DNA of 64,000 nucleotides from a virus. The position numbers were made by a program, and so were the translations under genes. Location: the IMG/VR virus record IMGVR_UViG_3300042564_002819, positions 202,025-266,024 of that record. One strand, 5' to 3'. Below are positions 1 through 64,000 of the stretch, piece by piece (the stretch's first letter is position 1; every line of letters starts with the position of its first letter). The notes below the pieces were generated by a model that saw only the letters and a list, made by a program, of their open reading frames with translations, was not told where the DNA came from and ran no database searches.

Positions 1-1
1 A

Positions 2-232
2 AGAGCACCTCTGTCATATGGAGATAGACATTTAGGAATTTACGGTTATAATAGAATAGCAAAGTCATATTACACTGCAAGTAAGAAATATGTCGAAGAA
101 GATATTGAAAAACTTGAACAACTTAGATGGATACAAAACGGTATTAAAATTGGTGTTGTTGAAGTTGAATTTAACGGCGTTGAAATCAATACTCCAGAGG
201 ATTTGGAATTATGGGAAAAAATAAAGAAGTAG
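2..232 (+). CDS. kdsB: CMP-KDO synthetase (3-deoxy-manno-octulosonate cytidylyltransferase), C-terminal part
   Basis: The gene enters from the left edge; 76 codons are visible, ending in TAG. The protein would activate KDO with CTP for lipopolysaccharide synthesis. The order of motifs is that of KdsB: RHLGIYGYNR near the start of the visible part, then EKLEQLRWIQNGIKI, then INTPEDLE at the C-terminus. It overlaps the next gene by 22 nt. A phage copy could alter host surface sugars or take part in glycosylation. Seen: the C-terminal third. Inferred: function and completeness upstream. Confidence 0.75.
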   Translation, partial: RAPLSYGDRHLGIYGYNRIAKSYYTASKKYVEEDIEKLEQLRWIQNGIKIGVVEVEFNGVEINTPEDLELWEKIKK

Positions 233-681
233 ACTTGTTCGAAGACATGATTCCTGCAATTGATCTCAATATAAAAGAGTTGTGGGATGCATCGAACGAA
301 GCAGGTCAAAAAGAAATCAAAGGCGACATGTGGACTCTTAATCGCTACATCAGCAGCGTAAAAGGAAACAGAGAAAAGCAAGAGCTTGCTGTTTTTAAAA
401 CCAATGAGTATTATAATAAAAATTGGAATTCCATAGGACTGCGTCACCCAAAATTACAGTGGCAACTTTTGTGTATTTCTGGAAATACAGGGAAAAAAGA
501 ATTCCATCCGTGGATAGGATTAAAACAAGCCAAAGGTGTAAACACTAAGGCTGTTAAATTTTTAGAAGAAATATATCCAACTAAAAAAATAGACGAGATT
601 GAATTAATTGCTAGAATATTTACAAAAACAGAACTTGAACAACTCGCTAGAGATCATGGCTACGAAAAAATTAGCTTTTGA
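211..681 (+). CDS. Clamp-loader small-subunit-like protein (T4 gp62 type)
   Basis: 156 aa, close in size to phage clamp-loader A subunits. Family-like signals are LNRYISS (a helix ending in Ser), FKTNEYYNKNW and GKKEFHPW, which mirror the NR-S, NE-N and KK-F-W pattern of gp62-type proteins. Such a subunit helps load the sliding clamp for the replicative polymerase. It starts with ATG inside the end of the kdsB-like gene and ends 26 nt inside the next gene, so the three are translated together. The identification is by pattern only; similarity in this family is low. Confidence 0.5.
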   Translation: MGKNKEVDLFEDMIPAIDLNIKELWDASNEAGQKEIKGDMWTLNRYISSVKGNREKQELAVFKTNEYYNKNWNSIGLRHPKLQWQLLCISGNTGKKEFHPWIGLKQAKGVNTKAVKFLEEIYPTKKIDEIELIARIFTKTELEQLARDHGYEKISF

Positions 682-1357
682 TAAGCCTTTTGTATGCGAG
701 TACTGTGGTACTGGATATGCAAAAGAAAAAACTCTTATGGTTCATATGTGTGAACAAAAAAGAAGGCACTTACAAAAGTCTGAGAAAAGAGTTCAACTTG
801 GATATCAGACCTTTGTAAGATTTTATCAAAAATCGGCCGGACACAAGAATATAAAAACCTATGAAGAATTTTGCAAAAGTCCTTTCTACAATGCGTTTGT
901 AAAATTTGGTTCATTTTTAAATAATGTAAAACCATTATACACCGAAAAGTATATTGACTACATTGTAACAAGCGGTGTTAAAATTGACCATTGGTGTAAT
1001 GAAACACTTTATGAAAAATATGCTGTAGATTTAATAATGAAAGAAAATGTTGAAACAGCATTGGAAAGATCTGTTAACACTATGATAGAATGGGGCGTAG
1101 CTCACAATGCACCTTGGAATCATTATTTCAATTATGTTTCTTTAAACAAAGCTACGTTTGATATCAAAGACGGAAAGATATCGCCGTGGCTTATATTAAA
1201 TTGCAAGTCCGGCAAAGAAATGTTGTCTAAATTCAATGACGAACAGTTAAATATGATATATCATATAATGAACCCTGAACATTGGGCGTTGAGATTTAAA
1301 CGCCAAAGTCGGGATGTTGAACTTGTAAAAAAAGTTGCTAAAGAAGGTAATTTGTAA
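656..1357 (+). CDS. Conserved phage protein with N-terminal C2H2 zinc finger
   Basis: The ATG at 656 is preferred to one at 608, because MATKKLAFDKPFVCEYCG places the finger at the N-terminus as in marine T4-like relatives. The finger is CEYCG, a basic linker, then HMCEQKRRH at about residues 14-38. The other 190 residues are helical and rich in K, Y and W and match no domain I can name. It overlaps the clamp-loader-like gene by 26 nt and abuts the next gene. A DNA- or RNA-binding role in replication is likely from position; the exact role is unknown. Confidence 0.65.
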   Translation: MATKKLAFDKPFVCEYCGTGYAKEKTLMVHMCEQKRRHLQKSEKRVQLGYQTFVRFYQKSAGHKNIKTYEEFCKSPFYNAFVKFGSFLNNVKPLYTEKYIDYIVTSGVKIDHWCNETLYEKYAVDLIMKENVETALERSVNTMIEWGVAHNAPWNHYFNYVSLNKATFDIKDGKISPWLILNCKSGKEMLSKFNDEQLNMIYHIMNPEHWALRFKRQSRDVELVKKVAKEGNL

Positions 1358-1912
1358 TTGGACGTTGACATAGACTTCGGTGATAGAGACGTTGTTCTCT
1401 CTAAAATTATGCATCATGTTGCTAAACTAGAAACCGGTAAAAAACATAATACTGGAATTTATGTTACTCCTATTCCTCACAATCCGATTACTAATATATC
1501 TACAATAGATTATAAAGATGCTGAAAGTAGAGGATATTTTAAATTAGACTTTCTTAACGTTTCATTATATAAGAATGTTAAAGATGAATCGCATTTAATA
1601 CATCTATCTAAAAAAGAACCAATGTGGGAATTGTTAGAACACAGCGAAGTGGTAGATCAACTATTTCACATTTCGGGTCACAGTGACATTTTAAAGAAAC
1701 TAAAGCCCAAGTCTGTTTTAGAATTAGCATGTGTTCTTGCTATTATAAGACCTGCCAAGAGACATTTGTTAAACGAAAGCTGGGAGACTATACATCGTGA
1801 AGTGTGGACTAAACCGTCTAATGAACAATACTATTTTAAAAAATCTCATGCAGTGTCTTATGCATTAGCTGTAGTAGTTCATTTAAATTTGCTTTGTGAA
1901 AGCTTTACTTAA
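1358..1912 (+). CDS. Miniature DNA polymerase III alpha (DnaE)-like protein
   Basis: 184 aa, TTG start directly after the preceding TAA, with AGAAGG about 10 nt upstream. It begins MDVDIDF, matching the PD-D-DF active-site motif of DnaE; residues 58-70 (RGYFKLDFLNVSL) match the K-D-LG motif with the third catalytic Asp (D64); residues 161-170 (KKSHAVSYAL) match the KSHA-YA motif of the fingers. The PHP domain, most of the palm/thumb and the clamp-binding C-terminus are missing. All three catalytic aspartates seem kept, yet it is six times shorter than DnaE, so polymerase activity is doubtful; a regulatory or template-binding remnant is possible. Confidence 0.6.
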   Translation: MDVDIDFGDRDVVLSKIMHHVAKLETGKKHNTGIYVTPIPHNPITNISTIDYKDAESRGYFKLDFLNVSLYKNVKDESHLIHLSKKEPMWELLEHSEVVDQLFHISGHSDILKKLKPKSVLELACVLAIIRPAKRHLLNESWETIHREVWTKPSNEQYYFKKSHAVSYALAVVVHLNLLCESFT

Positions 1913-2273
1913 CTTTTTTTATTAATTGAACGCTTTTGCGTTTTACTCTTTTTAGTGCAAGATTATTAAGATTAACACACGGGCCTATTACAATTTTAAC
2001 ATCTTTACTATTCATAGTCATCATACAATATCTTAGAGAGTCTATCTCTCGTCTTAAAAAGATGTTTATAGGAATCAATCTGTTTGACTCCCACCACCAA
2101 ATTTCCCCAAGATCAAGCAGTAATCTTTTGTGGTCTTCGGTTTTTAAATTTGTGTATACAAACATTGTTGTAACATACTGATCTTGGTTTGAGATGATGC
2201 CGACGTATTCGCTGCCGCCATATGCAACCACACTTACGTAAGGGAATTGGTGTTCTATTTCTTTTAATAACAT
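1905..2273 (-). CDS. Conserved hypothetical phage protein
   Basis: 122 aa, convergent with the DnaE-like gene and overlapping its end by 8 nt. It contains YVSVVAYGGSEYVGIISNQD, an aromatic cluster EIWWWESNRLIPINIFL, and a basic C-terminus (KRVKRKSVQLIKKVK). I know similar proteins from marine T4-like phages, none with a function. The ribosome-binding site is weak (AAG before ATG). The basic tail suggests nucleic-acid contact, which is inference. Confidence 0.6.
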   Translation of the reverse strand: MLLKEIEHQFPYVSVVAYGGSEYVGIISNQDQYVTTMFVYTNLKTEDHKRLLLDLGEIWWWESNRLIPINIFLRREIDSLRYCMMTMNSKDVKIVIGPCVNLNNLALKRVKRKSVQLIKKVK

Positions 2274-2280
2274 TCTTGCA

Positions 2281-2287
2281 ATAAATA
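2281..2287 (+). promoter_or_regulatory. Late promoter (ATAAATA)
   Basis: ATAAATA 22 nt before the structural gene at 2309; matches the T4-type late motif used throughout the window. Confidence 0.5.
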
Positions 2288-2308
2288 TAATATAGTTAAG
2301 GATTCGGT

Positions 2309-3103
2309 ATGCAACTAGCCCCTAGATATTTAGTCAACGAGAGAATAAATGTTATTACAAACGATGCCGGATTCTTTGTGGAGTATAGACCTGTGTATAG
2401 TAGAACCTTAAATGTGTATAAAAACATCGATAATACAATATCGTTTAGATTATTAAACGCAGATCAAAAACCTGTACCAATAACAAACGGTGTTCCGTAT
2501 ATTGTAATATTTGATGAAAATCAAACAAAGATTCTAGAAAGAGAATGCACTGTAACTGACGACGGTTCTACAACAGCAACTAGAGGAATGTTTCAAGTTA
2601 CTATAACAGAAACAGACATGCTGGATATAAAACAACAGTATTTACAATACAACATTTATATGTTAAATTCAAATAATACAAAAACAGTTACATATGCAGG
2701 AAGAAATTTTTCAAGTGCAGGAAGAATCTTTTTAGATGCAGGAGCATACCCTGGACCAAAAGGCAGTATAGAAATCACAAACTTTTTTGCCGAAGGACTA
2801 TATTGGGTTGCAGGATCTGACACAGAAGACAAAATATCTGCCGAACCAGAAATCAATGGTGCAACTGCTTTACATACTGTTGCAATCTACAACGACGGAT
2901 ATGCAGGCAATGTTGAAATACAAGCAACATTAGATAATCAACTTTCTATGTCAAGCAACTGGGCAACTGTTAGCACTATCACACTAACTGGCGACGAAAC
3001 AGAACCTGTGCCTGCTAACTTTAATGGATCATTCACATTCGTAAGATTTAAATTTAACAACGATCCAACAGCGACAATTACTAGAATACTTCTAAGAAAC
3101 TAA
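2309..3103 (+). CDS. Virion structural protein (beta-rich, baseplate or fibre-associated)
   Basis: 264 aa. The N-terminus (MQLAPRYLVNERINVITND) precedes repeated beta-rich segments; the middle has a bound-ligand-like loop GAYPGPKGSIEITNFF, and the C-terminus ends TATITRILLRN. Composition (T, N, Y, V) and the late promoter upstream point to a late structural protein. It sits oddly between replication genes. Which part of the virion it belongs to cannot be told from the sequence. Confidence 0.6.
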   Translation: MQLAPRYLVNERINVITNDAGFFVEYRPVYSRTLNVYKNIDNTISFRLLNADQKPVPITNGVPYIVIFDENQTKILERECTVTDDGSTTATRGMFQVTITETDMLDIKQQYLQYNIYMLNSNNTKTVTYAGRNFSSAGRIFLDAGAYPGPKGSIEITNFFAEGLYWVAGSDTEDKISAEPEINGATALHTVAIYNDGYAGNVEIQATLDNQLSMSSNWATVSTITLTGDETEPVPANFNGSFTFVRFKFNNDPTATITRILLRN

Positions 3104-3132
3104 TTGACATTGAGATTCTAAAATGCTAGTAT
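3104..3132 (+). promoter_or_regulatory. Early promoter of primase gene
   Basis: TTGACA at 3104, 17 bp, TAGTAT at 3127-3132. The ATG lies only 6 nt beyond the -10 box, so the message is probably leaderless. Confidence 0.65.
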
Positions 3133-3138
3133 ACTGAC

Positions 3139-4131
3139 ATGAGCATCGTGTCAGAAACAATATCCTCTTTTCTGCCGTCTAAGCGTAAACAAACGCCTAG
3201 TGGATGGTTGTCATTTAACGGTCCTTGTTGTGTACACAACGGTACTTCTGCTGATAACAGAATGCGGGCTGGTATTATCGAAGAAGGTGAATCTGTATCC
3301 TACCACTGCTTTAACTGCGGATACAAAGCTTCGTGGCAACCCGGTCGACACATTTCTTTTAAACTAAAACAGTTAATGATCTGGCTCGGTGTACCAGACG
3401 ATGCTATTAACAAACTTGCAATAGAAGTTCTTAAAATTAACGAAGGTGTTGAAACACAGTATCGTTCAATTGAACTGCCAACTTTTGAAAGTGTTCCGTT
3501 ACCAGAAAACGCTGTAAAAATACATGACGATCCCTGCGATGTTTCAACACAGTTAACCGAAGTTAAAGAATACATGTCCGGACGAAAACTCTGGATAGAC
3601 GAAGGGTATGAATACTACTGGAGCTCTAGTTTAGCCTACAGAGATAGATTGATTATTCCTTTCTACTATGAAGGAAGAATTGTAGGGTGGACTGCTAGAA
3701 CAGTAAAGTCTGATAAAAAACCAAAATACATTACAGAATCACAGCCGGGATTTGTTTTTAACTTAGATGAACAAAGACCGCAAAAAGTATTTTGTATTGT
3801 AGTTGAAGGTCCTATTGACGCTATACACATAGACGGTGTTGCACTTATGCGGGCCGAAATAAACGATCAACAGGCAATGTTAATTGATCGTTTAAACAGA
3901 GAAGTTATAGTGTTGCCCGACAGAGACAAAACAGGTGCAGCACTGATCGAACAAGCAATTGATCGCGGGTGGTCAGTATCTATGCCTGATTGGGCACCAG
4001 AAATCAAAGACGTAAATGATGCAGTTCTTAAATACGGTAGACTATATACACTGTATAGTATTGTTTCGGCAGCCGAAACATCTCCTTTAAAAATTAGATT
4101 GAGAGCGAAAAAATGGTACGTAAATTTGTAA
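3139..4131 (+). CDS. DNA primase, T4 gp61-like
   Basis: 330 aa, the usual size. It lays RNA primers on the lagging strand with the helicase at 5741. An N-terminal zinc ribbon is visible (GPCCVHNG and YHCFNCGY), then a linker, then a TOPRIM domain with the glutamate motif VVEGPIDAIH and the Asp motif VIVLPDRDKTG. The ATG at 3139 fits the promoter, which leaves no room for a Shine-Dalgarno site. The end overlaps a micro-gene by 19 nt. Confidence 0.85.
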   Translation: MSIVSETISSFLPSKRKQTPSGWLSFNGPCCVHNGTSADNRMRAGIIEEGESVSYHCFNCGYKASWQPGRHISFKLKQLMIWLGVPDDAINKLAIEVLKINEGVETQYRSIELPTFESVPLPENAVKIHDDPCDVSTQLTEVKEYMSGRKLWIDEGYEYYWSSSLAYRDRLIIPFYYEGRIVGWTARTVKSDKKPKYITESQPGFVFNLDEQRPQKVFCIVVEGPIDAIHIDGVALMRAEINDQQAMLIDRLNREVIVLPDRDKTGAALIEQAIDRGWSVSMPDWAPEIKDVNDAVLKYGRLYTLYSIVSAAETSPLKIRLRAKKWYVNL

Positions 4132-4229
4132 ACTTCGTAACTTGGCCTTATCGATATATTCGCGATGAGTTAGCTTTAAGAAAAAAAATTAAAGAATTGC
4201 GTAAACGTGATCCGTTCATATACAAATGA
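4113..4229 (+). CDS. Conserved 38-aa basic phage peptide
   Basis: Reads MVRKFVNFVTWPYRYIRDEL then a basic tail ending KELRKRDPFIYK. The same peptide, with the same ending, accompanies the primase region of marine T4-like phages as far as I recall, which supports it being a gene. It starts inside the primase gene and ends ATGA with the carbamoyltransferase start. An amphipathic N-terminal helix with W/Y/F suggests membrane contact; function unknown. Confidence 0.6.
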   Translation: MVRKFVNFVTWPYRYIRDELALRKKIKELRKRDPFIYK

Positions 4230-5710
4230 AAGTATGGGGTATTAGTGCAAACAGTCACGACGCTGCTCTGGCTGTTTTTGATAAAAACACACAAGGTAAA
4301 CTAACACTGGAATTTGCTAGTCACAGTGAACGTTTCAGCGGAATAAAAAATGACCCGCACCTAAATGCTGAGATGATTTCTTATGCAGCCAAAAACTATG
4401 GCAAACCAGATCGAGTAGTTTGGTATGAACAGCCTTTTAAAAAAACCATGCGACAATTTCTTGCCGGGCAAGGTTGGAATTATCAAGAAAACAATATACG
4501 AAAGTATTTGAAAAAATACAGCATAGATGCTCCTATTTCCTATGTGAGTCATCATCATGCCCACGCCGCAGCCGGTTATTATACCAGCCAGTTTGCTGAT
4601 GCAACTATTATTGTGATAGACAGCATCGGCGAGTTTGAAACAATGACCATATGGGAAGCCGAAGGCACAACTCTTAAAAAGAAGTTTTCTCAAGGTTATC
4701 CTAACAGCATCGGATTGTGGTATAGTTCAATGACCGATCGTGTTGGTTTAAAAGCCAACGAAGACGAATATATCCTAATGGGCATGGCCGCATACGGAAA
4801 TCCGTTAAAACATTATTGGGATATAACCGGAGACTTTTTTAAGTCATTTGGCAATGAATACGATATCAAAATCGAATTTGCAAAAAATTTACACCGAGGT
4901 TGTAGAGATTGGCGTCCACAACTGAGAAGTCAACAAGACTATTTCAACATTGCTGCTGCTACTCAAGAAGTATATGAAGCACTGTTATTAAACATCAGCA
5001 GTTGGGCATTAAAAAATTGTAAATCAAAAAACCTAGTTCTCATGGGCGGATGTGCTTTAAACTGCAAAGCAAATTCTCGAATTAAAAACCATTGGGACAA
5101 TGTATGGATAATGCCAAATCCGGGTGACGCTGGCAGTGCAATAGGTGCAGTGCTTGCACACTATAAACAACCTGTTGAATGGCCTGGACCTTATTTAGGA
5201 TTCAACATCAATCGCCCTTACCCGGTTGACTCACTGATAAGAGAACTTAAAAGATCTGGCATAGCAGGTGTAGCCAACGGTCGTGCTGAATTCGGCCCAC
5301 GAGCTCTTGGCAATCGCAGCTTGCTTGCTGATCCACGCGGCCCTACCATCAAACATCGTGTAAACGAAATCAAAAGACGTCAGCAGTTTAGACCTTTTGC
5401 TCCGGTTATACTGGCGGAGTTTGCTGAAGAGTATTTTAGTGGACCGGTCAGTTCTTATATGCAGTATACTGCCGTCTGCAAATTTCCGGATCAGTTTCCA
5501 GCTATTGTGCATCGAGATGGCACCAGTAGAGTGCAAACAGTTTCAGCAGCTGACAATTCTGGATTGAGACAACTGCTGGAACAGTGGTATGCAGAAACCG
5601 GCTGTCCTATGCTGCTAAACACCAGTTTGAATATCAAAGGACGACCTATGGTTAATACCTGGGAAGATGGCCAAAAATTTGCTAGATATTATAATGTTAA
5701 TGTTTATTGA
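4226..5710 (+). CDS. Carbamoyltransferase, NodU/CmcH family
   Basis: 494 aa. It transfers a carbamoyl group from carbamoyl phosphate to a hydroxyl, usually of a sugar or small molecule. Family marks in order: GISANSHDAALAVF at the N-terminus, HHHAHAAAGYYTSQF (metal/ATP site, about residue 108), MGMAAYGNP, LVLMGGCALNCKANSRI, NPGDAGSAIGAV, and in the C-terminal domain RAEFGPRALGNRS, RPFAPV and LLNTSLNIKGRPMV. The start overlaps the micro-gene by ATGA. Common in marine T4-like phages; substrate unknown, possibly a DNA base, surface sugar or tRNA. Confidence 0.88.
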   Translation: MKVWGISANSHDAALAVFDKNTQGKLTLEFASHSERFSGIKNDPHLNAEMISYAAKNYGKPDRVVWYEQPFKKTMRQFLAGQGWNYQENNIRKYLKKYSIDAPISYVSHHHAHAAAGYYTSQFADATIIVIDSIGEFETMTIWEAEGTTLKKKFSQGYPNSIGLWYSSMTDRVGLKANEDEYILMGMAAYGNPLKHYWDITGDFFKSFGNEYDIKIEFAKNLHRGCRDWRPQLRSQQDYFNIAAATQEVYEALLLNISSWALKNCKSKNLVLMGGCALNCKANSRIKNHWDNVWIMPNPGDAGSAIGAVLAHYKQPVEWPGPYLGFNINRPYPVDSLIRELKRSGIAGVANGRAEFGPRALGNRSLLADPRGPTIKHRVNEIKRRQQFRPFAPVILAEFAEEYFSGPVSSYMQYTAVCKFPDQFPAIVHRDGTSRVQTVSAADNSGLRQLLEQWYAETGCPMLLNTSLNIKGRPMVNTWEDGQKFARYYNVNVY

Positions 5711-5734
5711 CGTTTAAGAGTTTTATAGTATAAT
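5707..5734 (+). promoter_or_regulatory. Early promoter of helicase gene
   Basis: TTGACG at 5707, 16 bp, TATAAT at 5729-5734. ATG begins at 5741, 6 nt after the -10 box: leaderless, as for primase. Confidence 0.7.
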
Positions 5735-5740
5735 TAGAAT

Positions 5741-7165
5741 ATGACAACAAGACAAAATACAGACTACGGTTACGATATACAAAAGCTTTATTTGGAAATG
5801 ATGCTAACCGACGCCGAAACATTCATTAGGTGTCAGAGTGTGTTTGATTCAAACAATTTTGATAGACGTCTGCAACCAGCAGCACGGTTCATCAACGACT
5901 ATGTAACCGAACACAATGCTATGCCCACCTTTGACATGGTAAATGCAACCACCAAGTCAGGACTAAACAATCCTGGCGAATTGCAAGAAGAACACTACGA
6001 CTGGTTGTTGATAGAATTCGAAACATTCAGTAGACACAAAGCACTGGAAGCAGCAATCTTAAAAAGTGCAGACCTGTTGGAAAAAGGCGAATACGGTCCA
6101 GTAGAAGATCTTGTAAAACGTGCAGTGCAGATTGGTTTGCAAAAAGATCTGGGCACAGACTATTTTCGTGATCCTCGCAAAAGACTAGAAGCGATCAAAG
6201 ATAAAAACGGACAGGTAAGCACTGGTTGGGCCAGTCTTGATCAAAAACTATTTGGCGGCTTCAACAGAGGCGAACTCAATATTTTTGCTGGCGGTTCCGG
6301 TGCAGGCAAAAGTTTGTTCTTGGCAAATCTAGGAGTCAACTGGGCTCTGGCTGGAATGAACGTGCTGTATCTAACTTTCGAACTCTCAGAAAACCTAGTC
6401 AGTATGCGTATTGACAGTATGGTTACAGGTGTTCCCACACGTGACGTTTTTAAAAGCATTGATGACGTAGAAATGCGAGTCCGGATGATTGGCAAAAAAT
6501 CCGGTGCTATGCAGGTCAAATACATGCCCACTGGTAAAACAGCCAATGACCTTAGATCTTATGTTAAAGAATATGAAATCAAAACTGGCAAAAAGATAGA
6601 CGCAGTATTGGTAGACTATCTCGATCTTATGATGCCAGTTTCAGTTAAGGTATCACCAGAAAATCTGTTTATCAAAGACAAGTATGTAAGTGAAGAACTG
6701 CGTAACCTAGCAATGGAATTGAACACAGTGTTTGTTACTGCAAGTCAGCTCAACAGAGGTGCAGTTGAAGAAATTGAATTTGACCATAGCCACATTAGTG
6801 GCGGCTTAAGTAAGATTCAAACCGCAGACAACGTATTTGGTATCTTCACCAGCAGAGCCATGCGAGAACGTGGACGCTATCAGCTACAGCTAATGAAAAC
6901 ACGTAGCAGTAGTGGTGTTAACAGCAAAATTGATCTAGAGTTTGATGTGGACACACTGCGTATTTCAGATACCGAACAGGAAGAAGATTCAGCTGGTGCA
7001 GCACCACAATCTGCAGGATCTGCAATAGTTTCTGCTCTCAAGAGAAACAACACAGTGAACACTGCCCCGGATCATCCGGATCGCGGCCAATCTATGCCAA
7101 AAGTCTCCGCTGAAGTTGACAGCACTAGATTGAGAAACTTCATCAACAATCTGGGCAGCGAATAA
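5741..7165 (+). CDS. Replicative DNA helicase, DnaB/T4 gp41-like
   Basis: 474 aa, normal for gp41. It unwinds DNA at the fork as a hexamer and pairs with the primase. The N-terminal helical domain is followed by the RecA-like core: Walker A FAGGSGAGKS at about residue 187, Walker B-like AVLVDYLDL, VTASQLNRG (sensor/loop) and a C-terminal arginine-finger region. A serine/alanine-rich tail follows. ATG at 5741 is the only start compatible with the promoter; no ribosome-binding site precedes it. Confidence 0.88.
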   Translation: MTTRQNTDYGYDIQKLYLEMMLTDAETFIRCQSVFDSNNFDRRLQPAARFINDYVTEHNAMPTFDMVNATTKSGLNNPGELQEEHYDWLLIEFETFSRHKALEAAILKSADLLEKGEYGPVEDLVKRAVQIGLQKDLGTDYFRDPRKRLEAIKDKNGQVSTGWASLDQKLFGGFNRGELNIFAGGSGAGKSLFLANLGVNWALAGMNVLYLTFELSENLVSMRIDSMVTGVPTRDVFKSIDDVEMRVRMIGKKSGAMQVKYMPTGKTANDLRSYVKEYEIKTGKKIDAVLVDYLDLMMPVSVKVSPENLFIKDKYVSEELRNLAMELNTVFVTASQLNRGAVEEIEFDHSHISGGLSKIQTADNVFGIFTSRAMRERGRYQLQLMKTRSSSGVNSKIDLEFDVDTLRISDTEQEEDSAGAAPQSAGSAIVSALKRNNTVNTAPDHPDRGQSMPKVSAEVDSTRLRNFINNLGSE

Positions 7166-7166
7166 A

Positions 7167-7670
7167 CTAGCTGAGATACAAACGCATCTGCACTGAACGA
7201 ATCACTGGTCTAGTGCTGGAAGGATATCTTGGGTGCGGTGCTAGATCCAACACAACACCGAACCCAGATTCGGTATAGGGCACAGCCCCCGAGATGCCCC
7301 AAGTGTTGTTTGCTGCCCCATAACGTTGTACAGAATCATAGCTGTCGCTGGCTAGGTTCTTGCCCAGCAAACCGTTGAAATACAGTTGCACCACAGAGTC
7401 ACAGATGCGATTCAATCTCAACACATGTGTTTCCACTTCAATGCCCAACACTGTACCAGATTCAGTGATGCCAAAACCACTGAACTGCAAACTGTTGCCA
7501 CCGTACACATTCACTGCTGACTCCGCAGCAGACGTGCCTACTCCATAAAGAGGTGCTACAGAAATCAATTTTGACGGGCGATCCAATACAGAATCTCCAT
7601 CGGTGTAATCTATTTCGTTTTGAGTTAAAACTGCGACCTGTTGAGGTCTATACCATTGTGTCCATGCCAT
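7167..7670 (-). CDS. Conserved phage protein, probable beta-sandwich structural protein
   Basis: 167 aa from MAWTQWYRPQQV (7670); an ATG 57 nt earlier is less likely because it runs through a hairpin-rich leader. Motifs: FNGLLGKNLA, GISGAVPYTESGFGVVLDL and a C-terminal PSSTRPVIRSVQMRLYLS, the last typical of small beta-sandwich proteins of T4-like virions. A TATATT box lies upstream at about 7741. It is convergent with the helicase gene, leaving 1 nt. Structural role is an inference. Confidence 0.5.
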   Translation of the reverse strand: MAWTQWYRPQQVAVLTQNEIDYTDGDSVLDRPSKLISVAPLYGVGTSAAESAVNVYGGNSLQFSGFGITESGTVLGIEVETHVLRLNRICDSVVQLYFNGLLGKNLASDSYDSVQRYGAANNTWGISGAVPYTESGFGVVLDLAPHPRYPSSTRPVIRSVQMRLYLS

Positions 7671-7907
7671 ACGGTATTTACCACAGGCCCTGGCCGCGAA
7701 GCGGTGCGTAGCAAATTTTTTAAGCAAATTTTTTACCCTATAATATACTCAGTTAACGGTAGAACAACAGAAAATCTACTGTGCCAGCGACCAGAGTACT
7801 ATTGCAACGTAAAATCGAAAAAAATGTAAGACCACGTCATACGGCCCCGTATGACACGTCGTTAGCCACCGTATGACACGGTCTTGATTTTTAGCTCATT
7901 TTATATA
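7671..7907. other. Non-coding interval with hairpins and 22-bp iterons
   Basis: No gene seen. It holds two AAATTTTTTAAGC-like copies (7709-7732), a TATAATATA box, and the iteron pair at 7831-7890. Confidence 0.5.
7831..7890 (+). repeat. 22-bp iterons, left edge of minus block
   Basis: CCGTATGACACG starts at 7847 and again at 7869 (period 22). A reversed copy, ACCACGTCATACGG, lies at 7831-7844. A 19-nt word here (CACGTCATACGGCCCCGTA, 7833-7851) recurs as its exact reverse complement at 25275-25293. Confidence 0.8.
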
Positions 7908-8147
7908 TTAGACTACACGTTGTATAACAATGTTCGACCCACTGTAGCGAAGCAGGTAGAGTGTTATAGCACTGTCTGAACCATGACTCACTGACAATGC
8001 TGCCCGACCGGATTCGGGCATTGGGCAAACAGTGAATCCTAGACTTTCAAATTGTGCAGCCACAGGCCGGAGTATCAGTGCATGTAGAGCACGAGTATAA
8101 CTGGAAGCCGTAACAGCAGGATCTACTGAGATGTGCCACGTTGCCAT
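7908..8147 (-). CDS. Small phage protein, paralogue of the next gene
   Basis: 79 aa. MATWHISV at the N-terminus and ALSVSHGSDSAITLY-LL near the C-terminus align with MYTWNIQI and FTVQHSRASAITVFML of the gene at 8149-8394, so the two are tandem duplicates. It starts one base after the upstream stop (TAG C ATG), so it is translated in series with it. Alternating hydrophobic strands suggest a small alpha/beta fold. No known family. Confidence 0.6.
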   Translation of the reverse strand: MATWHISVDPAVTASSYTRALHALILRPVAAQFESLGFTVCPMPESGRAALSVSHGSDSAITLYLLRYSGSNIVIQRVV

Positions 8148-8148
8148 G

Positions 8149-8394
8149 CTAGTCTGCTGACTCTGCTGTTATTTGTATACTGCTGTTATCCCAAGACAGC
8201 ATAAACACTGTGATAGCACTGGCTCGACTGTGCTGTACTGTAAACTGTCTACGTCGATGAGGATTGTAGTAAGAGTCCACTGGAGGCAGCACGGTAAACC
8301 CATGTTTTAAAAATGTTTGTTTAGCATATTCAATGCTGATGTTTTGATCTGACCATATATTACGAATATGAATCTGAATGTTCCAAGTGTACAT
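8149..8394 (-). CDS. Small phage protein, first of a tandem paralogue pair
   Basis: 81 aa, MYTWNIQIHIRN at the N-terminus. Its promoter (8401-8429) puts the predicted transcript start at or within 1 nt of the ATG, so the message should be leaderless; there is no ribosome-binding site. See the paralogue at 7908-8147 for the shared motif. Function unknown. Confidence 0.6.
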   Translation of the reverse strand: MYTWNIQIHIRNIWSDQNISIEYAKQTFLKHGFTVLPPVDSYYNPHRRRQFTVQHSRASAITVFMLSWDNSSIQITAESAD

Positions 8395-8400
8395 ACAAAT

Positions 8401-8429
8401 AAACTAACACAAACGTAGAGCAAGGTCAA
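8401..8429 (-). promoter_or_regulatory. Early promoter of 8149-8394 gene
   Basis: TTGACC, 17 bp, TAGTTT; 6 nt from -10 to ATG (leaderless). Confidence 0.65.
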
Positions 8430-8750
8430 CCTGCCCTACGGGCAGTACCGGTACCCCGGAGGGGTACTCGTATGATAAAAAAATTTGCTGCAAAAAAAAT
8501 TACAGGAGTACTTACAGTACCACGGTGGTCAGTTTTTGGCCCAAGGGGTTCCTGGGTTGTAAAAAAATTCTGCCGAGAAAATTTATATAGAAGTACTTAC
8601 AGTTTCAGGGTGGTGATTCGGCAACCCCAGGTTTGGCGTAGCGTGGGGGAAAGATTTGGCTGCCGCTGCGTTAAAAACTGTGTCAAGCATAAAACGCATA
8701 CGACCCCCCCGAGAAAAAAATATTTTTTTTATTTTACTATACGACACTTG
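8430..8750. other. Non-coding interval with hairpins and an 85-bp tandem repeat
   Basis: Contains CTGCCC-tac-GGGCAG (8430-8444) and GTACCCC-gga-GGGGTAC (8451-8467) hairpins and then the tandem repeat at 8475-8640. I see no gene: the frames open here lack a start site and normal composition. Confidence 0.5.
8475..8640 (+). repeat. Degenerate tandem repeat, period 85 bp
   Basis: Two units share AAAAAAATT near the start, then AGTACTTACAGT (8507-8518 and 8592-8603), then GGGTGGTGATTC-like sequence. Offsets agree at 85 bp. The conserved core AGTACTTACAGT suggests a protein site or structured RNA. Confidence 0.6.
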
Positions 8751-8763
8751 ACAAAAGTATTTT

Positions 8764-8794
8764 TGTTAGTGCAAGCACAGCACTTGCACTAACA
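8764..8794. repeat. Dyad D1 of the GTGCAAG family
   Basis: TGTTAGTGCAAG / CTTGCACTAACA, 12-bp arms, 7-nt centre. Related to dyads at 9705, 9805, 10075, 10491 and 10762. Confidence 0.75.
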
Positions 8795-8805
8795 GTTAGC
8801 TTATG

Positions 8806-9168
8806 TTACGCTGCGTGTTGTTGCTGTGCAACACTAGCGTTTTTGTATGCTTGCAACACTTGCAAAGCACTATGCAAGCAAAAATTAGTGTGTTGCTGTG
8901 CATACTTTTGTTTGCTTTGTGCAACAAGTATTGCAGCATTAATTGCGTGTTGCATGTTGTGCTGTGTTGCACATTTGCAAACATGTGCTGTGCAAGTGCA
9001 GCGTGTAGCATTGTTTGCTTGTGCAGCATAGTGCATGTTAAGCTGCATAAGTGCAACACTGTGCTGCACATAAGCTTTTGTTGCATTGTATTTGTAATAG
9101 TTAGCTTTTGCAGTGCTGTTATGCTGCGTTTGCTTTTTTGCGTAAGTGTTAAGCAAGTTGTTAAGCAT
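8806..9168 (-). CDS. Possible 120-aa protein without D, E, G, P or W
   Basis: Open frame read from ATG at 9168, with a promoter-like TTGCAT-17-TAAACA at 9206-9234. The product is helical-looking (for example HAINAAILVAQSKQKYAQQH) and rich in A, Q, N, H, K. Codon choice (GCA, AAC, CAG, CTT, AGC) matches the neighbouring genes. Against it: a sequence without GA or GG cannot contain a Shine-Dalgarno site or a TGA stop, so long frames arise easily. Basic, with no acidic residue. Real gene or by-product is open. Confidence 0.35.
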   Translation of the reverse strand: MLNNLLNTYAKKQTQHNSTAKANYYKYNATKAYVQHSVALMQLNMHYAAQANNATRCTCTAHVCKCATQHNMQHAINAAILVAQSKQKYAQQHTNFCLHSALQVLQAYKNASVAQQQHAA

Positions 9169-9205
9169 GTTGTGCTACTTTGCTGTTTGTGTTGCTGTTA
9201 CATAC

Positions 9206-9234
9206 TGTTTACAGTATTGCGTTAGCTAATGCAA
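9206..9234 (-). promoter_or_regulatory. Possible promoter of 8806-9168 frame
   Basis: TTGCAT, 17 bp, TAAACA. Spacing fits the block's other promoters; -10 is imperfect. Confidence 0.35.
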
Positions 9235-9312
9235 GTAAAATAACGCATAATAAAATTGCTTTATTAGTGCAAACAACGCAATATTATTACGTGCTTTTTT
9301 TGCATTTTGTTG

Positions 9313-9341
9313 TTGCGTTTGCTGTGCTGTGCTGCTATACA
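9313..9341 (+). promoter_or_regulatory. Promoter of the + strand gene at 9379
   Basis: TTGCGT, 17 bp, TATACA; one of few + strand promoters in the minus block. Confidence 0.6.
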
Positions 9342-9378
9342 GTATGCATACAGCAACTAACAGCAAAGTGTAACACAC

Positions 9379-9681
9379 ATGCAATACGCAAACTATGCTA
9401 GCGTTGTTAACGCTATTAACTGTTATGACGACACTGTGCTTCGTGAAGCACAGCAGCTTGCACTAGCTATAGCACAGCACAACGAAGACTACTGCACAGA
9501 CAGCTTGTTTGACGCAGTTAACGAAAGCGTTGACGACTTGGGTATGCAAGCTTGTTGGCAGCACACGGAAATGCGTAGTGCAATTGAACAGTATAACGAC
9601 GAGTGCTACAGCACAGCAATTTACGAGCTTGTAATTGCAATGCTAAAGCGTAGCTCAGCATACGAGCAAGCGTTTACGTAA
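9379..9681 (+). CDS. Small acidic phage protein, unknown function
   Basis: 100 aa (MQYANYASVVNAINCYDD at the start), acidic and probably all-helical, with five cysteines. It is the only clear + strand gene between 7.2 and 25.6 kb. Promoter TTGCGT-17-TATACA lies upstream; the leader falls in the GA/GG-free zone and so has no ribosome-binding site. In the gene itself GA appears where Asp/Glu need it, but CC is absent and TC nearly so. The dyad at 9705 follows the stop. Confidence 0.55.
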   Translation: MQYANYASVVNAINCYDDTVLREAQQLALAIAQHNEDYCTDSLFDAVNESVDDLGMQACWQHTEMRSAIEQYNDECYSTAIYELVIAMLKRSSAYEQAFT

Positions 9682-9704
9682 CGCAAGCTTTTAAAAAAAA
9701 CAAG

Positions 9705-9732
9705 CACAGTGCAAGTGTAAGCTTGCACTGTG
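9705..9732. repeat. Dyad D2 of the GTGCAAG family
   Basis: CACAGTGCAAG / CTTGCACTGTG, 11-bp perfect arms, 6-nt centre, 23 nt after the stop of the + strand gene. An A8 run precedes it. Confidence 0.75.
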
Positions 9733-9750
9733 TCGTCGTTTGTGCAGTTT

Positions 9751-9802
9751 GTTATTTTGTTATTTTGTTATTTTGGGGCGGGCCGGGGGATAGAACTTGG
9801 GG
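9751..9802 (+). other. Triple 8-bp repeat followed by a G-quadruplex-type motif
   Basis: GTTATTTT three times in tandem (9751-9774), then G-runs at 9775-9778, 9780-9782, 9785-9789 and 9799-9802 with loops of 1, 2 and 9 nt. Striking because its surroundings almost lack GG. Confidence 0.6.
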
Positions 9803-9804
9803 TA

Positions 9805-9839
9805 GCTAGTGCAAGCATTACACTTGCACTGGCTGTTTT
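9805..9839 (+). terminator. Dyad D3 with + strand T-run
   Basis: GCTAGTGCAAG / CTTGCACTGGC followed by TGTTTTTTT: a good + strand terminator for the gene at 9379, placed at the 3' end of the opposing gene. Confidence 0.6.
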
Positions 9840-9840
9840 T

Positions 9841-10023
9841 TTACAGTTTGTTTATGCGGCGCAGGCAGTAGGCGAATTGACGTGCAGGACGGGTGCGAGT
9901 GCTAATAGACATGCTGTTAGCATAGTATTCGTAAACTTCGTTATAAAGGGCTCCGGAGCTGTCAAGTTCTTTTGTTTGTTTGTATACTGCAAGTTCCTGC
10001 TTTGCTGCGTTGCTAAGTTCCAT
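9841..10023 (-). CDS. Small phage protein, unknown function
   Basis: 60 aa, MELSNAAKQELAVYKQTKEL at the N-terminus and a basic C-terminal third (STRTRPARQFAYCLRRINKL). AAAAAGGAAAC gives a good ribosome-binding site 9 nt before ATG. Own promoter TTGCAC-17-TATACA. Likely a helical DNA- or protein-binding early protein, which is inference. Confidence 0.6.
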   Translation of the reverse strand: MELSNAAKQELAVYKQTKELDSSGALYNEVYEYYANSMSISTRTRPARQFAYCLRRINKL

Positions 10024-10055
10024 TTTGCAGTTTCCTTTTTGCTGTTTGTTTGTAT

Positions 10056-10084
10056 TGTATAGCAGCTTGTATTAGCTAGTGCAA
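10056..10084 (-). promoter_or_regulatory. Early promoter with -35 inside dyad D4
   Basis: TTGCAC, 17 bp, TATACA, for the gene 9841-10023. Confidence 0.7.
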
Positions 10085-10106
10085 GCATTATTTTACTTGC
10101 ACTAGC
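10075..10106. repeat. Dyad D4 of the GTGCAAG family
   Basis: 11-bp perfect arms GCTAGTGCAAG / CTTGCACTAGC around CATTATTTTA. The whole 32-bp element is identical to that at 10762-10793. Confidence 0.85.
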
Positions 10107-10111
10107 AATTA

Positions 10112-10122
10112 ACAGCGGGGCC
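10112..10122 (+). repeat. Oriented 11-mer ACAGCGGGGCC, copy 1
   Basis: Just beyond the stop of the minus gene at 10139. Its wider context (CCTTAGTAGACCCGTTTGTT) resembles copy 7. Confidence 0.85.
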
Positions 10123-10138
10123 TTAGTAGACCCGTTTG

Positions 10139-10438
10139 TTACAAAACACAGTATTCCGTTTGAGGAACAAGTTCGTTTTCCTCAATGTAACGCAACACGC
10201 TAACAAACTGCTCCCGCATGTCAGTGTCAAAATACACAATTGTCGTGTGCAGTTCAACAGCGTCGCTCGTTGCAATAAACGAAGCAAGTGCGTCAGCAGC
10301 ACGGGCAATGTCGTTTGCAAACATTGCAATGTGTTCCTGAGGAATTGCAGTTGCAAAATAGTTTTGCGTGTAAGCTGCAATAGCGTCACGCATTGCTTTT
10401 ACAGTGTAAAACTTACGCAGCACAGTCATTTTACGCAT
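10139..10438 (-). CDS. Small phage protein, unknown function
   Basis: 99 aa, MRKMTVLRKFYTVKAMRDAI at the N-terminus. GAGGGA lies 8 nt before ATG. The sequence has an AIAAYTQNYFATA helix, an alanine-rich helix and an acidic C-terminus. Own promoter TTGCAC-17-TATACA. No recognised family. Confidence 0.65.
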   Translation of the reverse strand: MRKMTVLRKFYTVKAMRDAIAAYTQNYFATAIPQEHIAMFANDIARAADALASFIATSDAVELHTTIVYFDTDMREQFVSVLRYIEENELVPQTEYCVL

Positions 10439-10471
10439 TGTGTATTCCCTCTATGCGTTGCTTATGTGTAC

Positions 10472-10500
10472 TGTATAGCAGACAGTGTCGGCTAGTGCAA
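10472..10500 (-). promoter_or_regulatory. Early promoter with -35 inside dyad D5
   Basis: TTGCAC, 17 bp, TATACA, for the gene 10139-10438. Confidence 0.7.
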
Positions 10501-10531
10501 GCACAAAATGCACTTGCACCGGCAGTTTTTT
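10491..10531 (+). terminator. Dyad D5 with + strand T-run
   Basis: GCTAGTGCAAG / CTTGCACCGGC then AGTTTTTT. Serves as -35 region on the minus strand and terminator-like hairpin on the plus strand. Confidence 0.55.
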
Positions 10532-10709
10532 AGTCTTGCAATTGCAATTGCAATGTGTTAAGCTTTTGCAGTGCAGCGTCTTCTTCTGCTAGTGCAAGCT
10601 TATAAACTGCATAGCTGCCGCCTTGCATAGCTTCTGCTCGGCACTGTGCAGTAAGTGCTACAGCGTTTGCGTAACGCTTTTGTGCATTAGCAAGTTTTTT
10701 GTTTTGCAT
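10530..10709 (-). CDS. 59-aa helical phage protein
   Basis: MQNKKLANAQKRYANAVAL at the N-terminus, LAEEDAALQKLNTLQLQLQD at the end: one or two amphipathic helices, possibly a coiled coil. GGAG lies 8 nt before ATG; promoter TTGCAC-17-TATAAA upstream. Ser only as AGC and no Leu CTC, in line with the island's avoidance of TC and CC. Function unknown. Confidence 0.6.
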   Translation of the reverse strand: MQNKKLANAQKRYANAVALTAQCRAEAMQGGSYAVYKLALAEEDAALQKLNTLQLQLQD

Positions 10710-10742
10710 AGCGTGTGCTCCGTTTTGCTACGTTATGCGTTG

Positions 10743-10771
10743 TTTATAGCAGCTTGTGTCTGCTAGTGCAA
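10743..10771 (-). promoter_or_regulatory. Early promoter with -35 inside dyad D6
   Basis: TTGCAC, 17 bp, TATAAA, for the 59-aa gene. Confidence 0.7.
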
Positions 10772-10799
10772 GCATTATTTTACTTGCACTAGCAGTTTT
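10762..10799 (+). terminator. Dyad D6 with + strand T-run
   Basis: Same 32-bp element as D4, followed by AGTTTTTT. Confidence 0.6.
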
Positions 10800-10804
10800 T
10801 TGTG

Positions 10805-10996
10805 TTACGCTTCGTCTGCGTCTTCCTCAATTTGCTCCAACATAGCCGTAATGTCGTAGCCAACCGTCTGCATTGCAATAACAATCTGTTTCGCTGCTTC
10901 GTATGCATCCCAGCTTTGCACTTCGTCAGCATCCGTGCTGTCGTATGCATTAGCAGCAATTTGTGCAATGTTAGCAAACAGTTCTTCGCGTGTCAT
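10805..10996 (-). CDS. Small acidic phage protein
   Basis: 63 aa from MTREELFANIAQ; the frame stays open upstream but AGAGGGA precedes this ATG by 6 nt and the promoter lies just beyond. Acidic, all-helical, ending MLEQIEEDADEA. Acidic early proteins of this size are often DNA mimics or inhibitors of host enzymes, which is only a suggestion. Confidence 0.65.
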   Translation of the reverse strand: MTREELFANIAQIAANAYDSTDADEVQSWDAYEAAKQIVIAMQTVGYDITAMLEQIEEDADEA

Positions 10997-11028
10997 GTGC
11001 AGTCCCTCTTGTGTTGCCCTATGTGTTA

Positions 11029-11057
11029 TGTATAGCACAGCACACAGCACTTGTCAA
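11029..11057 (-). promoter_or_regulatory. Early promoter overlapping dyad D7
   Basis: TTGACA, 17 bp, TATACA for the gene 10805-10996. Confidence 0.7.
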
Positions 11058-11087
11058 GTAAAAAGTGCTGTGTGCTGCAAGTTTTTT
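11038..11087 (+). terminator. Dyad D7, 15-bp arms, + strand T-run
   Basis: Arms 11038-11052 and 11063-11077 (CAGCACACAGCACTT and its complement) then GTTTTTTT. Overlaps the -35 and spacer of the minus promoter. Confidence 0.6.
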
Positions 11088-11353
11088 TAAATATTACACG
11101 CTATAAGTGCTTCGTCAAGCATGTCGTGTACTGCACTGTCGTACGCATAGTTATACTCCGTAGCAAAATCCACGTCGCTGCTGCACATAATTGTGTCATA
11201 TTTGTTAATGTTATACTGTTTAAATGCAGCAATTATGTCGTTTGCACTATTACAAAAAACGTCAACAGTTTTATTAATACGCAGTACAATTGCGTTTGTA
11301 GCGTCGTCAAGCATTACAAAAACGTAATTAGTATTTGCTACAGTGTTTTGCAT
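11087..11353 (-). CDS. Small phage protein, unknown function
   Basis: 88 aa from MQNTVANTNYVFVMLDDAT; GAGGAGC precedes this ATG, so longer starts are rejected. Strands YVFVML and AIVLRI, then helical and acidic segments, CSSDVDFATEYNYAYDSAVHDML. Promoter TTGCAA-16-TATAAC. Left end of the compositional island lies with its upstream region. Confidence 0.6.
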   Translation of the reverse strand: MQNTVANTNYVFVMLDDATNAIVLRINKTVDVFCNSANDIIAAFKQYNINKYDTIMCSSDVDFATEYNYAYDSAVHDMLDEALIACNI

Positions 11354-11392
11354 ATTGTGCTCCTCGCATATGCTGTGTTGCTTACAAATACA

Positions 11393-11420
11393 GTTATACA
11401 CTATGCAGCACAGTTTGCAA
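11393..11420 (-). promoter_or_regulatory. Early promoter of 11087-11353 gene
   Basis: TTGCAA, 16 bp, TATAAC. Confidence 0.6.
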
Positions 11421-11480
11421 GTAACGTTTTGTTACAGTTTTAGTGCGTGTTGTAACAATACGTTATCTCCTACCTCTGCC

Positions 11481-11828
11481 TCACTCTACACCCCAGCCAC
11501 AGTATTTCTTCCCACGCACAATATCAAAAAACTCTGCACCTGCAACCGCACCAATCCAGTCGTAAATGTAGTCTCGTGCTGCCGTGTCCATCTCCCACAG
11601 CCGGTCTTCAACCAATCGCCAATCACCTTCGGCTAGCAGCACACAAACATCAAGCCCAGCACTGGCATCTCCCAACAGCATAGCTCGCATAGAACGATCC
11701 GCTGCCCAACGCTCCTGGTCCGTCCGCATCTTTTCCATTACCAGCAGTTCCACTTGAAGTGCAAGTTCCTGCCAGTTGATGTGGACAGTGCCGGTAAGAG
11801 TGGGTTCATTTACAGTTACGATAGACAT
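11481..11828 (-). CDS. Phage protein, unknown function
   Basis: 115 aa, MSIVTVNEPTLTGTVHINWQ at the N-terminus, then a helical W/D/E-rich body (QERWAADRSMRAML, DWRLVEDRLWEMD) and a C-terminal KKYCGWGVE. AGAGGAC precedes ATG. Base composition is normal again from here on, with TC and CC common. Confidence 0.65.
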   Translation of the reverse strand: MSIVTVNEPTLTGTVHINWQELALQVELLVMEKMRTDQERWAADRSMRAMLLGDASAGLDVCVLLAEGDWRLVEDRLWEMDTAARDYIYDWIGAVAGAEFFDIVRGKKYCGWGVE

Positions 11829-11862
11829 CTGTTTGTCCTCTGTGTTGCTGTCTGTTGTATGC

Positions 11863-11891
11863 TGTATACAGTGTTTTCAGCTTGGGGTCAA
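11863..11891 (-). promoter_or_regulatory. Early promoter of 11481-11828 gene
   Basis: TTGACC, 17 bp, TATACA; the -35 lies inside the end of the upstream gene. Confidence 0.7.
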
Positions 11892-12050
11892 CCCCAAACG
11901 ATCGTTTAGGATTGAATTGATTTTACGGAGGATCATGTCTTTGATGCATGGCGGCGCAGGATCGTCCTCCAGCAGCATAATTGCATCCAGCAGTTGCATA
12001 TCCGTGCAGGCCTCAAGACGAGCCAGTTCTTCAGCCATTTCTTTTTGCAT
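11877..12050 (-). CDS. 57-aa acidic helical protein
   Basis: MQKEMAEELARLEACTDMQL at the N-terminus, then LLDAIMLLEDDPAPPCIKDM, ending LGLTPS. ACAGGAG precedes ATG; promoter TTGCAT-17-TATAAC. Its last codons carry the next gene's -35 box. Helix-turn pattern with no recognised family. Confidence 0.6.
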   Translation of the reverse strand: MQKEMAEELARLEACTDMQLLDAIMLLEDDPAPPCIKDMILRKINSILNDRLGLTPS

Positions 12051-12076
12051 TGCAGTTTCTCCTGTGCTGTGCCGTT

Positions 12077-12105
12077 GTTATACAGACTGTAGGAGCCGAA
12101 TGCAA
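12077..12105 (-). promoter_or_regulatory. Early promoter of 57-aa gene
   Basis: TTGCAT, 17 bp, TATAAC. Confidence 0.65.
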
Positions 12106-12108
12106 CCG

Positions 12109-12381
12109 TTATTTTCGCCGGCCTGGGAACTGAATTACTGTGGCAGATTCTGCCACATCTGCTGGCATCAGATCACTATACAGCGGGGCCGAATCCAGTG
12201 TATAGTCTTCAACAGCCATCAGTTGTGCTGTAACATCAAATACCGTTTCCAGGTTCTCTGGGTAGCTGTCGGTACCGTATGAGTCGATGGCTGTGTTGAC
12301 CGCAGCACGTAGAGCTCGCAGCACAATCTCAGGTGCAGTGTAGCTCTCAAGAATTCTTCGCAGTTGTTCAGTAGGGTCCAC
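12109..12381 (-). CDS. Small phage protein, unknown function
   Basis: 90 aa with a GTG start; AAGGA lies 8 nt upstream. Helical N-terminal half (PTEQLRRILESYTAPEIV), acidic middle, C-terminal ATVIQFPGRRK. No promoter of its own: it follows the gene at 12439 across a strong hairpin (12402-12430). It contains the oriented 11-mer copy 2 within its codons. Confidence 0.6.
   Translation of the reverse strand: MDPTEQLRRILESYTAPEIVLRALRAAVNTAIDSYGTDSYPENLETVFDVTAQLMAVEDYTLDSAPLYSDLMPADVAESATVIQFPGRRK
12180..12190 (+). repeat. Oriented 11-mer ACAGCGGGGCC, copy 2
   Basis: Inside the coding region 12109-12381; flanked by CTATAC and GTATAG. Confidence 0.85.
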
Positions 12382-12401
12382 AATCTGTTTCCTTGGGTTG
12401 G

Positions 12402-12430
12402 AGGTGTTCGCCTACTGTGGGCGAACACCC
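12402..12430 (-). terminator. Intergenic hairpin, 11-bp stem
   Basis: GGTGTTCGCC and GGCGAACACC arms around CACAGTA between two co-directed genes. No T-run follows, so it may moderate rather than stop transcription, or protect the message. Confidence 0.5.
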
Positions 12431-12438
12431 ATTGTTGA

Positions 12439-12783
12439 TTAGTCCAGACGCGAGCCAGCGTAGGCAGTGAAGCCATAACGCTTCAGCACTTCTGCGGCAG
12501 CACGAGCACCAGCTTCTTTGGTTTCGATGTTTTGTGCACCGTGACGGCTTGGGTTCCAGCATTCGTAAGCCTTGCCGGTCCAGTCTTTGCGGAAGCCCAG
12601 AGCTTCGATATCGCGACGTTCAATCTTACCATCGCGGGTGTTGCCCTTGTGCTTGGGATAGATCGTAACCCAAGCAAAGCCACACATGCCGCGGTCTACT
12701 CCGCCCATTTGTTCAGCAAAGAACTGGTTGGCAGCATCACGGGCAGCAGTTTCAAACTCTTCGCGGATTGCAGTGGTGTCCAT
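12439..12783 (-). CDS. Conserved phage protein
   Basis: 114 aa from MDTTAIREEFETAARDAANQ; AAGGAGACC precedes this ATG. Conserved-looking centre DRGMCGFAWVTIYPKHKGNT, then RDIEALGFRKDWTGKAYECWNPS and ending YAGSRLD. I recognise this as a protein shared by diverse phages, without known function; the W-rich alpha/beta pattern suggests an enzyme or binding fold. Confidence 0.7.
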   Translation of the reverse strand: MDTTAIREEFETAARDAANQFFAEQMGGVDRGMCGFAWVTIYPKHKGNTRDGKIERRDIEALGFRKDWTGKAYECWNPSRHGAQNIETKEAGARAAAEVLKRYGFTAYAGSRLD

Positions 12784-12813
12784 CAGTGGTCTCCTTGTTT
12801 GCTCTATGCCTAA

Positions 12814-12842
12814 TGTATAGCAGATCACAGTCTCGGGGTCAA
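12814..12842 (-). promoter_or_regulatory. Early promoter of 12439-12783 gene
   Basis: TTGACC, 17 bp, TATACA. Confidence 0.75.
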
Positions 12843-12895
12843 CAGGAAAAATAACCCGCACAATCAGATTGTGCAAACCGTTTCGCATATCGTAT

Positions 12896-12906
12896 ACAGC
12901 GGGGCC
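12896..12906 (+). repeat. Oriented 11-mer ACAGCGGGGCC, copy 3
   Basis: One base beyond the stop codon of the minus gene at 12908. Confidence 0.85.
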
Positions 12907-12907
12907 A

Positions 12908-13213
12908 TCAGTTGTGGTAGGTCTTGGTTACGCGGAGAACTTCGCCATAGCAGTTGATCTCGTAGAGGTATGTCCAATGACGACGATATTCAACTTCCTG
13001 ACGGCATACACGGTAAGGATCTGGCTCTTGGTAATAAACCACAGGCGGCGGATATTCGGTTTGTGGATACACCACCTGCGGGCGTGGCGCCTTGAGTGCA
13101 TCTACTACGATTGCACCCACAATGAATCCGCCGAGGATCTTTTCGAAGTCACCTGCGTGAACGGGTGCAGCAAATCCCAGTGCCACCATTGAGGCAAGAA
13201 TCATTTTACGCAT
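12908..13213 (-). CDS. Exported small protein
   Basis: 101 aa. Signal peptide MRKMILASMVALGFAAPVHA with an AHA-G cleavage site. The mature part starts GDFEKILGGFIVGAIVVDAL (a hydrophobic helix) then a Pro/Tyr-rich linker (QVVYPQTEYPPPVVYY) and a basic/aromatic C-terminus with two cysteines. Probably periplasmic or envelope-attached, perhaps superinfection exclusion or lysis related. AAGGAGACC precedes ATG. Confidence 0.65.
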   Translation of the reverse strand: MRKMILASMVALGFAAPVHAGDFEKILGGFIVGAIVVDALKAPRPQVVYPQTEYPPPVVYYQEPDPYRVCRQEVEYRRHWTYLYEINCYGEVLRVTKTYHN

Positions 13214-13236
13214 GTTCGGTCTCCTTGTATGCTCTT

Positions 13237-13265
13237 ACAGTATATATCTTAAGAGCAGATGTCAA
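13237..13265 (-). promoter_or_regulatory. Early promoter of exported-protein gene
   Basis: TTGACA, 17 bp, TACTGT (TATACT overlaps at 15 bp). Confidence 0.6.
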
Positions 13266-13452
13266 CCCTCTTTGAACGAGCAAACCTAATTAGATCTCTG
13301 TCGACGGAGGTCAATCTTTGGACATCGTATCCAAAAGGTGTATTGACACTTTCCAATCGAGCTGCTAAGTTGGCTGCGGCATTAGCAATGGTGTCGTTCG
13401 AGGAATTCTCAGCTAGGTCTCTGAGATCTTGCATTATACTGTATAAGGTCAT
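13249..13452 (-). CDS. Small phage protein, third gene of an operon
   Basis: 67 aa from MTLYSIMQDLRDLAENSSND; AAGAAGAAA precedes ATG. Helical first half, then TPFGYDVQRLTSVDRDLIRFARSKRVDICS. No promoter of its own; it follows the membrane protein at 13503 and the lipoprotein at 13673. Function unknown. Confidence 0.55.
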   Translation of the reverse strand: MTLYSIMQDLRDLAENSSNDTIANAAANLAARLESVNTPFGYDVQRLTSVDRDLIRFARSKRVDICS

Positions 13453-13502
13453 TTTCTTCTTTTTGTTGACGGGCAGTTTAGTGTCTTGCCCAGGACACCG
13501 TC

Positions 13503-13676
13503 TCATTCGAGAGGTTCAGTGCAGTCGCAGTCCACAAACTCGTAGCGGCCTGCGTCAATCTTGGCTAGCCATTTGCCAAATCCTGTAGGATCTTCCAGTG
13601 CAATAATCAGTAGCACTATCGTAAACAACAGGAAAAAGCTCAGCAGCATATCGCGGATGTCGGCAAAAACGTTCAT
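13503..13676 (-). CDS. 57-aa single-span membrane protein
   Basis: MNVFADIRDM then a membrane helix LLSFFLLFTIVLLIIALEDP, followed by TGFGKWLAKIDAGRYEFVDC and a C-terminal DCTEPLE. Its start overlaps the lipoprotein stop (ATGA), so the pair is translated together. The GFGKWLAK and CDCTEPLE parts resemble small proteins seen in other phages. Likely inner-membrane partner of the lipoprotein, possibly in lysis or exclusion. Confidence 0.6.
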   Translation of the reverse strand: MNVFADIRDMLLSFFLLFTIVLLIIALEDPTGFGKWLAKIDAGRYEFVDCDCTEPLE

Positions 13677-13852
13677 TGGCATTCCTCTAGATTATAGTGT
13701 TCACAGTCAGCAAGGTACTCAGGATCCAATTGGGAAGCTAGGAAATTTTCGTGTGCAGCCCGGTCGGCCAATGCTTCGGCCGGTGAAGTTAATACAGGTA
13801 CGTCGCCACAAGCAGCTAACGTCAGTGCGGAAATCAACATCATCCACTTCAT
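13673..13852 (-). CDS. Small lipoprotein
   Basis: 59 aa from MKWMMLISALTLAACGDVPV: lipobox LTLAAC with the acylated Cys at residue 15. Mature part is acidic and ends DCEHYNLEECQ. AAGGG precedes ATG; promoter TTGACC-17-TATAAA upstream. The lipoprotein plus small membrane protein pair recalls phage spanin or exclusion pairs; inference only. Confidence 0.65.
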   Translation of the reverse strand: MKWMMLISALTLAACGDVPVLTSPAEALADRAAHENFLASQLDPEYLADCEHYNLEECQ

Positions 13853-13883
13853 CTGCAGGGCCCTTTCTCTTGCTCTGTATCTT

Positions 13884-13912
13884 TTTATAGCATCAAGCGA
13901 CACTGAGGTCAA
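13884..13912 (-). promoter_or_regulatory. Early promoter of lipoprotein operon
   Basis: TTGACC, 17 bp, TATAAA. Confidence 0.75.
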
Positions 13913-13915
13913 CCA

Positions 13916-14284
13916 TTACCAGACGTGAATAGAAAGACTTTCTGTGTTGTGTTTCCAGTTCATTTCTTTGCCGCCTGCTGATTCAATGCTTTTGCGGAAT
14001 GCCGTGCTGTCACGACGGCTCTTAAGCACATACCGTTGAACTTTGACTTCGGTGTGTGCAGGACGACGCTTGGTTGCAGGACGTGCAGTTTCATAGACTG
14101 CACCGTAGCTGGCAAAGTAGTCCTTGACACAGTCAACAACAGCGGCTACGGCTGTTTGGTGTGCAAACGATCCAAACACATCCGGATGACGGTCCATGGC
14201 TGCTTCTGCACGACGATTGATGTCTTCGATAGCAAACCAACTGGAGCCGACACTGTGTGTCTCTTTGGTTTCTTCCTTAATCAT
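13916..14284 (-). CDS. Phage protein, unknown function
   Basis: 122 aa, MIKEETKETHSVGSSWFAIE at the N-terminus; an alanine-rich helix AHQTAVAAVVDCVKDYFASY; basic centre (RPATKRRPAHTEVKVQRYVL) and HNTESLSIHVW at the end. Start overlaps the upstream gene by 8 nt, with GGAG inside that gene's last codons: translational coupling. Basic, perhaps nucleic-acid-binding. Confidence 0.6.
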   Translation of the reverse strand: MIKEETKETHSVGSSWFAIEDINRRAEAAMDRHPDVFGSFAHQTAVAAVVDCVKDYFASYGAVYETARPATKRRPAHTEVKVQRYVLKSRRDSTAFRKSIESAGGKEMNWKHNTESLSIHVW

Positions 14285-14561
14285 AGTAATCTCCTACTAA
14301 GATGTATGTTGCAGGTGCACATTCTTCATTATCATTAGCATAGAGCAATCCGTCCTCGCGGTCAAGGAAAAAGTCCTTGCTTTCAGGATCGATATCATCT
14401 ACATCAACGAATTCAACCTGGCCGAGATAGGCAAAATCGTCGAGGCACCCGCAGCTTTGAACAAAGCGATACACTCCAGGCTTATCAACAGTCTTGCCGA
14501 TAATATCACTGGCTTCTCTCTGCGAGAATTCGTTGAGGTAGTCGATGCTGACTTTAATCAT
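14277..14561 (-). CDS. Phage protein, unknown function
   Basis: 94 aa from ATG at 14561 (a GTG one codon earlier is possible). MIKVSIDYLNEFSQREASDI at the N-terminus; QSCGCLDDFAYLGQVEFVDVDDIDP centre; acidic. The start overlaps the upstream stop as TGATG. Middle gene of a three-gene operon. Confidence 0.6.
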   Translation of the reverse strand: MIKVSIDYLNEFSQREASDIIGKTVDKPGVYRFVQSCGCLDDFAYLGQVEFVDVDDIDPESKDFFLDREDGLLYANDNEECAPATYILVGDYYD

Positions 14562-14704
14562 CACAGCTCTCCCTTGCGATGCTTTTGTTTGCGGGTGTAT
14601 TTGGTTTTGTCACGCACAGTGCGGACGCGGAACTGAGGTGTGGCAAGTTCACGTGCAACAGGGTTGCGACGCTGAATGTCTTCTGCACGGATTTGGATTT
14701 TCAT
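14561..14704 (-). CDS. 47-aa basic phage protein
   Basis: MKIQIRAEDIQRRNPVARELA, then TPQFRVRTVRDKTKYTRKQK and a basic tail RKGEL. GAGGAG precedes ATG; own promoter. It heads the operon with 14277 and 13916. RAEDIQRRNPVARELA recurs in phages to my knowledge; likely nucleic-acid or ribosome binding. Confidence 0.65.
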   Translation of the reverse strand: MKIQIRAEDIQRRNPVARELATPQFRVRTVRDKTKYTRKQKHRKGEL

Positions 14705-14734
14705 CGTGTTGCTCCTCGTTTGCCCTATACCGTT

Positions 14735-14763
14735 TATATAGCATTGAGTTCAGTTGGTGTCAA
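14735..14763 (-). promoter_or_regulatory. Early promoter of 14561-14704 operon
   Basis: TTGACA, 17 bp, TATATA; leader carries UAUAGGGCAAAC. Confidence 0.75.
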
Positions 14764-14947
14764 CCATTATCTTCTCAAGTTCGTCGACGTGATACATATA
14801 GCGTTGGCGAGTCTTGAACCTTTTATCAAGCCGCACACGAAGCCAACCTTCAACAAAGCCTTCATCTTCAACAGTGCCCAACAGGCCCTGGGTGGGACGA
14901 AGTGCTGGAGCACGGACCTTCACACGGTCTCCAATTTGGATTGTCAT
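14750..14947 (-). CDS. KOW/SH3-like small protein
   Basis: 65 aa from MTIQIGDRVKVRAPALRPTQ; a TTG 9 nt earlier is rejected since AGAGG fits this ATG. IGDRVKVRAP...GLLGTVEDEG...LRVRLD is the typical barrel of KOW/hypothetical RNA-binding modules. Co-directed after the gene at 14960. A similar barrel is in the gene at 20864. Confidence 0.6.
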   Translation of the reverse strand: MTIQIGDRVKVRAPALRPTQGLLGTVEDEGFVEGWLRVRLDKRFKTRQRYMYHVDELEKIMVDTN

Positions 14948-14959
14948 CTCTTTCAACCT

Positions 14960-15160
14960 CTATTTGAACTCTACTCTAACCAAATCGCCTTGTGGATTGA
15001 ACATGGTGCAGACTCTGTTGCCCACCGCCTTGACAGTGGTACGAGTTTGCCACCACAGTTCGGCTTCTGCCTCAGTGTCTACCAACACCGCATTCCACTC
15101 CAACGGTCCACCAGGATTATCTGCTGGTGGTTTGGAGAACTGTGTTCTTACTTGCCACAT
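14960..15160 (-). CDS. Small phage protein, unknown function
   Basis: 66 aa from MWQVRTQFSKPPADNPGGPL; GGAGAA precedes ATG. AVLVDTEAEAELWWQTRTTV helix and a C-terminal MFNPQGDLVRVEFK hairpin. The promoter has an 11-bp inverted repeat around the -10 box (15175-15205), so it is likely regulated. Confidence 0.6.
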   Translation of the reverse strand: MWQVRTQFSKPPADNPGGPLEWNAVLVDTEAEAELWWQTRTTVKAVGNRVCTMFNPQGDLVRVEFK

Positions 15161-15174
15161 CTGAATTCTCCGTG

Positions 15175-15205
15175 TTGCCCTATGCTCGGTTATAGCATAG
15201 GGCAA
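15175..15205. promoter_or_regulatory. Operator-like inverted repeat around -10
   Basis: TTGCCCTATGC / GCATAGGGCAA, perfect 11-bp arms, 9-nt centre that holds the -10 box TATAAC. Confidence 0.75.
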
Positions 15206-15217
15206 GGGTGGTGTCAA
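15189..15217 (-). promoter_or_regulatory. Early promoter of 14960-15160 gene
   Basis: TTGACA, 17 bp, TATAAC. Confidence 0.75.
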
Positions 15218-15801
15218 CCTCTGTCTGTGTAGAAGATGTGATTGTCGATACGCACCACACGTTCAAAACTCTTGGCCCAAGTGGGCTTGACAGATGCAGC
15301 GTGGAAGTAGGTCGCTCCCTCAGTGGGATCACGTTCTACTCCGTATGACTGTAGGACTTCTTCTGCAACGACTTGTGCAGTTGCCCAAGCGGCTTGGTCC
15401 TTAGGTCTATCGCTCTTGCCATCGTGTGTCCAGGAGAACTGTTGATCTTCCCACACTACAGCACAGATGGTATCGGGGAAGTCCGAGTCCATTACTCTGT
15501 TGAGTGTAACCCAGCCTACAAACTCCTGTCCTACCTTGCTCTCGCCACGAGATTCAAAATAGACATTCAGTGCTAGGCAGTGTCGGTCTTCTTTGCTGAC
15601 CTCAGCAAAGATGGCTTCGGGATCAGGGCGTGGCTGCATAGGTACAGGCACATGAACAATCCGTTCTACCACTCTGTCGATATACACTACTTCTTTGGGT
15701 TCGACGGCCGCTTTTGCCTCATCTGCCGTCAAGTAAACCACTGCCATTGCAACGATCACGGCTGAAGAAGCAACGCCGCCGATGATGGTACTCATCCTCA
15801 T
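15214..15801 (-). CDS. SleB-like cell-wall hydrolase with N-terminal membrane anchor
   Basis: 195 aa. Residues 3-24 form a membrane/signal-anchor helix, then a linker rich in V and P, and from about residue 74 the hydrolase_2 (SleB/CwlJ) domain: CLALNVYFESRGESKVGQEF, VTLNRVMDSDFPDTICAVVW, QQFSWTHDGK, and C-terminal TYFHAASVKPTW. The first E of YFESRGE is the likely catalytic acid. It would cut peptidoglycan from the periplasmic side, as a SAR-type endolysin or an entry/exclusion enzyme. AAAGGAGAA precedes ATG. Ends 4 nt inside the -35 of the next gene. Confidence 0.8.
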   Translation of the reverse strand: MRMSTIIGGVASSAVIVAMAVVYLTADEAKAAVEPKEVVYIDRVVERIVHVPVPMQPRPDPEAIFAEVSKEDRHCLALNVYFESRGESKVGQEFVGWVTLNRVMDSDFPDTICAVVWEDQQFSWTHDGKSDRPKDQAAWATAQVVAEEVLQSYGVERDPTEGATYFHAASVKPTWAKSFERVVRIDNHIFYTDRG

Positions 15802-15831
15802 TGGATTCTCCTTTTTGTCGTTCGTGTAATA

Positions 15832-15860
15832 GTTATACTGGTATTGCTCGGAGTAGTCAA
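15832..15860 (-). promoter_or_regulatory. Early promoter of SleB-like gene
   Basis: TTGACT, 17 bp, TATAAC. Confidence 0.7.
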
Positions 15861-15923
15861 CGTATATAATAGGAGTCAGCGAGATCTTGCTGGTTCCTAA
15901 GCAGGTTCTTGCTTAGCCTAGAA

Positions 15924-16382
15924 TCAGAAGTTAGGCTCGTAGTCACCGAACTCTTTATGCGTCAGCATCACTTGTTTATACAGTTGCGCCGCAGTAAGCC
16001 CACGATGCAGTCGTGCTAGACGGCTCATCGCAACTTGAATACGCTCGTCTGTGGGCTCTACAAAGCCGTCGTCGTCCGCTGCTACAGCCGTCTGTGCAGG
16101 CTTTACAGCACGTTCTTTGGCTGCTTTAGGCTTAGGTGCAGCGGCAGGCTCTCGGGCTGCTACACGCTGCAACAGTGCTCGTGCATCAGGTGTGCAAAAG
16201 GGCGACTCCAGCAAGTGTGCAGCGGCTGCCTCTCGAGTCATTGCAGTGGGCAGCTGGATCAACTGGATGTCAGTGTTCTCGCAGCGTTCCAGCATAGCAA
16301 TACGACCCGCAAGATCGTTTGCAACACGGAACTTAAGCTCACCATTTTCCTTGCTAGTGCCAGCAACAGTGAAAGTCTTCAT
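15924..16382 (-). CDS. Phage protein, paralogue of 17654-18121
   Basis: 152 aa from MKTFTVAGTSKENGELKFRV; AAGGAGATGCAAG precedes ATG. Residues 2-60 match the paralogue (KT-TVAG-S--NG, R-ANDL, LP-AMT-EAA-AHL). After a low-complexity A/K/P linker (KPKAAKERAVKPAQTAVA) comes an acidic helix and ARLHRGLTAAQLYKQVMLT. A small alpha/beta N-terminal domain on a flexible stalk; function unknown. Confidence 0.65.
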   Translation of the reverse strand: MKTFTVAGTSKENGELKFRVANDLAGRIAMLERCENTDIQLIQLPTAMTREAAAAHLLESPFCTPDARALLQRVAAREPAAAPKPKAAKERAVKPAQTAVAADDDGFVEPTDERIQVAMSRLARLHRGLTAAQLYKQVMLTHKEFGDYEPNF

Positions 16383-16393
16383 CTTGCATCTCC

Positions 16394-16516
16394 TTAGTCT
16401 GCATACTGAGCGTTGAACAATGCTGCCTTGAAGGTGCCACCGTGAACAATCTTGTTGTCTGCTAGGCGTTTGCCGAACCAAACATTACCTGCATTCCAGA
16501 ACGTCCAACCTTCCAT
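16394..16516 (-). CDS. 40-aa phage peptide
   Basis: MEGWTFWNAGNVWFGKRLAD then NKIVHGGTFKAALFNAQYAD. It has the same 16-nt leader (AAGGAGATGCAAGATG) as the gene that follows 11 nt later. Own promoter TTGCAC-17-TATACA. W/F-rich N-terminal half; unknown function. Confidence 0.6.
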   Translation of the reverse strand: MEGWTFWNAGNVWFGKRLADNKIVHGGTFKAALFNAQYAD

Positions 16517-16542
16517 CTTGCATCTCCTTGCGTTATGCACTG

Positions 16543-16571
16543 TGTATAGCAGAATCTTTCTGCCAGTGCAA
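16543..16571 (-). promoter_or_regulatory. Early promoter of 16394-16516 and 15924 genes
   Basis: TTGCAC, 17 bp, TATACA. Confidence 0.7.
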
Positions 16572-16585
16572 GAGAATAATTCCTC

Positions 16586-16614
16586 TTGATCCGGTGAGTT
16601 GTTTGTGTTATACA
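16586..16614 (+). promoter_or_regulatory. + strand promoter of RNA A
   Basis: TTGATC, 17 bp, TATACAAC; same design and spacing as the promoter of RNA B at 24964. Confidence 0.65.
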
Positions 16615-16664
16615 ACTTGTGAGGCCGGAGAGTTCCGTACGGGAGGGCACGGAGCCCTGAACCT

Positions 16665-16685
16665 ATGGTTTAATCATTAAACCAT
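16665..16685. repeat. Perfect 21-nt palindrome
   Basis: Centre C16675; arms ATGGTTTAAT / ATTAAACCAT. Copies at 25067-25083 and, altered, at 25130-25151. Could be an operator or the tail stem of RNA A. Confidence 0.8.
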
Positions 16686-16698
16686 TCAGTCAAGGGGA

Positions 16699-16720
16699 AA
16701 GGGTGCATTGCTGCACCCTT
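16699..16720. terminator. Hairpin AAGGGTGCA / TGCACCCTT
   Basis: Perfect 9-bp stem, 4-nt loop, between the end of RNA A and the convergent gene at 16729. May stop both transcripts; T-runs are poor. Confidence 0.5.
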
Positions 16721-16728
16721 GTTCTCGT

Positions 16729-16998
16729 TCACATCTGCCAATAAGCTTCGCTTGCGGGCGACATGTAGTTGGGCGTATTCACCGACTCCATGTATGACTG
16801 TCCAGTCATCAAGTTAGTGCGTTCTACTTGACGCTCGATGTTGTCTTGGAAGTAGGTGTATTCAGCAACCGCATAGTCGTTCCAGTTCAGGTAGCGTGTC
16901 ACATGACGCTTTGCTGCCTGCTCAGTTGCAAAGAACTCGTCGCCGTTTGCACGACGTGCGGTACGAGTAGTATCTTTACGGTAAACCACATAAGCCAT
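16729..16998 (-). CDS. Phage protein, unknown function
   Basis: 89 aa, MAYVVYRKDTTRTARRANGD at the N-terminus, then FFATEQAAKRHVTRYLNWND and aromatic YTYFQDNIERQVERTN. AAGGAGAGACACA precedes ATG. The first 60 residues resemble small phage proteins that keep the pattern Y-Y-----T---F-TE-AAKRH. Function unknown. Confidence 0.65.
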   Translation of the reverse strand: MAYVVYRKDTTRTARRANGDEFFATEQAAKRHVTRYLNWNDYAVAEYTYFQDNIERQVERTNLMTGQSYMESVNTPNYMSPASEAYWQM

Positions 16999-17026
16999 TG
17001 TGTCTCTCCTTGTTGCTTACAGTTAC

Positions 17027-17055
17027 ACAATATAGAAAAAGCGATAAGGGGTCAA
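17027..17055 (-). promoter_or_regulatory. Early promoter of 16729-16998 gene
   Basis: TTGACC, 17 bp, TATTGT. Confidence 0.65.
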
Positions 17056-17060
17056 GCCCC

Positions 17061-17564
17061 TTATTTCCACTCTTGTCCATCGGCACGGAGTGCAACAATA
17101 CTGTCCATTGCGAACGTGCGGATAACAACCTTGTTCTCAAGTCCGCCTTGCTCGCCTTCACGCTTTTCCGGAAGACCATCGATTGCCGATTCGTCAACCG
17201 GTTTTCCGTCGAGCAGGTATTGCACGTCGCCAGCACGGAGGAAGATTACTTCCAAGTAATGAGTACCTTTGTGTTCCACAAACGGCGTGCCTGCAATACG
17301 CTCGCCCCATGCACGAGGGCTGAGTTCAAAGCCGGCAGGGTCCTTGCCTTCTTGCTCCAAACGACGCAGCACCATTGCGTTATATGCACTGCCGTTGGTG
17401 TTGCTGAAGCACATAACAGTGGCACCAGTCATTGCCTTTGTAACACGGCCCTGCTGCGGGTTCTTCTTGCCACCTTTGAGCACAACCGAAGTCACAGTGT
17501 CCATGCCAACGAACGTGCCGCCTGCAAGTGTGTCGAACGCAGTCTTTACAGTTTGGAAGTCCAT
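17061..17564 (-). CDS. Conserved phage protein
   Basis: 167 aa, MDFQTVKTAFDTLAGGTFVG at the N-terminus; KGGKKNPQQGRVTKAMTGAT, AYNAMVLRRLEQEGKDPAGF and SPRAWGERIAGTPFVEHKG follow, then a beta-rich C-terminus (HYLEVIFLRAGDVQYLLDGK). I have seen this in T4-like and other marine phages without a function; strands around a basic patch suggest nucleic-acid binding. AAAGGAC precedes ATG. Confidence 0.7.
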   Translation of the reverse strand: MDFQTVKTAFDTLAGGTFVGMDTVTSVVLKGGKKNPQQGRVTKAMTGATVMCFSNTNGSAYNAMVLRRLEQEGKDPAGFELSPRAWGERIAGTPFVEHKGTHYLEVIFLRAGDVQYLLDGKPVDESAIDGLPEKREGEQGGLENKVVIRTFAMDSIVALRADGQEWK

Positions 17565-17595
17565 TGCGTAGTCCTTTCTGTTTGTCTATGCTCTA

Positions 17596-17624
17596 GTTAT
17601 AGCACCTAAGAGAAAGCGGTGCAA
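17596..17624 (-). promoter_or_regulatory. Early promoter of 17061-17564 gene
   Basis: TTGCAC, 17 bp, TATAAC; -35 lies in a GGTGCAAG / TGTACC dyad like those of the 8.8-10.8 kb island. Confidence 0.7.
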
Positions 17625-17653
17625 GCGTTATTTTGCCTGTACCGCCATTTTTT

Positions 17654-18121
17654 TTAGGCAGCAACTTCGGTCTGCTCAGCAGCCTTTGCAGCAATACGAG
17701 CAGCCAGTTTGGCTTTCTGCTCTGCCTTCTTTGCAAGCGTTTCAGCAATCAGCTGATCCAGCAACGCTTGACGAGCTTCTTTGGAAAGGAACTTGCCGCC
17801 TTCGCCGTGCGTCGGAATTTCAGCAATGGTGGGCAGCTTCATCGGACGGCCACGCTTGCCAGCAGCCTTCGGAGCATTCTTCTCAACGTAGGCTTCCAGT
17901 GCAGCCATCGCAAGTTCGGTTTGGAAAGCGGGCAGCGTCTTAAGGTGTGCCACAGCCGCCAGCTTGGTCATAGCTTCGGGCAGCTCAACGATCGCAATGT
18001 TCTCGTGGCCGGTGTATTCAAGCATATACAAACGAGTGTCAAAGCCATTGCTGAAGCGAGCTTTGGTCTTGCCGTTCAAAGTCGAAACGCCAGCAACAGT
18101 GTAGGTCTTGGTGTTGGTCAT
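17654..18121 (-). CDS. Phage protein, paralogue of 15924-16382
   Basis: 155 aa from MTNTKTYTVAGVSTLNGKTK; AAAGGAAC precedes ATG. The N-terminal domain matches its paralogue; the C-terminus differs: a Lys-rich stretch (NAPKAAGKRGRPMKLPTIAE) with an AT-hook-like GKRGRPMK, then a long charged helix (KKAEQKAKLAARIAAKAAEQ). DNA binding through the hook is plausible. Promoter at 18252-18280 gives a leader of about 120 nt. Confidence 0.65.
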   Translation of the reverse strand: MTNTKTYTVAGVSTLNGKTKARFSNGFDTRLYMLEYTGHENIAIVELPEAMTKLAAVAHLKTLPAFQTELAMAALEAYVEKNAPKAAGKRGRPMKLPTIAEIPTHGEGGKFLSKEARQALLDQLIAETLAKKAEQKAKLAARIAAKAAEQTEVAA

Positions 18122-18251
18122 TTTACAGTTCCTTTGTGTGTGTTTGTGTGTGTTTCTGTTGTTTAGTATTAGCATCATTGCTAACACAAGTCTAGTTCTT
18201 TTTTTAGGCAGCCTGCAATTTTTTTGCGTCTTGCTTGCTGTCTATGTGTTG

Positions 18252-18280
18252 TTTATAGTTCCTATCGTTGTGTGTTGCAA
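18252..18280 (-). promoter_or_regulatory. Early promoter of 17654-18121 gene
   Basis: TTGCAA, 17 bp, TATAAA; -35 at the end of the dyad 18277-18318. Confidence 0.6.
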
Positions 18281-18318
18281 CCGAAAAGTTGTCTATATCT
18301 AAACTTTTTTTCGGTTGC
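18277..18318. repeat. Dyad GCAACCGAAAA / TTTTCGGTTGC
   Basis: 11-bp perfect arms, 20-nt centre; lies between the end of the gene at 18330 and the next promoter. On the minus strand it can act as a terminator-like hairpin. Confidence 0.65.
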
Positions 18319-18329
18319 ATCTTTTTCTA

Positions 18330-18803
18330 TTACCAGCTAGAACAGTAATAAAATTCCCAATGTTTGGTAATCTCCTCGTTGCCAAGGATCTCTTCCAGGC
18401 CCTTTACAGTGTCTTCCAGGTCCCGCCAGTAATACTCGTCGTATTCAGTGCCGCCAAAGAAAAAGCCGCTTTGGGTAGGCAACAGTGCTTGGGCATTGGC
18501 AATTGCATTAGGGCCGTTGCGGCCTGCAAGAACAGAACGGCAAGTATTCAGCAGTTCGTTCAGCTGTTCATCAGAAACGAAAGTCTCTTGACATTCGTCT
18601 TTGCCTTCCTGCACGTTATCAACGAACCATTTGTGGATCTGGTTCGACTTGCGCCAATACATCATCTCGCAGCTGACTTCTTTGATGCGGCGGCCTTTGA
18701 GCTCGGGGAACAGCGGCTCTACCGCAGCTTGGATGTGCTGGTCCGGGCTGTCAGAGAAGCCCCAGATATAGCGACGTCCGGTAAGATACATATCAAGTCC
18801 CAT
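18330..18803 (-). CDS. Conserved hypothetical protein, MGLDMYL family
   Basis: 157 aa from MGLDMYLTGRRYIWGFSDSP; GAGG lies 6 nt upstream. Typical motifs: VSCEMMYWRKSNQIHKWFVD, VQEGKDECQETFVS, and C-terminal PTQSGFFFGGTEYDEYYWRD. This family is widespread in phages and bacteria and uncharacterised; the invariant W, H, Y and D residues suggest a binding site. Confidence 0.75.
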   Translation of the reverse strand: MGLDMYLTGRRYIWGFSDSPDQHIQAAVEPLFPELKGRRIKEVSCEMMYWRKSNQIHKWFVDNVQEGKDECQETFVSDEQLNELLNTCRSVLAGRNGPNAIANAQALLPTQSGFFFGGTEYDEYYWRDLEDTVKGLEEILGNEEITKHWEFYYCSSW

Positions 18804-18832
18804 GTGCATCCTCTTTTGCTGTTTGTGTTTAC

Positions 18833-18861
18833 AAGTTAGCAGAATCAAAAAGCATGGTCAA
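18833..18861 (-). promoter_or_regulatory. Early promoter of MGLDMYL gene
   Basis: TTGACC, 17 bp, TAACTT. Confidence 0.7.
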
Positions 18862-18877
18862 CCTAATAAATGAAAAT

Positions 18878-18907
18878 GCCCTAGCAGGGAGGGCATCCTG
18901 CTAGGGC
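18878..18907 (-). terminator. Terminator of AAA+ gene
   Basis: GCCCTAGCAGG / CCTGCTAGGGC, 11-bp perfect stem; on the minus strand ATTTTCATTTATT follows. Confidence 0.65.
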
Positions 18908-19001
18908 AGTAAGCGAAGCGTTGAGAGGGCACCAACAACTTCGAAAGTGACAGGTTGACGAGGGCAGTCTTCCTGTCTTATACGCCCGAACAATGAGGGC
19001 A
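18889..19001. repeat. Heptamer GAGGGCA repeated every 35-36 nt
   Basis: Starts at 18889, 18925, 18960 and 18995 (steps 36, 35, 35) in the untranslated tail of the AAA+ gene. The sequence between copies is not conserved. Confidence 0.65.
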
Positions 19002-19032
19002 ACTGCCCGGGCGACTTGACCGTAGTGCGGAG

Positions 19033-20031
19033 TTAGACTCGACGCATTACGGTGTTCTCTGCTATAGCTTCCCAATCGTTCGGGAAAGCCTGGGCCAGAT
19101 CTGCAACCTTAAGAACGGTTCGCAAGCTGAGCTCACGCAGTCGTTCACGGTTCTGATCCACAAACTCAACCACATCATCTTTGATCTCGTCTGTGAGTTT
19201 GTAGTCATTGAGCATACCGTCACCAACCAATTGACGAATACGCAACATCTTTTCACGATCAGTATCGATGGTCAAGTCAATATAATGACAGCGTGATTCC
19301 AATGCAGTCAAGTGTTCACGCAGACGTCCACGCACCTTGCTGAACTTGATGTTGGTGATAAAGATCGCAGAACCTTCAAAGCGGAACGAATCCGGAATAC
19401 CTTCTTCACGCAGCTTGCGGCTATCCGAGTTCCAGTGCAGTGTCCTGGTTTTCTTCGAATCCAGTGCAGCTTTGAGCAGGTTCAACGACGTTTCGTCTGT
19501 GAAGATGCTGTCGCAGTCATCGAACACAACCACACAGTCTTTGTCTGCATACTTGTAGAGCTTGCAATAAAGACCCAGCGGGCTTACAGCACCTTTGATC
19601 ACTTCGTACTTCTTAGCACCGCCCATGTCTTCCAAAAGCTTGTGCCGATCCAGAACTTCTTCTACACCGTAGCTTTTGCCAACACCTGGAGGTCCTGACA
19701 CGATCATTGCTCGCACATCACCACGCTTAACAGCTTTGGTCATTTCGGTAAGCATGTTAAAGCGGCTACGCATACGATCAACAATCTCTTCGTCGGTTTC
19801 CTCGACCGTAACAGCGGGGCCTTCTGCGTCAGCAACTTCGACGCTTTCAGGTCCTGACACATATACCTTGATTGCACGATCCGGAAAGCCCGGAACAGCT
19901 TTACCATTTACCATTACGTACCCACCACGAACTCCAACTCGGTAGCCACCGACCAACGGCATAACCTGGTTGGTCATGTCAAAGTCTTTGCCACGAAGTT
20001 TAAATGTTCCTTCCAGAAATTTTACCTGCAT
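19033..20031 (-). CDS. AAA+ ATPase
   Basis: 332 aa. N-terminal 80 residues are beta-rich (VGGYRVGVRGGYVMVNGKAV), then the AAA+ core: Walker A SGPPGVGKSYG at about residue 114, Walker B CVVVFDDCDSIF, sensor 1 SAIFITNIKF, and a helical lid with SRCHYIDL (arginine finger region). Such phage MoxR/RuvB-like ATPases are remodelling motors; the target is unknown. AGAGGGCAAAC precedes ATG, promoter TTGACA-17-TAAACT. Carries 11-mer copy 4. Confidence 0.8.
   Translation of the reverse strand: MQVKFLEGTFKLRGKDFDMTNQVMPLVGGYRVGVRGGYVMVNGKAVPGFPDRAIKVYVSGPESVEVADAEGPAVTVEETDEEIVDRMRSRFNMLTEMTKAVKRGDVRAMIVSGPPGVGKSYGVEEVLDRHKLLEDMGGAKKYEVIKGAVSPLGLYCKLYKYADKDCVVVFDDCDSIFTDETSLNLLKAALDSKKTRTLHWNSDSRKLREEGIPDSFRFEGSAIFITNIKFSKVRGRLREHLTALESRCHYIDLTIDTDREKMLRIRQLVGDGMLNDYKLTDEIKDDVVEFVDQNRERLRELSLRTVLKVADLAQAFPNDWEAIAENTVMRRV
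19811..19821 (+). repeat. Oriented 11-mer ACAGCGGGGCC, copy 4
   Basis: Inside the AAA+ gene (codons for EGPAV). Confidence 0.85.
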
Positions 20032-20054
20032 GTTTGCCCTCTTCTTGTTCTTGC

Positions 20055-20083
20055 AGTTTACTAGTACACAGACCAGTTGTCAA
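20055..20083 (-). promoter_or_regulatory. Early promoter of AAA+ gene
   Basis: TTGACA, 17 bp, TAAACT. Confidence 0.7.
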
Positions 20084-20084
20084 C

Positions 20085-20261
20085 CTAAAGTTTCAGCGTT
20101 GTGAAGTGTAGGAATATCCCAAGAACGGCCAGAACGATCGCAATAGCAACCGGCGTATTGATCACAGCCCAAAGCTGCTTAACCAACCACAGTGCTACAC
20201 TCAAACCTACTAGGCCGACCAAGATCAGCAGTATTAGTGTTTGAATATCTTCTGAAGTCAT
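20085..20261 (-). CDS. 58-aa two-span membrane protein
   Basis: From MTSEDIQTLILLILVGLVGL: first helix LILLILVGLVGLSVALWLV, second PVAIAIVLAVLGIFLHF, short C-terminus TTLKL. AAGGAGAG precedes ATG. Holin-like size and layout, but many phage exclusion proteins look the same. Confidence 0.6.
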   Translation of the reverse strand: MTSEDIQTLILLILVGLVGLSVALWLVKQLWAVINTPVAIAIVLAVLGIFLHFTTLKL

Positions 20262-20282
20262 TGGAACTCTCCTTATACTCCA

Positions 20283-20310
20283 ACTTAACACAAACGCTCT
20301 ACAGTGTCAA
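20283..20310 (-). promoter_or_regulatory. Early promoter of 58-aa membrane protein gene
   Basis: TTGACA, 16 bp, TTAAGT. Confidence 0.5.
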
Positions 20311-20319
20311 CGAAAAAAA

Positions 20320-20396
20320 TGGTAGCCCCTGCAGGACTCGAACCTGCGACCCACCGCTTAGAAGGCGGTTGCTCTGATCCGCTGAGCTAAGGAGCC
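20320..20396 (-). tRNA. tRNA-Arg (TCT)
   Basis: 77 nt with CCA encoded. Anticodon loop CTTCTAA, T-arm GCAGGTTCGAGTCCTGC, acceptor GGCTCCT / AGGGGCT. Reads AGA, the A-ending Arg codon common in this phage. Confidence 0.9.
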
Positions 20397-20410
20397 ATTA
20401 TTGTATCTTA

Positions 20411-20428
20411 AGCTGAGCTACGGAACCA
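20411..20428 (-). pseudogene. tRNA relic (acceptor plus D-arm start)
   Basis: On the minus strand GGTTCCGTAGCTCAGC, the first part of a tRNA, sits between two intact tRNA genes and stops before the anticodon arm. Confidence 0.5.
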
Positions 20429-20440
20429 GCAAAAGAAGTT

Positions 20441-20517
20441 TGGTAGGGGATACCGGACTTGAACCGATAACCTGCGGATTATGAGTCCGACGCTCTAACC
20501 AATTGAGCTAATCCCCC
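20441..20517 (-). tRNA. tRNA with CAT anticodon (Met or Ile2)
   Basis: 77 nt, CCA encoded, loop CTCATAA, T-arm GGTTCAAGTCC. The T-loop and CGGAC...ATCCG stem lean toward tRNA-Ile(CAT, lysidine-modified) reading ATA, but elongator Met is not excluded. Confidence 0.85.
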
Positions 20518-20524
20518 GAAACTT

Positions 20525-20606
20525 TGGTACCCGCTGCCGGACTCGAACCGGCACGCACTAGCGGGAGATTTTAAGTCTCCTGTGTCTACCATTCCACCAA
20601 GCGGGC
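20525..20606 (-). tRNA. tRNA-Leu (TAA)
   Basis: 82 nt with a long variable arm and encoded CCA; loop CTTAAAA, acceptor GCCCGCT / AGCGGGT. Reads TTA. Confidence 0.9.
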
Positions 20607-20612
20607 ATCTCT

Positions 20613-20620
20613 TATTTATA
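20613..20620 (-). promoter_or_regulatory. Late-type promoter of tRNA cluster
   Basis: TATAAATA on the minus strand 6 nt before tRNA-Leu. A TTGACA 19 bp upstream may also let the host enzyme use it. Confidence 0.5.
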
Positions 20621-20625
20621 CTGGC

Positions 20626-20826
20626 TTAGACAGGCCAGTTGTCAAACTCAACACCACGTCCGACTGTAACGCTCATGTCAACCATGCTGATGTCACGCAT
20701 CAGATTGATCGCAACCTCTTCGTGCCGGCGATGCAACACAGTTGCAAGTCGTTCACGATCACCTTCGCTAAGATTAGCAATAGATTCAGCTACTTGTTCG
20801 ACAACGGTTTTCACGTTCTGCTCCAT
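20626..20826 (-). CDS. Small helical acidic protein
   Basis: 66 aa, MEQNVKTVVEQVAESIANLS then EGDRERLATVLHRRHEEVAI, ending VGRGVEFDNWPV. No ribosome-binding site is visible and the leader would be only about 5 nt. Its end reaches the tRNA promoter. The LSEGDRERLATVL segment resembles phage proteins of unknown role. Confidence 0.55.
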   Translation of the reverse strand: MEQNVKTVVEQVAESIANLSEGDRERLATVLHRRHEEVAINLMRDISMVDMSVTVGRGVEFDNWPV

Positions 20827-20838
20827 TTGTTATACAGT

Positions 20839-20867
20839 ATCTTAACACTTTTGTCTGTGAGTGTCAA
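20839..20867 (-). promoter_or_regulatory. Early promoter of 20626-20826 gene
   Basis: TTGACA, 17 bp, TAAGAT. Confidence 0.7.
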
Positions 20868-21154
20868 CCGGTAATTGACAGTTCTTTTACCGGTTGCAAC
20901 AGGCTTGCGTGGACCTTCCACACCGTAGCAGCGTTGCTCTGGCGCACTTGAATGGTCTTGATGTTGACTTTGGTCACAGTGCCAACGACCTGCATCCCGC
21001 GAGCAGCAAAGCTAACACGGTCGCCTACTTGGAACGTAGCAGTCTTTTGACGTGCAAGGTAAGTGCGACGCAGCTTGATCGCTTCAACAACACGGTTGAG
21101 TTCGTCGTTGTCCATCTTGTGAATCGCAGTGACGGCAGTTGCAAAGTTGTTCAT
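20864..21154 (-). CDS. KOW-like barrel protein
   Basis: 96 aa. Helical N-terminus (DNDELNRVVEAIKLRRTYLA), then ATFQVGDRVSFAARGMQVVG and TVTKVNIKTIQVRQ, the strand pattern of small SH3/KOW barrels. Known from phages; likely binds RNA or a host complex. AGAGGACC precedes ATG. Confidence 0.65.
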   Translation of the reverse strand: MNNFATAVTAIHKMDNDELNRVVEAIKLRRTYLARQKTATFQVGDRVSFAARGMQVVGTVTKVNIKTIQVRQSNAATVWKVHASLLQPVKELSITG

Positions 21155-21181
21155 CTTGTGGTCCTCTTGTTGCCCTATGTG

Positions 21182-21292
21182 TTACTTGTAGCACCAATAG
21201 ACAGGCTCGTCAACAGGAATCTCTTCATCTTCTTCTGCTTGCTTGAGCAGATGCTGTTCAAACTCCAGATATTCTTCCAGTGTCAAATCCAT
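21182..21292 (-). CDS. 36-aa acidic micro-protein
   Basis: MDLTLEEYLEFEQHLLKQAE then EDEEIPVDEPVYWCYK. It starts 1 nt after the stop of the membrane protein gene (TAA T ATG), so it relies on coupling; the site before it (AAGAAA) is weak. Its last codons contain the promoter of the next gene. Confidence 0.5.
   Translation of the reverse strand: MDLTLEEYLEFEQHLLKQAEEDEEIPVDEPVYWCYK
21185..21213 (-). promoter_or_regulatory. Early promoter of 20864-21154 gene
   Basis: TTGACG, 17 bp, TACAAG; lies inside the 36-aa gene. Confidence 0.65.
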
Positions 21293-21293
21293 A

Positions 21294-21482
21294 TTATTTC
21301 TTCACCCGCACATAAGCTTTGCCAAAGAACGCAGTGAGCACAACCACAGCCAACCAGTTCCAGAAGGTGTAAGCGATAGCAAAGCCGAACAGCGTGTTCA
21401 CAGCCCAGATCGCAGCCAAGGGCCACAGTATGATCCAGGTAATCAGGAACACGACAATTCCGGCCTTGGTTAGATTTTTCAT
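21294..21482 (-). CDS. 62-aa two-span membrane protein
   Basis: From MKNLTKAGIVVFLITWIILW: helices AGIVVFLITWIILWPLAAIW and NTLFGFAIAYTFWNWLAVVV, basic C-terminus YVRVKK. AGGAGAAG precedes ATG. Third in line after the gene at 21493 (10 nt). Small envelope protein of unknown role. Confidence 0.6.
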   Translation of the reverse strand: MKNLTKAGIVVFLITWIILWPLAAIWAVNTLFGFAIAYTFWNWLAVVVLTAFFGKAYVRVKK

Positions 21483-21492
21483 TTCACTTCTC

Positions 21493-21699
21493 CTATTTGA
21501 CAAAGTATTCACGACGGCTACCTGCGCCATCTGTTTGATTTGTAGGCAGATAACTGAAGCCTGCATAGCGTCCAGCTTCAAACAATACTGCTTCGATCAT
21601 GCCGCAAACCGATTCGCGACCATCCGCAGTGCTGCTATCACTGGCAAGATAACTATTTGCACACTTCAGCACAAATTCGACATCAACAGTTTTACGCAT
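21493..21699 (-). CDS. Small phage protein
   Basis: 68 aa, MRKTVDVEFVLKCANSYLAS; then DGRESVCGMIEAVLFEAGRY and AGFSYLPTNQTDGAGSRREY. AGGAGGGC precedes ATG. The C-terminal GFSYLPT...SRREYFVK resembles phage and plasmid proteins of unknown role. Promoter with an inverted repeat. Confidence 0.65.
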   Translation of the reverse strand: MRKTVDVEFVLKCANSYLASDSSTADGRESVCGMIEAVLFEAGRYAGFSYLPTNQTDGAGSRREYFVK

Positions 21700-21716
21700 C
21701 TTTGCAGCCCTCCTAT

Positions 21717-21745
21717 TGCCCTATGCCGTGTTATAGCATAGGGCA
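21717..21745. promoter_or_regulatory. Operator-like inverted repeat around -10
   Basis: TGCCCTATGC / GCATAGGGCA, 10-bp arms, 9-nt centre with TATAAC. Same element as 15175-15205. Confidence 0.75.
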
Positions 21746-21759
21746 TGATTCGGTGTCAA
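21730..21759 (-). promoter_or_regulatory. Early promoter of 21493-21699 gene
   Basis: TTGACA, 18 bp, TATAAC. Confidence 0.65.
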
Positions 21760-21766
21760 CCAGTTA

Positions 21767-22180
21767 TTAGTCTTCTTCTGTTTCAGTTTCCAGTGCAGTA
21801 GAAAGTTCGTAGATGCCGTTGTAGGTGTGAACTTGCCAGACAGCACCAGGAGTGAACAGGTAGTCGTATTCTTGCCCGTGTTCTGCACGGAACTGACGCC
21901 AGTTGTGCTCAGTGCAAGCATCAACATTATGCTCGCCGCGATCACGCCCGTATGCATTGCACTCGCCATCGGGAGCCGCATCAAAGTCGTGGGCAGTGCC
22001 AATCTCAGCACCAAGCGACGAAATGTTGCCAAGAGCAATCAGTTCACGCACCTTGGCTTCGTCAGCGTAGTGGTCTTGCAGGATTTGACCGTTGTGGCTG
22101 AGGTAGCCGTCCCAGTGGCAGTAGATGCCAGAGACAGTGCCGTCAGCGTTCTGGATTGCAATAGTCGAACGAGTTCCCAT
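21767..22180 (-). CDS. Conserved phage protein, MGTRSTIAI family
   Basis: 137 aa. MGTRSTIAIQNADGTVSGIY then CHWDGYLSHNGQILQDHY are typical of a family spread over many phages; the rest is acidic and H/Y/D-rich and ends ETETEED. AGAGGGA precedes ATG. No function known; HWDGY and HNG look like a metal or ligand site. Confidence 0.75.
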   Translation of the reverse strand: MGTRSTIAIQNADGTVSGIYCHWDGYLSHNGQILQDHYADEAKVRELIALGNISSLGAEIGTAHDFDAAPDGECNAYGRDRGEHNVDACTEHNWRQFRAEHGQEYDYLFTPGAVWQVHTYNGIYELSTALETETEED

Positions 22181-22218
22181 TGTGTGTATCCCTCTACACA
22201 GTGTTGCGTTGTGTGTTA

Positions 22219-22247
22219 GTTATATGACAAGCCTTACGGCTTGTCAA
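22219..22247 (-). promoter_or_regulatory. Early promoter nested in a hairpin
   Basis: TTGACA, 17 bp, TATAAC. TGACAAGCC / GGCTTGTCA (22225-22246) fills -35 and spacer. Confidence 0.75.
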
Positions 22248-22515
22248 CCTTTTCCGGAAACATTGCTGCGACTTTTTCAACGCCAGCAGCAGTCAGATAC
22301 AGCACACGATTGCGGGTAGCAGTCTCAACATACACGCAGCCAGCATCGTCGCCGCGGCCCTGGTTCCAAGTCTGCAGACGCATATCCGGGTTCTTCAGCA
22401 GTTGCGTTATAGCCCGTTTGCGAGCCAGCTCACCTTCGTTATAGTTGCCATTGCAGCCACACATGCAGCCAGGACGACCCGAGTAAGCACGAACAGTATC
22501 CATAACAGTCAGCAT
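22234..22515 (-). CDS. Small phage protein
   Basis: 93 aa, MLTVMDTVRAYSGRPGCMCG; CMCGCNGNY may hold a metal, then RAITQLLKNPDMRLQTW and YVETATRNRVLYLTAAGVEK. Recognisable in other phages (GCMCGC-G-Y---EG) without known role. AGAGGGAAAC precedes ATG. The end overlaps the next promoter. Confidence 0.65.
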   Translation of the reverse strand: MLTVMDTVRAYSGRPGCMCGCNGNYNEGELARKRAITQLLKNPDMRLQTWNQGRGDDAGCVYVETATRNRVLYLTAAGVEKVAAMFPEKVDKP

Positions 22516-22548
22516 CTTGTTTCCCTCTTCGTTGCTGTCTATGTGTTA

Positions 22549-22577
22549 GTTATAGCAATCATTGACTCAAGCGTCAA
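22549..22577 (-). promoter_or_regulatory. Early promoter of 22234-22515 gene
   Basis: TTGACG, 17 bp, TATAAC. Confidence 0.75.
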
Positions 22578-22965
22578 CCACTTTCTCCATCTCAGCGAGC
22601 AGATTTTTCAGAGCAGCGATACGCTCTTGCGTAGGGAAGAAGCGACCCGAGTAGCTGTAGCCATCATTGAGTTCTTTCTCCATAGCACGAGCAATCCGCA
22701 CCTGCTCCTTGCGACGAGCTTCACTGTCCTGGATGCTACGCAGTTTGGCGGCATGCATCAAGCTAGGACCATAATCGTCCTTGTATGCTGCGCCACGCTT
22801 GTTGAACACGAACTCACGATCATCGCTCTGGACAAAGATGTGCCCATGTCCGTTGATCTTAGTCACAGTGCCAAAGCGGGCAGTCAACAGCGTTCCGCTG
22901 TTGCGATGCTGCCGAGCAATACCAACTGTTTCACCAACTGCGGTAACGAAATCACCGTATGCCAT
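22567..22965 (-). CDS. Phage protein with small barrel and helical tail
   Basis: 132 aa. MAYGDFVTAVGETVGIARQH, then GTVTKINGHGHIFVQSDDRE (barrel-like), then a charged helix (SEARRKEQVRIARAMEKELN) and a C-terminal helix (TQERIAALKNLLAEMEKVV). Probably an RNA/DNA-binding adaptor, an inference from the layout. Confidence 0.6.
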   Translation of the reverse strand: MAYGDFVTAVGETVGIARQHRNSGTLLTARFGTVTKINGHGHIFVQSDDREFVFNKRGAAYKDDYGPSLMHAAKLRSIQDSEARRKEQVRIARAMEKELNDGYSYSGRFFPTQERIAALKNLLAEMEKVVDA

Positions 22966-23005
22966 AGCGTGTATCCCTCTCTGCTATGTTTCTGTCTATG
23001 TGTTA

Positions 23006-23034
23006 GTTATAGCACCAGTACCAAGTGCTGTCAA
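23006..23034 (-). promoter_or_regulatory. Early promoter of 22567-22965 gene
   Basis: TTGACA, 17 bp, TATAAC. Confidence 0.75.
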
Positions 23035-23225
23035 GCAATCTTTTCGCCAGTGCGTAGATTGTATACAAAGCAGATACCGCCCAGGGCATCACGAACTTTG
23101 ATAACGTCGTAGAAGCCCTGCTCCTTCATCAATTGGTGAGCAATTTTGCCTTCAGCGGCGTTGTAAACTGTGGTTACAAAAGTCTCAACTTGATTGCGGA
23201 TGCCATAAACAGAATAGGAACGCAT
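23031..23225 (-). CDS. Small phage protein
   Basis: 64 aa from MRSYSVYGIRNQVETFVTTV; CGGAGACAGG precedes ATG. YNAAEGKIAHQLMKEQGFYD, then VIKVRDALGGICFVYNLRTG: alpha/beta. Promoter has CTCTACTC / GAGTAGAG around the -10 box. Confidence 0.6.
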   Translation of the reverse strand: MRSYSVYGIRNQVETFVTTVYNAAEGKIAHQLMKEQGFYDVIKVRDALGGICFVYNLRTGEKIA

Positions 23226-23257
23226 AGCCTGTCTCCGTTGTGTTGCTCTACTCCAAT

Positions 23258-23286
23258 ACACTAGCATCAGAGTAGAGCCGTGTCAA
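23258..23286 (-). promoter_or_regulatory. Early promoter of 23031-23225 gene
   Basis: TTGACA, 17 bp, TAGTGT; 8-bp inverted repeat flanks -10 (23246-23277). Confidence 0.65.
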
Positions 23287-23290
23287 CCAG

Positions 23291-23758
23291 TTAGGCAAAA
23301 GTATAATTTTCTTCTGCTACACCGTTCACAGTGCCGTCCAACGAGCGACCAGTGCAGACATAAGGCCGGTTCCATTTGCCCACATTGATGTGCAGGTAGT
23401 AGGCTGTGTCGAAGTAGTCCGTCATGATGTCCGAACGATCATACCACAGGTTGCCACACATAGCAGCAGTCAGTTCGCGGAAGAACTGACCAACAGTATT
23501 GTCTGCATATTGATCCGGACGATAGGCGTTGGCCTGGTAGTAGTCCTTAACTTCGTGGAAACGCTGTCCGGTGCGTTCTGCATATTCACGATTGAAACGG
23601 TTTGCTTCGCCAATCAGATCCAGCTTGCCAGACTTGATTGTAACAACCAGACTGGAATAGTTATCTACTGAAATGGACCCTTTCATGCCATACCGCTTGA
23701 ACACGGCTTTGATAGCCGGTGCCAACTGTGCCTTCTGCTCTTGATTCATGTAAGCCAT
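23291..23758 (-). CDS. Conserved phage protein, YMNQEQKAQLAP family
   Basis: 155 aa. MAYMNQEQKAQLAPAIKAVF, KRYGMKGSISVDNYSSLVVT, IKSGKLDLIGE, later HEVKDYYQANAYRPDQYADN and DIMTDYFDTAYYLHINVGKW. I know this domain from large phages of many hosts; no function established. The promoter is a perfect TTGACA-17-TATAAT. Confidence 0.75.
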   Translation of the reverse strand: MAYMNQEQKAQLAPAIKAVFKRYGMKGSISVDNYSSLVVTIKSGKLDLIGEANRFNREYAERTGQRFHEVKDYYQANAYRPDQYADNTVGQFFRELTAAMCGNLWYDRSDIMTDYFDTAYYLHINVGKWNRPYVCTGRSLDGTVNGVAEENYTFA

Positions 23759-23797
23759 AACCGTTATCCCTCTTTGCTCGGTTGCGTCTATGTTCTA

Positions 23798-23826
23798 ATT
23801 ATAGCACCAGCTGACAGTGCTGTCAA
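23798..23826 (-). promoter_or_regulatory. Consensus early promoter
   Basis: TTGACA, 17 bp, TATAAT for the gene 23291-23758; the best sigma70 match in the block. Confidence 0.8.
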
Positions 23827-24002
23827 CAGATTTCAACACCTTCTGAGTTGGCAAAGTCAGTAAACTCGTCTGCTATGTTGTTCAGCTGGTTGTGGAACTC
23901 GTAGCAGGCAGCAGGATGCCGCTCGCCCAGCAACGATTGCTGAATTGCATCTGCTTCATCCAGCAGGTCGATCAACCGCTGCCATTTTTCTTGTTGGGTC
24001 AT
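23823..24002 (-). CDS. 59-aa helical protein
   Basis: From MTQQEKWQRLIDLLDEADAI (GGAGGAAACA before it; the ATG 12 nt earlier would lose this site), then QQSLLGERHPAACYEFHNQL and NNIADEFTDFANSEGVEIC. All helical, acidic. Unknown. Confidence 0.6.
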   Translation of the reverse strand: MTQQEKWQRLIDLLDEADAIQQSLLGERHPAACYEFHNQLNNIADEFTDFANSEGVEIC

Positions 24003-24033
24003 TGTTTCCTCCATTGTGTTGCCCTACTCCACA

Positions 24034-24062
24034 TACATAGCATGTAGAGCAGGGCAGGTCAA
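24034..24062 (-). promoter_or_regulatory. Early promoter of 23823-24002 gene
   Basis: TTGACC, 17 bp, TATGTA. Spacer and leader are nearly identical to the promoter at 24478. Confidence 0.65.
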
Positions 24063-24066
24063 CCAG

Positions 24067-24306
24067 TTAGTAGATGAAATCCAACTCGCCGCGGATCACA
24101 GAGATCAGGTCGTAACCGTCACGGCTAGGCATATACTCTGCAATCTCTTCCGCACTCCAGTCGCTGTGATCGCACTCAGCAGCATAGGCAAGGTCTGCCC
24201 ACTCGTTGGTATCCATTTGACGTGCATCAACTGCATCGCCCAACTCAACCAACGTGACCATATAGTCGTCGTCTTGGCCACGCCAGATAACAGTATACAG
24301 AGCCAT
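24067..24306 (-). CDS. Small acidic phage protein
   Basis: 79 aa, MALYTVIWRGQDDDYMVTLV, then ADLAYAAECDHSDWSAEEIA and a C-terminal SRDGYDLISVIRGELDFIY. Starts as TAATG on the upstream stop, with GAGGAGAC as the binding site. Acidic early protein, unknown role. Confidence 0.6.
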   Translation of the reverse strand: MALYTVIWRGQDDDYMVTLVELGDAVDARQMDTNEWADLAYAAECDHSDWSAEEIAEYMPSRDGYDLISVIRGELDFIY

Positions 24307-24449
24307 TATTCTGTCTCCTCATATGCACCAGCTTCGATGTCAGCTTCGATTTCGTCTGCAATACCACGCAGGATCATTACAATTTCCTGAGGATCCAGAT
24401 TGCCTTCATTCAGCAAGTGCTCCACAGTCGCTTGCAGCATCGTGTCCAT
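24306..24449 (-). CDS. 47-aa acidic helical protein
   Basis: MDTMLQATVEHLLNEGNLDP then QEIVMILRGIADEIEADIEA, ending GAYEETE. CAAGGAGC precedes ATG. Heads a two-gene operon with 24067. Confidence 0.6.
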   Translation of the reverse strand: MDTMLQATVEHLLNEGNLDPQEIVMILRGIADEIEADIEAGAYEETE

Positions 24450-24477
24450 TGTTTGCTCCTTGTTGCCCTACTCCACA

Positions 24478-24506
24478 TACATAGCACATGGAGCAGGGCA
24501 GGTCAA
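24478..24506 (-). promoter_or_regulatory. Early promoter of 24306-24449 operon
   Basis: TTGACC, 17 bp, TATGTA. Confidence 0.65.
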
Positions 24507-24510
24507 CAGT

Positions 24511-24879
24511 TTATTCAGGAAATTCCAAACGCAGTCGATCCTGCAAACGACGAACTTCTTGACGAGCTTGATCCACGGCTTCTGCAAGCATGTCTTCAAG
24601 ATAACCACCAATGCCCGACTCAATGTCATCAGCAGGATCACAGTTCACAGCATAGCAAGATCCCAACGACTCAGATCCTACAAGATGCCCTGCATAGAAC
24701 ACTCGAACTCGTGCGATGTAATGAGTGTCAATGCCACGATTGCAACGATCAATCATGCTGTCGAGATCTGATACAGTCTCATCAAAGCAATCGCCTAATG
24801 CAGCCTGTTCGTAGGTCCAGTCTACAGTTACATCAAACTGATCCTTGCGGAAACGCTTGGCTTCGTAGTAATGGTTCAC
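24511..24879 (-). CDS. Phage protein, unknown function
   Basis: 122 aa with GTG start; GGAGGGACACT precedes it. MNHYYEAKRFRKDQFDVTVD, then RARVFYAGHLVGSESLGSCY-like strands and a long C-terminal helix (MLAEAVDQARQEVRRLQDRL). First gene transcribed at the right end of the minus block. Confidence 0.6.
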   Translation of the reverse strand: MNHYYEAKRFRKDQFDVTVDWTYEQAALGDCFDETVSDLDSMIDRCNRGIDTHYIARVRVFYAGHLVGSESLGSCYAVNCDPADDIESGIGGYLEDMLAEAVDQARQEVRRLQDRLRLEFPE

Positions 24880-24909
24880 AGTGTCCCTCCAGTGTTGCCC
24901 TATATCCAG

Positions 24910-24938
24910 ACAATATAATACTGCCTACAGTGTGTCAA
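24910..24938 (-). promoter_or_regulatory. Early promoter of 24511-24879 gene
   Basis: TTGACA, 17 bp, TATTGT. Confidence 0.65.
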
Positions 24939-24963
24939 CTGGAAAAAACTTTCAAAATCAGTA

Positions 24964-24992
24964 TTGACCACAAGAACAGAATTTGCTATACA
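24964..24992 (+). promoter_or_regulatory. + strand promoter of RNA B
   Basis: TTGACC, 17 bp, TATACAAC. Confidence 0.7.
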
Positions 24993-24998
24993 ACAAGT

Positions 24999-25085
24999 GA
25001 GGCCAGGAAAGGTTCACGGACATGAACTGAGTAGGGAACGCGAGGGTCGCCGAAATCTGAACCTACGGTTTAATGATTAAACCAT
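24999..25085 (+). ncRNA. Putative small structured RNA B
   Basis: Begins GAGGCCAGGAAAGGTTCA. AGGTTCA (25009-25015) pairs with TGAACCT (25058-25064). Inside lie GAGTAGG and CCGAA, a GG/CC stem carrying AGUA and GAA as in loop-E motifs. The 3' strand of the long stem can instead pair with GGTT at 25067, which can in turn pair with AACC at 25080: three exclusive stems, as in a switch. RNA A at 16620 shares the head and tail. No protein is encoded downstream within 580 nt. Confidence 0.5.
25067..25083. repeat. Palindrome GGTTTAATGATTAAACC
   Basis: Perfect 8-bp arms; matches the core of 16665-16685. Confidence 0.8.
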
Positions 25086-25129
25086 ACAACCACCAAGTGT
25101 ATAGTTGAACAGTAAACCACCCAGACTGA

Positions 25130-25151
25130 GATGGTTTAACGTTAAACTATC
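25130..25151. repeat. Palindrome related to 16665-16685
   Basis: GATGGTTTAAC / GTTAAACTATC, 11-bp arms with one G-T. Confidence 0.7.
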
Positions 25152-25280
25152 AAAGTGAATCCACCGAGATAACACCACCACCACGGCCACCACCACAGTG
25201 GCCAAATCATACAAAATGAAATTCCGGTTTTCGAAATGAGATTAACCTTCCGTACGGTGGTTATCGGGACGCCGTACGGG

Positions 25281-25344
25281 GCCGTATGACGTGTCGTTTG
25301 AGGCCGTTTGACGTGTCGTTTGAGGCCATATGACGTGGTTTTGA
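25281..25344 (+). repeat. 22-bp iterons, right edge of minus block
   Basis: Three tandem units start at 25282, 25304 and 25326: CCGTATGAC, CCGTTTGAC, CCATATGAC, each followed by GTG and TCGTTTGAGG-like sequence. Same 22-bp period and core as 7847-7890. Confidence 0.85.
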
Positions 25345-25557
25345 AAGGAAAAATTTTAAAGGTCCAAAATCTTATATAAGAATTTTTTCGGTTGAGGCAG
25401 GTGATGAGAGGCATAGTGTAAATACTCTCGCCTCATCTTTTGTTTTTTCTCACCTTTCGGTTTTCTCACCCCATGTTCACGGTTCTATTCTCACAAACAG
25501 TTCTTCTATTCTATACAAGTGTTTGATATTGTTAAGTTTTCTTTACAGTATAAAAGA

Positions 25558-25586
25558 TTGACATTTATCTTTAAATCGTTTATATT
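25558..25586 (+). promoter_or_regulatory. + strand promoter of Bfd-like gene
   Basis: TTGACA, 17 bp, TATATT. Confidence 0.7.
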
Positions 25587-25666
25587 AGCGTTATTGATAC
25601 AGTCTGTTCTAGCAGGATTCGTACCGTAACGCAGTTGCAGTCTGTATTATCTTTTATGATTGTTCT

Positions 25667-25858
25667 ATGATAGTATGCCAATGTAATAAGCTCACAACAG
25701 ATCAGATAGTCACAGCTATTCGATCAATATCATCAGCTGGATCACAGCCTACTCCACAGTCTGTGGTTTCTCATTTGGGTTGCAGTTTCGATTGTGCCAA
25801 CGATGTGCCATTGATATTGGGTATAACCAAAACGATACAGCGGGGCCGCACTGTATAG
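25667..25858 (+). CDS. Bfd-like [2Fe-2S] protein
   Basis: 63 aa. MIVCQCNKLTTDQIVTAIRS has the CxC start of bacterioferritin-associated ferredoxins, and GCSFDCANDVP supplies the second Cys pair (C-X3-C). It could reduce iron stores or interfere with host iron handling. The spacing of the second pair differs by one residue from the classic family, so cluster binding needs proof. Its last codons contain 11-mer copy 5. No good ribosome-binding site seen. Confidence 0.6.
   Translation: MIVCQCNKLTTDQIVTAIRSISSAGSQPTPQSVVSHLGCSFDCANDVPLILGITKTIQRGRTV
25837..25847 (+). repeat. Oriented 11-mer ACAGCGGGGCC, copy 5
   Basis: At the end of the Bfd-like gene. Confidence 0.85.
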
Positions 25859-25895
25859 CGTAGTAGCTATAAAATAATTTTAACCTTGAACAGTA

Positions 25896-25906
25896 ACAGC
25901 GGGGCC
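25896..25906 (+). repeat. Oriented 11-mer ACAGCGGGGCC, copy 6
   Basis: Between the Bfd-like gene and the next micro-gene, 59 nt after copy 5. Confidence 0.85.
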
Positions 25907-25927
25907 ACACTGCGGCTATATACTATT

Positions 25928-26008
25928 ATGTATAGCGTAGATCAAATAGTCGCTGTTGCTATCTTTGTTATGATTCTTTTAACTGTGTGTATAGGGATCT
26001 CTGTATAG
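25928..26008 (+). CDS. 26-aa membrane peptide
   Basis: MYSVDQIVAVAIFVMILLTV then CIGISV: a single membrane helix. Its stop overlaps the next start (TAGTG). Too short to be sure; coupling and hydrophobicity favour it. Confidence 0.35.
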   Translation: MYSVDQIVAVAIFVMILLTVCIGISV

Positions 26009-26298
26009 TGTATCTCTATATCATCTGTGACAGTTCAGAGTCGGTAGTAAAGATCGGATACAGTCGTGATCCGGATTCTCGTTTACGATCATTACAAACA
26101 GGTCATCCTCTACCATTGCGTGTATATCATAGTGTATTGGTTTCAGAGGATCGTGTGCGTTTATTAGAGCGTCAGTTACATGCGGAGATGAATCACTATA
26201 GAACTCGCGGGGAGTGGTTTCGTATACCAGCAGGTCAGGCTCGTTTGTTATTAGATCACTGTGTAATACGTTGGTCGGATGATCCTCTGCTGGAGTAA
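26008..26298 (+). CDS. GIY-YIG-type protein, MUG113/T5orf172 family
   Basis: 96 aa from GTG overlapping the upstream stop; GGGAT lies 10 nt upstream. VYLYIICDSSESVVKIGYSR carries the Y-Y and the conserved K-IG, then RLRSLQTGHPLPLRVYHSVL, ERQLHAEMNHYRTRGEWFRI: the T5orf172/MUG113 pattern including H-E and GEWF. Members are small nucleases, some mobile. Located among 11-mers and iterons, it might be the enzyme that acts on them. Confidence 0.75.
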   Translation: MYLYIICDSSESVVKIGYSRDPDSRLRSLQTGHPLPLRVYHSVLVSEDRVRLLERQLHAEMNHYRTRGEWFRIPAGQARLLLDHCVIRWSDDPLLE

Positions 26299-26308
26299 CA
26301 GCGGGGCC
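26298..26308 (+). repeat. Oriented 11-mer ACAGCGGGGCC, copy 7
   Basis: Overlaps the stop codon of the GIY-YIG gene; followed by CCGTTTGTT as in copy 1. Confidence 0.85.
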
Positions 26309-26325
26309 TTTAGATCCGTTTGTTT

Positions 26326-26334
26326 TAATAAATA
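26326..26334 (+). promoter_or_regulatory. Late promoter (TAATAAATA)
   Basis: 23 nt before the structural gene at 26357. Confidence 0.6.
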
Positions 26335-26356
26335 TCTAAAACAATTGAGACAGTGA

Positions 26357-26665
26357 ATGGCATTTACACAGACCACATTAGACATCACTTCGGTGGAGAT
26401 ATTTACTGCTGACCGTACAGTAGCGATCACAGCATTATATTTGGTCAACACCAGCAGCAGTGCAGTCACGGTCACAGTGTATCTGGTTCCACCTGCTGGG
26501 TCGGCCAGTTCCAATCGAATAGTTTATTCAAACCTAAACTGTAATTCTGATGAAACAGTTGCAGTGCTCACAGAGCGTATAGTATTAACTGCTGGGGATA
26601 GTATCTGGGCTGAGTGTAGCAGTCAGTTTGCTGTGGTAGCCACTGTAGCAAGTGTAGCAGTATAA
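26357..26665 (+). CDS. Small beta-rich structural protein
   Basis: 102 aa, MAFTQTTLDITSVEIFTADR, then strands ALYLVNTSSSAVTVTVYLVP, GSASSNRIVYSNLNCNSDET, ending WAECSSQFAVVATVASVAV. This beta-sandwich pattern is common for virion decoration or fibre-base proteins in T4-like marine phages. Late promoter upstream. Confidence 0.65.
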   Translation: MAFTQTTLDITSVEIFTADRTVAITALYLVNTSSSAVTVTVYLVPPAGSASSNRIVYSNLNCNSDETVAVLTERIVLTAGDSIWAECSSQFAVVATVASVAV

Positions 26666-26668
26666 TTT

Positions 26669-26950
26669 TTAAAATAGCAGGTGTATCACTGTCCAGTCCG
26701 ATTCAGTGAGTTCATGTTCATCTACGTATACTTCAACAGTAGGGCTATGTCTCGGATGTGGTCTGAATACAGTAATTCTTTTTTCAATAAAACCAAACTG
26801 AGGTGGTGTTAGAGCAGCTCGTAACCACGCATCGTGCTGGTGAGCATTACGTGTGTTGGGTCGGCGTGTGTATGCTCTTGGTCCTAGGTGACTGAATACG
26901 CCACTGCGGCTGTATACCGCTACACTATTGATTTCTGATATCTTACGCAT
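26669..26950 (-). CDS. Phage protein, last of a four-gene minus operon
   Basis: 93 aa, MRKISEINSVAVYSRSGVFS; HQHDAWLRAALTPPQFGFIE and a C-terminal EVYVDEHELTESDWTVIHLL. Convergent with the structural gene (3 nt gap). AAGAGAACGGCA precedes ATG. Unknown. Confidence 0.5.
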   Translation of the reverse strand: MRKISEINSVAVYSRSGVFSHLGPRAYTRRPNTRNAHQHDAWLRAALTPPQFGFIEKRITVFRPHPRHSPTVEVYVDEHELTESDWTVIHLLF

Positions 26951-26977
26951 TGCCGTTCTCTTAATCTCACAGGGTTA

Positions 26978-26988
26978 ACAGCGGGGCC
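26978..26988 (+). repeat. Oriented 11-mer ACAGCGGGGCC, copy 8
   Basis: Directly after the stop of the minus gene at 26989. Confidence 0.85.
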
Positions 26989-27306
26989 TTACACAGCTAA
27001 CTGTAGCAGTGTTAGGTGTCGTTCTGAACGTAAGAACAAGCGTTCTTCTACCGTTTCTTGTATGCTGTTTTTAGATGTATAGCGGCGGTACTGTGAACTC
27101 CACGTGCCCTCGGGGTTGCCGTACCGATAATAACGGTCCCCCAGTACTGAACCGGCTGCACGTTCGTATCGGGTTTTTTCTTGCCAAGGGTGACCCGGTT
27201 CAAATGCATTGCTGCTGGCTGGCCAACTCCACATCAGCATCAATTCAAAGCCTGCTCTGTGCATTCGATATCTACGATCCAGTCGGACTGTTCTATATTG
27301 GCTCAT
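26989..27306 (-). CDS. Phage protein, unknown function
   Basis: 105 aa, MSQYRTVRLDRRYRMHRAGF, then ELMLMWSWPASSNAFEPGHP and RYYRYGNPEGTWSSQYRRYT; Arg/Tyr/Trp-rich and basic. Start overlaps the upstream stop (ATGA) and GGAG lies 10 nt before. Unknown; may bind nucleic acid or membrane. Confidence 0.55.
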   Translation of the reverse strand: MSQYRTVRLDRRYRMHRAGFELMLMWSWPASSNAFEPGHPWQEKTRYERAAGSVLGDRYYRYGNPEGTWSSQYRRYTSKNSIQETVEERLFLRSERHLTLLQLAV

Positions 27307-27539
27307 TCCAGTAACTCTCCTGAACTCACTATCAACTGCATAGCAAAACGTTGTCGCTCTGTCAACTCCGGTAGGTGTATCCAGTATTCACCGTCTGACA
27401 CGCAGTAGAGGTGGTCGTCTCTCACAAAGTCGGGGTCGATGCCGGAACTGCGTAACCATGCAGCTAACTGATCCAACTCACGATCAATCTGTGTGCCTTC
27501 GAACTGTGCTATCTCGCCGTAGTATATTCTATAACGCAT
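27303..27539 (-). CDS. Phage protein, unknown function
   Basis: 78 aa from MRYRIYYGEIAQFEGTQIDR, then ELDQLAAWLRSSGIDPDFVR and C-terminal LPELTERQRFAMQLIVSSGE. Start TGATG on the upstream stop. Small alpha/beta. Confidence 0.55.
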   Translation of the reverse strand: MRYRIYYGEIAQFEGTQIDRELDQLAAWLRSSGIDPDFVRDDHLYCVSDGEYWIHLPELTERQRFAMQLIVSSGELLE

Positions 27540-27934
27540 CAGCGGCTCACAAGGTATAACAAAGCCAAAGCTGCCAGTATCCAAAAGCCCGGGGTCACAG
27601 TGCTGCTGGTGTTGCGAGGTCCTCTGCGTCGTTGGCGTTTTTTTGTACCAAATAGCAGGTTTCTCCAAAACTGTTGTGCTCGTCGGGCTTCTCTACGCCG
27701 CTGTGCTTCGGTAGGTGTACTGTTTCTAGAAATGGTCTTAGTGTGAACGAATCCAGCACCATCACGCCAGGTTTGTGTAATTTTACTACCGGTCTTGGAG
27801 TTACTGGTATAGGTAGTGCGAAAGTTTTTACTTCCGTTAGAAACAGAATTGGTAATGCTGCTGTTGCTGTTATTAACAGTAGTGGTTCTTCTTGAACCCA
27901 CGCCGGTTTTTTTAGAAGTTCTCTTGTATGCCAT
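27539..27934 (-). CDS. Basic low-complexity protein with C-terminal membrane helix
   Basis: 131 aa. N-terminal two thirds are Ser/Thr/Asn/Arg-rich (MAYKRTSKKTGVGSRRTTTV; NNSNSSITNSVSNGSKNF), then an Arg-rich helix and C-terminal PGFWILAALALLYLVSR, a membrane anchor. Tail-anchored, so the basic part would face the cytoplasm and could hold DNA or RNA at the membrane. ACGAGGC precedes ATG. Confidence 0.6.
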   Translation of the reverse strand: MAYKRTSKKTGVGSRRTTTVNNSNSSITNSVSNGSKNFRTTYTSNSKTGSKITQTWRDGAGFVHTKTISRNSTPTEAQRRREARRAQQFWRNLLFGTKKRQRRRGPRNTSSTVTPGFWILAALALLYLVSR

Positions 27935-27953
27935 TGATGCCTCGTTTGATTGC

Positions 27954-27983
27954 AGTCTAGCATAAACTGGTCTGGGTTGTCAA
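27954..27983 (-). promoter_or_regulatory. Early promoter of 26669-27934 operon
   Basis: TTGACA, 18 bp, TAGACT. Confidence 0.65.
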
Positions 27984-27988
27984 CAGTA

Positions 27989-27996
27989 GATAAATA
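27989..27996 (+). promoter_or_regulatory. Late promoter GATAAATA
   Basis: 5 nt before the ATG at 28002; short leader. Confidence 0.6.
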
Positions 27997-28001
27997 TTCA
28001 C

Positions 28002-29162
28002 ATGCGATTTAATGAAATTTCAGTGACCGAAGCCACAGTAGACAACATTAGAGTGATAAGACAGCTGACCAATGCTATTTGGAGCAGTATACCTGAAGTG
28101 CCTGAAGGTACAGTTCGTGATGTGTATCTAAGTCAACTCAGTGGCTTTGATAGAATATACAACATGTATAAGGATCACAGTAAGTTCAGTAAGCCGTTTG
28201 CTGTTATGGAAACTACAAAGCTTCGCATTGTTAATGATCCTGAATACCAAGATCGTTACTACAAAAAGGAGCAAGGTGTTTGGGGATATCACAGTTCAAA
28301 CGATAACCTATTGTTGGTGTGGTTAGACAATATAAGAGACAGTCTGGGCTACTCACCGGACAGTCATGCTCGCAGTACACTGGCACACGAAATACGACAT
28401 CTGTTCCAGTACGCACTGTATCCCAAGTACTTTAACGATCGTCAAGCGTTTTCTAAACCCTATGAAAGTCAGCAGATTGAAATTGATGCTGTGTGGAGTC
28501 AGCTGTTAGGATCCGAACTTGACGTAGAAGATTATAGAGGTTATCCTCAAGACTTTGTTGAAGAAGTAATCAATCAGCTAACAGCTAGAAAAAAATTGAG
28601 TAATCGAGAAATCGAACACTACCGACGCAAAACTATAAAATACTATCGTCAGTTCTTTGACGAGAATACCGAAGCAGAATGGCGTAGGCTAATTGCTAAC
28701 TGGGGCCGAGAAGTACAAAAGCACAGCCACTATTCAGTTGAAAACTTTGTTGGCGATGTAATGCAAGAGCTAGATGACTACATTGAATACAAAATCAACA
28801 ATCCAAAAATCAAACAACAGGTATTAGATTACTACGCTGGCGAAACACGCAAAGAATATAAAAAGCTATCGTCAGGTCACAGACAGAATCGCAAGAGAAT
28901 GGCTGCAATTGAACGTTTAGTTCCTGTATGGCAAAAAATTGTTGATCAGTATCATGATCAATGGTTTGACCCTAAGGTCAGCAGTGTTAAACTAACGATG
29001 CAGATACTCGGTGACATGAGAGACAGCATGGACCAGATTGCCGGCTCGGATTATGATTTGAGAGGTAAACTTTCAGCATGGTTTGGCAACATGACTAGAG
29101 AAAGAATTGCTAACTCACGTGAATGGTCTAAGGCACCACCGACTCCGGGAAACAGTCAATGA
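28002..29162 (+). CDS. Probable packaged Zn-metallopeptidase-like protein (HExxH)
   Basis: 386 aa. The N-terminus MRFNEISVTEATVDN fits the shared capsid-targeting-like pattern. At about residue 128 STLAHEIRHLFQYALYPKYF has the HExxH zinc site of gluzincin-type proteases; the rest is a charged helical domain (RKKLSNREIEHYRRKTIKYY). No ribosome-binding site is strong. If packaged, it would be delivered with the DNA and could cut a host protein. Protease activity is inferred from the motif alone. Confidence 0.6.
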   Translation: MRFNEISVTEATVDNIRVIRQLTNAIWSSIPEVPEGTVRDVYLSQLSGFDRIYNMYKDHSKFSKPFAVMETTKLRIVNDPEYQDRYYKKEQGVWGYHSSNDNLLLVWLDNIRDSLGYSPDSHARSTLAHEIRHLFQYALYPKYFNDRQAFSKPYESQQIEIDAVWSQLLGSELDVEDYRGYPQDFVEEVINQLTARKKLSNREIEHYRRKTIKYYRQFFDENTEAEWRRLIANWGREVQKHSHYSVENFVGDVMQELDDYIEYKINNPKIKQQVLDYYAGETRKEYKKLSSGHRQNRKRMAAIERLVPVWQKIVDQYHDQWFDPKVSSVKLTMQILGDMRDSMDQIAGSDYDLRGKLSAWFGNMTRERIANSREWSKAPPTPGNSQ

Positions 29163-30016
29163 GATACAGTGAAATTGCAGAACGCAAACAGCAACGCACA
29201 GAAATTATGTATCACGGTACCAGCAGTAATCTTGTGCCCAGCATACTAAAGAATGGGCTGTTGGCTGCTCCACCAAAGAAAACATATGATATTGATACCT
29301 ACGGTGCTTCGACTGCTAGTATGGGCGGAGTATATGTTACGCCCTCGAGAGAATACGCAGAGGAAATATCAAGAGAGTCTGCAGAAACACACGGCGGCAA
29401 ACCTGCAATGGTAACCATACAGTATGTTAGAGGCAGTGCTGATCTTGACGAGGATGATATTGTTGCTGCAATAAGTCAAGCTGCTAGTGATGTAATGCGT
29501 CGTCTTTCTCAGAAAGCACCTGCCCAAGCTGCAACTAGAGATTTTGATACACAACAGACTGCACAGCCCGATCCGCTGTCACAGTACAGTTCGTTGAGTT
29601 ATCCACAAGAAGGTTGGGCGACTGACCGAATGATACGTAACAAGAAAGCGTATGCTGTGGAGATAGCAAAACAATCAATACAGCAATTAAGCAAGAAGTC
29701 AAAGCCAAGACGCACTGCATATGATTTAATTGTACAGATTGCCGCAGGATTGCTTGACCAAGCTGCACAGGAATCGGATGTGAGAGAACGTTGGAATATG
29801 ATACGTTTTGGTGCGTATGACGTAGTAAGACAAAACATGGAAGAGCCATTAGGACAACTAATGCGACAGATATCTCCAGATGTGGCAGGACAGGATAGTG
29901 AAGCACCTAGAAGAATCAACAGAGACGTTAAGTTCAGCGGCAAGACCAAGATAGTTAAAATAGAAGTAGGTGATCAAGTGATTTACCCAAGAGGACAACG
30001 TAATGAGATACAATGA
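29159..30016 (+). CDS. Probable packaged ADP-ribosyltransferase-like protein
   Basis: 285 aa. N-terminal MRYSEIAERKQQRTE has the targeting-like pattern; residues 17-36 MYHGTSSNLVPSILKNGLLA and 56-72 GGVYVTPSREYAEEISR give the YHGTS ... GL ... GVYVT order of ADP-ribosyltransferase/RNA phosphotransferase folds (H and Y of the NAD site). The C-terminal half is helical, with RRTAYDLIVQIAAGLLDQAA. Overlaps the upstream gene by ATGA. T4 Alt is the known precedent of a packaged, injected ART. The catalytic Glu is not certain. Confidence 0.6.
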   Translation: MRYSEIAERKQQRTEIMYHGTSSNLVPSILKNGLLAAPPKKTYDIDTYGASTASMGGVYVTPSREYAEEISRESAETHGGKPAMVTIQYVRGSADLDEDDIVAAISQAASDVMRRLSQKAPAQAATRDFDTQQTAQPDPLSQYSSLSYPQEGWATDRMIRNKKAYAVEIAKQSIQQLSKKSKPRRTAYDLIVQIAAGLLDQAAQESDVRERWNMIRFGAYDVVRQNMEEPLGQLMRQISPDVAGQDSEAPRRINRDVKFSGKTKIVKIEVGDQVIYPRGQRNEIQ

Positions 30017-31268
30017 TATTAAAATCATATTAGAATACGATAGATCTCGAACTGTGCAACGCTTTGGTGATAAAATCTCTGCAAGGGCAAAGTCAGAACC
30101 TACACTGCGTGGAATAAACCCTGATTCAGTAATAGATACTGTTATGCAGGAAATAGAACAAAGTGATCCTACAGCCAATAAACAATACGTTGTGTGGATG
30201 GCCACACAGTATATAAAAGGACAACTAAAGTTTGAAGACATCTACAAACTCAAAGCGGACCTAACACAGTTTTCTGATCCTAAGTTTAGATCAGAAATGA
30301 AACGTAGAAACATCACAGCCGACATCAATCAGTATACTCCTAGAGGATTAGCGGATCTTGTTACAAAACTATCCTCTACAGATATTGCACAACCAGATGA
30401 CACTGACACCGCAGTCGAAGGTGCAAAAGTATTGTATGATGGACCGTTGGGCAAGCTGGTCATTCCGGAAACTGAAGCGGCCAGTTGTGCTTTGGGTAGC
30501 GGAACTCGTTGGTGCACCGCAGCAGACAAAAACAACATGTTCAATACCTACAGCAGTCAAGGTCCGTTGTACATTTGGTTTGAACGTAAGAATAAAAGCA
30601 TTGGCAAGAAGTTTCAGTTTCATTTTGAAAGTGGCCAGTTTATGGACGCACAGGATTCACCTATCAGTGGGGAAATATTAGATTACTTTGCTAATCAGAA
30701 TCCGGTAACTGCTAAACTGTTCAAGCAAAAGAATCCGCAGATGTATGAGTTGGTGCAGGATTGGGCTGACTATCAAGAGCGTGAACCAGATGATGATGGC
30801 GATCGTCCGTACGACGACGCACTGGAAGATCTAGAAGTAGAAAATTTCATTCCAATGCTAACAGACGAACAGTTGTTGGCACTGTTGAAAAAATATCGTT
30901 ACGTTACTGATCTAAGAAAAATGGTATTGCGTGTAATTGACAGCAGCAGGCCTGCATTATCAATGGAATTGAGTACAAAATCTCCTGCCTCGGCATATGA
31001 CTACGCAAAACGCAATCCTGGAAAGGTTTCGGATGAACACATTAAGCTGATAGCCAGCGATCCGAAAACTGCTTATTTCTATGCACAGTACGAACTCAAA
31101 GGGCCTTTTCCTGAGGGCGAAGCTGCTATTGCAACAGAACCTTCTTACTCATTCTATTATGCAGATAAGGTATTGAATGGCAGATTCCCTGCAGGAGAAC
31201 CAGCAATGAAGACTAGACCCGAGACTTGGAATCAATATCAAAAGTATATTGCTAAGTCTGGTTCTTAG
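30003..31268 (+). CDS. Packaged-type protein with RWCT domain and C-terminal repeats
   Basis: 421 aa; N-terminus MRYNDIKIILEYDR is targeting-like. Residues 160-225 hold ALGSGTRWCTAADKNNMFNT, GPLYIWFER, KFQFHFESGQFMDAQDSPIS, a domain found in phage and bacterial proteins of unknown role. The C-terminus has about 26-residue repeats (ASAYDYAKRNPGKV; TAYFYAQYELKGPFPEGEAA; YSFYYADKVLNGRFPAGEPA). Overlaps the ART-like gene by 14 nt; all three form one late operon. Confidence 0.6.
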   Translation: MRYNDIKIILEYDRSRTVQRFGDKISARAKSEPTLRGINPDSVIDTVMQEIEQSDPTANKQYVVWMATQYIKGQLKFEDIYKLKADLTQFSDPKFRSEMKRRNITADINQYTPRGLADLVTKLSSTDIAQPDDTDTAVEGAKVLYDGPLGKLVIPETEAASCALGSGTRWCTAADKNNMFNTYSSQGPLYIWFERKNKSIGKKFQFHFESGQFMDAQDSPISGEILDYFANQNPVTAKLFKQKNPQMYELVQDWADYQEREPDDDGDRPYDDALEDLEVENFIPMLTDEQLLALLKKYRYVTDLRKMVLRVIDSSRPALSMELSTKSPASAYDYAKRNPGKVSDEHIKLIASDPKTAYFYAQYELKGPFPEGEAAIATEPSYSFYYADKVLNGRFPAGEPAMKTRPETWNQYQKYIAKSGS

Positions 31269-31599
31269 GACTTAATGGAAGTATTCCTGAGCTAGCTCTG
31301 TTAATAAGATCATAGTAGGATTGTTTTAGAGGAATACCGGCTGCATCTAAGTGATAGGCAGCTTCTTTAAGTGCAGCTAGCAGTTCTGGAGCACAAGCTA
31401 TTAATTTTATATTGGCTTCTTGGTATTCGTTGGACAGCACGGGTTTGATATTGCTGTCACGCAATATTCCGGGCATAACAGAAGTTGAATCCACAGTTAG
31501 TCGAGGATATGCCAATGGTATTACTGCAACCAAGTATCCTTCTCTGTCTACTATTACTCCGTTTTCTTGATCAATAATAGTCCATGGCAACGGACTCAT
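31252..31599 (-). CDS. Phage protein with APELLAALKEA motif
   Basis: 115 aa from MSPLPWTIIDQENGVIVDRE; a start 24 nt earlier (31623) is possible. NIKLIACAPELLAALKEAAY is a helix widely found in small phage proteins (A-PELL-AL). TATAAATA lies on the minus strand at 31628-31635. Overlaps the convergent gene by 17 nt. Unknown function. Confidence 0.6.
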   Translation of the reverse strand: MSPLPWTIIDQENGVIVDREGYLVAVIPLAYPRLTVDSTSVMPGILRDSNIKPVLSNEYQEANIKLIACAPELLAALKEAAYHLDAAGIPLKQSYYDLINRASSGILPLSPKNQT

Positions 31600-31627
31600 A
31601 GTATTGTTCTGAATAAAAAACATACAA

Positions 31628-31645
31628 TATTTATAGCGATAAATA
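31628..31645. promoter_or_regulatory. Divergent late promoters
   Basis: Minus strand TATAAATA (31628-31635) and plus strand GATAAATA (31638-31645) nearly back to back, for the genes at 31252-31599 and 31673. Confidence 0.6.
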
Positions 31646-31672
31646 TGTGTACTCAACAAAGGAGATCTTATC

Positions 31673-31885
31673 ATGAGCACACTTAATCGCATCACAGTAG
31701 ACCTTGAACTTGGACAAACAATTCTAGTAGGACCAAACAACAAGCCTGCACAGATTACTAAGATTGAATATCATCCAAAGTCTGGCGAGATCTCCCTTAA
31801 CACAACTCGCGGACCCCGCAATGCTTTAACTTTTAAATTGCCCCTGGCTGAAGAGCTCGAAGACCCTGCGGATCGATTTAGATAA
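31673..31885 (+). CDS. Small conserved phage protein
   Basis: 70 aa, MSTLNRITVDLELGQTILVG, PNNKPAQITKIEYHPKSGEI, then SLNTTRGPRNALTFKL: a small beta barrel. AAAGGAGA precedes ATG. Late promoter upstream. Confidence 0.6.
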   Translation: MSTLNRITVDLELGQTILVGPNNKPAQITKIEYHPKSGEISLNTTRGPRNALTFKLPLAEELEDPADRFR

Positions 31886-31897
31886 GGTAAATACACT

Positions 31898-32143
31898 ATG
31901 AGAGTAGATGAAGTATTAACCCGTGAAGATGACGTAGAAGAATGGAAAGCCAGTAAAGAGCTTTGCAAATCTAGTCGTGGAAACAACTCTTTGGGTGCTT
32001 CAGCTTTGGCCAGCTGTAAGTCGCAAGGATATCGAAGACGAGATAGCAAAGTTAAACATACCATTGGTAAAAAGCGTCAGAATATATCCGGGCGAAAAAT
32101 AAAAGGCAAAGCCTATGGCGGTCCGCTGCCTGACTGGAGTTAA
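31898..32143 (+). CDS. Small basic packaged-type protein
   Basis: 81 aa. MRVDEVLTREDDVEEW is targeting-like; a T4 protease-type site (V-E-E) follows. The rest is very basic: SRGNNSLGASALASCKSQGY, RRRDSKVKHTIGKKRQNISG. Likely a DNA-binding internal protein of the head. Confidence 0.6.
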   Translation: MRVDEVLTREDDVEEWKASKELCKSSRGNNSLGASALASCKSQGYRRRDSKVKHTIGKKRQNISGRKIKGKAYGGPLPDWS

Positions 32144-32145
32144 CT

Positions 32146-32673
32146 GTGAGCCGGGTCGGAAAATTCTTAATAACACGGCCCACAGTTGATTTAGGATTTT
32201 TTAAACAGCAGGTTATATTGCTGTATGAAGAAACTCAAGCTGGTACTGCTGGTGTTTGCCTAACTTACCCTACTCATCTTTGTTTAAAAGATATAGCATT
32301 GCAAATGGGAGTTGACTATCCTACAAAGCTTCATCCGATTTACAAAGGTGGTCCGATTGCTCAGTCATCGATAGTAATGATTCACACAGATGAATTTATT
32401 ACTGCTAACACTTTGCATACAGGTAAGGGTATAGACATATCATCAGACGACCTAATGATTCTAAAACTTTTGGAAGGCAACGAGCCAAAAAAGTTTAGAT
32501 TGATTGCAGGAGGATGTCGATGGTTACCAGGACAGCTTGATCGAGAAATTGAAAGAGGATTTTGGTTAGTATCTAATTTAAAAAAAGAAATAGCATTTGA
32601 CTTAGATAAAGAACAACAGTGGAAGGCCGCAATCGAACATGCAAGTAGTGAGTTGGTTGCACAGTATTTTTAG
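32146..32673 (+). CDS. YqgE/AlgH family protein (UPF0301)
   Basis: 175 aa, GTG start 3 nt after the previous stop. GKFLITRPTVDLGFFKQQVI, GTAGVCLTYPTHLCL, IYKGGPIAQSSIVMIHTDEF and LIAGGCRWLPGQLDREIERG follow the order of YqgE (GGP..., H, G-GW--GQL--E). The bacterial family is of unclear role. In phages it is seen now and then. Context is late/packaged genes. Confidence 0.75.
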   Translation: MSRVGKFLITRPTVDLGFFKQQVILLYEETQAGTAGVCLTYPTHLCLKDIALQMGVDYPTKLHPIYKGGPIAQSSIVMIHTDEFITANTLHTGKGIDISSDDLMILKLLEGNEPKKFRLIAGGCRWLPGQLDREIERGFWLVSNLKKEIAFDLDKEQQWKAAIEHASSELVAQYF

Positions 32674-32681
32674 AGGTAATT

Positions 32682-33032
32682 ATGAAAAAAACAATAGCAG
32701 CACTACTAATAGCAACATCACCTGCACTAGCCCAAGAAGAAGAAAATCCATTTGGCACTGTACTGGAAGTACATGTTAAAGGATATTGTGCAACCAAGGG
32801 CGTGGGATATCTAAATGAAAGAAAGATATCTTACGGGGAAACACCTTTATTTTATGCAAATGGTGCATCAATTTTAGTCAACGAAGACAATTCAACGGTT
32901 GACTCACCCGGTACTCTCATAGTATTATCTAACCAAAGCACAGGAACAATGAGTGTTGCTATGCTTTACCCAGATGGAGTAGCTTGTGAGATATTAACTG
33001 GAATAGATTTCACACCGTACATAGAAAAATGA
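32682..33032 (+). CDS. Exported small protein
   Basis: 116 aa. Signal peptide MKKTIAALLIATSPALAQ, cleavage after ALA. The mature part has two cysteines (GYCATKGVGY and VACEILTG) likely paired, and beta-rich sequence. AGAGGTAA precedes ATG. Periplasmic protein, unknown role. Confidence 0.65.
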   Translation: MKKTIAALLIATSPALAQEEENPFGTVLEVHVKGYCATKGVGYLNERKISYGETPLFYANGASILVNEDNSTVDSPGTLIVLSNQSTGTMSVAMLYPDGVACEILTGIDFTPYIEK

Positions 33033-33051
33033 AATAGAAAGAACTTAAAAA

Positions 33052-33582
33052 ATGTCAGACACATTGCTTATTAACGCAGACGGCCAGCCAGTTAGTCTAG
33101 TGCCTCTAAGTGCGGTAAGCTGGAAAGAAGCAATCCTATATATGTACCACGACAAGTGCGATGTATTGGAATGGTACGACGATTGGGTTGTGCATTCGGC
33201 TAATTGGGAAACAAAAGTCCCGGCGGTAATCATGCTACGTGATTACCTACGCAGAAACACATCACCACGCTTCTCGAAGAGCAATGTGTATCTGCGTGAC
33301 CTTTATACTTGCCAATACTGCAATACTAAAGTGACCAACAAGACTGCAACCATGGACCACGTAATTCCTTTGAGTCGTGGCGGAAAAACCAGTTGGGAAA
33401 ATATTATCACAGCTTGTGCTCCGTGCAACAGTCGCAAAGCTAACTTTAGTCGCATGAAGCCTAACTACAAGCCGTATCAACCGGGCTACTACGAATTAGT
33501 TCGCAAGCGTAAGCAAATGCCATTTGATGTCAAGCACGAAAGCTGGTATCAATGGTTAGGGCTTGATGACGTAATAGCGTAG
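33052..33582 (+). CDS. HNH endonuclease
   Basis: 176 aa. Residues 82-133 form the HNH domain: VYLRDLYTCQYCNTKVT, TMDHVIPLSRGGKTSWENII, TACAPCNSRKAN, with two CxxC zinc pairs and the DHxxP active site. N-terminal 80 residues are a domain (LINADGQPVSLVPLSAVSWK) common in HNH proteins of marine T4-like phages. Could be a homing enzyme or a repair/packaging nuclease. Confidence 0.8.
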   Translation: MSDTLLINADGQPVSLVPLSAVSWKEAILYMYHDKCDVLEWYDDWVVHSANWETKVPAVIMLRDYLRRNTSPRFSKSNVYLRDLYTCQYCNTKVTNKTATMDHVIPLSRGGKTSWENIITACAPCNSRKANFSRMKPNYKPYQPGYYELVRKRKQMPFDVKHESWYQWLGLDDVIA

Positions 33583-33584
33583 AA

Positions 33585-33995
33585 TCAACGCATCCAGGCA
33601 ACACGCTTGCCGGATGCAACTCTACGATCATATTCTTCAGCTGACGACGGAAATCTCCAAGCCCAAATAGCTACCAACGCTAAGAATATACCTGAATAAA
33701 TTACAGCCTTGATGTTCCCTGTTGATAGCCAAGTTATCAACAGGGTGCTTCCCATTGTGACCAACATAAAGTATTTTAATTTCTGCGGGAATATTCTTTT
33801 TTCTTCCCATCCTCGCAGGAATGGTCCAAACAGTTTATGACTGTATATCCAACGATGCATACGATCACTGCTACGAGCAAAACAATATGCAGCACCAACA
33901 GCAGGTGTACTCCAAGGAATGCCGGGTGTAACCACACCAATATATGCAATTCCTAGTAATAATATCCCTAGACTAAACCACAGTGTTTTTTTCAT
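33585..33995 (-). CDS. DUF454 (YbaN)-like membrane protein
   Basis: 136 aa from MKKTLWFSLGILLLGIAYIG. GVVTPGIPWSTPAVGAAYCF then ARSSDRMHRWIYSHKLFGPF follow the YbaN/DUF454 pattern; three to four membrane helices in all. Convergent with the HNH gene. Inner-membrane protein of unknown function; phage copies are rare. Confidence 0.65.
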   Translation of the reverse strand: MKKTLWFSLGILLLGIAYIGVVTPGIPWSTPAVGAAYCFARSSDRMHRWIYSHKLFGPFLRGWEEKRIFPQKLKYFMLVTMGSTLLITWLSTGNIKAVIYSGIFLALVAIWAWRFPSSAEEYDRRVASGKRVAWMR

Positions 33996-34140
33996 TGTTA
34001 TTTTTTTCTTTTCGATGAACTGTGGTATCGTAATAATCAAATACACCGTAAACTGTGTATATTCTAATAATGCCCATCTCAGCAAAAGATTCTTCTGCTA
34101 AAATCCAATCATTCCAACATTCTTTAATAAATTTCCACAT
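33973..34140 (-). CDS. 55-aa protein upstream of the DUF454-like gene
   Basis: MWKFIKECWNDWILAEESFA, then EMGIIRIYTVYGVFDYYDTT and a basic tail VHRKEKNNNEKNTVV. The end overlaps the DUF454-like start by 23 nt in another frame. No clear ribosome-binding site. Aromatic strands suggest a folded protein. Confidence 0.45.
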   Translation of the reverse strand: MWKFIKECWNDWILAEESFAEMGIIRIYTVYGVFDYYDTTVHRKEKNNNEKNTVV

Positions 34141-34151
34141 ACTGTATTTAA

Positions 34152-34159
34152 CATAAATA
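34152..34159 (+). promoter_or_regulatory. Late promoter (CATAAATA)
   Basis: 19 nt before the gene at 34178. Confidence 0.5.
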
Positions 34160-34177
34160 ATTCATAGGAGAGTTGTT

Positions 34178-34408
34178 ATGGAAGATGATGTAATCAAGGT
34201 TAATGTTGCACTTTTTATGCGTTTGTTAGAGCTTGCTAGAGAAGATGTCAAAGATGATATGAGTTTGCATTTTGTTACTGAAATAGTCACACGACTCAGT
34301 CAAGACCGTGTTGTAACCATGGATGATTATGATAACATTCTTGCTTACATGAACAAGAATAAAAAGAGTGATGAATTAGAGACTATCAAGCGACTAGGCG
34401 GAATATAA
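34178..34408 (+). CDS. Small conserved phage protein
   Basis: 76 aa, MEDDVIKVNVALFMRLLELA, REDVKDDMSLHFVTEIVTRL, ending SDELETIKRLGGI. All helical. ATAGGAGAG precedes ATG; the stop overlaps the next start (TAATG). Common neighbour of the next gene in marine T4-like phages. Confidence 0.65.
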   Translation: MEDDVIKVNVALFMRLLELAREDVKDDMSLHFVTEIVTRLSQDRVVTMDDYDNILAYMNKNKKSDELETIKRLGGI

Positions 34409-34713
34409 TGAGAGCAACTGATGTAATTAGAAGTGTATTAGATTTAATTGATCAAATGGATACAGGTAGTGGTCATCGTCAGAACCCTCCCGAACTGTTA
34501 CCCACATACAACGATGATGGAGAATTGGTATCTCGATTCCGTCAAATATATCAAATACTGGACAATCGAGATTCACCAACACAGTACAGCAATACACCTA
34601 ATGAGGTTGTAACTGATGTTGCTAGTGTAACAACTGATGTAGGCGGCGGTCCTAACGGTATCAAACATCCAGATGATATACGTGTTAAAGATCCACAAGG
34701 ATACAGACAATGA
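34408..34713 (+). CDS. Conserved packaged-type protein
   Basis: 101 aa. MRATDVIRSVLDLIDQMDTG at the N-terminus fits the targeting-like pattern; PNGIKHPDDIRVKDPQGYRQ at the C-terminus is strongly conserved in marine T4-like phages as I recall. Unstructured acidic middle. Ends 4 nt inside the next gene. Confidence 0.65.
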   Translation: MRATDVIRSVLDLIDQMDTGSGHRQNPPELLPTYNDDGELVSRFRQIYQILDNRDSPTQYSNTPNEVVTDVASVTTDVGGGPNGIKHPDDIRVKDPQGYRQ

Positions 34714-35630
34714 GTGCAAACGGAATTAGCAATCTTGCAACAAAAGAACTAAGACAAAAAGCCAAACTTGAATTAGCTGCCGTTGAACGTGCTGCTGACG
34801 GTCGTAGATCAGTCTATGATTTATCCGAATTGCCTACAAAATATGTTGGAAACACTGTGGTAAACAATCTCAACAGTGGCGGACTAGTACTAGGACGTCC
34901 TTGGAGTTCTACTGAAACTCCTAACTTGTTCTCAGGGTTGGCCATATGGTATGACACAGCTACAGCATCAACTATCAACGGTGGTACATTCTCAGATGGC
35001 ACTACTGTTACCGCATTAACCAACAGAGCAACTGGTACAAATGGTGCTGGAGGTGGTACTGGACGAGAGCCAACAGTGCAGAATGGTGTGGGTGATACAC
35101 TCAACGGTTATCCTGTGATTAGATTTGCCACAGCCACTACATACGATAATATTAGATTTACCACCAATGCCTTTGACAATGCCACAGGATGGACTGTGGT
35201 TATGTTAGCAAAAACAGTTATCACAGGGGGATTCAACCCTGCCTTGTTTATGATAACTGATTCTTCACAAGTCAGTATAACTGGAGTTAGATATTTTGGC
35301 GGCAGTCAATTTATATTCTATACCCCTGCGGGATCAGCCAATGTAGCCAGCAGTATAGATCCAGACGGCACTTGGAAGATTATCACAATGCGTTACGATA
35401 GCACAGCAGCCGTGGCCAGTAGATGTACGTTTAGATGGGCTAAGGTAGCAAGAACTGTGACCAACGGTGGCACACCACCAAGTGGAACTGTTCCGGCCAC
35501 AGCGACCTATGTTGAAACTATGAGTGCATTTGACGGCGACCTTGCAGAACAAGTAGCTTACAACCGTGCGTTGTCAGACGCAGAAATCACAGCCCTAGAA
35601 GACTACCTCAGCAGCAAATGGGGAGTATAA
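34710..35630 (+). CDS. Fibre-associated protein with LamG-like domain
   Basis: 306 aa. N-terminal helix (MSANGISNLATKELRQKAKL), then from residue 70 LFSGLAIWYDTATASTINGG, YPVIRFATATTYDNIRFTTN, GWTVVMLAKTV, DPDGTWKIITMRYD, and C-terminal YNRALSDAEITALEDYLSSK, which is the end of a LamG/concanavalin-like jellyroll. Such domains bind sugars; host-surface recognition is likely. Confidence 0.7.
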   Translation: MSANGISNLATKELRQKAKLELAAVERAADGRRSVYDLSELPTKYVGNTVVNNLNSGGLVLGRPWSSTETPNLFSGLAIWYDTATASTINGGTFSDGTTVTALTNRATGTNGAGGGTGREPTVQNGVGDTLNGYPVIRFATATTYDNIRFTTNAFDNATGWTVVMLAKTVITGGFNPALFMITDSSQVSITGVRYFGGSQFIFYTPAGSANVASSIDPDGTWKIITMRYDSTAAVASRCTFRWAKVARTVTNGGTPPSGTVPATATYVETMSAFDGDLAEQVAYNRALSDAEITALEDYLSSKWGV

Positions 35631-35633
35631 CCT

Positions 35634-37478
35634 GTGCCTAATTTAAATCCCAACAGCACCAACTACGTTCACAGTTACGAGCCAAACACCAATGACCTTA
35701 CCATGGCCATGGACTACAACACCAACGGCGAACCAGTCATACGCACCATTGTCGAAGGTGTTACCATTGAAGGTGATGTTACTGTAGACAAAGTTAGACT
35801 GTGGGACGGCACCAACGATCTGTTCTTTGATTCAACAGTCAACGACGGAGAATCATCTCCTACCGCGGTATTGCCCACAGAAAGTCACAGCATGGTTTAC
35901 AACGGTTCGACTTGGGACCGCTTGCGTGGCAATATCACAGATGGTGTACTTACACAGATCAGCAACGATTACCTAGCCATCAGCAAAGACACCAATGCCA
36001 ACAGCGACAGCAATCGCATCTTTGTTAATGCTACGGGCACTGTAGAACTAGGTACCACAACACTGGCAGCATTGGAAACAATCACAGTTAACCAAGGTAC
36101 CAATCCATGGACTGTAAACGGCAATATCAATGCTACCATCGACGGCGAAGTATCAGTAGCAGGATCCAATCCAGACGCATTTGGTCGTGCTAGAATCAGC
36201 GAACTGTTTACTCTAGGCGACTACAAACATATCTATGCTGTAGATCCAAACTTCCTTGACGGGTTAGCCAATGGCGGTTCTGTGACATTTCTTCCTGATC
36301 AAGCCGCTTGTGTGTTAGCCACCAGCAGCAACTCTGCTAGTTCTGCCATACACCAAACCAAATTCTATCATCACTACCAACCAGGCAAGAGTCAGTTAAT
36401 CTACAGCAGTTTCAACTTCCGTGCTCCTAATCGCAATGTGACCAAACGCACAGGATACTTTGATGCCAACGACGGTATCTATTTTGAACAGGTGGGCAGT
36501 GACACAGCAGATGGAAGTACTGTAAGTCCTACTACGCAAACATTGAACTGGGTTATAAGATCTTATGTGGGCGGAAGTCCTAGCGAAGCAACTTTTAATA
36601 CAACTGTTAATGGATTGGCCTATGTATATAAACGCCGTGTACCGCAAAGTGAATGGAACGTAGACAAATGTGATGGCACAGGACCTAGTGGATTTAAATT
36701 AGATATTACCAAAACACAGTTAGCCTGGATAGATTTCCAATGGTTGGGTGTAGGCCGTGTTCGTTGCGGATTCGCCCACCAAGGAGAACTGATCACCGCA
36801 CACGAATACTATCACGACAATGTTTTGCCCACAGTCTATTTGAGCAATCCTAACCTTCCTGTTCGCTGTGAAATACGCAATACTGGAACAACCCCAGGAG
36901 GTGCCTTTGATCAGATCTGTGCCACTGTGATGAGTGAAGGCGGCTATGTGGAATCGGGCATTGACTGGAGCGTGTATACCGCACCTCGTACTACACCTAC
37001 TCCAGGACAGACACGTTTTCCTTTGATTGCTATTAGATTGAAAAACACATTTAATGGTTATCCTAATAGATTGAGTGTGCGTCCTAACAGCCTAGGATTG
37101 TATGCTGAAACCAACAGTATCTTATTTGAAGTAGTTAAGTTCCCTAATGCTGCTAGTCTTAGCACCACCGATCCTGGGGGGCTGGTGTGGACATCGGCAG
37201 ATGCTGACAGTGGCGTAGAATACTGTGTAAATGCCACAAGTTTCACAGCCGCAAATGGTGATCGATTTGCTTCTGGATATGTGCCTAGCGGATCAAGTCA
37301 AAACAGTCTAAGTCCGGTGGCTACCGGTACTCTGACTGCGGCAAAGAAAAATATCATCAGTCAAAACATTGACAGCACCAATTCTGAAGTATATTGTGTA
37401 TTAGTCAGCACAGTTAATGCTGGCAATCAAACTACAGCCACAGTGGCCGCAACTATACAGTGGCGAGAGATTTATTAA
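35634..37478 (+). CDS. Large virion structural/fibre protein
   Basis: 614 aa, GTG start. MPNLNPNSTNYVHSYEPNTN; VEGVTIEGDVTVDKVRLWDG and VNQGTNPWTVNGNINATIDG are repeated beta motifs. The middle (FGRARISELFTLGDYKHIYA) and KPGKSQLIYSSFNF-like part recur in marine T4-like structural proteins. Ends TTATVAATIQWREIY. Probably fibre or baseplate-associated. Confidence 0.7.
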   Translation: MPNLNPNSTNYVHSYEPNTNDLTMAMDYNTNGEPVIRTIVEGVTIEGDVTVDKVRLWDGTNDLFFDSTVNDGESSPTAVLPTESHSMVYNGSTWDRLRGNITDGVLTQISNDYLAISKDTNANSDSNRIFVNATGTVELGTTTLAALETITVNQGTNPWTVNGNINATIDGEVSVAGSNPDAFGRARISELFTLGDYKHIYAVDPNFLDGLANGGSVTFLPDQAACVLATSSNSASSAIHQTKFYHHYQPGKSQLIYSSFNFRAPNRNVTKRTGYFDANDGIYFEQVGSDTADGSTVSPTTQTLNWVIRSYVGGSPSEATFNTTVNGLAYVYKRRVPQSEWNVDKCDGTGPSGFKLDITKTQLAWIDFQWLGVGRVRCGFAHQGELITAHEYYHDNVLPTVYLSNPNLPVRCEIRNTGTTPGGAFDQICATVMSEGGYVESGIDWSVYTAPRTTPTPGQTRFPLIAIRLKNTFNGYPNRLSVRPNSLGLYAETNSILFEVVKFPNAASLSTTDPGGLVWTSADADSGVEYCVNATSFTAANGDRFASGYVPSGSSQNSLSPVATGTLTAAKKNIISQNIDSTNSEVYCVLVSTVNAGNQTTATVAATIQWREIY

Positions 37479-37480
37479 GA

Positions 37481-37488
37481 GATAAATA
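37481..37488 (+). promoter_or_regulatory. Late promoter GATAAATA
   Basis: 5 nt before the ATG at 37494. Confidence 0.6.
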
Positions 37489-37493
37489 ACATT

Positions 37494-37784
37494 ATGCGTA
37501 TGGACGAGATCACAATAAACATTCCGATTACCATTGATCTAGATGGGGTTAAACCACGTGTGAATGTTGCAGGCAAGGATGCCAAGGACGATGAAGAACT
37601 TGATCAAAATCCTGTGATGATGAATCCACTACAACAAGAACTAGAACTCAAGAAAGCAGAGTTGGGCAAAAAGTCACCGGTTATCAATAAAATGATCGAT
37701 GACGAAACTATAGGCGAAGAACCAGCAGATGATCAAGAAGATAGCATTGCTAATCTAAAAACACTAGCAGGTTTGCAACGATAA
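37494..37784 (+). CDS. Packaged-type acidic protein
   Basis: 96 aa. MRMDEITINIPITIDLDGVK fits the targeting-like pattern; then acidic and helical (NPLQQELELKKAELGKKSPV; QEDSIANLKTLAGLQR). Ends with the start of the next late promoter. Function unknown. Confidence 0.6.
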   Translation: MRMDEITINIPITIDLDGVKPRVNVAGKDAKDDEELDQNPVMMNPLQQELELKKAELGKKSPVINKMIDDETIGEEPADDQEDSIANLKTLAGLQR

Positions 37785-37787
37785 ATA
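37780..37787 (+). promoter_or_regulatory. Late promoter GATAAATA
   Basis: 19 nt before the ATG of the long fibre gene; overlaps the upstream stop. Confidence 0.65.
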
Positions 37788-37806
37788 CTCTAACTAGGGT
37801 ATTTAG

Positions 37807-40443
37807 ATGGCATTCACACAAGATTTTCGCACTCAAAGACGCAATTACAATGACGGCGATACTCGCTTAGGCGAAAAGGATCGTCTGTGGTATGATAGTA
37901 TTACCAACAGCATACGCATCGGCGACGGCGAAACTCCTGGCGGTGTAGCAGTCGGAGGAGCAGGTGGTAGCAGCTACACATTGCCTACTGCAACTACCAC
38001 AGTCAAAGGTGGTGTTAAAATCGATGGCACCACTATCACAATCAACAACCAAGTTATAAGTGGATTCAGTGGCAGTTACAACGACCTAACCAACAAGCCC
38101 ACAATACCCACAAACACCAATCAGTTGACCAACGGTGCTGGATTTATTACCGGTTATACAGAAACTGATCCGGTGTTTGTAGGACATGCGTCCTACAATA
38201 TAACCAGCACACAGATAACAAACTGGGATACAGCATATGGGTGGGGTGATCATGCCGGCGCAGGATACTTAACATCAGTTGGTACAATCAGTTACAACGA
38301 TTTATCAAACAAACCCACACTATTCTCAGGTAGTTATACTGATTTGTCTAATAAGCCTACACTGTTCTCGGGTAGTTATAATGACCTAACAGATAAACCT
38401 AATCTCAGTAGCACATATCAATTTTCAGTTGCAGGCGACGATTCGACTCAACGACTAATAAGCACAGGCGAAACAGTTAAATTTATAGGCGCAGGCGGAA
38501 TCACCACCAGTAGCGATGCAGAAGGTGCTGTTACAATTACCCAGGGTAGCACAGATAACATAATTAAGGTTGCTGGATCATTCGGGACTGAAAGCCCATT
38601 CAAGTCTGAAGTTGTTGCTGATCTTGCCACTGGTGTTAGAATTAGCACTTGGTGGGGTCTTCCAGCATTTGCTACTGAAGAACGCTGGCAGTTTGACTAT
38701 GACGGGATACTAACATTCCCGGACGGTACAGAACAAGCAACCGCCTGGACTGGTACAAGCACCACCCTACAATGGACTGCCGCTGAATTTTTCCCAAGTG
38801 CCCCTGCACAAACAACTATAACGGCCGGCGATGGTGCTGTTGATATCAATTTAGTAACAGGTATACCTGGTTCATCAACTTCGGTAAACTGGTCTTTCAC
38901 TAATCAAGGTACTATTGAGTTCCCAGACAGCACTACACAATACTCTGCCTACACTGGCGATAGTTCTACCACTGAAGCACTGACTATTGGCACAGGACTG
39001 AGTGGAACAAGTTTCAACGGCAGCACCGCAGTTACTATTGCACTGGATGATAACTATGGCGACACAAAGAATCCTTATGCCAGCAAGACGGCAAAATATT
39101 TCCTAGCTGCACCAAATGCAGACAACGGTGCTCCAACATTCCGTGCTATTGTTGCTTCAGATATACCTACACTAAATCAAAACACCACAGGATCTGCCGC
39201 AACATTGACTACAGCCCGTGCTATCAATGGCGTAGACTTTGATGGTAGTGCGGCTATTACTATAACAGCCGCCGCAGGAACACTAACTGGCACAACATTA
39301 AACTCAACAGTAGTATCTAGTAGTTTAACCAGTGTAGGTACACTTACATCGTTGACTTCTAGTGGATTAGTAAGATTCAACAATGCTGGAGTAGGCGCAT
39401 CATATAATGCCGCTGGTAACTCTGTTAACATTGGCGGAGTATTAGGTGTCGCTTCAAACATCTATGCTAATGGTAACATAGACATTGTTGCCGGTAGTGC
39501 TTACTACATAGGTGGTAATACTGTATTGAACGGCAACACATTAGGCAGTAACATTGTTAATAGTAGTTTAACATCAGTTGGAACACTAACAAGTTTAAGC
39601 AGTGGTGCTATCACAACAACAGGTACACTAGCACTAAATGCCAGTGGCGGTATTACTACCAATCAAACTACATTCCCGTTAGTTAACACAACGGCAACTA
39701 CAGTAAACTTTGCCGGTGCAGCCACAGCATTGAATATGGGCGCAAGCACTGGTACTACCACAATCAACAATAACTTGTCAATGGCCAGTGGCAAAACTAT
39801 AGGTACAACTGCTAGTATCACAAGTAATGCCGCAACAGCGTTCATTGCTGGTACTGCCGCTGAAAGTGGTGTAGCATTACAAATGCCGCTTGAAGGTGCT
39901 CTACGTAATCTTACTAACGGACTTACTAATATGTATTTCGATGTTAGCACTGGCGGAACAACTCAGGGACAGTTCCAGTTCCGTAGTAGCAACGCATTCA
40001 CCAATGTGTTGACTATGAGTCCTACTGCGTTTAATGTTAACACTGGCGCAACTGTAACAGCAAGAACACCTAGTCTTGGTAGACTGCCATTCAATTCTGC
40101 AATCGACACTGAACTAACCATTGATGATATGCGTTTCCGCATCAGCAACCAAGGCGGTATATTTCCGCAGGTTATTGGCAACGGTTCATCAAGGAATCTT
40201 GCCTGGACAGTAGTAGCCGCAAGAAACGGTAGTGCAATTCAACAAACAGGTAGCACCGGTACTATTGTATCAAGCAGTGCTTGGACTAGTTTATATACTG
40301 CTGCCGGCATGGACGCCTCTGGCGATACTTATACAGCTACACTACAGGATAAAGCAGCAGGTCGTATCTATCGTGTGACATTTATGCGTAGCGACAACGG
40401 TACTACAACAGGTTACAATATTATAGCCGAACGTATATTATAA
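37807..40443 (+). CDS. Long tail fibre protein
   Basis: 878 aa. N-terminal attachment part MAFTQDFRTQRRNYNDGDTR with RLGEKDRLWYDSITNSIRIG, then fibre repeats: SYNDLTNKPTIP, YNDLSNKPTLFSG, YTDLSNKPTLFSG, SYNDLTDKPNLSS; later TLNSTVVSSSLTSVGTLTSL and SNIVNSSLTSVGTLTSLSSG, typical of beta-helical shafts. C-terminal 200 residues form the tip (RIYRVTFMRSDNGTTTGYNI). Trimeric host-binding fibre; the terminator at 40479 ends the operon. Confidence 0.8.
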   Translation: MAFTQDFRTQRRNYNDGDTRLGEKDRLWYDSITNSIRIGDGETPGGVAVGGAGGSSYTLPTATTTVKGGVKIDGTTITINNQVISGFSGSYNDLTNKPTIPTNTNQLTNGAGFITGYTETDPVFVGHASYNITSTQITNWDTAYGWGDHAGAGYLTSVGTISYNDLSNKPTLFSGSYTDLSNKPTLFSGSYNDLTDKPNLSSTYQFSVAGDDSTQRLISTGETVKFIGAGGITTSSDAEGAVTITQGSTDNIIKVAGSFGTESPFKSEVVADLATGVRISTWWGLPAFATEERWQFDYDGILTFPDGTEQATAWTGTSTTLQWTAAEFFPSAPAQTTITAGDGAVDINLVTGIPGSSTSVNWSFTNQGTIEFPDSTTQYSAYTGDSSTTEALTIGTGLSGTSFNGSTAVTIALDDNYGDTKNPYASKTAKYFLAAPNADNGAPTFRAIVASDIPTLNQNTTGSAATLTTARAINGVDFDGSAAITITAAAGTLTGTTLNSTVVSSSLTSVGTLTSLTSSGLVRFNNAGVGASYNAAGNSVNIGGVLGVASNIYANGNIDIVAGSAYYIGGNTVLNGNTLGSNIVNSSLTSVGTLTSLSSGAITTTGTLALNASGGITTNQTTFPLVNTTATTVNFAGAATALNMGASTGTTTINNNLSMASGKTIGTTASITSNAATAFIAGTAAESGVALQMPLEGALRNLTNGLTNMYFDVSTGGTTQGQFQFRSSNAFTNVLTMSPTAFNVNTGATVTARTPSLGRLPFNSAIDTELTIDDMRFRISNQGGIFPQVIGNGSSRNLAWTVVAARNGSAIQQTGSTGTIVSSSAWTSLYTAAGMDASGDTYTATLQDKAAGRIYRVTFMRSDNGTTTGYNIIAERIL

Positions 40444-40478
40444 GCGGATGCATGATTAGAGGTGCGTAAAACGTTTAA

Positions 40479-40510
40479 CCCCTGCTAGCATTACACTAAC
40501 AGGGGCTTTC
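40479..40510 (+). terminator. Terminator after long fibre gene
   Basis: CCCCTG / CAGGGG then CTTTCTAT; 15-nt loop, short T-run. Confidence 0.5.
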
Positions 40511-40567
40511 TATAATATATAATAAACAGGCTATGCCCGGATCTTTAATAATAAGTTTACAGTTTAT

Positions 40568-40879
40568 TTAATCTTTTTTACCAACATTACCGTTTACAAA
40601 GTTGTAGAACTTTTCAGCAGCTTCCAGCACTTGGTCAGCACCAGGTACTTGCGGCATTTCTACTTTGGTTACAACTTCCTTGCCATCTTTTGAAACACTG
40701 GTTTCATACTGGCCCCACTTGGTGTGGTAGTCTTGCCAGACTTGGCTTTGAGCCATTTCAAGGACCTGGGCTCTAATTTCATATCCATTTTTATTAAAAG
40801 TTACTCGAGGCATTGCTGCCTTTAGTTGTTCGCCGAATGCCTGTGCGGCTTCTTGCATTTGTTTCGCGTAATCGTTCAT
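40568..40879 (-). CDS. Conserved phage protein
   Basis: 103 aa, MNDYAKQMQEAAQAFGEQLK, AAMPRVTFNKNGYEIRAQVL, EMAQSQVWQDYHTKWGQYET, C-terminal AEKFYNFVNGNVGKKD. Known from marine T4-like phages, function unknown. AGGAGAAC precedes ATG; own early promoter. Confidence 0.7.
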   Translation of the reverse strand: MNDYAKQMQEAAQAFGEQLKAAMPRVTFNKNGYEIRAQVLEMAQSQVWQDYHTKWGQYETSVSKDGKEVVTKVEMPQVPGADQVLEAAEKFYNFVNGNVGKKD

Positions 40880-40921
40880 TTTGTGTTCTCCTGTATCTGT
40901 GTGTTTGTGTTACGTGTTGTT

Positions 40922-40950
40922 AATGTAACAGAGTATTTACTGTTTGTCAA
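40922..40950 (-). promoter_or_regulatory. Early promoter of 40568-40879 gene
   Basis: TTGACA, 17 bp, TACATT; the -35 lies in the last codons of the 24-aa gene. Confidence 0.7.
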
Positions 40951-41011
40951 CTGGTTTAGATTCCTTTGTAGGAATCTTTTCTTCTTCGTTGTAGTATGGT
41001 ATGTGAGCCAT
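40937..41011 (-). CDS. 24-aa micro-protein, sixth of an overlapping chain
   Basis: MAHIPYYNEEEKIPTKESKP then VDKQ. Starts TAATG on the upstream stop. Acidic/basic mixed peptide with an aromatic N-terminus. Supported by coupling only. Confidence 0.4.
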   Translation of the reverse strand: MAHIPYYNEEEKIPTKESKPVDKQ

Positions 41012-41130
41012 TATTCAATCTCCAAAATTAGTTTTCTAGCAAGATCATGATATCCTTGTCTTGCAAGTTCAGCAGATGCTCTAGTACGGCCAACACGTTC
41101 AAAGAAGTTGGCAATACGATGCCACATCAT
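41011..41130 (-). CDS. 39-aa micro-protein, fifth of the chain
   Basis: MMWHRIANFFERVGRTRASA then ELARQGYHDLARKLILEIE. The RAAAELARQG-type helix recurs in marine T4-like phages. AAAAAAGGCGGC supplies the binding site inside the upstream micro-gene; ATGA overlap. Confidence 0.55.
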   Translation of the reverse strand: MMWHRIANFFERVGRTRASAELARQGYHDLARKLILEIE

Positions 41131-41192
41131 TTGCCGCCTTTTTTCTTTTCGCTGTAATCGCGATAGTAACTGTGATCTGGATCTATCATCAT
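41127..41192 (-). CDS. 21-aa micro-protein, fourth of the chain
   Basis: MMIDPDHSYYRDYSEKKKGG then K. Both ends overlap neighbours by ATGA. Its length fits exactly the space between them, which argues for a real peptide or a translational bridge. Confidence 0.4.
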   Translation of the reverse strand: MMIDPDHSYYRDYSEKKKGGK

Positions 41193-41353
41193 GTCCACCC
41201 TGCTAGATTTTGATTTGCTCGGATCTGCCACGGTGCTTCGTGACGATCGATTCTTCTAATACGATTCTCTAAATCAACAAGATCAACTGCCTCAGCTAGG
41301 TATTCTTCGATCTGATCTTTTTCAGTTCTTGCTTTGAATAGATTTTTAAACAT
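41189..41353 (-). CDS. DUF3563-like small protein
   Basis: 54 aa from MFKNLFKARTEKDQIEEYLA with EAVDLVDLENRIRRIDRHEA, the YL-EA-DL-DLE-R pattern of DUF3563. AGGAGGC precedes ATG, which rejects a start 18 nt upstream. Overlaps the DUF1127-like gene by 8 nt. The domain is mainly alpha/beta-proteobacterial, a hint of host. Confidence 0.65.
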   Translation of the reverse strand: MFKNLFKARTEKDQIEEYLAEAVDLVDLENRIRRIDRHEAPWQIRANQNLAGWT

Positions 41354-41516
41354 AGCGAGCCTCCTTGCCATAAGCAGCCTCTAATGCAATTTGCTCAATC
41401 GAACTATGACTTAATCCCAAGTCCTTGAGTTGATGCACAGTCAACGAACTGAGTTCTTTGTAGGTTTTTCTGTAGGTTCGGTTTCTAGCATACCATTCTG
41501 TCAACAGTGATATCAT
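41346..41516 (-). CDS. DUF1127-like small protein
   Basis: 56 aa. EWYARNRTYRKTYKELSSLT then VHQLKDLGLSHSSIEQIALE keeps the R-R-T-REL--L---L-DIG--R--I pattern of DUF1127. Host DUF1127 proteins act in RNA turnover and phosphate or carbon control in Alphaproteobacteria. A phage copy could interfere with these. ATGA overlap with the upstream gene. Confidence 0.65.
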   Translation of the reverse strand: MISLLTEWYARNRTYRKTYKELSSLTVHQLKDLGLSHSSIEQIALEAAYGKEARYV

Positions 41517-41680
41517 CGTGTTACTCCAAATTTAGGAGCAACCCCGTACTGCTTCATATGAAAGTATGCGTATTCAGCATCCTTCTTGTATTCGGTGCGA
41601 GCCCATATGGCCAGATCACGATCTGACATAGTGGGTTTAGTGATTTTGGTTATACTATCAAAAAGTTTTAGTGTTAACAT
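41513..41680 (-). CDS. 55-aa conserved micro-protein, first of the chain
   Basis: MLTLKLFDSITKITKPTMSD, then RDLAIWARTEYKKDAEYAYF and HMKQYGVAPKFGVTR. The L-RWA-TEY---W--AY and APKFGV parts recur in marine T4-like phages. A second ATG directly upstream (41683) is equally placed behind AGAGAGAA. No clear promoter. Confidence 0.6.
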   Translation of the reverse strand: MLTLKLFDSITKITKPTMSDRDLAIWARTEYKKDAEYAYFHMKQYGVAPKFGVTR

Positions 41681-41850
41681 CATTTCTCTCTTTTGTTCTG
41701 TGTGTTTGTATATCTGTGTTCAAATGCAGAATTATGCTGCACTTGCACACTATATTTACTATAAAATGTTGACAAAAACGAGCGTGATTATTGCAAAGAC
41801 GATATGCGTGTAGTGCATAGCACAAAAACTTCTTGACAAATGCTACTACA

Positions 41851-41859
41851 TAATAAATA
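41851..41859 (+). promoter_or_regulatory. Late promoter TAATAAATA
   Basis: 17 nt before the ATG at 41876. Confidence 0.6.
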
Positions 41860-41875
41860 CTATAAGGACAAGGCA

Positions 41876-42130
41876 ATGAAGAAAAAAACACGTGGTATCT
41901 TAGAAGAACTTTCCAGTGTAGGTCGAAAAACTTACACTGATGAATTCATACAAACTACTGGAAGCAACCTTATTGAAAGTGCTGTTAATCTTTTGACAAA
42001 GATACATGAGACATATCCTGAAGAAGTTGCTATAGATTTGGAAAGACGTTTTCTAAATGCAATACGGGGGTCCAATCCTCGTAAGTTTAGATACGGTGTT
42101 GAAAAAATAATAGAATCAAAAAAGAAGTAA
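41876..42130 (+). CDS. Conserved phage protein
   Basis: 84 aa from MKKKTRGILEELSSVGRKTY; an ATG at 41840 lies upstream of the late promoter and is rejected. NLIESAVNLLTKIHETYPEE, then VAIDLERRFLNAIRGSNPRK. Helical, basic C-terminus. Known in marine T4-like phages, unknown function. Confidence 0.65.
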   Translation: MKKKTRGILEELSSVGRKTYTDEFIQTTGSNLIESAVNLLTKIHETYPEEVAIDLERRFLNAIRGSNPRKFRYGVEKIIESKKK

Positions 42131-42132
42131 AA

Positions 42133-42813
42133 ATGGGCGGAAATGTATTCATAGATGTTGTGCCATTTGACCATTCTCAAATAGGTGCAATTGCAGAACA
42201 TTTAGATTCTGTACTGTCTCAGATTGGAGTTTCTGTTATTCCAATTGGTAGTACAGCCAATCCGGTTGTAGGTAAAAAAAGCGGAGACTTCGACGTTCTT
42301 GTTGAAGAAAGAATCCTAGCACAGGTTTTCAATGAAGACAATCCTAGAAACATTAGAAAAAAATTAAAAGACTTATTTGATAAGTCTGGCGATACAACTA
42401 CATTAAATGGAATTGCCGTTCATGTACGAGTTCCAATTAACAACGAAGCTTATCAAGCAGATATATTAGTCACACCTCAGGCAAAAGAAGTAAGCAAGTT
42501 TCACATACACAAAATACCTGCCAATTCTAAGTACAAAGGTGTACATAAGCATCTTGCTATGATGTACCTTGCAAAATCAAAAGGTTTGCTTTGGAGTGCG
42601 TTTCAAGGTTTGTTTAATAGAAACAAAGAAGGAAAACGTGGAGACTTTATAACTAACAAATTAGATACAATTGCTTACTTGTTGATCGGAGTAAACGGTA
42701 AAGAACAAGACTTTGATTGTTTTGAAAGTATTGTAGCAGCACTTCCTGTTGATGTTGCAAATAAAATGATTGCAGACTTGAAAGAAGATCCTAGCTGGAA
42801 AGAAATTGCATGA
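42133..42813 (+). CDS. Nucleotidyltransferase-fold protein
   Basis: 226 aa. IPIGSTANPVVGKKSGDFDV carries the GS...D-D site of polymerase-beta-like nucleotidyltransferases, and EAYQADILVTP the third acidic residue. HIHKIPANSKYKGVHKHLAM follows. It would transfer a nucleotide to RNA, protein or small molecule. The next gene overlaps by 4 nt. T4-like marine relatives exist; substrate unknown. Confidence 0.65.
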   Translation: MGGNVFIDVVPFDHSQIGAIAEHLDSVLSQIGVSVIPIGSTANPVVGKKSGDFDVLVEERILAQVFNEDNPRNIRKKLKDLFDKSGDTTTLNGIAVHVRVPINNEAYQADILVTPQAKEVSKFHIHKIPANSKYKGVHKHLAMMYLAKSKGLLWSAFQGLFNRNKEGKRGDFITNKLDTIAYLLIGVNGKEQDFDCFESIVAALPVDVANKMIADLKEDPSWKEIA

Positions 42814-43745
42814 AAATTTTTGAAGTAATTAGAAGTAATGAAATAAATCCTAACATGGCCAGAACAGCAGAGTTGACAGCTGACTATGCTGACCGAGTAA
42901 CACCAACCAATCACAAAATTGGCAACTGGAATATATTTGAAATTAAGCCTGGAGTACGTAGCCGTGCTGAATTAATGCTATTTGTTGGGGTCGAAGACGG
43001 ACCTAATGAATTACCTGAATTGTACGGACAGCTTGCATTACTAAAGCAACCGCACCAAGGCAAAGACTTTGTGTTTTCCGAAATATACTTTGATCCTGTT
43101 TTACAAGGAAAAGGAATTGCATTACAGTTGTACAAACTGGCTATAGAAAAATATGGATACACAATTGTAAGCGACACCAGTCAAACAAAGGGCAGTGAAA
43201 AACTTTGGAATTCTCTTGCAAGAGATCCACGCATTAATGTTTATGCATGGGAAACCGATAGCGATTCTTTTAGAGAATTTGACCCAGATGATCCAGACGA
43301 TGTGTATTATGATCCTAGCGAAATAAACATACTTAAAAAAGAACTATCAGACATACAAGATCGTCTACATCAGCAATACATGTCTGGCAATATCGACGAC
43401 GATGAATACGGAAATTTATTAAAACAGTATGCTGATCCGATATATGACGACCTAGAAGCAATGGAAAGAGCACAAGACACTCGTTTGGTTGCAACAGCAA
43501 AAAATATAAAGACAACAGTATCTGAGGCTGTACTCAACGAACAGCCAGTTCTTTCTAGTTGGATAACTGACATTACCTTACAAAAAAATGAACGTGATGT
43601 CACAATGACATTGGGCAACGGACGTAGATATAAGGTTGCAAGTGTTGGCAGACCTGTGTATACTGCTTGGGTAAACAGCAACTCTAAGGGAAAATTTTGG
43701 CACACAAATATCAAACGTCGTCATCGAGTATTGAGACTTTTGTAA
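42810..43745 (+). CDS. Packaged-type GNAT acetyltransferase fused to a KTSC-like domain
   Basis: 311 aa. MKIFEVIRSNEINPN is targeting-like. Residues 88-135 form the GNAT core: FSEIYFDPVLQGKGIALQLY with the acetyl-CoA loop QGKGIA (99-104). After an acidic helical linker the last 65 residues (LSSWITDITLQKNERDVTMT; VASVGRPVYTAWVNSNSKGK) resemble KTSC, a small fold also seen beside phage proteins. If packaged it could acetylate host proteins at the start of infection. Confidence 0.6.
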   Translation: MKIFEVIRSNEINPNMARTAELTADYADRVTPTNHKIGNWNIFEIKPGVRSRAELMLFVGVEDGPNELPELYGQLALLKQPHQGKDFVFSEIYFDPVLQGKGIALQLYKLAIEKYGYTIVSDTSQTKGSEKLWNSLARDPRINVYAWETDSDSFREFDPDDPDDVYYDPSEINILKKELSDIQDRLHQQYMSGNIDDDEYGNLLKQYADPIYDDLEAMERAQDTRLVATAKNIKTTVSEAVLNEQPVLSSWITDITLQKNERDVTMTLGNGRRYKVASVGRPVYTAWVNSNSKGKFWHTNIKRRHRVLRLL

Positions 43746-44779
43746 AACCAAGAGTAGGCAGAGAATTTCAGCACCTTGAAGACCTGGTCTTTATTGAAGG
43801 GAGTGCGGGTGCAGAACGTGCATTGCATGTAATTAAAAATCTAAGAGAAGCTTCGGTTAAGTGGGACGGAAATCCTACGATATATTGGGGACGCAATGCA
43901 CTTGGACAGTTTGTACTTGTAAATAAAAATGCATGGGGCAAAGCTGAATGCACTAGCCCGGATATGCTAGAAGAATTTATTCTAACTAGTGGCCGAGGAG
44001 AACCCTGGCGTCCTGCATTTGCAGAAAGTCTTGTGCGTATTTGGCCACTTTTAGAAGCAGCTACTCCAAAATGGACACAAGGATATGTGTACGGGGATTT
44101 GCTTTTCTATCCTAATCGCCCTGCACAAATTGCAAACGAGTCTGTAGAGTTTACTCCAAACAAAGTAACTTACAAAGTTAATACAAACACAGCATTGGGT
44201 GCAAAACTAGATGAAGCAAAAGTATGCATTGCTGCCCACAAGTTTTATCGCAAATTTGGAGATGCAGATGGTGTATTCTTTCAGCATGAAAATGTGTATG
44301 AAAGCACAAGTGTATCTGTAATTACACAAACTAGAATTAAATCTAACATTGTAGTTGAGCAAAACAAAATTGCAAAATTGCAAAACATAATTTCAGAGTC
44401 GGATATAGACAGTTTTCTTGCACCTATAGCAGGATTAGGCGATCTTAAAAATATTATCTATACATATGTAAATCAAACAAGTAAAGCAGGAAAGTTAGAT
44501 ACACTAGGAGAAACTTTTTTTGATTGGCTAGCAACTTCAAAGGTGAGTCATCCAAAACAATCTAAGATCGCTAAATTAGCTGAAGAGCATCCTTATGCAT
44601 TGCCCACTATCTTTAATTTAGTAAAAGGTATCATGGAATTAAAAAATAATATAATCGAGCAGTTTGACTCTGTGTCAGAAATACAGTCGTACACACTAAA
44701 CGAAAGCGGCGGCGAAGGATATATGATTCTTGATGAACAAATTAAGCTAGTGCCCAGACATCGATGGGTTCCTGATTAA
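43697..44779 (+). CDS. Ligase-like protein with KWDG motif
   Basis: 360 aa from TTG at 43697, overlapping the GNAT gene by 49 nt; no better start is seen. EASVKWDGNPTIYWGRNALG has the K-DG pattern of nucleotidyl-lysine ligases, and YVYGDLLFY may be motif III/IIIa-like. C-terminal half is helical. Related to a family of marine T4-like phages without proven activity. With the nucleotidyltransferase it may form a nucleic-acid repair or modification unit. Confidence 0.6.
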   Translation: MAHKYQTSSSSIETFVKPRVGREFQHLEDLVFIEGSAGAERALHVIKNLREASVKWDGNPTIYWGRNALGQFVLVNKNAWGKAECTSPDMLEEFILTSGRGEPWRPAFAESLVRIWPLLEAATPKWTQGYVYGDLLFYPNRPAQIANESVEFTPNKVTYKVNTNTALGAKLDEAKVCIAAHKFYRKFGDADGVFFQHENVYESTSVSVITQTRIKSNIVVEQNKIAKLQNIISESDIDSFLAPIAGLGDLKNIIYTYVNQTSKAGKLDTLGETFFDWLATSKVSHPKQSKIAKLAEEHPYALPTIFNLVKGIMELKNNIIEQFDSVSEIQSYTLNESGGEGYMILDEQIKLVPRHRWVPD

Positions 44780-44840
44780 TTCGTGTTTTAACCCCATTAT
44801 CATAAGTATTTTTGCTTCTATGGTAAATAATAATAACAAT

Positions 44841-44857
44841 ACTTACGGAGCGTAAGT
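44841..44857 (+). promoter_or_regulatory. Leader hairpin of 44888 gene
   Basis: ACTTACG-gag-CGTAAGT lies about 30 nt before the ATG; CTATGG (44816) and CCATAG (44864) could form an outer stem. Probably stabilises an abundant late message. Confidence 0.45.
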
Positions 44858-44887
44858 TTGTTGCCATAGAGTACAAGGAGATTTAAA

Positions 44888-45298
44888 ATGGCAGACGTAT
44901 ATTCAGTATCAGTTGGCGCAACTACAGTTGGCGCAAACGCTCGTGTAGCAAAAGCAAATTATGCATTTGGTACACCAAACCTAAAGTTCGTTAAAGTTGC
45001 AGCAGTTAACAGTGCCGCAGCAGTTAACTTTTCAGCAGAAACTGCAAACAGCAACTTCTACAAAGCACTAAATGCTCTACAAGGTTTTGCTGAAATTTAT
45101 TGGGCAGATGGCGGCACTGAAGGTTTCATCGTAGCATACAATGAAAACACTGCAAACAGTGGTTCAGCAGCAACACCATCAGTAAGCAACGGCTCATGGG
45201 GTGCAGCAGAAGCAGCAATTCTAGCAGCAATTGGTGCAGACACTTCATGCACAATCACAGCAGTTGATTTGGCAACTAACGGTCTATCGATCGACTAA
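44888..45298 (+). CDS. Abundant decoration-type structural protein
   Basis: 136 aa. MADVYSVSVGATTVGANARV, AKANYAFGTPNLKFVKVAAV, ending CTITAVDLATNGLSID. Ala/Thr/Ser/Asn-rich; the MAD-YSV-VG-TTVG--ARVAKANYAF start is conserved in marine T4-like phages. AAGGAGATTTAAA is the best binding site in the region and a strong terminator follows: signs of high expression. Likely head or tail decoration. Confidence 0.7.
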   Translation: MADVYSVSVGATTVGANARVAKANYAFGTPNLKFVKVAAVNSAAAVNFSAETANSNFYKALNALQGFAEIYWADGGTEGFIVAYNENTANSGSAATPSVSNGSWGAAEAAILAAIGADTSCTITAVDLATNGLSID

Positions 45299-45317
45299 TA
45301 GTTGTAAAACTAAAATC

Positions 45318-45348
45318 AAAGGGTTCGCGTTTTGCGGACCCTTTTTTT
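45318..45348 (+). terminator. Strong intrinsic terminator
   Basis: AAAGGGTTCGC / GCGGACCCTTT, then T7. Confidence 0.85.
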
Positions 45349-45367
45349 ATGACCGATAAGTAATGTT

Positions 45368-45769
45368 ATGAGATTTCAGTTATTAACACTTATAGATATT
45401 ACACAGACTCGTGCTCGAAAAGGTGACGACAGTTTTTTACAAAAGCAACAGCAAAACTATCTTACTGCCATACAAACTATAAGTATGCGAGCAAATCCAG
45501 AAATACGCACAACAACTAGTTGTGATGACAGAGATATAACAGGATTAGGTTTTGGCACATTGTATAAAGGCAACCATCGAGTATGGAAACTAAATTTTAA
45601 TTTTGAGTTTGACAACAGTCATTCAATTGACACATTAAAGTTTGATTTTAATTTAGTCCCTGTTATTAAAAACTTAAACGAAACAGTTGACTTAGAAGAT
45701 GCTGCGTTTATAACAAGCTCAGAAGAACTCAACAACATAGTGTTTCTCAACTTAGACGATTTTACATAA
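45368..45769 (+). CDS. Conserved phage protein
   Basis: 133 aa, MRFQLLTLIDITQTRARKGD, DSFLQKQQQNYLTAIQTISM, NHRVWKLNFNFEFDNSHSID, ending FLNLDDFT. Conserved in marine T4-like phages without known function; beta-rich C-terminus. Between a terminator and a late promoter. Confidence 0.65.
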   Translation: MRFQLLTLIDITQTRARKGDDSFLQKQQQNYLTAIQTISMRANPEIRTTTSCDDRDITGLGFGTLYKGNHRVWKLNFNFEFDNSHSIDTLKFDFNLVPVIKNLNETVDLEDAAFITSSEELNNIVFLNLDDFT

Positions 45770-45772
45770 TAT

Positions 45773-45780
45773 GATAAATA
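45773..45780 (+). promoter_or_regulatory. Late promoter GATAAATA
   Basis: Upstream of the gene at 45843 (63 nt leader). Confidence 0.55.
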
Positions 45781-45842
45781 TACAAAAGGCAAGAACAAAG
45801 GCATTTAAAAATATTCATTACTGTCGCAAAATGGAGAAATAA

Positions 45843-46082
45843 ATGTCGACTGCCTTAACAACTGACTTAGAAAAAGAAAGCCTTGAAGCACACGTTGATT
45901 TATGTGCATTAAGATATCAACAACTAGATAATCGTTTGACCAAGGTAGAAGGAAAACTTGATAGTATTTCTGCAGAAATGAAATCAGCCAACCAATCATT
46001 AGTCAAGGTTATAATCGGTGCCGCTGCTACTATTAGTTCTGGCTTGCTCGGAACAATCGTAGTAATGTTAATGAAATTCTAA
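45843..46082 (+). CDS. XhlA-like coiled-coil/membrane protein
   Basis: 79 aa. MSTALTTDLEKESLEAHVDL, then a coiled coil (RYQQLDNRLTKVEGKLDSIS) and a C-terminal membrane helix (LVKVIIGAAATISSGLLGTI). Layout of haemolysin XhlA-like or holin-associated proteins. Probable lysis or membrane-adaptor role. Confidence 0.65.
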   Translation: MSTALTTDLEKESLEAHVDLCALRYQQLDNRLTKVEGKLDSISAEMKSANQSLVKVIIGAAATISSGLLGTIVVMLMKF

Positions 46083-46086
46083 ACAC

Positions 46087-46094
46087 GATAAATA
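46087..46094 (+). promoter_or_regulatory. Late promoter GATAAATA
   Basis: 5 nt before the ATG at 46100. Confidence 0.6.
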
Positions 46095-46099
46095 ACTTT

Positions 46100-46375
46100 A
46101 TGTTATTGCGTGAATTATTTGATCAACCTGTAAATGAAAAAGTAGTGTGGGGGAGAACTGGTAAATCAGTTGTTCGCAAATATCGTTGCTCCGGCGGGAA
46201 ACGACACGGTCGTGTTGTTAGCAAAATGGCACAATGTTTTGCTCCACTTGACTTTAAACAGAGTGCAAGTTTTAAGCGAACCAAATCGAGATTTGGCAGA
46301 CGCATGGCTAGAAAAGCTGGAAGAACAAAGCGTGTAAATCCTGCTAGTCGTAGAATACAAGCGTTGAACAGATAA
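46100..46375 (+). CDS. Basic packaged-type protein
   Basis: 91 aa. MLLRELFDQPVNEKVVWGRT is targeting-like with a possible protease site (V-N-E). The mature part is very basic: KSVVRKYRCSGGKRHGRVVS, KMAQCFAPLDFKQSASFKRT, KARLG-like RFGRRMARKAGRTKRVNPAS. Well conserved in marine T4-like phages. Likely DNA-condensing internal head protein. Confidence 0.65.
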   Translation: MLLRELFDQPVNEKVVWGRTGKSVVRKYRCSGGKRHGRVVSKMAQCFAPLDFKQSASFKRTKSRFGRRMARKAGRTKRVNPASRRIQALNR

Positions 46376-46404
46376 CAAACAGCGGACAGAAAGAAAATAA
46401 GATA

Positions 46405-46836
46405 ATGCGAGCAGATGAATTTATTAACAGCGACGAAAAGCTAGACGAAATATTACCTCTTATTGGAATGGCTGCCGGGGCGGCTGCTAGATCAGTAGCA
46501 GGCATGGCTGCTAAACAGGTTGGAAAAGCTGTAGCAGGCGCCGCTGCACAGAAAATAGGACAAAAAGTTGCCGGAATGGCAGGCTCGCAAAAACAACCAA
46601 CATTGCCCGGCGATAACACAGCCTATGCAGACGTTGATAGAGCAAAAGATGCTTTATTGCAACCGGGAAAAAAGTTAGTGCTTCCAACTCAAGCCGGAAC
46701 CCCTCAAGCATTCAAGATTACAAAAGTAGCAGGCGATGAAGTAGAAATAGAAAACCCGGATGCAATTAAAGATCCTAGCCAGCCAGATAAAATTACTTAT
46801 AACAAGCAAGATATTAAGAAATCGATATCAATATGA
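46405..46836 (+). CDS. Packaged-type Ala/Gly-rich protein
   Basis: 143 aa. MRADEFINSDEKLDE then ILPLIGMAAGAAARSVAGMA and AKQVGKAVAGAAAQKIGQKV, an amphipathic Ala/Gly helix that could enter membranes; C-terminal part is a small beta domain (QAFKITKVAGDEVEIENPDA). LDE is a T4 prohead-protease-type site. Possibly injected with DNA. Confidence 0.6.
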   Translation: MRADEFINSDEKLDEILPLIGMAAGAAARSVAGMAAKQVGKAVAGAAAQKIGQKVAGMAGSQKQPTLPGDNTAYADVDRAKDALLQPGKKLVLPTQAGTPQAFKITKVAGDEVEIENPDAIKDPSQPDKITYNKQDIKKSISI

Positions 46837-47039
46837 AATTTAATGAGTTAATTAAAGAATTTTCAATACAGATGAGCAATGAAGAAAAAACATTGCTTGA
46901 CAAGATATCAAAACCGTGTTATGTTGAGTCATTCTCACAGAGAGAACAATATGTGATTGAAAACTTAATTAAAAAAAGTTTGCTTTCAAAGGTATATTAT
47001 AAAGGTAGCACGGTAGTAATTCCAAATGAAAGACCTTGA
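46833..47039 (+). CDS. Small packaged-type protein
   Basis: 68 aa. MKFNELIKEFSIQMSNEEKT fits the targeting-like pattern. SQREQYVIENLIKKSLLSKV looks like a winged-helix element; ends VVIPNERP. Overlaps the next gene by 14 nt. Confidence 0.6.
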   Translation: MKFNELIKEFSIQMSNEEKTLLDKISKPCYVESFSQREQYVIENLIKKSLLSKVYYKGSTVVIPNERP

Positions 47040-47454
47040 CATAGCTATTCAGGAACTTGAAGACATAATCGACTCTAAAATGAACAATTTTTCGTTGCCT
47101 TATAAAAAGGGCAACAGTGTCAGACTCGGACATATTGTCATAAGAAAAAGCAAAAATCTCGGATATATAGTATTCGATACTAAACTAAACAAACCCATAA
47201 CAACTACTTTTAGTATAACAGGGGCTCTTGCCGTAGCAAAAGCTTCTATTAAAAAGTCTCCAATTTATACTATTATGAAATACGATAACATAATAGAAAA
47301 AAATTATAATGACAGTCAATTTTATTCTCACATCATACATGGAAACGCCAGCGAGTCTCGCAAAAAAGCAGTAGCTTCTCGTCTTGAAATATCGAAGACA
47401 AAAATCGATGCTGCAAAAAATGCTCTTGATGAGTTCATTATGAAAGATATGTGA
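47026..47454 (+). CDS. Conserved phage protein
   Basis: 142 aa, MKDLDIAIQELEDIIDSKMN, then VRLGHIVIRKSKNLGYIVFD and KPITTTFSITGALAVAKASI; C-terminal helix EISKTKIDAAKNALDEFIMK. Small alpha/beta body with a helical tail. In one operon with the genes on both sides. Confidence 0.6.
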   Translation: MKDLDIAIQELEDIIDSKMNNFSLPYKKGNSVRLGHIVIRKSKNLGYIVFDTKLNKPITTTFSITGALAVAKASIKKSPIYTIMKYDNIIEKNYNDSQFYSHIIHGNASESRKKAVASRLEISKTKIDAAKNALDEFIMKDM

Positions 47455-47460
47455 TAAATA
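47453..47460 (+). promoter_or_regulatory. Late promoter GATAAATA
   Basis: 26 nt before the ATG at 47487; overlaps the upstream stop. Confidence 0.6.
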
Positions 47461-47486
47461 AATTAAACAATTCCAGGAACCCAACC

Positions 47487-48422
47487 ATGAACATAAGAGA
47501 ATTTGCTAAACCAGTTACTGCTAAGTCGTTAAACGAAAGCCTTGCTGCTCGATTCGGACAAAAGATTAATTTAGAGCGTTTTACAATAGAACAGCTTCAA
47601 GATGCACGTAATAGATTGCGTACAAAACTAAGTCAAGTAGAAACAAACGAATCGTTTGACGCTGTTCATAATGAAACTTATCAAAAATCAAAAATGATGC
47701 TTGATGTATTAAATGCTGCTCTTTCCGAAAGAGGACATGTTGAAGAAGACACTTCAACTAAGCGTTTAAGAGAAGGCGAAGAAGACAAAGCTGAATTGGT
47801 AATGTCAGCTAAAGACATGGTTGATCGTCTAACTGGTTGGATGGAAGATGTAGCAGAAATGCAAACAGAATCTATGCTTGAACTTGCTGACGCAATTCGC
47901 GACGAGCTAGGACAAGAATCTTCAGAAGCATTTGTTGGATTGGTAAAGCCTGCACTTGACAGCCTCTACCAAGCTATGGAATCAACTCGTACTTCGTTAA
48001 CTGGCGGTGTAAGTCAGTTGACCGGCGAAGGAACAGCACCAACACCTATGCCAGGTGAAGAACCAGGAATGGATGCAGATTTAGGTGCAGAAGACGAACT
48101 AGATGCAGACCTCGGCGGCGACATTACTCCGGTCAGTTCGGTAGACGACGACTTTGGAGCAGCAGAACCAGCAGCCGGCGGCGAAGAACCAGCAGATAGA
48201 GCAAAGCGTGAGTCAAAAGACTACTCAGCTAAAAAAGCAGCCGCAGGTAAAGACATTGGCAAGCCAGGCAAGCAATTTGCAAAGATTGCAAAGAGTGCAG
48301 GCGAAAAGTATGGTAGCAAAGAGCGTGGCGAAAAGGTAGCCGGTGCTGTTCTTAAAAAGCTACGCACAAAAGAATCAGTAAATCCAACTACACTTGCAAA
48401 CATACTTTCAAAAAAAAAGTAA
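47487..48422 (+). CDS. Internal virion protein, zero-frame product
   Basis: 311 aa from MNIREFAKPVTAKSLNESLA. LERFTIEQLQDARNRLRTKL, QTESMLELADAIRDELGQES and an acidic stretch (GMDADLGAEDELDADLGGDI) are conserved in a structural protein of marine T4-like phages. It ends TCA AAA AAA AAG TAA. The -1 frame stays open beyond the stop for 312 nt, see next feature. Start at 47451 is rejected since it precedes the late promoter. Confidence 0.7.
   Translation: MNIREFAKPVTAKSLNESLAARFGQKINLERFTIEQLQDARNRLRTKLSQVETNESFDAVHNETYQKSKMMLDVLNAALSERGHVEEDTSTKRLREGEEDKAELVMSAKDMVDRLTGWMEDVAEMQTESMLELADAIRDELGQESSEAFVGLVKPALDSLYQAMESTRTSLTGGVSQLTGEGTAPTPMPGEEPGMDADLGAEDELDADLGGDITPVSSVDDDFGAAEPAAGGEEPADRAKRESKDYSAKKAAAGKDIGKPGKQFAKIAKSAGEKYGSKERGEKVAGAVLKKLRTKESVNPTTLANILSKKK
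48411..48419 (+). promoter_or_regulatory. Putative -1 frameshift site, A AAA AAG
   Basis: Nine A (48410-48418) then G form the dnaX-type slippery heptamer in the right phase. TAACT-gaaga-AGTTA can fold at 48420-48434 and AAAGGAAAC / GTTTCCTTT at 48477-48500. Confidence 0.55.
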
Positions 48423-48730
48423 CTGAAGAAGTTAACGCTAATAAACTGTACCAACTTCTAGTTTTATTAAAAAATAAAGGAAACTTCAACGTTTCCTTTA
48501 ATCAATTAAATCAATATATGAGTAACATGGGTGACGAAGGTTTCACTTATGATATCTTTCAACAAGCATACAACAGTGACCCTAAAATTCAAAATATAGT
48601 GGCTGACTTTAATAAAAACTCTGTTAAAATAAAAACAGGCGATGAAAATAATTTATCGAGAAAACCTACATCAGGAAAAAATACTGTTTCGGCAATGGCA
48701 AAAAGAGCAACTGACTTAGGTGATTTGTAA
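48419..48730 (+). CDS. -1 frame extension of the internal virion protein
   Basis: 103 residues starting VTEEVNANKLYQLLVLLKNK, then GNFNVSFNQLNQYMSNMGDE, GFTYDIFQQAYNSDPKIQNI. It is coding-like from the first codon but has no ATG, GTG or TTG for 99 nt and no binding site before its first ATG (48518). Best read as a C-terminal extension made by -1 frameshifting (about 415 aa in total). A separate 70-aa gene from 48518 is the alternative. Confidence 0.6.
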   Translation, partial: VTEEVNANKLYQLLVLLKNKGNFNVSFNQLNQYMSNMGDEGFTYDIFQQAYNSDPKIQNIVADFNKNSVKIKTGDENNLSRKPTSGKNTVSAMAKRATDLGDL

Positions 48731-48745
48731 AAATTGTAATTAGGC

Positions 48746-49426
48746 ATGACATTAATAAAAAAGAAATATGAATATAAAAAACTTTTAAGAGTTGAAGTAA
48801 ATGGCAAAAGAAGATATGACTGGGGTGGCAGCATCCCAGTTCCTAGTGTTACAACAATTCTGTCAGAGACAAAAGATCAAACACACTTGATAGAATGGCG
48901 AAAGCGTGTTGGCGAAGAAAAAGCAAAAGAAATAACAGTTGAAGCTGCTGGTGTAGGTACTCGTATGCACAAGTATCTAGAAGATTATATCGACACCGGC
49001 AGTTGGCCAGTGCCTGGCAGCAATCCTTACGCTCAAAAAGCACATGCAATGGCAACTCGGATCAAAGTACATGCACTCGACGATGTAAACGAAATTTGGG
49101 GATCAGAAGTTTCTTTGTACATGCCAGATCTTTATGCAGGAACAACAGATTTAGTTGGACTGTACAAAGGCAATCCGTCAATCATGGATTTTAAACAGAG
49201 CAACAAAGTTAAAAAGAAAGAGTGGATTGAAGATTATTATCTTCAAATGACTGCGTATGCACTTGCTCATAATGAAATACACGGTACTAACATTCGTGAA
49301 GGACACATTTTTATGTGTACTAGAGACGAACAGTATTTGCAATTTGATCTGTGGCCCGATGAATTTGACGAATGGTCTCACAAATGGTGGGACCGAGTAC
49401 ACGACTACTATTCCAAGTACGCATAA
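48746..49426 (+). CDS. PD-(D/E)XK exonuclease
   Basis: 226 aa. VPSVTTILSETKDQTHLIEW, GVGTRMHKYLEDYI (the conserved GT--H---E), WGSEVSLYMPDLYAGTTDLV then PSIMDFKQSNKVK (D...DXK) and YYLQMTAYALA make up the RecB-like nuclease core. Role may be recombination, packaging or DNA degradation. Found in most marine T4-like phages. Confidence 0.8.
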   Translation: MTLIKKKYEYKKLLRVEVNGKRRYDWGGSIPVPSVTTILSETKDQTHLIEWRKRVGEEKAKEITVEAAGVGTRMHKYLEDYIDTGSWPVPGSNPYAQKAHAMATRIKVHALDDVNEIWGSEVSLYMPDLYAGTTDLVGLYKGNPSIMDFKQSNKVKKKEWIEDYYLQMTAYALAHNEIHGTNIREGHIFMCTRDEQYLQFDLWPDEFDEWSHKWWDRVHDYYSKYA

Positions 49427-49429
49427 ATA
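49422..49429 (+). promoter_or_regulatory. Late promoter (CATAAATA)
   Basis: 23 nt before the ATG at 49453; overlaps the nuclease stop. Confidence 0.55.
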
Positions 49430-49452
49430 TATAAAAGCGTAGGAGTAGTTAA

Positions 49453-51069
49453 ATGGCTGTAGTTCAAATCTCGAGAATTCAACATCGTAGAGGTAGAAAA
49501 CTTACCAACACCGGAATGCCTCAATTAGCGTCGGGCGAAATTGGATGGGCAATTGATACACAAGAATTGTTTATTGGAAACGGGTCAGTAAGCGAAGGTG
49601 CTCCGTATGTTGGTAATACAAAAGTTCTTACCGAACACGACAACATTTTTACTCTTGCTGATCAGTATACTTATAAACCAGACGACAATCTTTGGGGATC
49701 TCAAATACCTGTAAGTAGACCCTTACAAGAAAGATTAGACGAGTTTGTATCTGTATTTTCTTTTGGAGCAACAGCTGACGGAACTGACCAAACAACAGCT
49801 ATAGAAAATGCAGTAAACAATCTTTATAAAAACAGCGATAACGCTAGTAGAGTAATACTTTGGTTTCCTGCCGGTACCTATTTAATTTCCAGCACAATAC
49901 AATTGCCTCCTTATGTAACACTTAGAGGTGCAGGAAAAGGTAAAACAAAAATCATTACATCAAACTGTGATGCGTTTACAACAATACACTATAATCCTAA
50001 CAATGTGTTAGAAACAATCACAAACTTAAATCAAGCAAGATACATTGAAATGTCGGATATGACTATATCAATACCGTCAACATCTTACAAAGGTATAACA
50101 GTTGCATCCGGTGTTAACAGTGTGTTTAAAAATTTACGTTTTGAAGGTGCATGGGACTTTGGTGCTACAAATACTTCACACAGTGCAATAGTATTAACAG
50201 CAACAGCAACTGATATTACATCATCATTCAATCTTTTTGAAAATATTGAGATTGACAGTTTTAATTATGCAGTATATAGTGATGATGATGTTAAACATAA
50301 CGTCTTCTCTAATTGCATTTTTTATAAGATTAAACAAGCAATTGCATTTGGACTAAACAGCGTCATTGGTAGTAATAACCAAATGACCGGTCCATTGTTT
50401 AACACTTTTGAAAAATGTATATTTGATCGCGTAGATCAAGAAGGCATCTATGTAAAAAATGGTGAATACAATGTAAGCAGAGAAAACAAATATCTAAACG
50501 TAGGTAATAACAGTGCAGGTACTCCAATACCGTTTTACTCTAATGTACGTTTTGAAACAAACACAAACATTTCTGATAACGACTATTTTGAAAGAACTGC
50601 ATCACTTACACCAAACGAAGATGGCAACCCTTCTGTACTAAACTTTGATACACGTTATGTTCCTGAAATACACGGAAGAACTAACGTTAGACTACCTTAT
50701 GCTAATGAAATTACAATAGGATATATGCCTGGTAAAGTACCAAGCGGTGATCCACAGGAAATTCTAAAGTTTCCTGTTATCAATAGCGGAACTATATTTG
50801 TTGATTATGTTTACACAGAAACTAACAATAATATAGTAAGAGAAGGTGTGCTTGAAATAGTATGTAACTTGGACACAGAAGAAGTTACAGTAAATGACGA
50901 TTACACCTACTTAGGATCATCAACTGATTACAGCACTGCATTAACTTTTTATGCAGAGTTTGCTGACTTAGGTGGCGATCTAAACAAAGATACTATTAGA
51001 ATTAATTGTATTAACACAATTGCTTCAGCAGACGACAAGTTTTATTATACAATAAGAGTAAAATCGTAA
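49453..51069 (+). CDS. Tail spike/baseplate protein with pectate-lyase-like beta-helix
   Basis: 538 aa. N-terminal head-binding type region MAVVQISRIQHRRGRKLTNT, GEIGWAIDTQELFIGNGSVS. From residue 90: EFVSVFSFGATADGTDQTTA and LWFPAGTYLISSTIQLPPYV are the start of a pectate-lyase_3 beta-helix, then repeated coils (SAIVLTATATDITSSFNLFE). Likely a host-surface polysaccharide-binding or cleaving spike. Strong fit for structure, substrate unknown. Confidence 0.75.
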   Translation: MAVVQISRIQHRRGRKLTNTGMPQLASGEIGWAIDTQELFIGNGSVSEGAPYVGNTKVLTEHDNIFTLADQYTYKPDDNLWGSQIPVSRPLQERLDEFVSVFSFGATADGTDQTTAIENAVNNLYKNSDNASRVILWFPAGTYLISSTIQLPPYVTLRGAGKGKTKIITSNCDAFTTIHYNPNNVLETITNLNQARYIEMSDMTISIPSTSYKGITVASGVNSVFKNLRFEGAWDFGATNTSHSAIVLTATATDITSSFNLFENIEIDSFNYAVYSDDDVKHNVFSNCIFYKIKQAIAFGLNSVIGSNNQMTGPLFNTFEKCIFDRVDQEGIYVKNGEYNVSRENKYLNVGNNSAGTPIPFYSNVRFETNTNISDNDYFERTASLTPNEDGNPSVLNFDTRYVPEIHGRTNVRLPYANEITIGYMPGKVPSGDPQEILKFPVINSGTIFVDYVYTETNNNIVREGVLEIVCNLDTEEVTVNDDYTYLGSSTDYSTALTFYAEFADLGGDLNKDTIRINCINTIASADDKFYYTIRVKS

Positions 51070-51072
51070 CAC

Positions 51073-51498
51073 ATGTTTGATAAAAGATTTGAGGACAGGC
51101 TGCGAGCCTGGGCTGATTTTAGAAATCAGCTAGAGTTTTCTCACAACCCAATACAAGAGGTCATAGATTTTTATAATCGTGCTCCTTTAGTTAACATACA
51201 GGTTGATCCATATGACCAGACCAGTTGGCTAGATCCTTGGTCACTTTTAAGAGAAAATAATTATTGTAATTTTGCATTAATTTTAGGAATTGCCTATACT
51301 TTGCAATTAACCACTCGCTTTTCTGAGGCTCAATTTGAGATACATATCTGTACCGATAAGGAAAAGTCAGAGATAAAATATCTACTTTTTGTTGACAATT
51401 GTGTTATTGGATACAATAGAAATTGTGCAATAAAAGTTGTAGATTTACCACCATCTCTGCAATTCGAAAAATCTTATCGGCTACCTGCCCTACAATAA
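51073..51498 (+). CDS. Conserved phage protein
   Basis: 141 aa, MFDKRFEDRLRAWADFRNQL, EFSHNPIQEVIDFYNRAPLV, DPYDQTSWLDPWSLLRENNY. NYCNFALILGIAYTLQLT is a central helix. A typical small protein beside nrdA in marine T4-like phages. Function unknown. Confidence 0.65.
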   Translation: MFDKRFEDRLRAWADFRNQLEFSHNPIQEVIDFYNRAPLVNIQVDPYDQTSWLDPWSLLRENNYCNFALILGIAYTLQLTTRFSEAQFEIHICTDKEKSEIKYLLFVDNCVIGYNRNCAIKVVDLPPSLQFEKSYRLPALQ

Positions 51499-51501
51499 AT
51501 A
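51494..51501 (+). promoter_or_regulatory. AATAAATA motif before nrdA
   Basis: 34 nt before the ATG; matches the late motif but nrdA is usually early, so its use is uncertain. Confidence 0.35.
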
Positions 51502-51535
51502 TCTAACAAATTATAGAGTCTTAAAGAGGAATTTA

Positions 51536-53845
51536 ATGATGATTCAAGTCACCAAACGTAATGGTAAAAAAGAACCCCTTGATATCGAAAAGTTACACAA
51601 AGTAGTTTTTCATGCATGTGAGGGTATTACAGGAGTAAGTCCTAGCGAAGTTGAAATTAAAAGTCAAATACAATTTTACAATGGTATTAAAACAAACGAC
51701 ATTCAAGAAACACTTATCAAGGCAGCAGCAGATCTTATTTCGGAAGAAAATCCAAATTACCAATACGTAGGTGGCAGACTAATCAATTATGGACTACGAA
51801 AAGAAGTATACGGGCAGTATAAACCATGCACAGTAAAAGAACTTGTAGTTCGCAATATTGAAAACGGTTTTTACGATACAGAACTAATCAACTATTATAC
51901 TGACGAAGAATGGGAAAAAATTAATAGTTTTGTTAAGCACGAACGTGACGAAAACTTAACTTATGTTGCAATGGAGCAACTAAGAGGCAAGTATCTAGCA
52001 CAGAATCGTGTAACAGGTGAAATCTTTGAAACTCCGCAGATGTGCTATATTTTAATCGCTGCAACACTGTTTCAAAGTTATCCAAAAGAAACAAGACTAC
52101 AATGGGTCAAAGATTACTATGATGCTATATCTCTTCATGATATCAGTTTGCCTACTCCTGTTATGGCTGGTGTTCGCACACCTCAAAGACAGTTCAGTAG
52201 TTGCGTCCTTATTGAATCTGATGATAGCCTTGACAGTATCAATGCTACAACCAGTGCTATTGTTAAGTATGTGAGTCAAAAAGCTGGCATTGGTGTCGGC
52301 GGCGGGAAAATACGTGCAGTTGGATCGCCTGTTCGCAAAGGTGATGCATATCATACTGGTATTATTCCTTTCTACAAAATGTTCCAAGCAGCCGTTAAAA
52401 GCTGTAGTCAAGGCGGTGTTCGTGGAGGAGCAGCAACTATATACTATCCTGCCTGGCACTTAGAAGTTGAAGATCTTCTTGTGTTGAAGAATAACAAAGG
52501 CACAGAAGAAACTCGTGTACGTCATATGGACTACGGTGTACAGTTTAACAAACTAATGTACGAGCGTCTAATTACCGGAGGAAATATCACACTATTTTCG
52601 CCTAGCGATGTTCCTGGACTGTATGATGCGTTTTTTGCAGATCAAGAAAAGTTTAAAGAGCTTTATGAAACAGCAGAACGCAATACAAGAATTCGTAAAA
52701 AGACTGTTAGAGCAGCAGACTTGTTTGGTTCATTTATGGAAGAACGCAAAGCAACCGGCCGCATCTATTTGCAGAATGTAGACAATGCAAACGACCACGG
52801 ATCGTTCTTGCCCGAAGTTGCACCTATTCGTCAAAGCAATCTTTGTGCAGAAATTGATCTTCCGACCAAGCCATTAAATGATTTAAATGATCCGGAGGGA
52901 GAAATCAGCCTTTGCACCCTTTCCGCCATTAACTGGGGTAATATTAAAACACCAGCAGACTTTGAGCGTGTATGTACTCTTGCAGTTCGCGGACTTGATG
53001 CACTGTTAAGCTATCAAGATTATCCTGTTCTAGCAGCACGTCTTTCAACTGAAAAGCGTCGTCCATTAGGAATTGGTATCATCAATTTTGCATACTGGAT
53101 GGCCAAGCACGGCCTTTCCTATCAGCACATCGATACAGCAGGTCTTGCTGTGATTGATGAATGGGCAGAAGCTTGGAGTTACTATCTAATCAAAGCTAGT
53201 GCAGACATTGCTAAGGAGCAAGGTGCACCAAGTGGTAATTTAGAAACCAAGTATGGTCACGGTATTACTCCTAATCAAACTTACAAGAAAGATGTAGATA
53301 CTCTTGTTCCGCATGTCGAACGCATGGATTGGGACAGTCTTCGTGCTCAACTACGGGAGACAGGTATTCGCAACAGCACACTAATGGCACTGATGCCCAG
53401 CGAAACATCTGCACAAATAGCAAATGCTACAAACGGTATTGAACCACCACGTGCCTACATTTCAGTTAAGCAAAGCAAGCACGGTGTTCTCAAGCAAGTT
53501 GTTCCAGAATACAAGCGTTTAAAGAACAAATACGATCTGCTTTGGGATCAGAAGTCGCCCGAAGGCTATCTAAAGATCATGGCTGTCTTACAGAAATATA
53601 TTGACCAAGGTATTTCAGTAAACACCAGTTACAATCCTATTTTCTTTAACGACGAAAAAATTCCAATGAGTGTTATGCTACAGCACATGATTATGTTCTA
53701 CAAGTACGGTGGAAAGCAGTTGTATTACTTTAATACAAACGACGGCGCAGGCGAAGTAGATTTATCTAAATTTGCCAAAGAAGATGTATTCGAAGCAGAA
53801 TTACAAATTAGTGACGACGTTGCCTGCGAAAGCTGCACAATATGA
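51536..53845 (+). CDS. nrdA: Ribonucleotide reductase large subunit, class Ia
   Basis: 769 aa, normal length. Reduces NDPs to dNDPs with NrdB. N-terminal ATP-cone (VTKRNGKKEPLDIEKLHKVV), RQFSSCVLIESDDSLDS with the active-site Cys, NLCAEIDLP with the radical-site Cys, MALMPSETSAQIANATNGIE, and C-terminal CESCTI redox pair. AAGAGG precedes ATG (a second ATG follows directly). Forms a unit with nrdB and glutaredoxin. Confidence 0.93.
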   Translation: MMIQVTKRNGKKEPLDIEKLHKVVFHACEGITGVSPSEVEIKSQIQFYNGIKTNDIQETLIKAAADLISEENPNYQYVGGRLINYGLRKEVYGQYKPCTVKELVVRNIENGFYDTELINYYTDEEWEKINSFVKHERDENLTYVAMEQLRGKYLAQNRVTGEIFETPQMCYILIAATLFQSYPKETRLQWVKDYYDAISLHDISLPTPVMAGVRTPQRQFSSCVLIESDDSLDSINATTSAIVKYVSQKAGIGVGGGKIRAVGSPVRKGDAYHTGIIPFYKMFQAAVKSCSQGGVRGGAATIYYPAWHLEVEDLLVLKNNKGTEETRVRHMDYGVQFNKLMYERLITGGNITLFSPSDVPGLYDAFFADQEKFKELYETAERNTRIRKKTVRAADLFGSFMEERKATGRIYLQNVDNANDHGSFLPEVAPIRQSNLCAEIDLPTKPLNDLNDPEGEISLCTLSAINWGNIKTPADFERVCTLAVRGLDALLSYQDYPVLAARLSTEKRRPLGIGIINFAYWMAKHGLSYQHIDTAGLAVIDEWAEAWSYYLIKASADIAKEQGAPSGNLETKYGHGITPNQTYKKDVDTLVPHVERMDWDSLRAQLRETGIRNSTLMALMPSETSAQIANATNGIEPPRAYISVKQSKHGVLKQVVPEYKRLKNKYDLLWDQKSPEGYLKIMAVLQKYIDQGISVNTSYNPIFFNDEKIPMSVMLQHMIMFYKYGGKQLYYFNTNDGAGEVDLSKFAKEDVFEAELQISDDVACESCTI

Positions 53846-53874
53846 TTGACAGAGCCTACGGGCTCTGTTATATT
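53846..53874 (+). promoter_or_regulatory. Promoter nested in a hairpin, nrdB
   Basis: TTGACA, 17 bp, TATATT; ACAGAGCC / GGCTCTGT (53849-53868) fills the spacer and follows the nrdA stop, so it can also end nrdA transcripts. Confidence 0.7.
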
Positions 53875-53904
53875 CTTATATATAAATCTACTTAAGGACA
53901 GATT

Positions 53905-55032
53905 ATGAGCGTTTTCGATCTTAATAATAAAGCTGATCACACAAAAGTTTTAGCATTTCTCGACCCCACAGGCGGCCCAACAGTTCAACGTTACGATACT
54001 ATGAAGTATCCGTCGCTTGATAAATTTACAGACAAGCAACACGGATTCTTTTGGAGACCCAGCGAACTTGATCTTTACAAAGATGCAACAGAGTTTAAAG
54101 CTCTTACCGAACACGAACAACATATTTTTACCAGCAATCTAAAGCGTCAGATTTTGCTAGATTCTGTGCAGGGTCGTGCCCCAGTTGAAGCTTTTAGTCC
54201 TATTGTTAGTTTGCCCGAACTTGAAAATTGGATTCTAACTTGGACGTTTAGCGAAAGCATCCATAGCCGTAGTTACACTCACATTATCAGAAACGTGTAT
54301 AACAATCCTAGCAAGATCTTCGACGAAATGATGGACATCGAAGAGATTGTGGATTGTGCAGAAGATATCAGTAAAAATTACGACGATCTGATTGAACTAG
54401 CATCGTGGTATAATCTGCTAGGTGAAGGAACTCACACAGTTAACGGCAAGACTATCACAGTAGATCTTTACGATCTTAAAAAGAAGTTGTGGCTTGCACT
54501 GATGAGTGTGAACATTCTCGAAGGTGTTCGTTTCTATGTTAGCTTTGCATGTAGTTGGGCATTTGCTGAACTTAAGAAGATGGAAGGCAATGCTAAGATT
54601 ATCAAACTGATTGCACGTGATGAAAATCTGCATCTTGGTAGCACACAACTGTTGCTCGGGCTGCTTGCCAAAGACGATCCTGACTTTGCTAAGATTGCAG
54701 AAGAATGTCAAGAAGAAGCAGTTAAGATGTTTGTTGATGCAGTTAATCAAGAAAAAGTGTGGGCTGACTACTTGTTTAAAGACGGCAGCATGATCGGCTT
54801 GAACAAGCAACTGTTATGCGAATACATTGAATGGATTGCAGCACGTCGAATGAAAAAGGTTAATCTTCCTTGCCCATACAACGTTAAAAGCAATCCACTT
54901 CCTTGGACTGAAAAGTGGATCTCGGGTGCAGAAGTACAGGTTGCACCACAGGAAACAGAAATTAGTTCTTATATCATCGGTGATATCAAGCGAGACATCG
55001 ATGACGATACATTTAAAGGGTTAAGCCTATGA
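53905..55032 (+). CDS. nrdB: Ribonucleotide reductase small subunit, class Ia
   Basis: 375 aa. Holds the di-iron tyrosyl radical site. LTEHEQHIFTSNLKRQILLD, then EESIHSRSYTHIIRN-like TFSESIHSRSYTHI (E-H ligands), and LIARDENLHLGSTQLLLG (E-H ligands) are visible. AAGGAC precedes ATG. Ends ATGA with the basic micro-gene. Confidence 0.92.
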   Translation: MSVFDLNNKADHTKVLAFLDPTGGPTVQRYDTMKYPSLDKFTDKQHGFFWRPSELDLYKDATEFKALTEHEQHIFTSNLKRQILLDSVQGRAPVEAFSPIVSLPELENWILTWTFSESIHSRSYTHIIRNVYNNPSKIFDEMMDIEEIVDCAEDISKNYDDLIELASWYNLLGEGTHTVNGKTITVDLYDLKKKLWLALMSVNILEGVRFYVSFACSWAFAELKKMEGNAKIIKLIARDENLHLGSTQLLLGLLAKDDPDFAKIAEECQEEAVKMFVDAVNQEKVWADYLFKDGSMIGLNKQLLCEYIEWIAARRMKKVNLPCPYNVKSNPLPWTEKWISGAEVQVAPQETEISSYIIGDIKRDIDDDTFKGLSL

Positions 55033-55115
55033 GAAAACCTCGTAAGCCTCGCGGTCCTGCAAAAGTTAAAGCAGCGGCAAAAAGAGCAGTAAAGATTGGA
55101 AAAAAAAGGAAATGA
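55029..55115 (+). CDS. 28-aa basic micro-protein
   Basis: MRKPRKPRGPAKVKAAAKRA then VKIGKKRK: 14 K/R residues and no acidic one. ATGA overlaps on both sides, with nrdB and glutaredoxin, so it is fully embedded in the operon. Resembles the tail of a histone-like protein. Could bind DNA or RNA or only bridge translation. Confidence 0.55.
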   Translation: MRKPRKPRGPAKVKAAAKRAVKIGKKRK

Positions 55116-55363
55116 GTGGAACTATCGTTTGGAGCAAAGACAATTGTCCGTATTGCGTAAAAGCAAAACGTATGCTGGATGGTAAAGGTATTCGTTACGA
55201 AGAAAGAAACATTAGCACCGGGCCGTGGACTAAAGAGCAATTGTTAGAAGCAGTTCCCAACGCACGAACTGTTCCGCAGATTTTCTTGCACGGAAATTAT
55301 ATTGGCGGATCAGATGCACTTGAAAAATATTTTGAAGATCATGACATGTGGAGAAATGATTAA
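55112..55363 (+). CDS. Glutaredoxin
   Basis: 83 aa. CPYC active site (WSKDNCPYCVKAKRML), cis-Pro region ARTVPQIF, and the GG-SD motif (IGGSDALEKYF). Reduces NrdA. Shares its last base with the next start (TAATG). Confidence 0.9.
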   Translation: MSGTIVWSKDNCPYCVKAKRMLDGKGIRYEERNISTGPWTKEQLLEAVPNARTVPQIFLHGNYIGGSDALEKYFEDHDMWRND

Positions 55364-55653
55364 TGCTTATTGAAGCACCTATGAAAGACGGTGACACTGT
55401 TACTATCAAAACGTTTAACGGCGACGAGCTGGTTGCTAGACTTGTAGAAACTAAACCAAACACTTATGTGGTTTCCAAGCCAATGGCAATTATGGCAACA
55501 CCGCAAGGACTAGGATTGGGTCCTTATACGTTTACAGTTAATCCGGATACAAAAATTGAGATTAACAAAAATGCAGTAATCTTTATTGCTAAAACTGATA
55601 GCGAAATGGCTAAACAATATATTAGCAGCACTAGCGGAATCAAACTTGTATGA
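55363..55653 (+). CDS. Sm-like small protein
   Basis: 96 aa. DGDTVTIKTFNGDELVARLV, TYVVSKPMAIMATPQGLGLG, INKNAVIFIAKTDSEMAKQY follow a bent five-strand Sm/LSM-like pattern. Common in marine T4-like phages near the tail tip. Function unknown. Confidence 0.6.
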   Translation: MLIEAPMKDGDTVTIKTFNGDELVARLVETKPNTYVVSKPMAIMATPQGLGLGPYTFTVNPDTKIEINKNAVIFIAKTDSEMAKQYISSTSGIKLV

Positions 55654-55967
55654 CAAACTTTGCTAGACTAGACGACGAAACTACAGGTGTTTGTAGCATA
55701 CACGGTCCTCAAAGCGGAAAAATTACCGGAAGTGCAACAATAACATTTATCGAAGGTAAGTTAGCAGCAAGAGTCGGTGACGAAGTAACAGCTGATTGCG
55801 GACACAAAGGTAAAATAAGTGTAGCTTCGGGTAACATAATTGCCGAAGGCCAACGTGTTGCTAGGAAAGACGACCCATTCACCGGAACCTACACTGGAAC
55901 AATCGTCGGCAGTGCTTCTAGAACAGGAACTGATAACAGCGTTTCCGGCGATGGCGGACCGCAATAA
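55650..55967 (+). CDS. PAAR-domain tail tip protein (T4 gp5.4-like)
   Basis: 105 aa. GSATITFIEGKLAARVGDEV, TADCGHKGKISVASGNIIAE, GQRVARKDDPFTG follow the PAAR pattern with His/Cys zinc ligands (H of GPQ region, C and H of DCGHKG). It sharpens the spike of the tail tube. Overlaps the preceding gene by 4 nt. Confidence 0.75.
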   Translation: MTNFARLDDETTGVCSIHGPQSGKITGSATITFIEGKLAARVGDEVTADCGHKGKISVASGNIIAEGQRVARKDDPFTGTYTGTIVGSASRTGTDNSVSGDGGPQ

Positions 55968-55981
55968 CATATAGGTAAAAA

Positions 55982-56554
55982 ATGAAGAAAATCTTAACAG
56001 ACTGCGATGGTTGCACGTTTGATTGGGAAACTCCCTTCCACGAATGGATGGTTGAAAAAGGCTATAGCAAGGTTGTGCATGATACATATAACCTCGACAT
56101 AGCCTATGCTATTCCGAAAAGTGAAAAGCGTGATCTTGTTCGTGATTTTAACGAAAGTGCTTGGATCAGTAACTTGCCAGCTTTTCGTGATGCTCGCAGT
56201 GGAATAGCACGTTTAGTTGAAGCCGGTTATACGTTTGATGCTATTACTAGCCTAAGCAAAGATCCGTTTGCACATTCTCTGCGATGGACTAATCTTCGTT
56301 CTCGTTTTGGAACTGATGCATTTGAACACTTAATCTGTCTCGATACTGGTGCAGACAAAGACGAAGCATTGGAAAAGTACGCCGACACTGGGTTATGGTG
56401 GATCGAGGATAAGCCAGAAAACTGCGACACTGGTTTAAAATTTGGTCTACGGCCGATCTTGATTGACCATTCACACAATCAGTGGTATACTAATCCAGCA
56501 GTGATTCGTGTCAAAACATGGAAAGAAATCTGTGAGGTAGTTCTCGGTGAGTGA
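55982..56554 (+). CDS. HAD-like phosphatase (5'(3')-deoxyribonucleotidase-like)
   Basis: 190 aa. ILTDCDGCTFDWETPFHEWM gives the DxD of HAD motif I with a cap insert, FDAITSLSKDPFAHSLRW motif II (T/S), WWIEDKPENCDTGLKFGLRP motif IV (E-D). Possibly removes phosphate from nucleotides or another small substrate. Next gene overlaps by 8 nt. Confidence 0.75.
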   Translation: MKKILTDCDGCTFDWETPFHEWMVEKGYSKVVHDTYNLDIAYAIPKSEKRDLVRDFNESAWISNLPAFRDARSGIARLVEAGYTFDAITSLSKDPFAHSLRWTNLRSRFGTDAFEHLICLDTGADKDEALEKYADTGLWWIEDKPENCDTGLKFGLRPILIDHSHNQWYTNPAVIRVKTWKEICEVVLGE

Positions 56555-56726
56555 TACGCACGAACAGCTAAAACTAGCTTGGGCTATTTATTTGCAAGAA
56601 AACGATAAGTTTGAAGCAAAAGGCATCAAGACTAGTGCTGTTCGTGCGAGACAAGCACTCAACAACATGAAAGATCTTATCACAGAACGAAGAAAAGAAA
56701 TACAAGAAAAGAAAAGTGACCTATAA
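56547..56726 (+). CDS. Histone-H1-like small protein
   Basis: 59 aa, GTG start. MSDTHEQLKLAWAIYLQEND, then KFEAKGIKTSAVRARQALNN, MKDLITERRKEIQEKKSDL. The KFE-KG-K-SA-RARKAL helix pair is conserved as an H1-like domain in marine T4-like phages. GAGGT lies 9 nt upstream. Missed by length filters; well supported by family memory and coupling. Confidence 0.65.
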   Translation: MSDTHEQLKLAWAIYLQENDKFEAKGIKTSAVRARQALNNMKDLITERRKEIQEKKSDL

Positions 56727-56732
56727 TAAATA
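56724..56732 (+). promoter_or_regulatory. Late promoter TAATAAATA
   Basis: 17 nt before the ATG at 56750. Confidence 0.55.
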
Positions 56733-56749
56733 CAGTATAGGAGAACAGC

Positions 56750-57022
56750 ATGAACACACTAAAAGATCTTAGAAATTACATTAAGTTAGAGTATGGTATT
56801 GATCCTGTGATGTTTGATGGAAAAACACTAGAATACAGAGCTGTTTCATTTGAACGTAACGAATCACCGTACATTTACGTAAACAGAGAAACAATGTCTG
56901 ACATGTGGACTGTAAGACGTAAAAACCATAGTATTGATTTTTTTAGAACACGTGAGTTAGAAAAAGCTATTTCTCCTTCTGGAAGCTTATTGTACTACTT
57001 TATACCGGAGTCTAGATTTTAA
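56750..57022 (+). CDS. Phage protein, unknown function
   Basis: 90 aa, MNTLKDLRNYIKLEYGIDPV, MFDGKTLEYRAVSFERNESP, DFFRTRELEKAISPSGSLLY. AGGAGAACAGC precedes ATG. Ends TAATG with the next gene. Alpha/beta, unknown. Confidence 0.55.
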   Translation: MNTLKDLRNYIKLEYGIDPVMFDGKTLEYRAVSFERNESPYIYVNRETMSDMWTVRRKNHSIDFFRTRELEKAISPSGSLLYYFIPESRF

Positions 57023-57345
57023 TGAATCAAGAAAACATCGATTATCTATATAATATTGGTAAACGTGTAGAATATTATTTCAATATAAGAAAAAAAGCAG
57101 TTAATTTTATTTTATCAAACAAAATAACAAATAACGATTTGTCTGTTCATTTAGTATTAATGTCGGCTATTTGGGCAGCAACACAGATTGGTGATGAATT
57201 AACCCAAGAAGATTTACTAGTATTGTTTGGACTTACTAGTAATTTTAATGACGAATTTAATCAGCAAGTTATGAAAATGCACCCAGACCAAGCACACTTA
57301 AGTTTAGAAGAAATCTTTAAGGCTGTAGTAGAAAATTTTAAATAA
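57022..57345 (+). CDS. Phage protein, unknown function
   Basis: 107 aa, MNQENIDYLYNIGKRVEYYF, NIRKKAVNFILSNKITNNDL, VHLVLMSAIWAATQIGDELT, ending EEIFKAVVENFK. All helical. Translated in series with the preceding gene. Confidence 0.55.
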   Translation: MNQENIDYLYNIGKRVEYYFNIRKKAVNFILSNKITNNDLSVHLVLMSAIWAATQIGDELTQEDLLVLFGLTSNFNDEFNQQVMKMHPDQAHLSLEEIFKAVVENFK

Positions 57346-57355
57346 TGGAAAAAAA

Positions 57356-57550
57356 ATGTACTCAATAAGCAGAAATCACCACAATACTCCTCAAAATCTT
57401 ATAGAAGAATTTATATCCAAAGGCGGACAAGTAAAAGTCTGTCCAGTAGGTGAACGCACAGAAGACATAGAATACACTGGCGGATTCTATGGAAAAAGAA
57501 AAAAGAAAACAGAAACAGTAGACGTTGAAATCAACGAAGATGAAAGTTAA
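57356..57550 (+). CDS. Conserved small phage protein
   Basis: 64 aa. MYSISRNHHNTPQNLIEEFI, SKGGQVKVCPVGERTEDIEY, then TGGFYGKRKKKTETVDVEI. The RNxHNTP-NLI-EF--KGG and EYTGGFYGKRKKK parts are conserved in marine T4-like phages; the lysine patch suggests nucleic-acid binding. Confidence 0.65.
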   Translation: MYSISRNHHNTPQNLIEEFISKGGQVKVCPVGERTEDIEYTGGFYGKRKKKTETVDVEINEDES

Positions 57551-57752
57551 AGCACATCTTGTAGATATAGACTGGCCTGTTAAGCTCGGCAATCCTTGCG
57601 GAGAAATCAGTCTTCCAGTGTTGATAAGACCGATGGATATTACCTATCTACGGTTAAAAGGCATTACTGTATTTGATTACACAGAAAGCTTAGGAATGGA
57701 AGATGAATGGGTTGATCCCGAATCATGCTATTCGCTAGGTATCGAAAAATAA
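57540..57752 (+). CDS. Small phage protein
   Basis: 70 aa from MKVKAHLVDIDWPVKLGNPC; AACGAAG precedes ATG, inside the upstream gene. GEISLPVLIRPMDITYLRLK, ITVFDYTESLGMEDEW. Mostly beta. Overlaps the preceding gene by 11 nt. Confidence 0.55.
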   Translation: MKVKAHLVDIDWPVKLGNPCGEISLPVLIRPMDITYLRLKGITVFDYTESLGMEDEWVDPESCYSLGIEK

Positions 57753-57755
57753 ATA
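57748..57755 (+). promoter_or_regulatory. AATAAATA motif
   Basis: Late-type motif 4 nt before the GTG at 57760; may start a nearly leaderless message. Confidence 0.35.
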
Positions 57756-57759
57756 ACTT

Positions 57760-57957
57760 GTGACACAAGATCAATATAAAGAAGCCAATAGATATTATTG
57801 GATTGTTAAAGGCCAGCTAATTCCGGACGCTTGGAGCGAAAAAGACATATTGAGTGTATACAACGGCTACTTTGAACGTATCTGGGGTAATCACGAAAAT
57901 GTTGTTCACGAAGAAGGCTTTGAAGAAGCATGGTCAAAAAAAATGTCACTAAAATAA
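57760..57957 (+). CDS. Small phage protein
   Basis: 65 aa, GTG start. MTQDQYKEANRYYWIVKGQL, IPDAWSEKDILSVYNGYFER, ending EEGFEEAWSKKMSLK. Aromatic-rich alpha protein, unknown function. Confidence 0.5.
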   Translation: MTQDQYKEANRYYWIVKGQLIPDAWSEKDILSVYNGYFERIWGNHENVVHEEGFEEAWSKKMSLK

Positions 57958-57971
57958 AGATTTTACAAAAA

Positions 57972-58015
57972 TTTCACAAAATTGTCATAAAACTGTTACA
58001 ATGATGTTGTAAACT
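57972..58015 (+). promoter_or_regulatory. Pho box and -10 of pstS
   Basis: TTTCACA, TTGTCATA and CTGTTACA begin at 57972, 57982 and 57993 (10-11 bp steps), each followed by A-rich spacers as in PhoB half-sites. TAAACT (58010-58015) sits 9 nt beyond, where a PhoB-activated -10 should be. Confidence 0.75.
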
Positions 58016-58062
58016 AATAATATCTTCAGAAATTGAAGATTTCATTAACAAAAGGATTAAAA

Positions 58063-59025
58063 ATGAAAACATTTATAGCAGCGGCCGCAGTAGTCGCATT
58101 AACAGCTACGACAGCACTTGCAAGAGACAACGTACAGGTTACTGGCTCGTCAACTGTTCTACCATATGCAACTATTGTTGCTGAAGCATTTGGCGAAAAC
58201 TTCGAATTCCCGTCACCGGTTGTTGAAGGCGGCGGTTCAGGTGCAGGCCGTAAGAAACTATGCGAAGGTACAGGTGAAAATACTGTAGACATTGCTAACA
58301 GCAGTTCTAAGATGAAAGAAGAAGAATATGCAGCTTGCGAAGCTGTAGTTGGCGAAGTAACTGAAGTTAGAATCGGCTATGACGGCATTGTATTTGCTTC
58401 AAATATTGACCAACTTAATATTGATAACTTAACGGTCAAGCAACTGTATAACGCACTACACGAGTCAAGCACTGCAAAACTATGGAGTGAAGTAGATTCG
58501 ACACTTCCGGAAGTAGAAATCCTTGTATATATTCCAGGAACCAAGCACGGAACTCGTGAAGTGTTTGATGTAAAGGTTATGGAAGATGGTTGTAAAGCAG
58601 CTCTTGGTGTTGAAAAACTAGACGACGATCAAAAGAAGGCTTGTGTAAAAGTAAGAACTGACGGTGTAGCAATTGACATCGACGGCGACTATACAGAAAC
58701 ACTTGCACGCCTTGATGCTAATAAAACTTCACTAGGTGTATTTGGTCTTAGTTTCTATCAGAACAACACAAGCAAACTAGAAGTTGCAACAGTTGATGGA
58801 GTATTCCCAAGCGTCGAAACTATCTCAAGCGGTGATTACCCAATCAGCCGTCCATTGTTCTTCTATGTTAAGAACGCACACCTTGGAGTTATTCCAGGTC
58901 TTAAAGAATACGTCCAATTCTTTGTAAGTGATGAAATGGCAGGACCGGATGGTGCTCTAGCACAATACGGACTTGTTCCAGACCCAGAACTAGCAGCTAC
59001 ACAAGAGATGATTGCTAACTGGTAA
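58063..59025 (+). CDS. pstS: Phosphate-binding protein PstS
   Basis: 320 aa from MKTFIAAAAVVALTATTALA (signal peptide, cleaved after ALA); an earlier TTG is rejected as AAAAGGA fits this ATG. VQVTGSSTVLPYATIVAEAF, PVVEGGGSGAGRKKLCEG and DIANSSSKMK carry the phosphate-binding T/S/G/D loops. It captures periplasmic phosphate for the host transporter during infection. Phage pstS with Pho box is known from cyanophages. Confidence 0.9.
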   Translation: MKTFIAAAAVVALTATTALARDNVQVTGSSTVLPYATIVAEAFGENFEFPSPVVEGGGSGAGRKKLCEGTGENTVDIANSSSKMKEEEYAACEAVVGEVTEVRIGYDGIVFASNIDQLNIDNLTVKQLYNALHESSTAKLWSEVDSTLPEVEILVYIPGTKHGTREVFDVKVMEDGCKAALGVEKLDDDQKKACVKVRTDGVAIDIDGDYTETLARLDANKTSLGVFGLSFYQNNTSKLEVATVDGVFPSVETISSGDYPISRPLFFYVKNAHLGVIPGLKEYVQFFVSDEMAGPDGALAQYGLVPDPELAATQEMIANW

Positions 59026-59034
59026 TTAAAAATA

Positions 59035-59066
59035 AAAATAGAGTGGCGAAAGTCACTCTATTTTCT
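59035..59066 (+). terminator. Terminator of pstS
   Basis: AAAATAGAGTG / CACTCTATTTT, 11-bp stem, 8-nt loop. Confidence 0.8.
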
Positions 59067-59088
59067 TGACTGATACTAAGAAATAGCA

Positions 59089-59096
59089 TATAAATA
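59089..59096 (+). promoter_or_regulatory. Late promoter TATAAATA of tmRNA
   Basis: Full match to the T4 late consensus, about 10-15 nt before the mature RNA. Confidence 0.7.
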
Positions 59097-59161
59097 ACTT
59101 GTGATGTTGAAGTTCACTGAACACGGGACAGACCCGGGGGCGGTACCCGGCGACTCCACCA

Positions 59162-59234
59162 AGTACACACTACCTAATAACAGCGGCGTACCCGTGGAGT
59201 TATTAGGAGTCTTGCAAGCTAGTGTGTATTTGCT
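59162..59234 (+). other. tmRNA intervening segment
   Basis: Folds into one long hairpin: ACACACTA (59166-59173) with TAGTGTGT (59220-59227), CCTAATAAC with GTTATTAGG inside. Confidence 0.7.
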
Positions 59235-59317
59235 GGGGTCGAAATAGGATCGATGTACGAACTAGGCAGGATGGAGTCACCCGGCGAAAGCTCGGTTAAC
59301 GCAATAAAATTATAGTC

Positions 59318-59359
59318 GCAAACAGCAACTATGCTCCTCAGGAGCTCATGGTAGCCTAA
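59318..59359 (+). other. tmRNA tag reading frame ANSNYAPQELMVA
   Basis: Resume codon GCA after TAGTC, 13 codons, TAA at 59357-59359. Ends -MVA, not the usual -LAA or -VAA. Confidence 0.85.
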
Positions 59360-59398
59360 GGGTTACGGGGGTTAGTCGCCTAGCAACAGAAAGACTGG

Positions 59399-59425
59399 AA
59401 AGGGTGTCTACGGGCACCCTTTTTT
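59399..59425 (+). terminator. Terminator of tmRNA
   Basis: AAAGGGTG / CACCCTTT, 8-nt loop, T-run. Confidence 0.85.
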
Positions 59426-59462
59426 AATATGCCTTTTTAGAGTGTAACGTTTATATTAAAAA

Positions 59463-59470
59463 TATAAATA
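59463..59470 (+). promoter_or_regulatory. Late promoter TATAAATA
   Basis: 30 nt before the ATG at 59501. Confidence 0.65.
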
Positions 59471-59500
59471 CTATTATTACAAACAAAAGGATATGTATCA

Positions 59501-60127
59501 ATGTTTACTACAATGATTAAAAAATCAATACATAAAAGTCAGCACTGTCAGAGAAATTGGGACTTAGATAAACAAATCTCAGAAGAAGATTTACAAGTAC
59601 TAGAAACTGCGGTAACTGCCTGTCCAAGTAAACAAAATATCGTTTTTTATAAACCATATTTTATCCAAGATAGAAAAGTTATTGAAGAAATACACAACAC
59701 AACTAATGGCTTTACTGTAAACTACGATACAAAAGTATCGGTAACTAATAGTCAAACACTGGCAAATCTTTTAGTAGTATTAGTTGAAGATCAATCGTGG
59801 TTTGATGAGAAATACAGAAATCTCGAAATGTTAGCATCCCAAGAAATGCAAAAAGAACATGAAATCATGCAAAGAGACAAGCTTCTTTCTGTAGGAGTAG
59901 CAGCTGGATATCTTAATTTATCGGCTACTATGTTGGGACTATCAACTGGATGTTGCAGTTGCTTCGATGATGATAAGATAAGAAAAATTCTTAATATAAA
60001 CGATTCTGTTTTGTTGTTAATGGGTATCGGATATCCAAACGATAACAAAAATCGAAGAGAGCATCACAAAGATCAAAATTTTATGTTCCCAACTTTCTCT
60101 AAAAAAATGGAAGTTATTAAAATTTAA
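59501..60127 (+). CDS. Nitroreductase-family protein
   Basis: 208 aa. SQHCQRNWDLDKQISEEDLQ, VLETAVTACPSKQNIVFYKP and AAGYLNLSATMLGLSTGCCS, LLLMGIGYPNDNKNRREHHK follow the FMN nitroreductase pattern (Q-R-W start, G-A--NL--TA--LGL-TG). Marine T4-like phages carry related proteins with unknown substrate. AAAAGG precedes ATG. Confidence 0.75.
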   Translation: MFTTMIKKSIHKSQHCQRNWDLDKQISEEDLQVLETAVTACPSKQNIVFYKPYFIQDRKVIEEIHNTTNGFTVNYDTKVSVTNSQTLANLLVVLVEDQSWFDEKYRNLEMLASQEMQKEHEIMQRDKLLSVGVAAGYLNLSATMLGLSTGCCSCFDDDKIRKILNINDSVLLLMGIGYPNDNKNRREHHKDQNFMFPTFSKKMEVIKI

Positions 60128-60175
60128 AAACTGTGTCAAAGTTTTAACTAATAAGGCTAGGTTACATAATACCAT

Positions 60176-60379
60176 ATGAATTGGATAGAGATCGATAAAG
60201 TGCTTTATAGAATTATAGGGCGTCACGACAATGTAGACGCAATTTATTCCGAAGCACAAAAAACATTTAAATGGGATTTATCGCAAGTTAAAGCGGCGGT
60301 GGATCCGATATTAAAAAGACACAGCACAATTAAAATTACAGAAACTCCTAAAAAACTCACAAGGAGAAAATTAAAATGA
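60176..60379 (+). CDS. Small phage protein
   Basis: 67 aa, MNWIEIDKVLYRIIGRHDNV, DAIYSEAQKTFKWDLSQVKA, basic tail TPKKLTRRKLK. Overlaps the next gene by 4 nt. Helical; unknown. Confidence 0.55.
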   Translation: MNWIEIDKVLYRIIGRHDNVDAIYSEAQKTFKWDLSQVKAAVDPILKRHSTIKITETPKKLTRRKLK

Positions 60380-60618
60380 AAATATACACAATATCTCCTA
60401 AGCCTGCAGAATTTGTTGTAACATTTTTAACAACAGATTATCCTAGTATACTTGAACCAGGGCCCCAAGAGGGCCAATTTTTTTTAACACAAACTGTTAA
60501 AAAATGGCAAGCCATAAATGACATAAAGCTTTTCTTAACCATAGAAAATAACATAGCTACTATGAAATTTTTAACAGACGAGGATGCAGAATTCTTTTAC
60601 GAAGAGTGGGCTAAATAA
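60376..60618 (+). CDS. Small phage protein
   Basis: 80 aa, MKIYTISPKPAEFVVTFLTT, DYPSILEPGPQEGQFFLTQT, IENNIATMKFLTDEDAEFFY. AAGGAG lies 14 nt upstream of ATG. Alpha/beta; unknown. Confidence 0.55.
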   Translation: MKIYTISPKPAEFVVTFLTTDYPSILEPGPQEGQFFLTQTVKKWQAINDIKLFLTIENNIATMKFLTDEDAEFFYEEWAK

Positions 60619-60621
60619 TGT

Positions 60622-60831
60622 ATGCAAGACGAAAGCCCTAACACTCCTACTGAAGAAGAAAAGTTCGAAGTTAGCTTTAGAATTTTAGGTAACGAATTAC
60701 TAGCTATGCAACTTATTAGTGCAAGCAAAAAAAAGAACTGGATAGTGTTTGGGCTAATTGCATTAATACTAATGTCTGTATTAGTAGAACGCTTATTGCC
60801 TGTTATAGACAAAATGACAACAGCATTATAG
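60622..60831 (+). CDS. Small tail-anchored membrane protein
   Basis: 69 aa. MQDESPNTPTEEEKFEVSFR acidic start, then FRILGNELLAMQLISASKKK and membrane helix WIVFGLIALILMSVLVERLL. The F-I-GNELLAMQL part is conserved in marine T4-like phages. Role unknown. Confidence 0.6.
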   Translation: MQDESPNTPTEEEKFEVSFRILGNELLAMQLISASKKKNWIVFGLIALILMSVLVERLLPVIDKMTTAL

Positions 60832-60897
60832 CTGTTGCAAAAATAGCACACATATCAAAATTAGAGTAGCAAAACACGTCAAACCTGTTCAAACTGG

Positions 60898-60925
60898 TTG
60901 CACGTTACAATAAAAACTGTATAAC
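60898..60925 (+). promoter_or_regulatory. Promoter of outer-membrane protein gene
   Basis: TTGCAC, 16 bp, TATAAC. TTAACTGTGATCAGG-like leader follows. Confidence 0.6.
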
Positions 60926-60977
60926 TACATTACAGATTCACAGAATTAACTGTGATCAGGTTTTAAAAGGATAGATA

Positions 60978-61769
60978 ATGAAACTACTACTTTCTTCTAT
61001 TGCAGCTATTGCGTTTGCTGGTGCTGCATTTGCTGCCGATGTTTCGACTGAAATTGGTGCAGACGTTACTAAAAACATTGCCGGAGACTACATTGTAACT
61101 CCGTCAGTCGATCTTTCTTTCGGCTCGAAAACCGAAGGTGCTACTGCATTTGGTAGCTTGGGCGTTGTTTCTGATAACGGCGACTTGGCTGTTGATACTT
61201 GGGCGTTGGGTCTTGCATTTGGTGCTACCAGTGTTAGCTTTGGCGATCAAGAGGACTTGTTCAGCTTTGGCGGACTTGAAGTCGTTGGCGGTGATACACT
61301 TGCAACTGTTGCAGACGATCACGAGTCGATCATTGTTAAGCACGGCAGCATTGCTGGCTTGATTGGTTTCACTGATATCGGTGCTGATGTTTCAGAAATT
61401 GAAAACGTTCAGCTTTCGTATGCTAAAGACTACGGCAAAATTGACGTAACTTCGGCACTTGACTACAACTTGGACACCGAAGACACTACTGTTGCTGTTT
61501 CAACTGGTGTTGAAGTTACTGAAGCAGTTTATGCTAACATGACTGTTACTTATGCAGATGCATTTGCATACGAAGCACTTGGTGCTTATACTCTTAACGA
61601 AGCTGTAAAAGTAAGTGCTTTTGTTAACGGCGACGAAGATGAATTTGCTCAAAACGTCGGTGCCGGTGTAGTTTACACCAAAGACAGCTTGAGTGCATAC
61701 GCAGAAGTTGGCTACAACATTGACGCAGAAGAAGTAACTCCTGCTGTTGGTATTAGCTTCTCGTTCTAA
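60978..61769 (+). CDS. Phage-encoded outer-membrane beta-barrel (porin-like) protein
   Basis: 263 aa. Signal peptide MKLLLSSIAAIAFAGAAFAA (AFA-A). The mature protein alternates polar and hydrophobic residues in about a dozen strands (GDYIVTPSVDLSFGSKTEGA; ALGLAFGATSVSFGD; NVQLSYAKDYGKIDVTSALD) and ends with AVGISFSF, the terminal Phe used by the barrel-insertion machinery. AAAAGGATAG precedes ATG; own promoter and terminator. Codons prefer GTT/GCT, unlike neighbours, as for a highly expressed or recently acquired gene. Confidence 0.75.
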   Translation: MKLLLSSIAAIAFAGAAFAADVSTEIGADVTKNIAGDYIVTPSVDLSFGSKTEGATAFGSLGVVSDNGDLAVDTWALGLAFGATSVSFGDQEDLFSFGGLEVVGGDTLATVADDHESIIVKHGSIAGLIGFTDIGADVSEIENVQLSYAKDYGKIDVTSALDYNLDTEDTTVAVSTGVEVTEAVYANMTVTYADAFAYEALGAYTLNEAVKVSAFVNGDEDEFAQNVGAGVVYTKDSLSAYAEVGYNIDAEEVTPAVGISFSF

Positions 61770-61801
61770 GCAATAGGGATAGGCTATACGCCGTCCGAAC
61801 T

Positions 61802-61828
61802 AAAGGTCGCCTAGTGCGGCCTTTTTTT
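61802..61828 (+). terminator. Strong terminator after outer-membrane gene
   Basis: AAAGGTCGC / GCGGCCTTT, 5-nt loop, T7. Confidence 0.85.
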
Positions 61829-61881
61829 ATATTCTTTTTTAGGTAAATATTTTTATATTTTTAAATAACCTAAGGAAAAAC

Positions 61882-62319
61882 ATGAAAAAATTACTATTAG
61901 TATTACTTTTGCTTCCAGCTATGGCGTTTGCTGAAGTAAAAACACCAACTGGTGTAGCACACGAATTAAAAATTCTTCGCGTAGTAGACGGCGACACAGT
62001 GGAATTCGAAGCAGCATTCTTGCTAGATCCACTACCTAAGAAGTTGTCATTGCGTGTATGGGGTGTAGATACCCCAGAAAAAGGTGGCAGAGCAGAATGC
62101 AAAAAAGAAGCAGACATGGGCGATGCTGCTAGTAAGTTTACAAAAGATCTTCTAGCAAAATCTAAATCAACTAAAATTGTAATCTACGAATGGGACAAGT
62201 TTGGCGGCAGAGTTTTAGGCGATGTGTTAATTGATGGCAACAGCTTAACCAAGATGCTAATTGAAAAAGGATTTGCTAGAGAATACTACGGCGATAAAAA
62301 AACATCGTGGTGTAATTAA
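61882..62319 (+). CDS. Exported thermonuclease (SNase family)
   Basis: 145 aa. Signal peptide MKKLLLVLLLLPAMAFA. ELKILRVVDGDTVEFEAAFL, SLRVWGVDTPEKGG (R and D of the site), KFGGRVLGDVLIDGNSLTKM (second R and G-VL-D) and GFAREYYG are SNase motifs. It would digest periplasmic DNA, perhaps from superinfecting phages or for nucleotide scavenging. AAGGAAAA precedes ATG. Confidence 0.85.
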   Translation: MKKLLLVLLLLPAMAFAEVKTPTGVAHELKILRVVDGDTVEFEAAFLLDPLPKKLSLRVWGVDTPEKGGRAECKKEADMGDAASKFTKDLLAKSKSTKIVIYEWDKFGGRVLGDVLIDGNSLTKMLIEKGFAREYYGDKKTSWCN

Positions 62320-62320
62320 G

Positions 62321-62349
62321 TTGACAACTAGAGTTACTCCTGCTATATT
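62321..62349 (+). promoter_or_regulatory. Promoter of 62377 gene
   Basis: TTGACA, 17 bp, TATATT. Confidence 0.7.
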
Positions 62350-62377
62350 AAGATATAATTTGCTAGGAGTAACTCTA
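62329..62377. promoter_or_regulatory. 12-bp inverted repeat around -10 and start codon
   Basis: TAGAGTTACTCC (62329-62340) and GGAGTAACTCTA (62366-62377). The right arm includes the ribosome-binding site and the A of ATG; the left arm is upstream of the transcript. Confidence 0.75.
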
Positions 62378-62763
62378 TGTCAATGCATCTTGTTGGACCT
62401 TATTTAACTACTACTAAGTACAACTCAAAACGTAAGATTGCTAATACAAAAAAACTGCGTGATGCAAAAGCAGAGCACGAAGCATGGCTTAAAAAGCACG
62501 GAATTGACGATGCTAGTCTTGCTAAAAAATTACCCAAGGATCGTCGAGGTAACCGTGTAAGTATACACGAAATTCCTAATTACCAAGAACACGCACCAAA
62601 AGTTAAACTCAGCAATCAAGTTGCAGGGTCTGGTGCTAAAACAGAAGAAAAACGCTACACAGGTACGCTTATTAAAGGTATTGCTACTATGCACAAAAGC
62701 AATGCTGTTCCTATTATGAACAAACAACAGGCTATCGAAGTTAGCAACATGCGTAGAGGTTAA
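62377..62763 (+). CDS. Conserved basic phage protein
   Basis: 128 aa. MSMHLVGPYLTTTKYNSKRK, AKAEHEAWLKKHGI, NRVSIHEIPNYQEHAPKVKL, C-terminal RYTGTLIKGIATMHKSNAVP. The MSMHLVGPYLTTT-YN start and K-L-AGIATMHKSNLVP-like end are conserved in marine T4-like phages. Function unknown; regulated by the inverted repeat. Confidence 0.7.
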   Translation: MSMHLVGPYLTTTKYNSKRKIANTKKLRDAKAEHEAWLKKHGIDDASLAKKLPKDRRGNRVSIHEIPNYQEHAPKVKLSNQVAGSGAKTEEKRYTGTLIKGIATMHKSNAVPIMNKQQAIEVSNMRRG

Positions 62764-62791
62764 TCTACTGTTATATTGCTAAAAAAGGTAG

Positions 62792-62799
62792 GATAAATA
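62792..62799 (+). promoter_or_regulatory. Late promoter GATAAATA
   Basis: 4 nt before the ATG at 62804. Confidence 0.6.
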
Positions 62800-62803
62800 T
62801 TAC

Positions 62804-64000
62804 ATGTTCTTAGGTTTTCTTACAATGCTAACAGCATTGAGTATCAGTGCTGTTGCAATATACTATTCGGTAGCAGGTCTTGTAGCAATATTTGCTGCGG
62901 CCGCAGTGCCTATTATTATCATGGGCAGTGTGTTAGAAATAGCAAAGTTGGTTACTGCCGTATGGTTACACTACTACTGGGATCGTGCAGTATGGTGGTT
63001 AAAAACTTATCTACTAGTTTCTGTTGCTGTTTTGATGTTGATCACCAGCATGGGTATCTTTGGTTTCTTATCTAAAGCACACATTGATCAAACTGCCAGT
63101 GCTAAGGATGGCTTAGCAAGATTAGAACAAATTGACAACCAAATTGTTAAACAACAAAGCATCATCACCAAAGCAGAACAAGAAATTGAAAAACTTGAAA
63201 TTGCTGGTACTAACCGCGATGAAGAAATACAAACACAAATTGACAAAGAGCAGTTGCGTATAGATTCTGCTTATGCTCGTATTCAGCCTGCAATTGACGA
63301 ACAAAATAGTATTATTGAAAAAGAAGAACAAAGACTTGGCGGCGGTCTATCGTTGTATGAAGATCAACTAGCTACAGTTAACAGCAATTTACAAAATATC
63401 GAACAATATATTTCGTCTGACAACATCAAAGCATTGCAAGCATTGGTAGGTGTTCGTGCAGATGGCAGACTAGGACCTGCTACCACACAAGCAATCGAAG
63501 CGTATAGAATTGCACAGACTGCTGAAAAACAAAGATTGGCAGAACTAATTGCACAAGAAAGCAGCAAACTATCCTCGCCAGTAATTGATGCAGCTCGTAG
63601 CGAAATACAACGTTTACGAAGTTTAGCTGAAACAGAAATTAAAAATTCAAATGAATTGATCAACAGACTTAGACAACAGCTAGGTACAACTAACGAAGAA
63701 AAAGTTGCAACGGAAATAGCACAACAAAACACAGTTATTGTTGAGGCTGAAAAGGTTATATCAACTTTAGCAGAACAAAAATACGGATTAGAAGCAGAAT
63801 ATAGAAAACTAGAAGCAGAAGTAGGCCCTATCAAATATCTTGCAGAATTTGTATATGGCGAGTCTGGTAACAAAGATCTTTTAGAAGAAGCAGTGCGTTG
63901 GGTAATTATTTTAATAATTTTTGTGTTTGATCCATTGGCTGTGTTGCTGCTGATTGCAAGTCAACACACATTTAATTTTCACAAAGAACTTCGCACAAAA
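62804..64000 (+). CDS. Large membrane/coiled-coil virion protein with PG-binding motif, 3' end outside window
   Basis: At least 399 aa. N-terminal membrane helices (MFLGFLTMLTALSISAVAIY; SVAVLMLITSMGIFGFLSKA), then long coiled coil (LEQIDNQIVKQQSIITKAEQ), residues 205-232 DNIKALQALVGVRADGRLGP-ATTQAIEAYR match the peptidoglycan-binding_1 repeat, a second coiled coil, and a membrane helix (WVIILIIFVFDPLAVLLLIA). Common in marine T4-like phages; perhaps a DNA-injection or host-envelope protein. It continues off the right edge. Confidence 0.7.
   Translation, partial: MFLGFLTMLTALSISAVAIYYSVAGLVAIFAAAAVPIIIMGSVLEIAKLVTAVWLHYYWDRAVWWLKTYLLVSVAVLMLITSMGIFGFLSKAHIDQTASAKDGLARLEQIDNQIVKQQSIITKAEQEIEKLEIAGTNRDEEIQTQIDKEQLRIDSAYARIQPAIDEQNSIIEKEEQRLGGGLSLYEDQLATVNSNLQNIEQYISSDNIKALQALVGVRADGRLGPATTQAIEAYRIAQTAEKQRLAELIAQESSKLSSPVIDAARSEIQRLRSLAETEIKNSNELINRLRQQLGTTNEEKVATEIAQQNTVIVEAEKVISTLAEQKYGLEAEYRKLEAEVGPIKYLAEFVYGESGNKDLLEEAVRWVIILIIFVFDPLAVLLLIASQHTFNFHKELRTK

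Follow-up and report, generated by a model that had tools for sequence, protein, structure and literature searches.

Depletion of GR and YC dinucleotides that follows gene direction in a viral gene block and its relatives

A 677-nt island lacks GA, GG, TC and CC on both strands

How can a virus keep hundreds of consecutive nucleotides free of any G followed by a purine on either strand, and what would make it do so? The question was raised by an earlier note on the window (the whole 64,000-nt stretch of viral DNA analysed here), which had reported a 677-nt run without GA or GG (together GR) and without TC or CC (together YC). A dinucleotide count over the whole window confirmed this run at 8751–9427, with zero occurrences of each of the four steps, and with GA steps bounding the island exactly where the note had put them (8750–8751 and 9427–9428). 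From the base composition of the island itself about 130 of the banned steps would be expected, in agreement with the note's figure of over a hundred, and the second-longest run free of all four in the window measured 102 nt. Given the window step frequency of 0.180, the log10 probability of a 677-nt run is about –58 per start, and a chance origin was rejected on this basis. A simple-repeat origin, which the note had named as an argument against selection, found no footing in the window either, as Tandem Repeats Finder gave no array inside 8751–9427.

The near 26 copies of TGCA that the note had mentioned were counted as 26. In our judgement, this enrichment is largely a product of the allowed steps, of GCA and TGC codons and of promoter palindromes, so that the suggested binding array is unneeded. 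At Rfam gathering thresholds no known RNA family was found in the island, as the window matched only with tRNAs and a tmRNA that lie at other places. RNA of the island folded better than shuffled sequence on both strands (z of –3.4 and –6.3; 20 shuffles each), for which the palindromes and inverted repeats account as well as a structured RNA would. The features of the island are the following:

8751–9427, both strands: island free of GA, GG, TC and CC, 677 nt
8767–8793, no strand: palindrome TAGTGCAAGC..CTTGCACTA, at the 3′ end of the minus-strand gene 8806–9168
8806–9168, minus strand: predicted 120-aa gene in the island, without D, E, G, P or W; its leader ACAGCAAAGTAGCACAAC replaces a Shine-Dalgarno site

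In the surrounding zone the ban follows gene direction

The island forms the core of a larger zone (8710–11692), in which the ban outside the 677 nt is strand-specific and tracks gene direction. In 200-nt bins, the plus strand of about 10800–11600 contained no GA or GG and many TC and CC, and the ORFs in this part lie on the minus strand; the plus-strand ORF 9379–9681 displayed the opposite pattern. Because the plus strand there is without GA and GG for 963 nt, the coding strand of these minus-strand genes is without TC and CC. Genes of the zone, in other words, have a coding strand free of YC (equal to a template strand free of GR); the 677-nt island is clear on both. Outside the zone, the longest runs in the window were at most 145 nt (YC-free) and at most 109 nt (GR-free), and no other part of the virus record to which the window belongs (330,024 nt) had a segment with a score of 30 or more. 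Its further features are:

8710–9441, plus strand: YC-free run, 732 nt
9379–9681, plus strand: 100-aa ORF whose leader lies within the island; its sense strand has 2 YC and 20 GR
9957–11692, minus strand: zone with a nearly YC-free coding strand (20 YC in 1736 nt)
10113–10122, minus strand: GGCCCCGCTG element, just 3′ of the stop of gene 10139–10438
10139–10438, minus strand: 99-aa ORF with 9 residual YC, some from its two Pro codons; orthologue in L098 from 6708
10530–10709, minus strand: 59-aa zone ORF, from the ORF list
10641–11603, minus strand: core of the minus-strand zone, coding strand with 0 YC (plus strand GR-free), 963 nt
10745–10797, minus strand: promoter-like unit with palindrome, repeated at 10058–10110 (92% over 53 nt), with a diverged copy at 10459–10503
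10805–11050, minus strand: zone ORF, used in the codon counts in its 63-aa form from an internal ATG; similar ORF at L098 8360–8551
11087–11353, minus strand: 88-aa zone ORF of a 14-member family, 0 YC

Purged zones recur in relatives

The earlier note had proposed counting dinucleotides in relatives as well, and such counts revealed that purged zones recur. Relatives were fetched as 80 viral loci around the helicase and 80 around the AAA-ATPase (19033–20031). Of the 80 AAA loci, 45 extend 4.8 kb or more upstream of the ATPase; among these, a zone segment with a score of at least 40 was found in 15 of the 26 loci with an ATPase identity of at least 60% and in 2 of the 19 loci below 60%. A locus was counted if it held such a segment anywhere and on either strand, weak ones included (26 YC in 1296 nt for L109; 24 in 1300 for L116), and near-duplicates exist among the loci (L122/L124, L106/L107, L147/L159 and L179–L181). 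YC-free stretches extended over 2078 nt (L078), 2043 nt (L179) and 1102 nt (L098), and low-YC zones held 1 YC in 2252 nt (both L180 and L181), 3 in 1717 (L115), 6 in 2476 (L111) and 18 in 3568 (L102), L078 and L179–L181 being near-copies. Runs cleared of all four steps measured 783 nt in L108, 533 and 377 nt in L147 (with near-copy L159 alike), and 424 and 322 nt in L156. No zone segment was detected at a score of 30 in record G008, the helicase of which is 82% identical in the best segment. As a separate observation, an almost cleared island at 20044–20745 of L147/L159, near the end of record G006, consists partly of repeated AGCGCATAGCA units.

Jumbo phages of the PA5oct and Atu_ph07 type resemble the present virus in their DnaB: the helicase near the zone has about 52% identity (over 97%) to its counterpart in PA5oct-group phages, and 51.5% (over 87%) to the one in Atu_ph07. 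The PA5oct group additionally has an island of 149 nt free of all four steps (L182 5211–5359, corresponding to NC_071039.1 239311–239459), which lies between an HNH gene and gp143 and carries GCGCAAATTTGCG repeats. The 291 nt around it are 97.3–100% identical in 11 Pseudomonas phage records, and it thereby offers a small example in culturable phages. These phages differ, however, in that no long zone was present in the parts scanned (50 kb of Atu_ph07, 50 kb of Phosso and 31 kb of PA5oct). Among the open-licence papers searched, mostly by listings, no published description of such zones was found.

Coding-strand YC is removed almost completely, and GR where avoidable

In 17 pooled zones, coding-strand TC and CC stood at 0.03 and 0.06 of their outside level, while all other steps remained at 0.70 of it or above, AC and GC went up, and no T-containing step rose in exchange (TT 0.96, CT 0.73). 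As the 17 zones had been selected by YC score, this pooled YC depletion is partly there by construction, which holds less for the GR, promoter and amino-acid results. The outside reference was the same strand downstream of the zones, covering 15 of the 17 zones for the dinucleotide pool, all 17 for the coding counts, and 16 for both the noncoding and the YC-context counts. All 16 of the 16 NYC and YCN contexts were depleted, with CCC, CCG and GCC depleted least, which we ascribe to the GGCCCCGCT element.

Codon counts were based on ORFs called mechanically (from ATG, non-overlapping, longest first), comprising 73 zone ORFs with 6,836 codons against 22,899 codons outside. Avoidable YC within codons amounted to 0.003 per codon in the zones versus 0.112 outside, and YC across codon junctions was used in 0.021 versus 0.418 of the opportunities. 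Serine was encoded as AGY in 301 of 307 cases in zone ORFs versus 639 of 1257 outside, and proline codons dropped to 19 of 6,836 (0.28%) versus 709 of 22,899 (3.1%). Coding-strand GR is also reduced where it is avoidable and not beside the obligatory GA or GG of Asp, Glu and Gly: third-position G fell to 4.1% versus 25.3% outside before codons starting with A, and to 4.3% versus 19.4% before Ala and Val codons, but was not reduced before Asp, Glu and Gly codons (24.2% versus 16.7%). In noncoding zone DNA, sense YC was down about 12-fold and GR outside TTGAC and Shine-Dalgarno motifs about 3-fold, indicating that the strand asymmetry is not limited to coding sequence.

The purge furthermore belongs to the location rather than to the protein, since 13 members of one protein family carried 0–3 YC, whereas a 234-nt homologue outside a zone (in L130) carried 19. 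A gene crossing the zone end in L122 likewise had 10 YC where five aligned relatives have 0 or 1. Homologues with at least 30 YC per 1000 made up 8 of 167 hits, and there were few other out-of-zone homologues among the loci.

The depletion reaches into promoter-like cores

The core after TTGA was GR-free in 84% of 56 internal zone promoters and 78% of the 9 first zone promoters (three of which open a second zone segment), compared with 19% of 441 promoters outside. The mean number of YC in these promoter-like cores was correspondingly 0.16 (internal), 0.22 (first) and 1.61 (outside), and a YC in the spacer was present in one of the nine first promoters (L105). The –35 box itself was affected too: TTGA was used by 2 of the 9 first promoters versus 394 of 441 outside, and the other 7 had TTGC or TTTA, neither of which contains GA and which were found in 47 of 441 outside. 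It is mainly because the –35 box of a first promoter is absent from its own transcript that we prefer DNA over RNA as the probable target. For internal promoters this argument is weaker, since they stand in tandem arrays and could be transcribed from upstream.

Strong inverted repeats (z below –2 against mononucleotide shuffles) enclosed 75% of 65 zone promoters versus 25% of 120 sampled outside. Long inverted repeats were seen surrounding the –35 box of zone promoters in L098–L156 as well as in the window. Several of these repeats follow an A-run, so that, to antisense transcription, they would look like intrinsic terminators.

Islands free of GR and YC on either strand probably encode proteins that use 15 kinds of amino acid

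A scan of every frame in the examined loci for ORFs that start with ATG and reach 80 aa or more gave 5,060; nine of them lacked D, E, G, P and W, and all nine were located in cleared islands. They represent five distinct genes, since two of the nine read the window island in other frames and two are copies of the gene in L147. In the relatives these ORFs are:

L108 13030–13548: ORF without D, E, G, P and W, 172 aa
L156 6915–7166 and 6418–6660: ORFs without D, E, G, P and W, 83 and 80 aa
L147 17815–18174: ORF without D, E, G, P and W, 119 aa

The minus-strand gene of L156 has a homologue in L102 (34% identity, E 3e-6), an ORF at 7684–7929 with one P, 3 YC and no D, E, G or W, and the window ORF 8806–9168 has a coding-like composition by codon position (G1 0.24, G2 0.09). 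The islands cleared on both strands are probably genes and their products predicted proteins. The note had rightly stated that the ban excludes a Shine-Dalgarno site: of six start codons within or next to fully cleared islands, four follow a AGCAAAGT-type leader (those of the window on its minus and plus strands, of L108, and of L156 on the plus strand) and two do not, L156 minus having CGGAAG and L147 neither leader type.

The predicted 120-aa protein of the window had no clear homologue, and its single-sequence fold was poor (pLDDT 48) and uninformative. Searches with 10 zone proteins against PHROGs, Pfam and PADLOC each gave no useful match, the one weak hit in PHROGs having no known function; the fold of one zone-protein family (pLDDT 82) had no PDB match at E ≤ 0.001, three zone proteins had no match in annotated phages, and one had none in genome contigs. 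A charge below –0.08 per residue was found for 56% of 77 zone proteins versus 26% of 214 outside. Many unrelated zone proteins start with MQN, MQT, MLN or MLT (ATGCAAAAC and similar), which suggests a selected start context.

Which agent or process might the zones evade?

The explanation that we favour, though tentatively and with somewhat less than even confidence, sees the zone as a block of accessory and probably early genes, from which selection removed GR and YC steps from promoter to terminator, since an agent acting on DNA would harm expression, and most so with a G on the template strand. In such a scheme, the block would belong to the immediate-early genes of a giant bacterial virus family, and the putative agent, either a host enzyme or a base mark, would act on DNA at 5′-GR-3′/5′-YC-3′. 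A G on the template strand, which puts YC on the coding strand, would do the most harm, and a G on the other strand less, so that transcription units would be cleared from promoter through terminator; clearing of both strands would lead to predicted proteins that do without D, E, G, P and W, often with another sequence in place of the Shine-Dalgarno site. We infer the earliness of the block from its consensus-like promoters, its small and often acidic proteins, and its patchy presence. Several observations weigh against this explanation: the strand asymmetry extends to noncoding zone DNA, most zone promoters stand in tandem arrays, first promoters number only nine, one of them with YC in its spacer, and CAjan, although modified at GA and GGC, had no such zone in the part scanned (50 kb). 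Slightly more doubtful, and possible at most, is that infected cells hold an agent which acts at GR/YC in DNA and blocks transcription, and that the phage answers with target-free units, up to proteins made of 15 kinds of amino acid. The nearest analogue in logic might be phage T5, whose first-step-transfer DNA has no EcoRI sites: in both cases, a defined gene block would lack a target that the rest of the genome keeps. Different from T5, however, are the target of two bases, the dependence on coding direction, and the altered proteins and ribosome-binding sites. The note's general idea of an escape from an agent at GR or YC steps is strengthened by the relatives, but the candidates that it named did not stand. 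An explanation by a symmetric restriction or PAM motif predicts no dependence on gene direction, and coding-strand YC was indeed far more depleted than coding-strand GR, contrary to the direction-independent depletion that marks restriction avoidance.

The main rival, which we regard as unlikely, is that zone mRNAs are without 5′-YC-3′ in order to hide early transcripts from Rho-dependent termination. The primary RNA site of Rho prefers a 5′-YC-3′ dinucleotide, and Rho requires several sites, so that zero YC over about 2 kb is stricter than its evasion would need. Recognition of C-rich rut RNA by the primary site is documented in passages of PMC11018607 and PMC4132721 that give no preference for YC. 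The coding-strand C context of the zones fits such binding, and the YC depletion is indeed present in the DNA inferred to be transcribed, is strand-specific, covers untranslated regions and ignores codon boundaries; leftover YC is moreover often found within the C-rich GGCCCCGCTG element, and 4 of 19 zone segments have a GGCCCC no more than 60 nt from their 3′ end. Avoidance of rut sites would, however, predict neither the GR-poor promoter-like cores and the –35 boxes without GA (nine first promoters), nor the loss of avoidable sense GR, nor islands clear on both strands. An endoribonuclease of host or phage that cuts mRNA at YC and less at GR, with sites lost from mRNAs made during its activity, would suit the all-or-none stringency and the strand rule, as a single cut would kill its target. 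The effect on promoter cores and –35 boxes argues against it, as does the fact that GR and YC form a complementary pair, which points to double-stranded DNA. We know of no endoribonuclease with a specificity for YC and a lesser one for GR, and consider this explanation quite unlikely.

Very unlikely, in our estimation, is that G in GR context is modified in the virion DNA (in the 7-deazaguanine manner proposed by the note), with the zone as an unmodified template for first transcription. DpdA marks GA and GGC in phage CAjan (PMC8306585), and a two-base GC motif is given for another phage base-modifying enzyme, CmoX of S-B43 (PMC12783734); these set a precedent for recognition of two to three bases at the DNA level. 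Of the 8 family records, 7 have FolE and 4 have QueD, the record of the window (G000) not being among these 4, and radical SAM proteins were present in the search for preQ0 genes. QueC, however, had only weak matches in 2 of 11 records, a C5 DNA methylase was found in 0 of 11, and the DpdA families phrog_887 and phrog_7068 matched 0 of the 8 family records and nothing in PA5oct, while detecting the CAjan control. PF01702 matched 0 of 11 records, which is uninformative since the same profile misses the DpdA of CAjan. A scan of 50 of the 60 kb of CAjan also revealed no purged zone, the YC-free or GR-free runs all being at most 112 nt. A search by gene content for a writer of the putative mark yielded two ORFs of G000 shared with the zone-bearing records G003 and G006 and absent from the zone-less G008, neither of them plausible; 18 further G000 ORFs were common to G003 alone, without a G008 match. 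That a YC-preferring cytosine deaminase mutationally converted the sites seems more improbable by far. A dCMP-type deaminase, found in 3 of 8 records (not G000), was rejected as a candidate. YC is the classic deaminase context, and L078 alone had more T in its zone (27.5%, up from 23.7%) and more TT (97 per 1000, up from 61); there, A also increased from 33.4% to 41.1%, with A and AA rising as much as T and TT. Simulated saturation (assuming simple base composition and rates of our choice) gave about 14% GC and TT at 229 per 1000, to which the L156 islands come closer (23% and 27% GC; TT 111 and 224 per 1000). The window island (39% GC, TT 140 per 1000) and the L108 island (36% GC, TT 66) do not agree with it, and as the pooled loss of TC and CC came with no matching gain of TT and CT while AC and GC rose, cytosine deamination fits poorly. 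The odd mutational process of the earlier note, at least of the deaminase type, is hence contradicted by the composition of most zones.

Whatever its cause, a ban on dinucleotides that takes up to five amino acids out of predicted proteins and replaces a ribosome-binding signal constrains coding sequence strongly. If the favoured DNA-acting agent is that cause, the avoided sites already provide its specificity and strand preference, making a direct search possible, and the zone would mark a class of genes whose possible part in the onset of infection by these giant phages deserves study.

Other elements and cargo

A strand-specific element, roughly AGGCCCCGCTGYTAG, was observed on the minus strand of window 10113–26995 and on the plus strand of L098–L159. 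The GGCCCCGCT sequence was present 8 times on the minus strand and 0 times on the plus strand of 10113–26995 and 0 times elsewhere in the 330-kb record, and in the AAA loci it occurred 70 times on the sense strand and 0 times on the antisense strand. The AGGCCCCGCTGYTAG-like element often lies 3′ of a stop codon, with two window copies (12189 and 19820) inside ORFs. Repeats containing CCGTATGAC were seen at two distant sites of the window (7835–7890 and 25280–25337). The window also carries a tmRNA of the alphaproteobacterial (permuted) type and three tRNAs (Arg, Met and Leu), at 59062–59401 and 20320–20606. According to Pfam, the cargo of record G000 (L003–L017 and the window) includes a CHASE2 and nucleotide cyclase domain, CsgG, curlin repeats, a fatty-acid desaturase, a bilin reductase, an ADP-ribosylglycohydrolase, NAMPT and a SAM synthetase, which is unusual for a phage.
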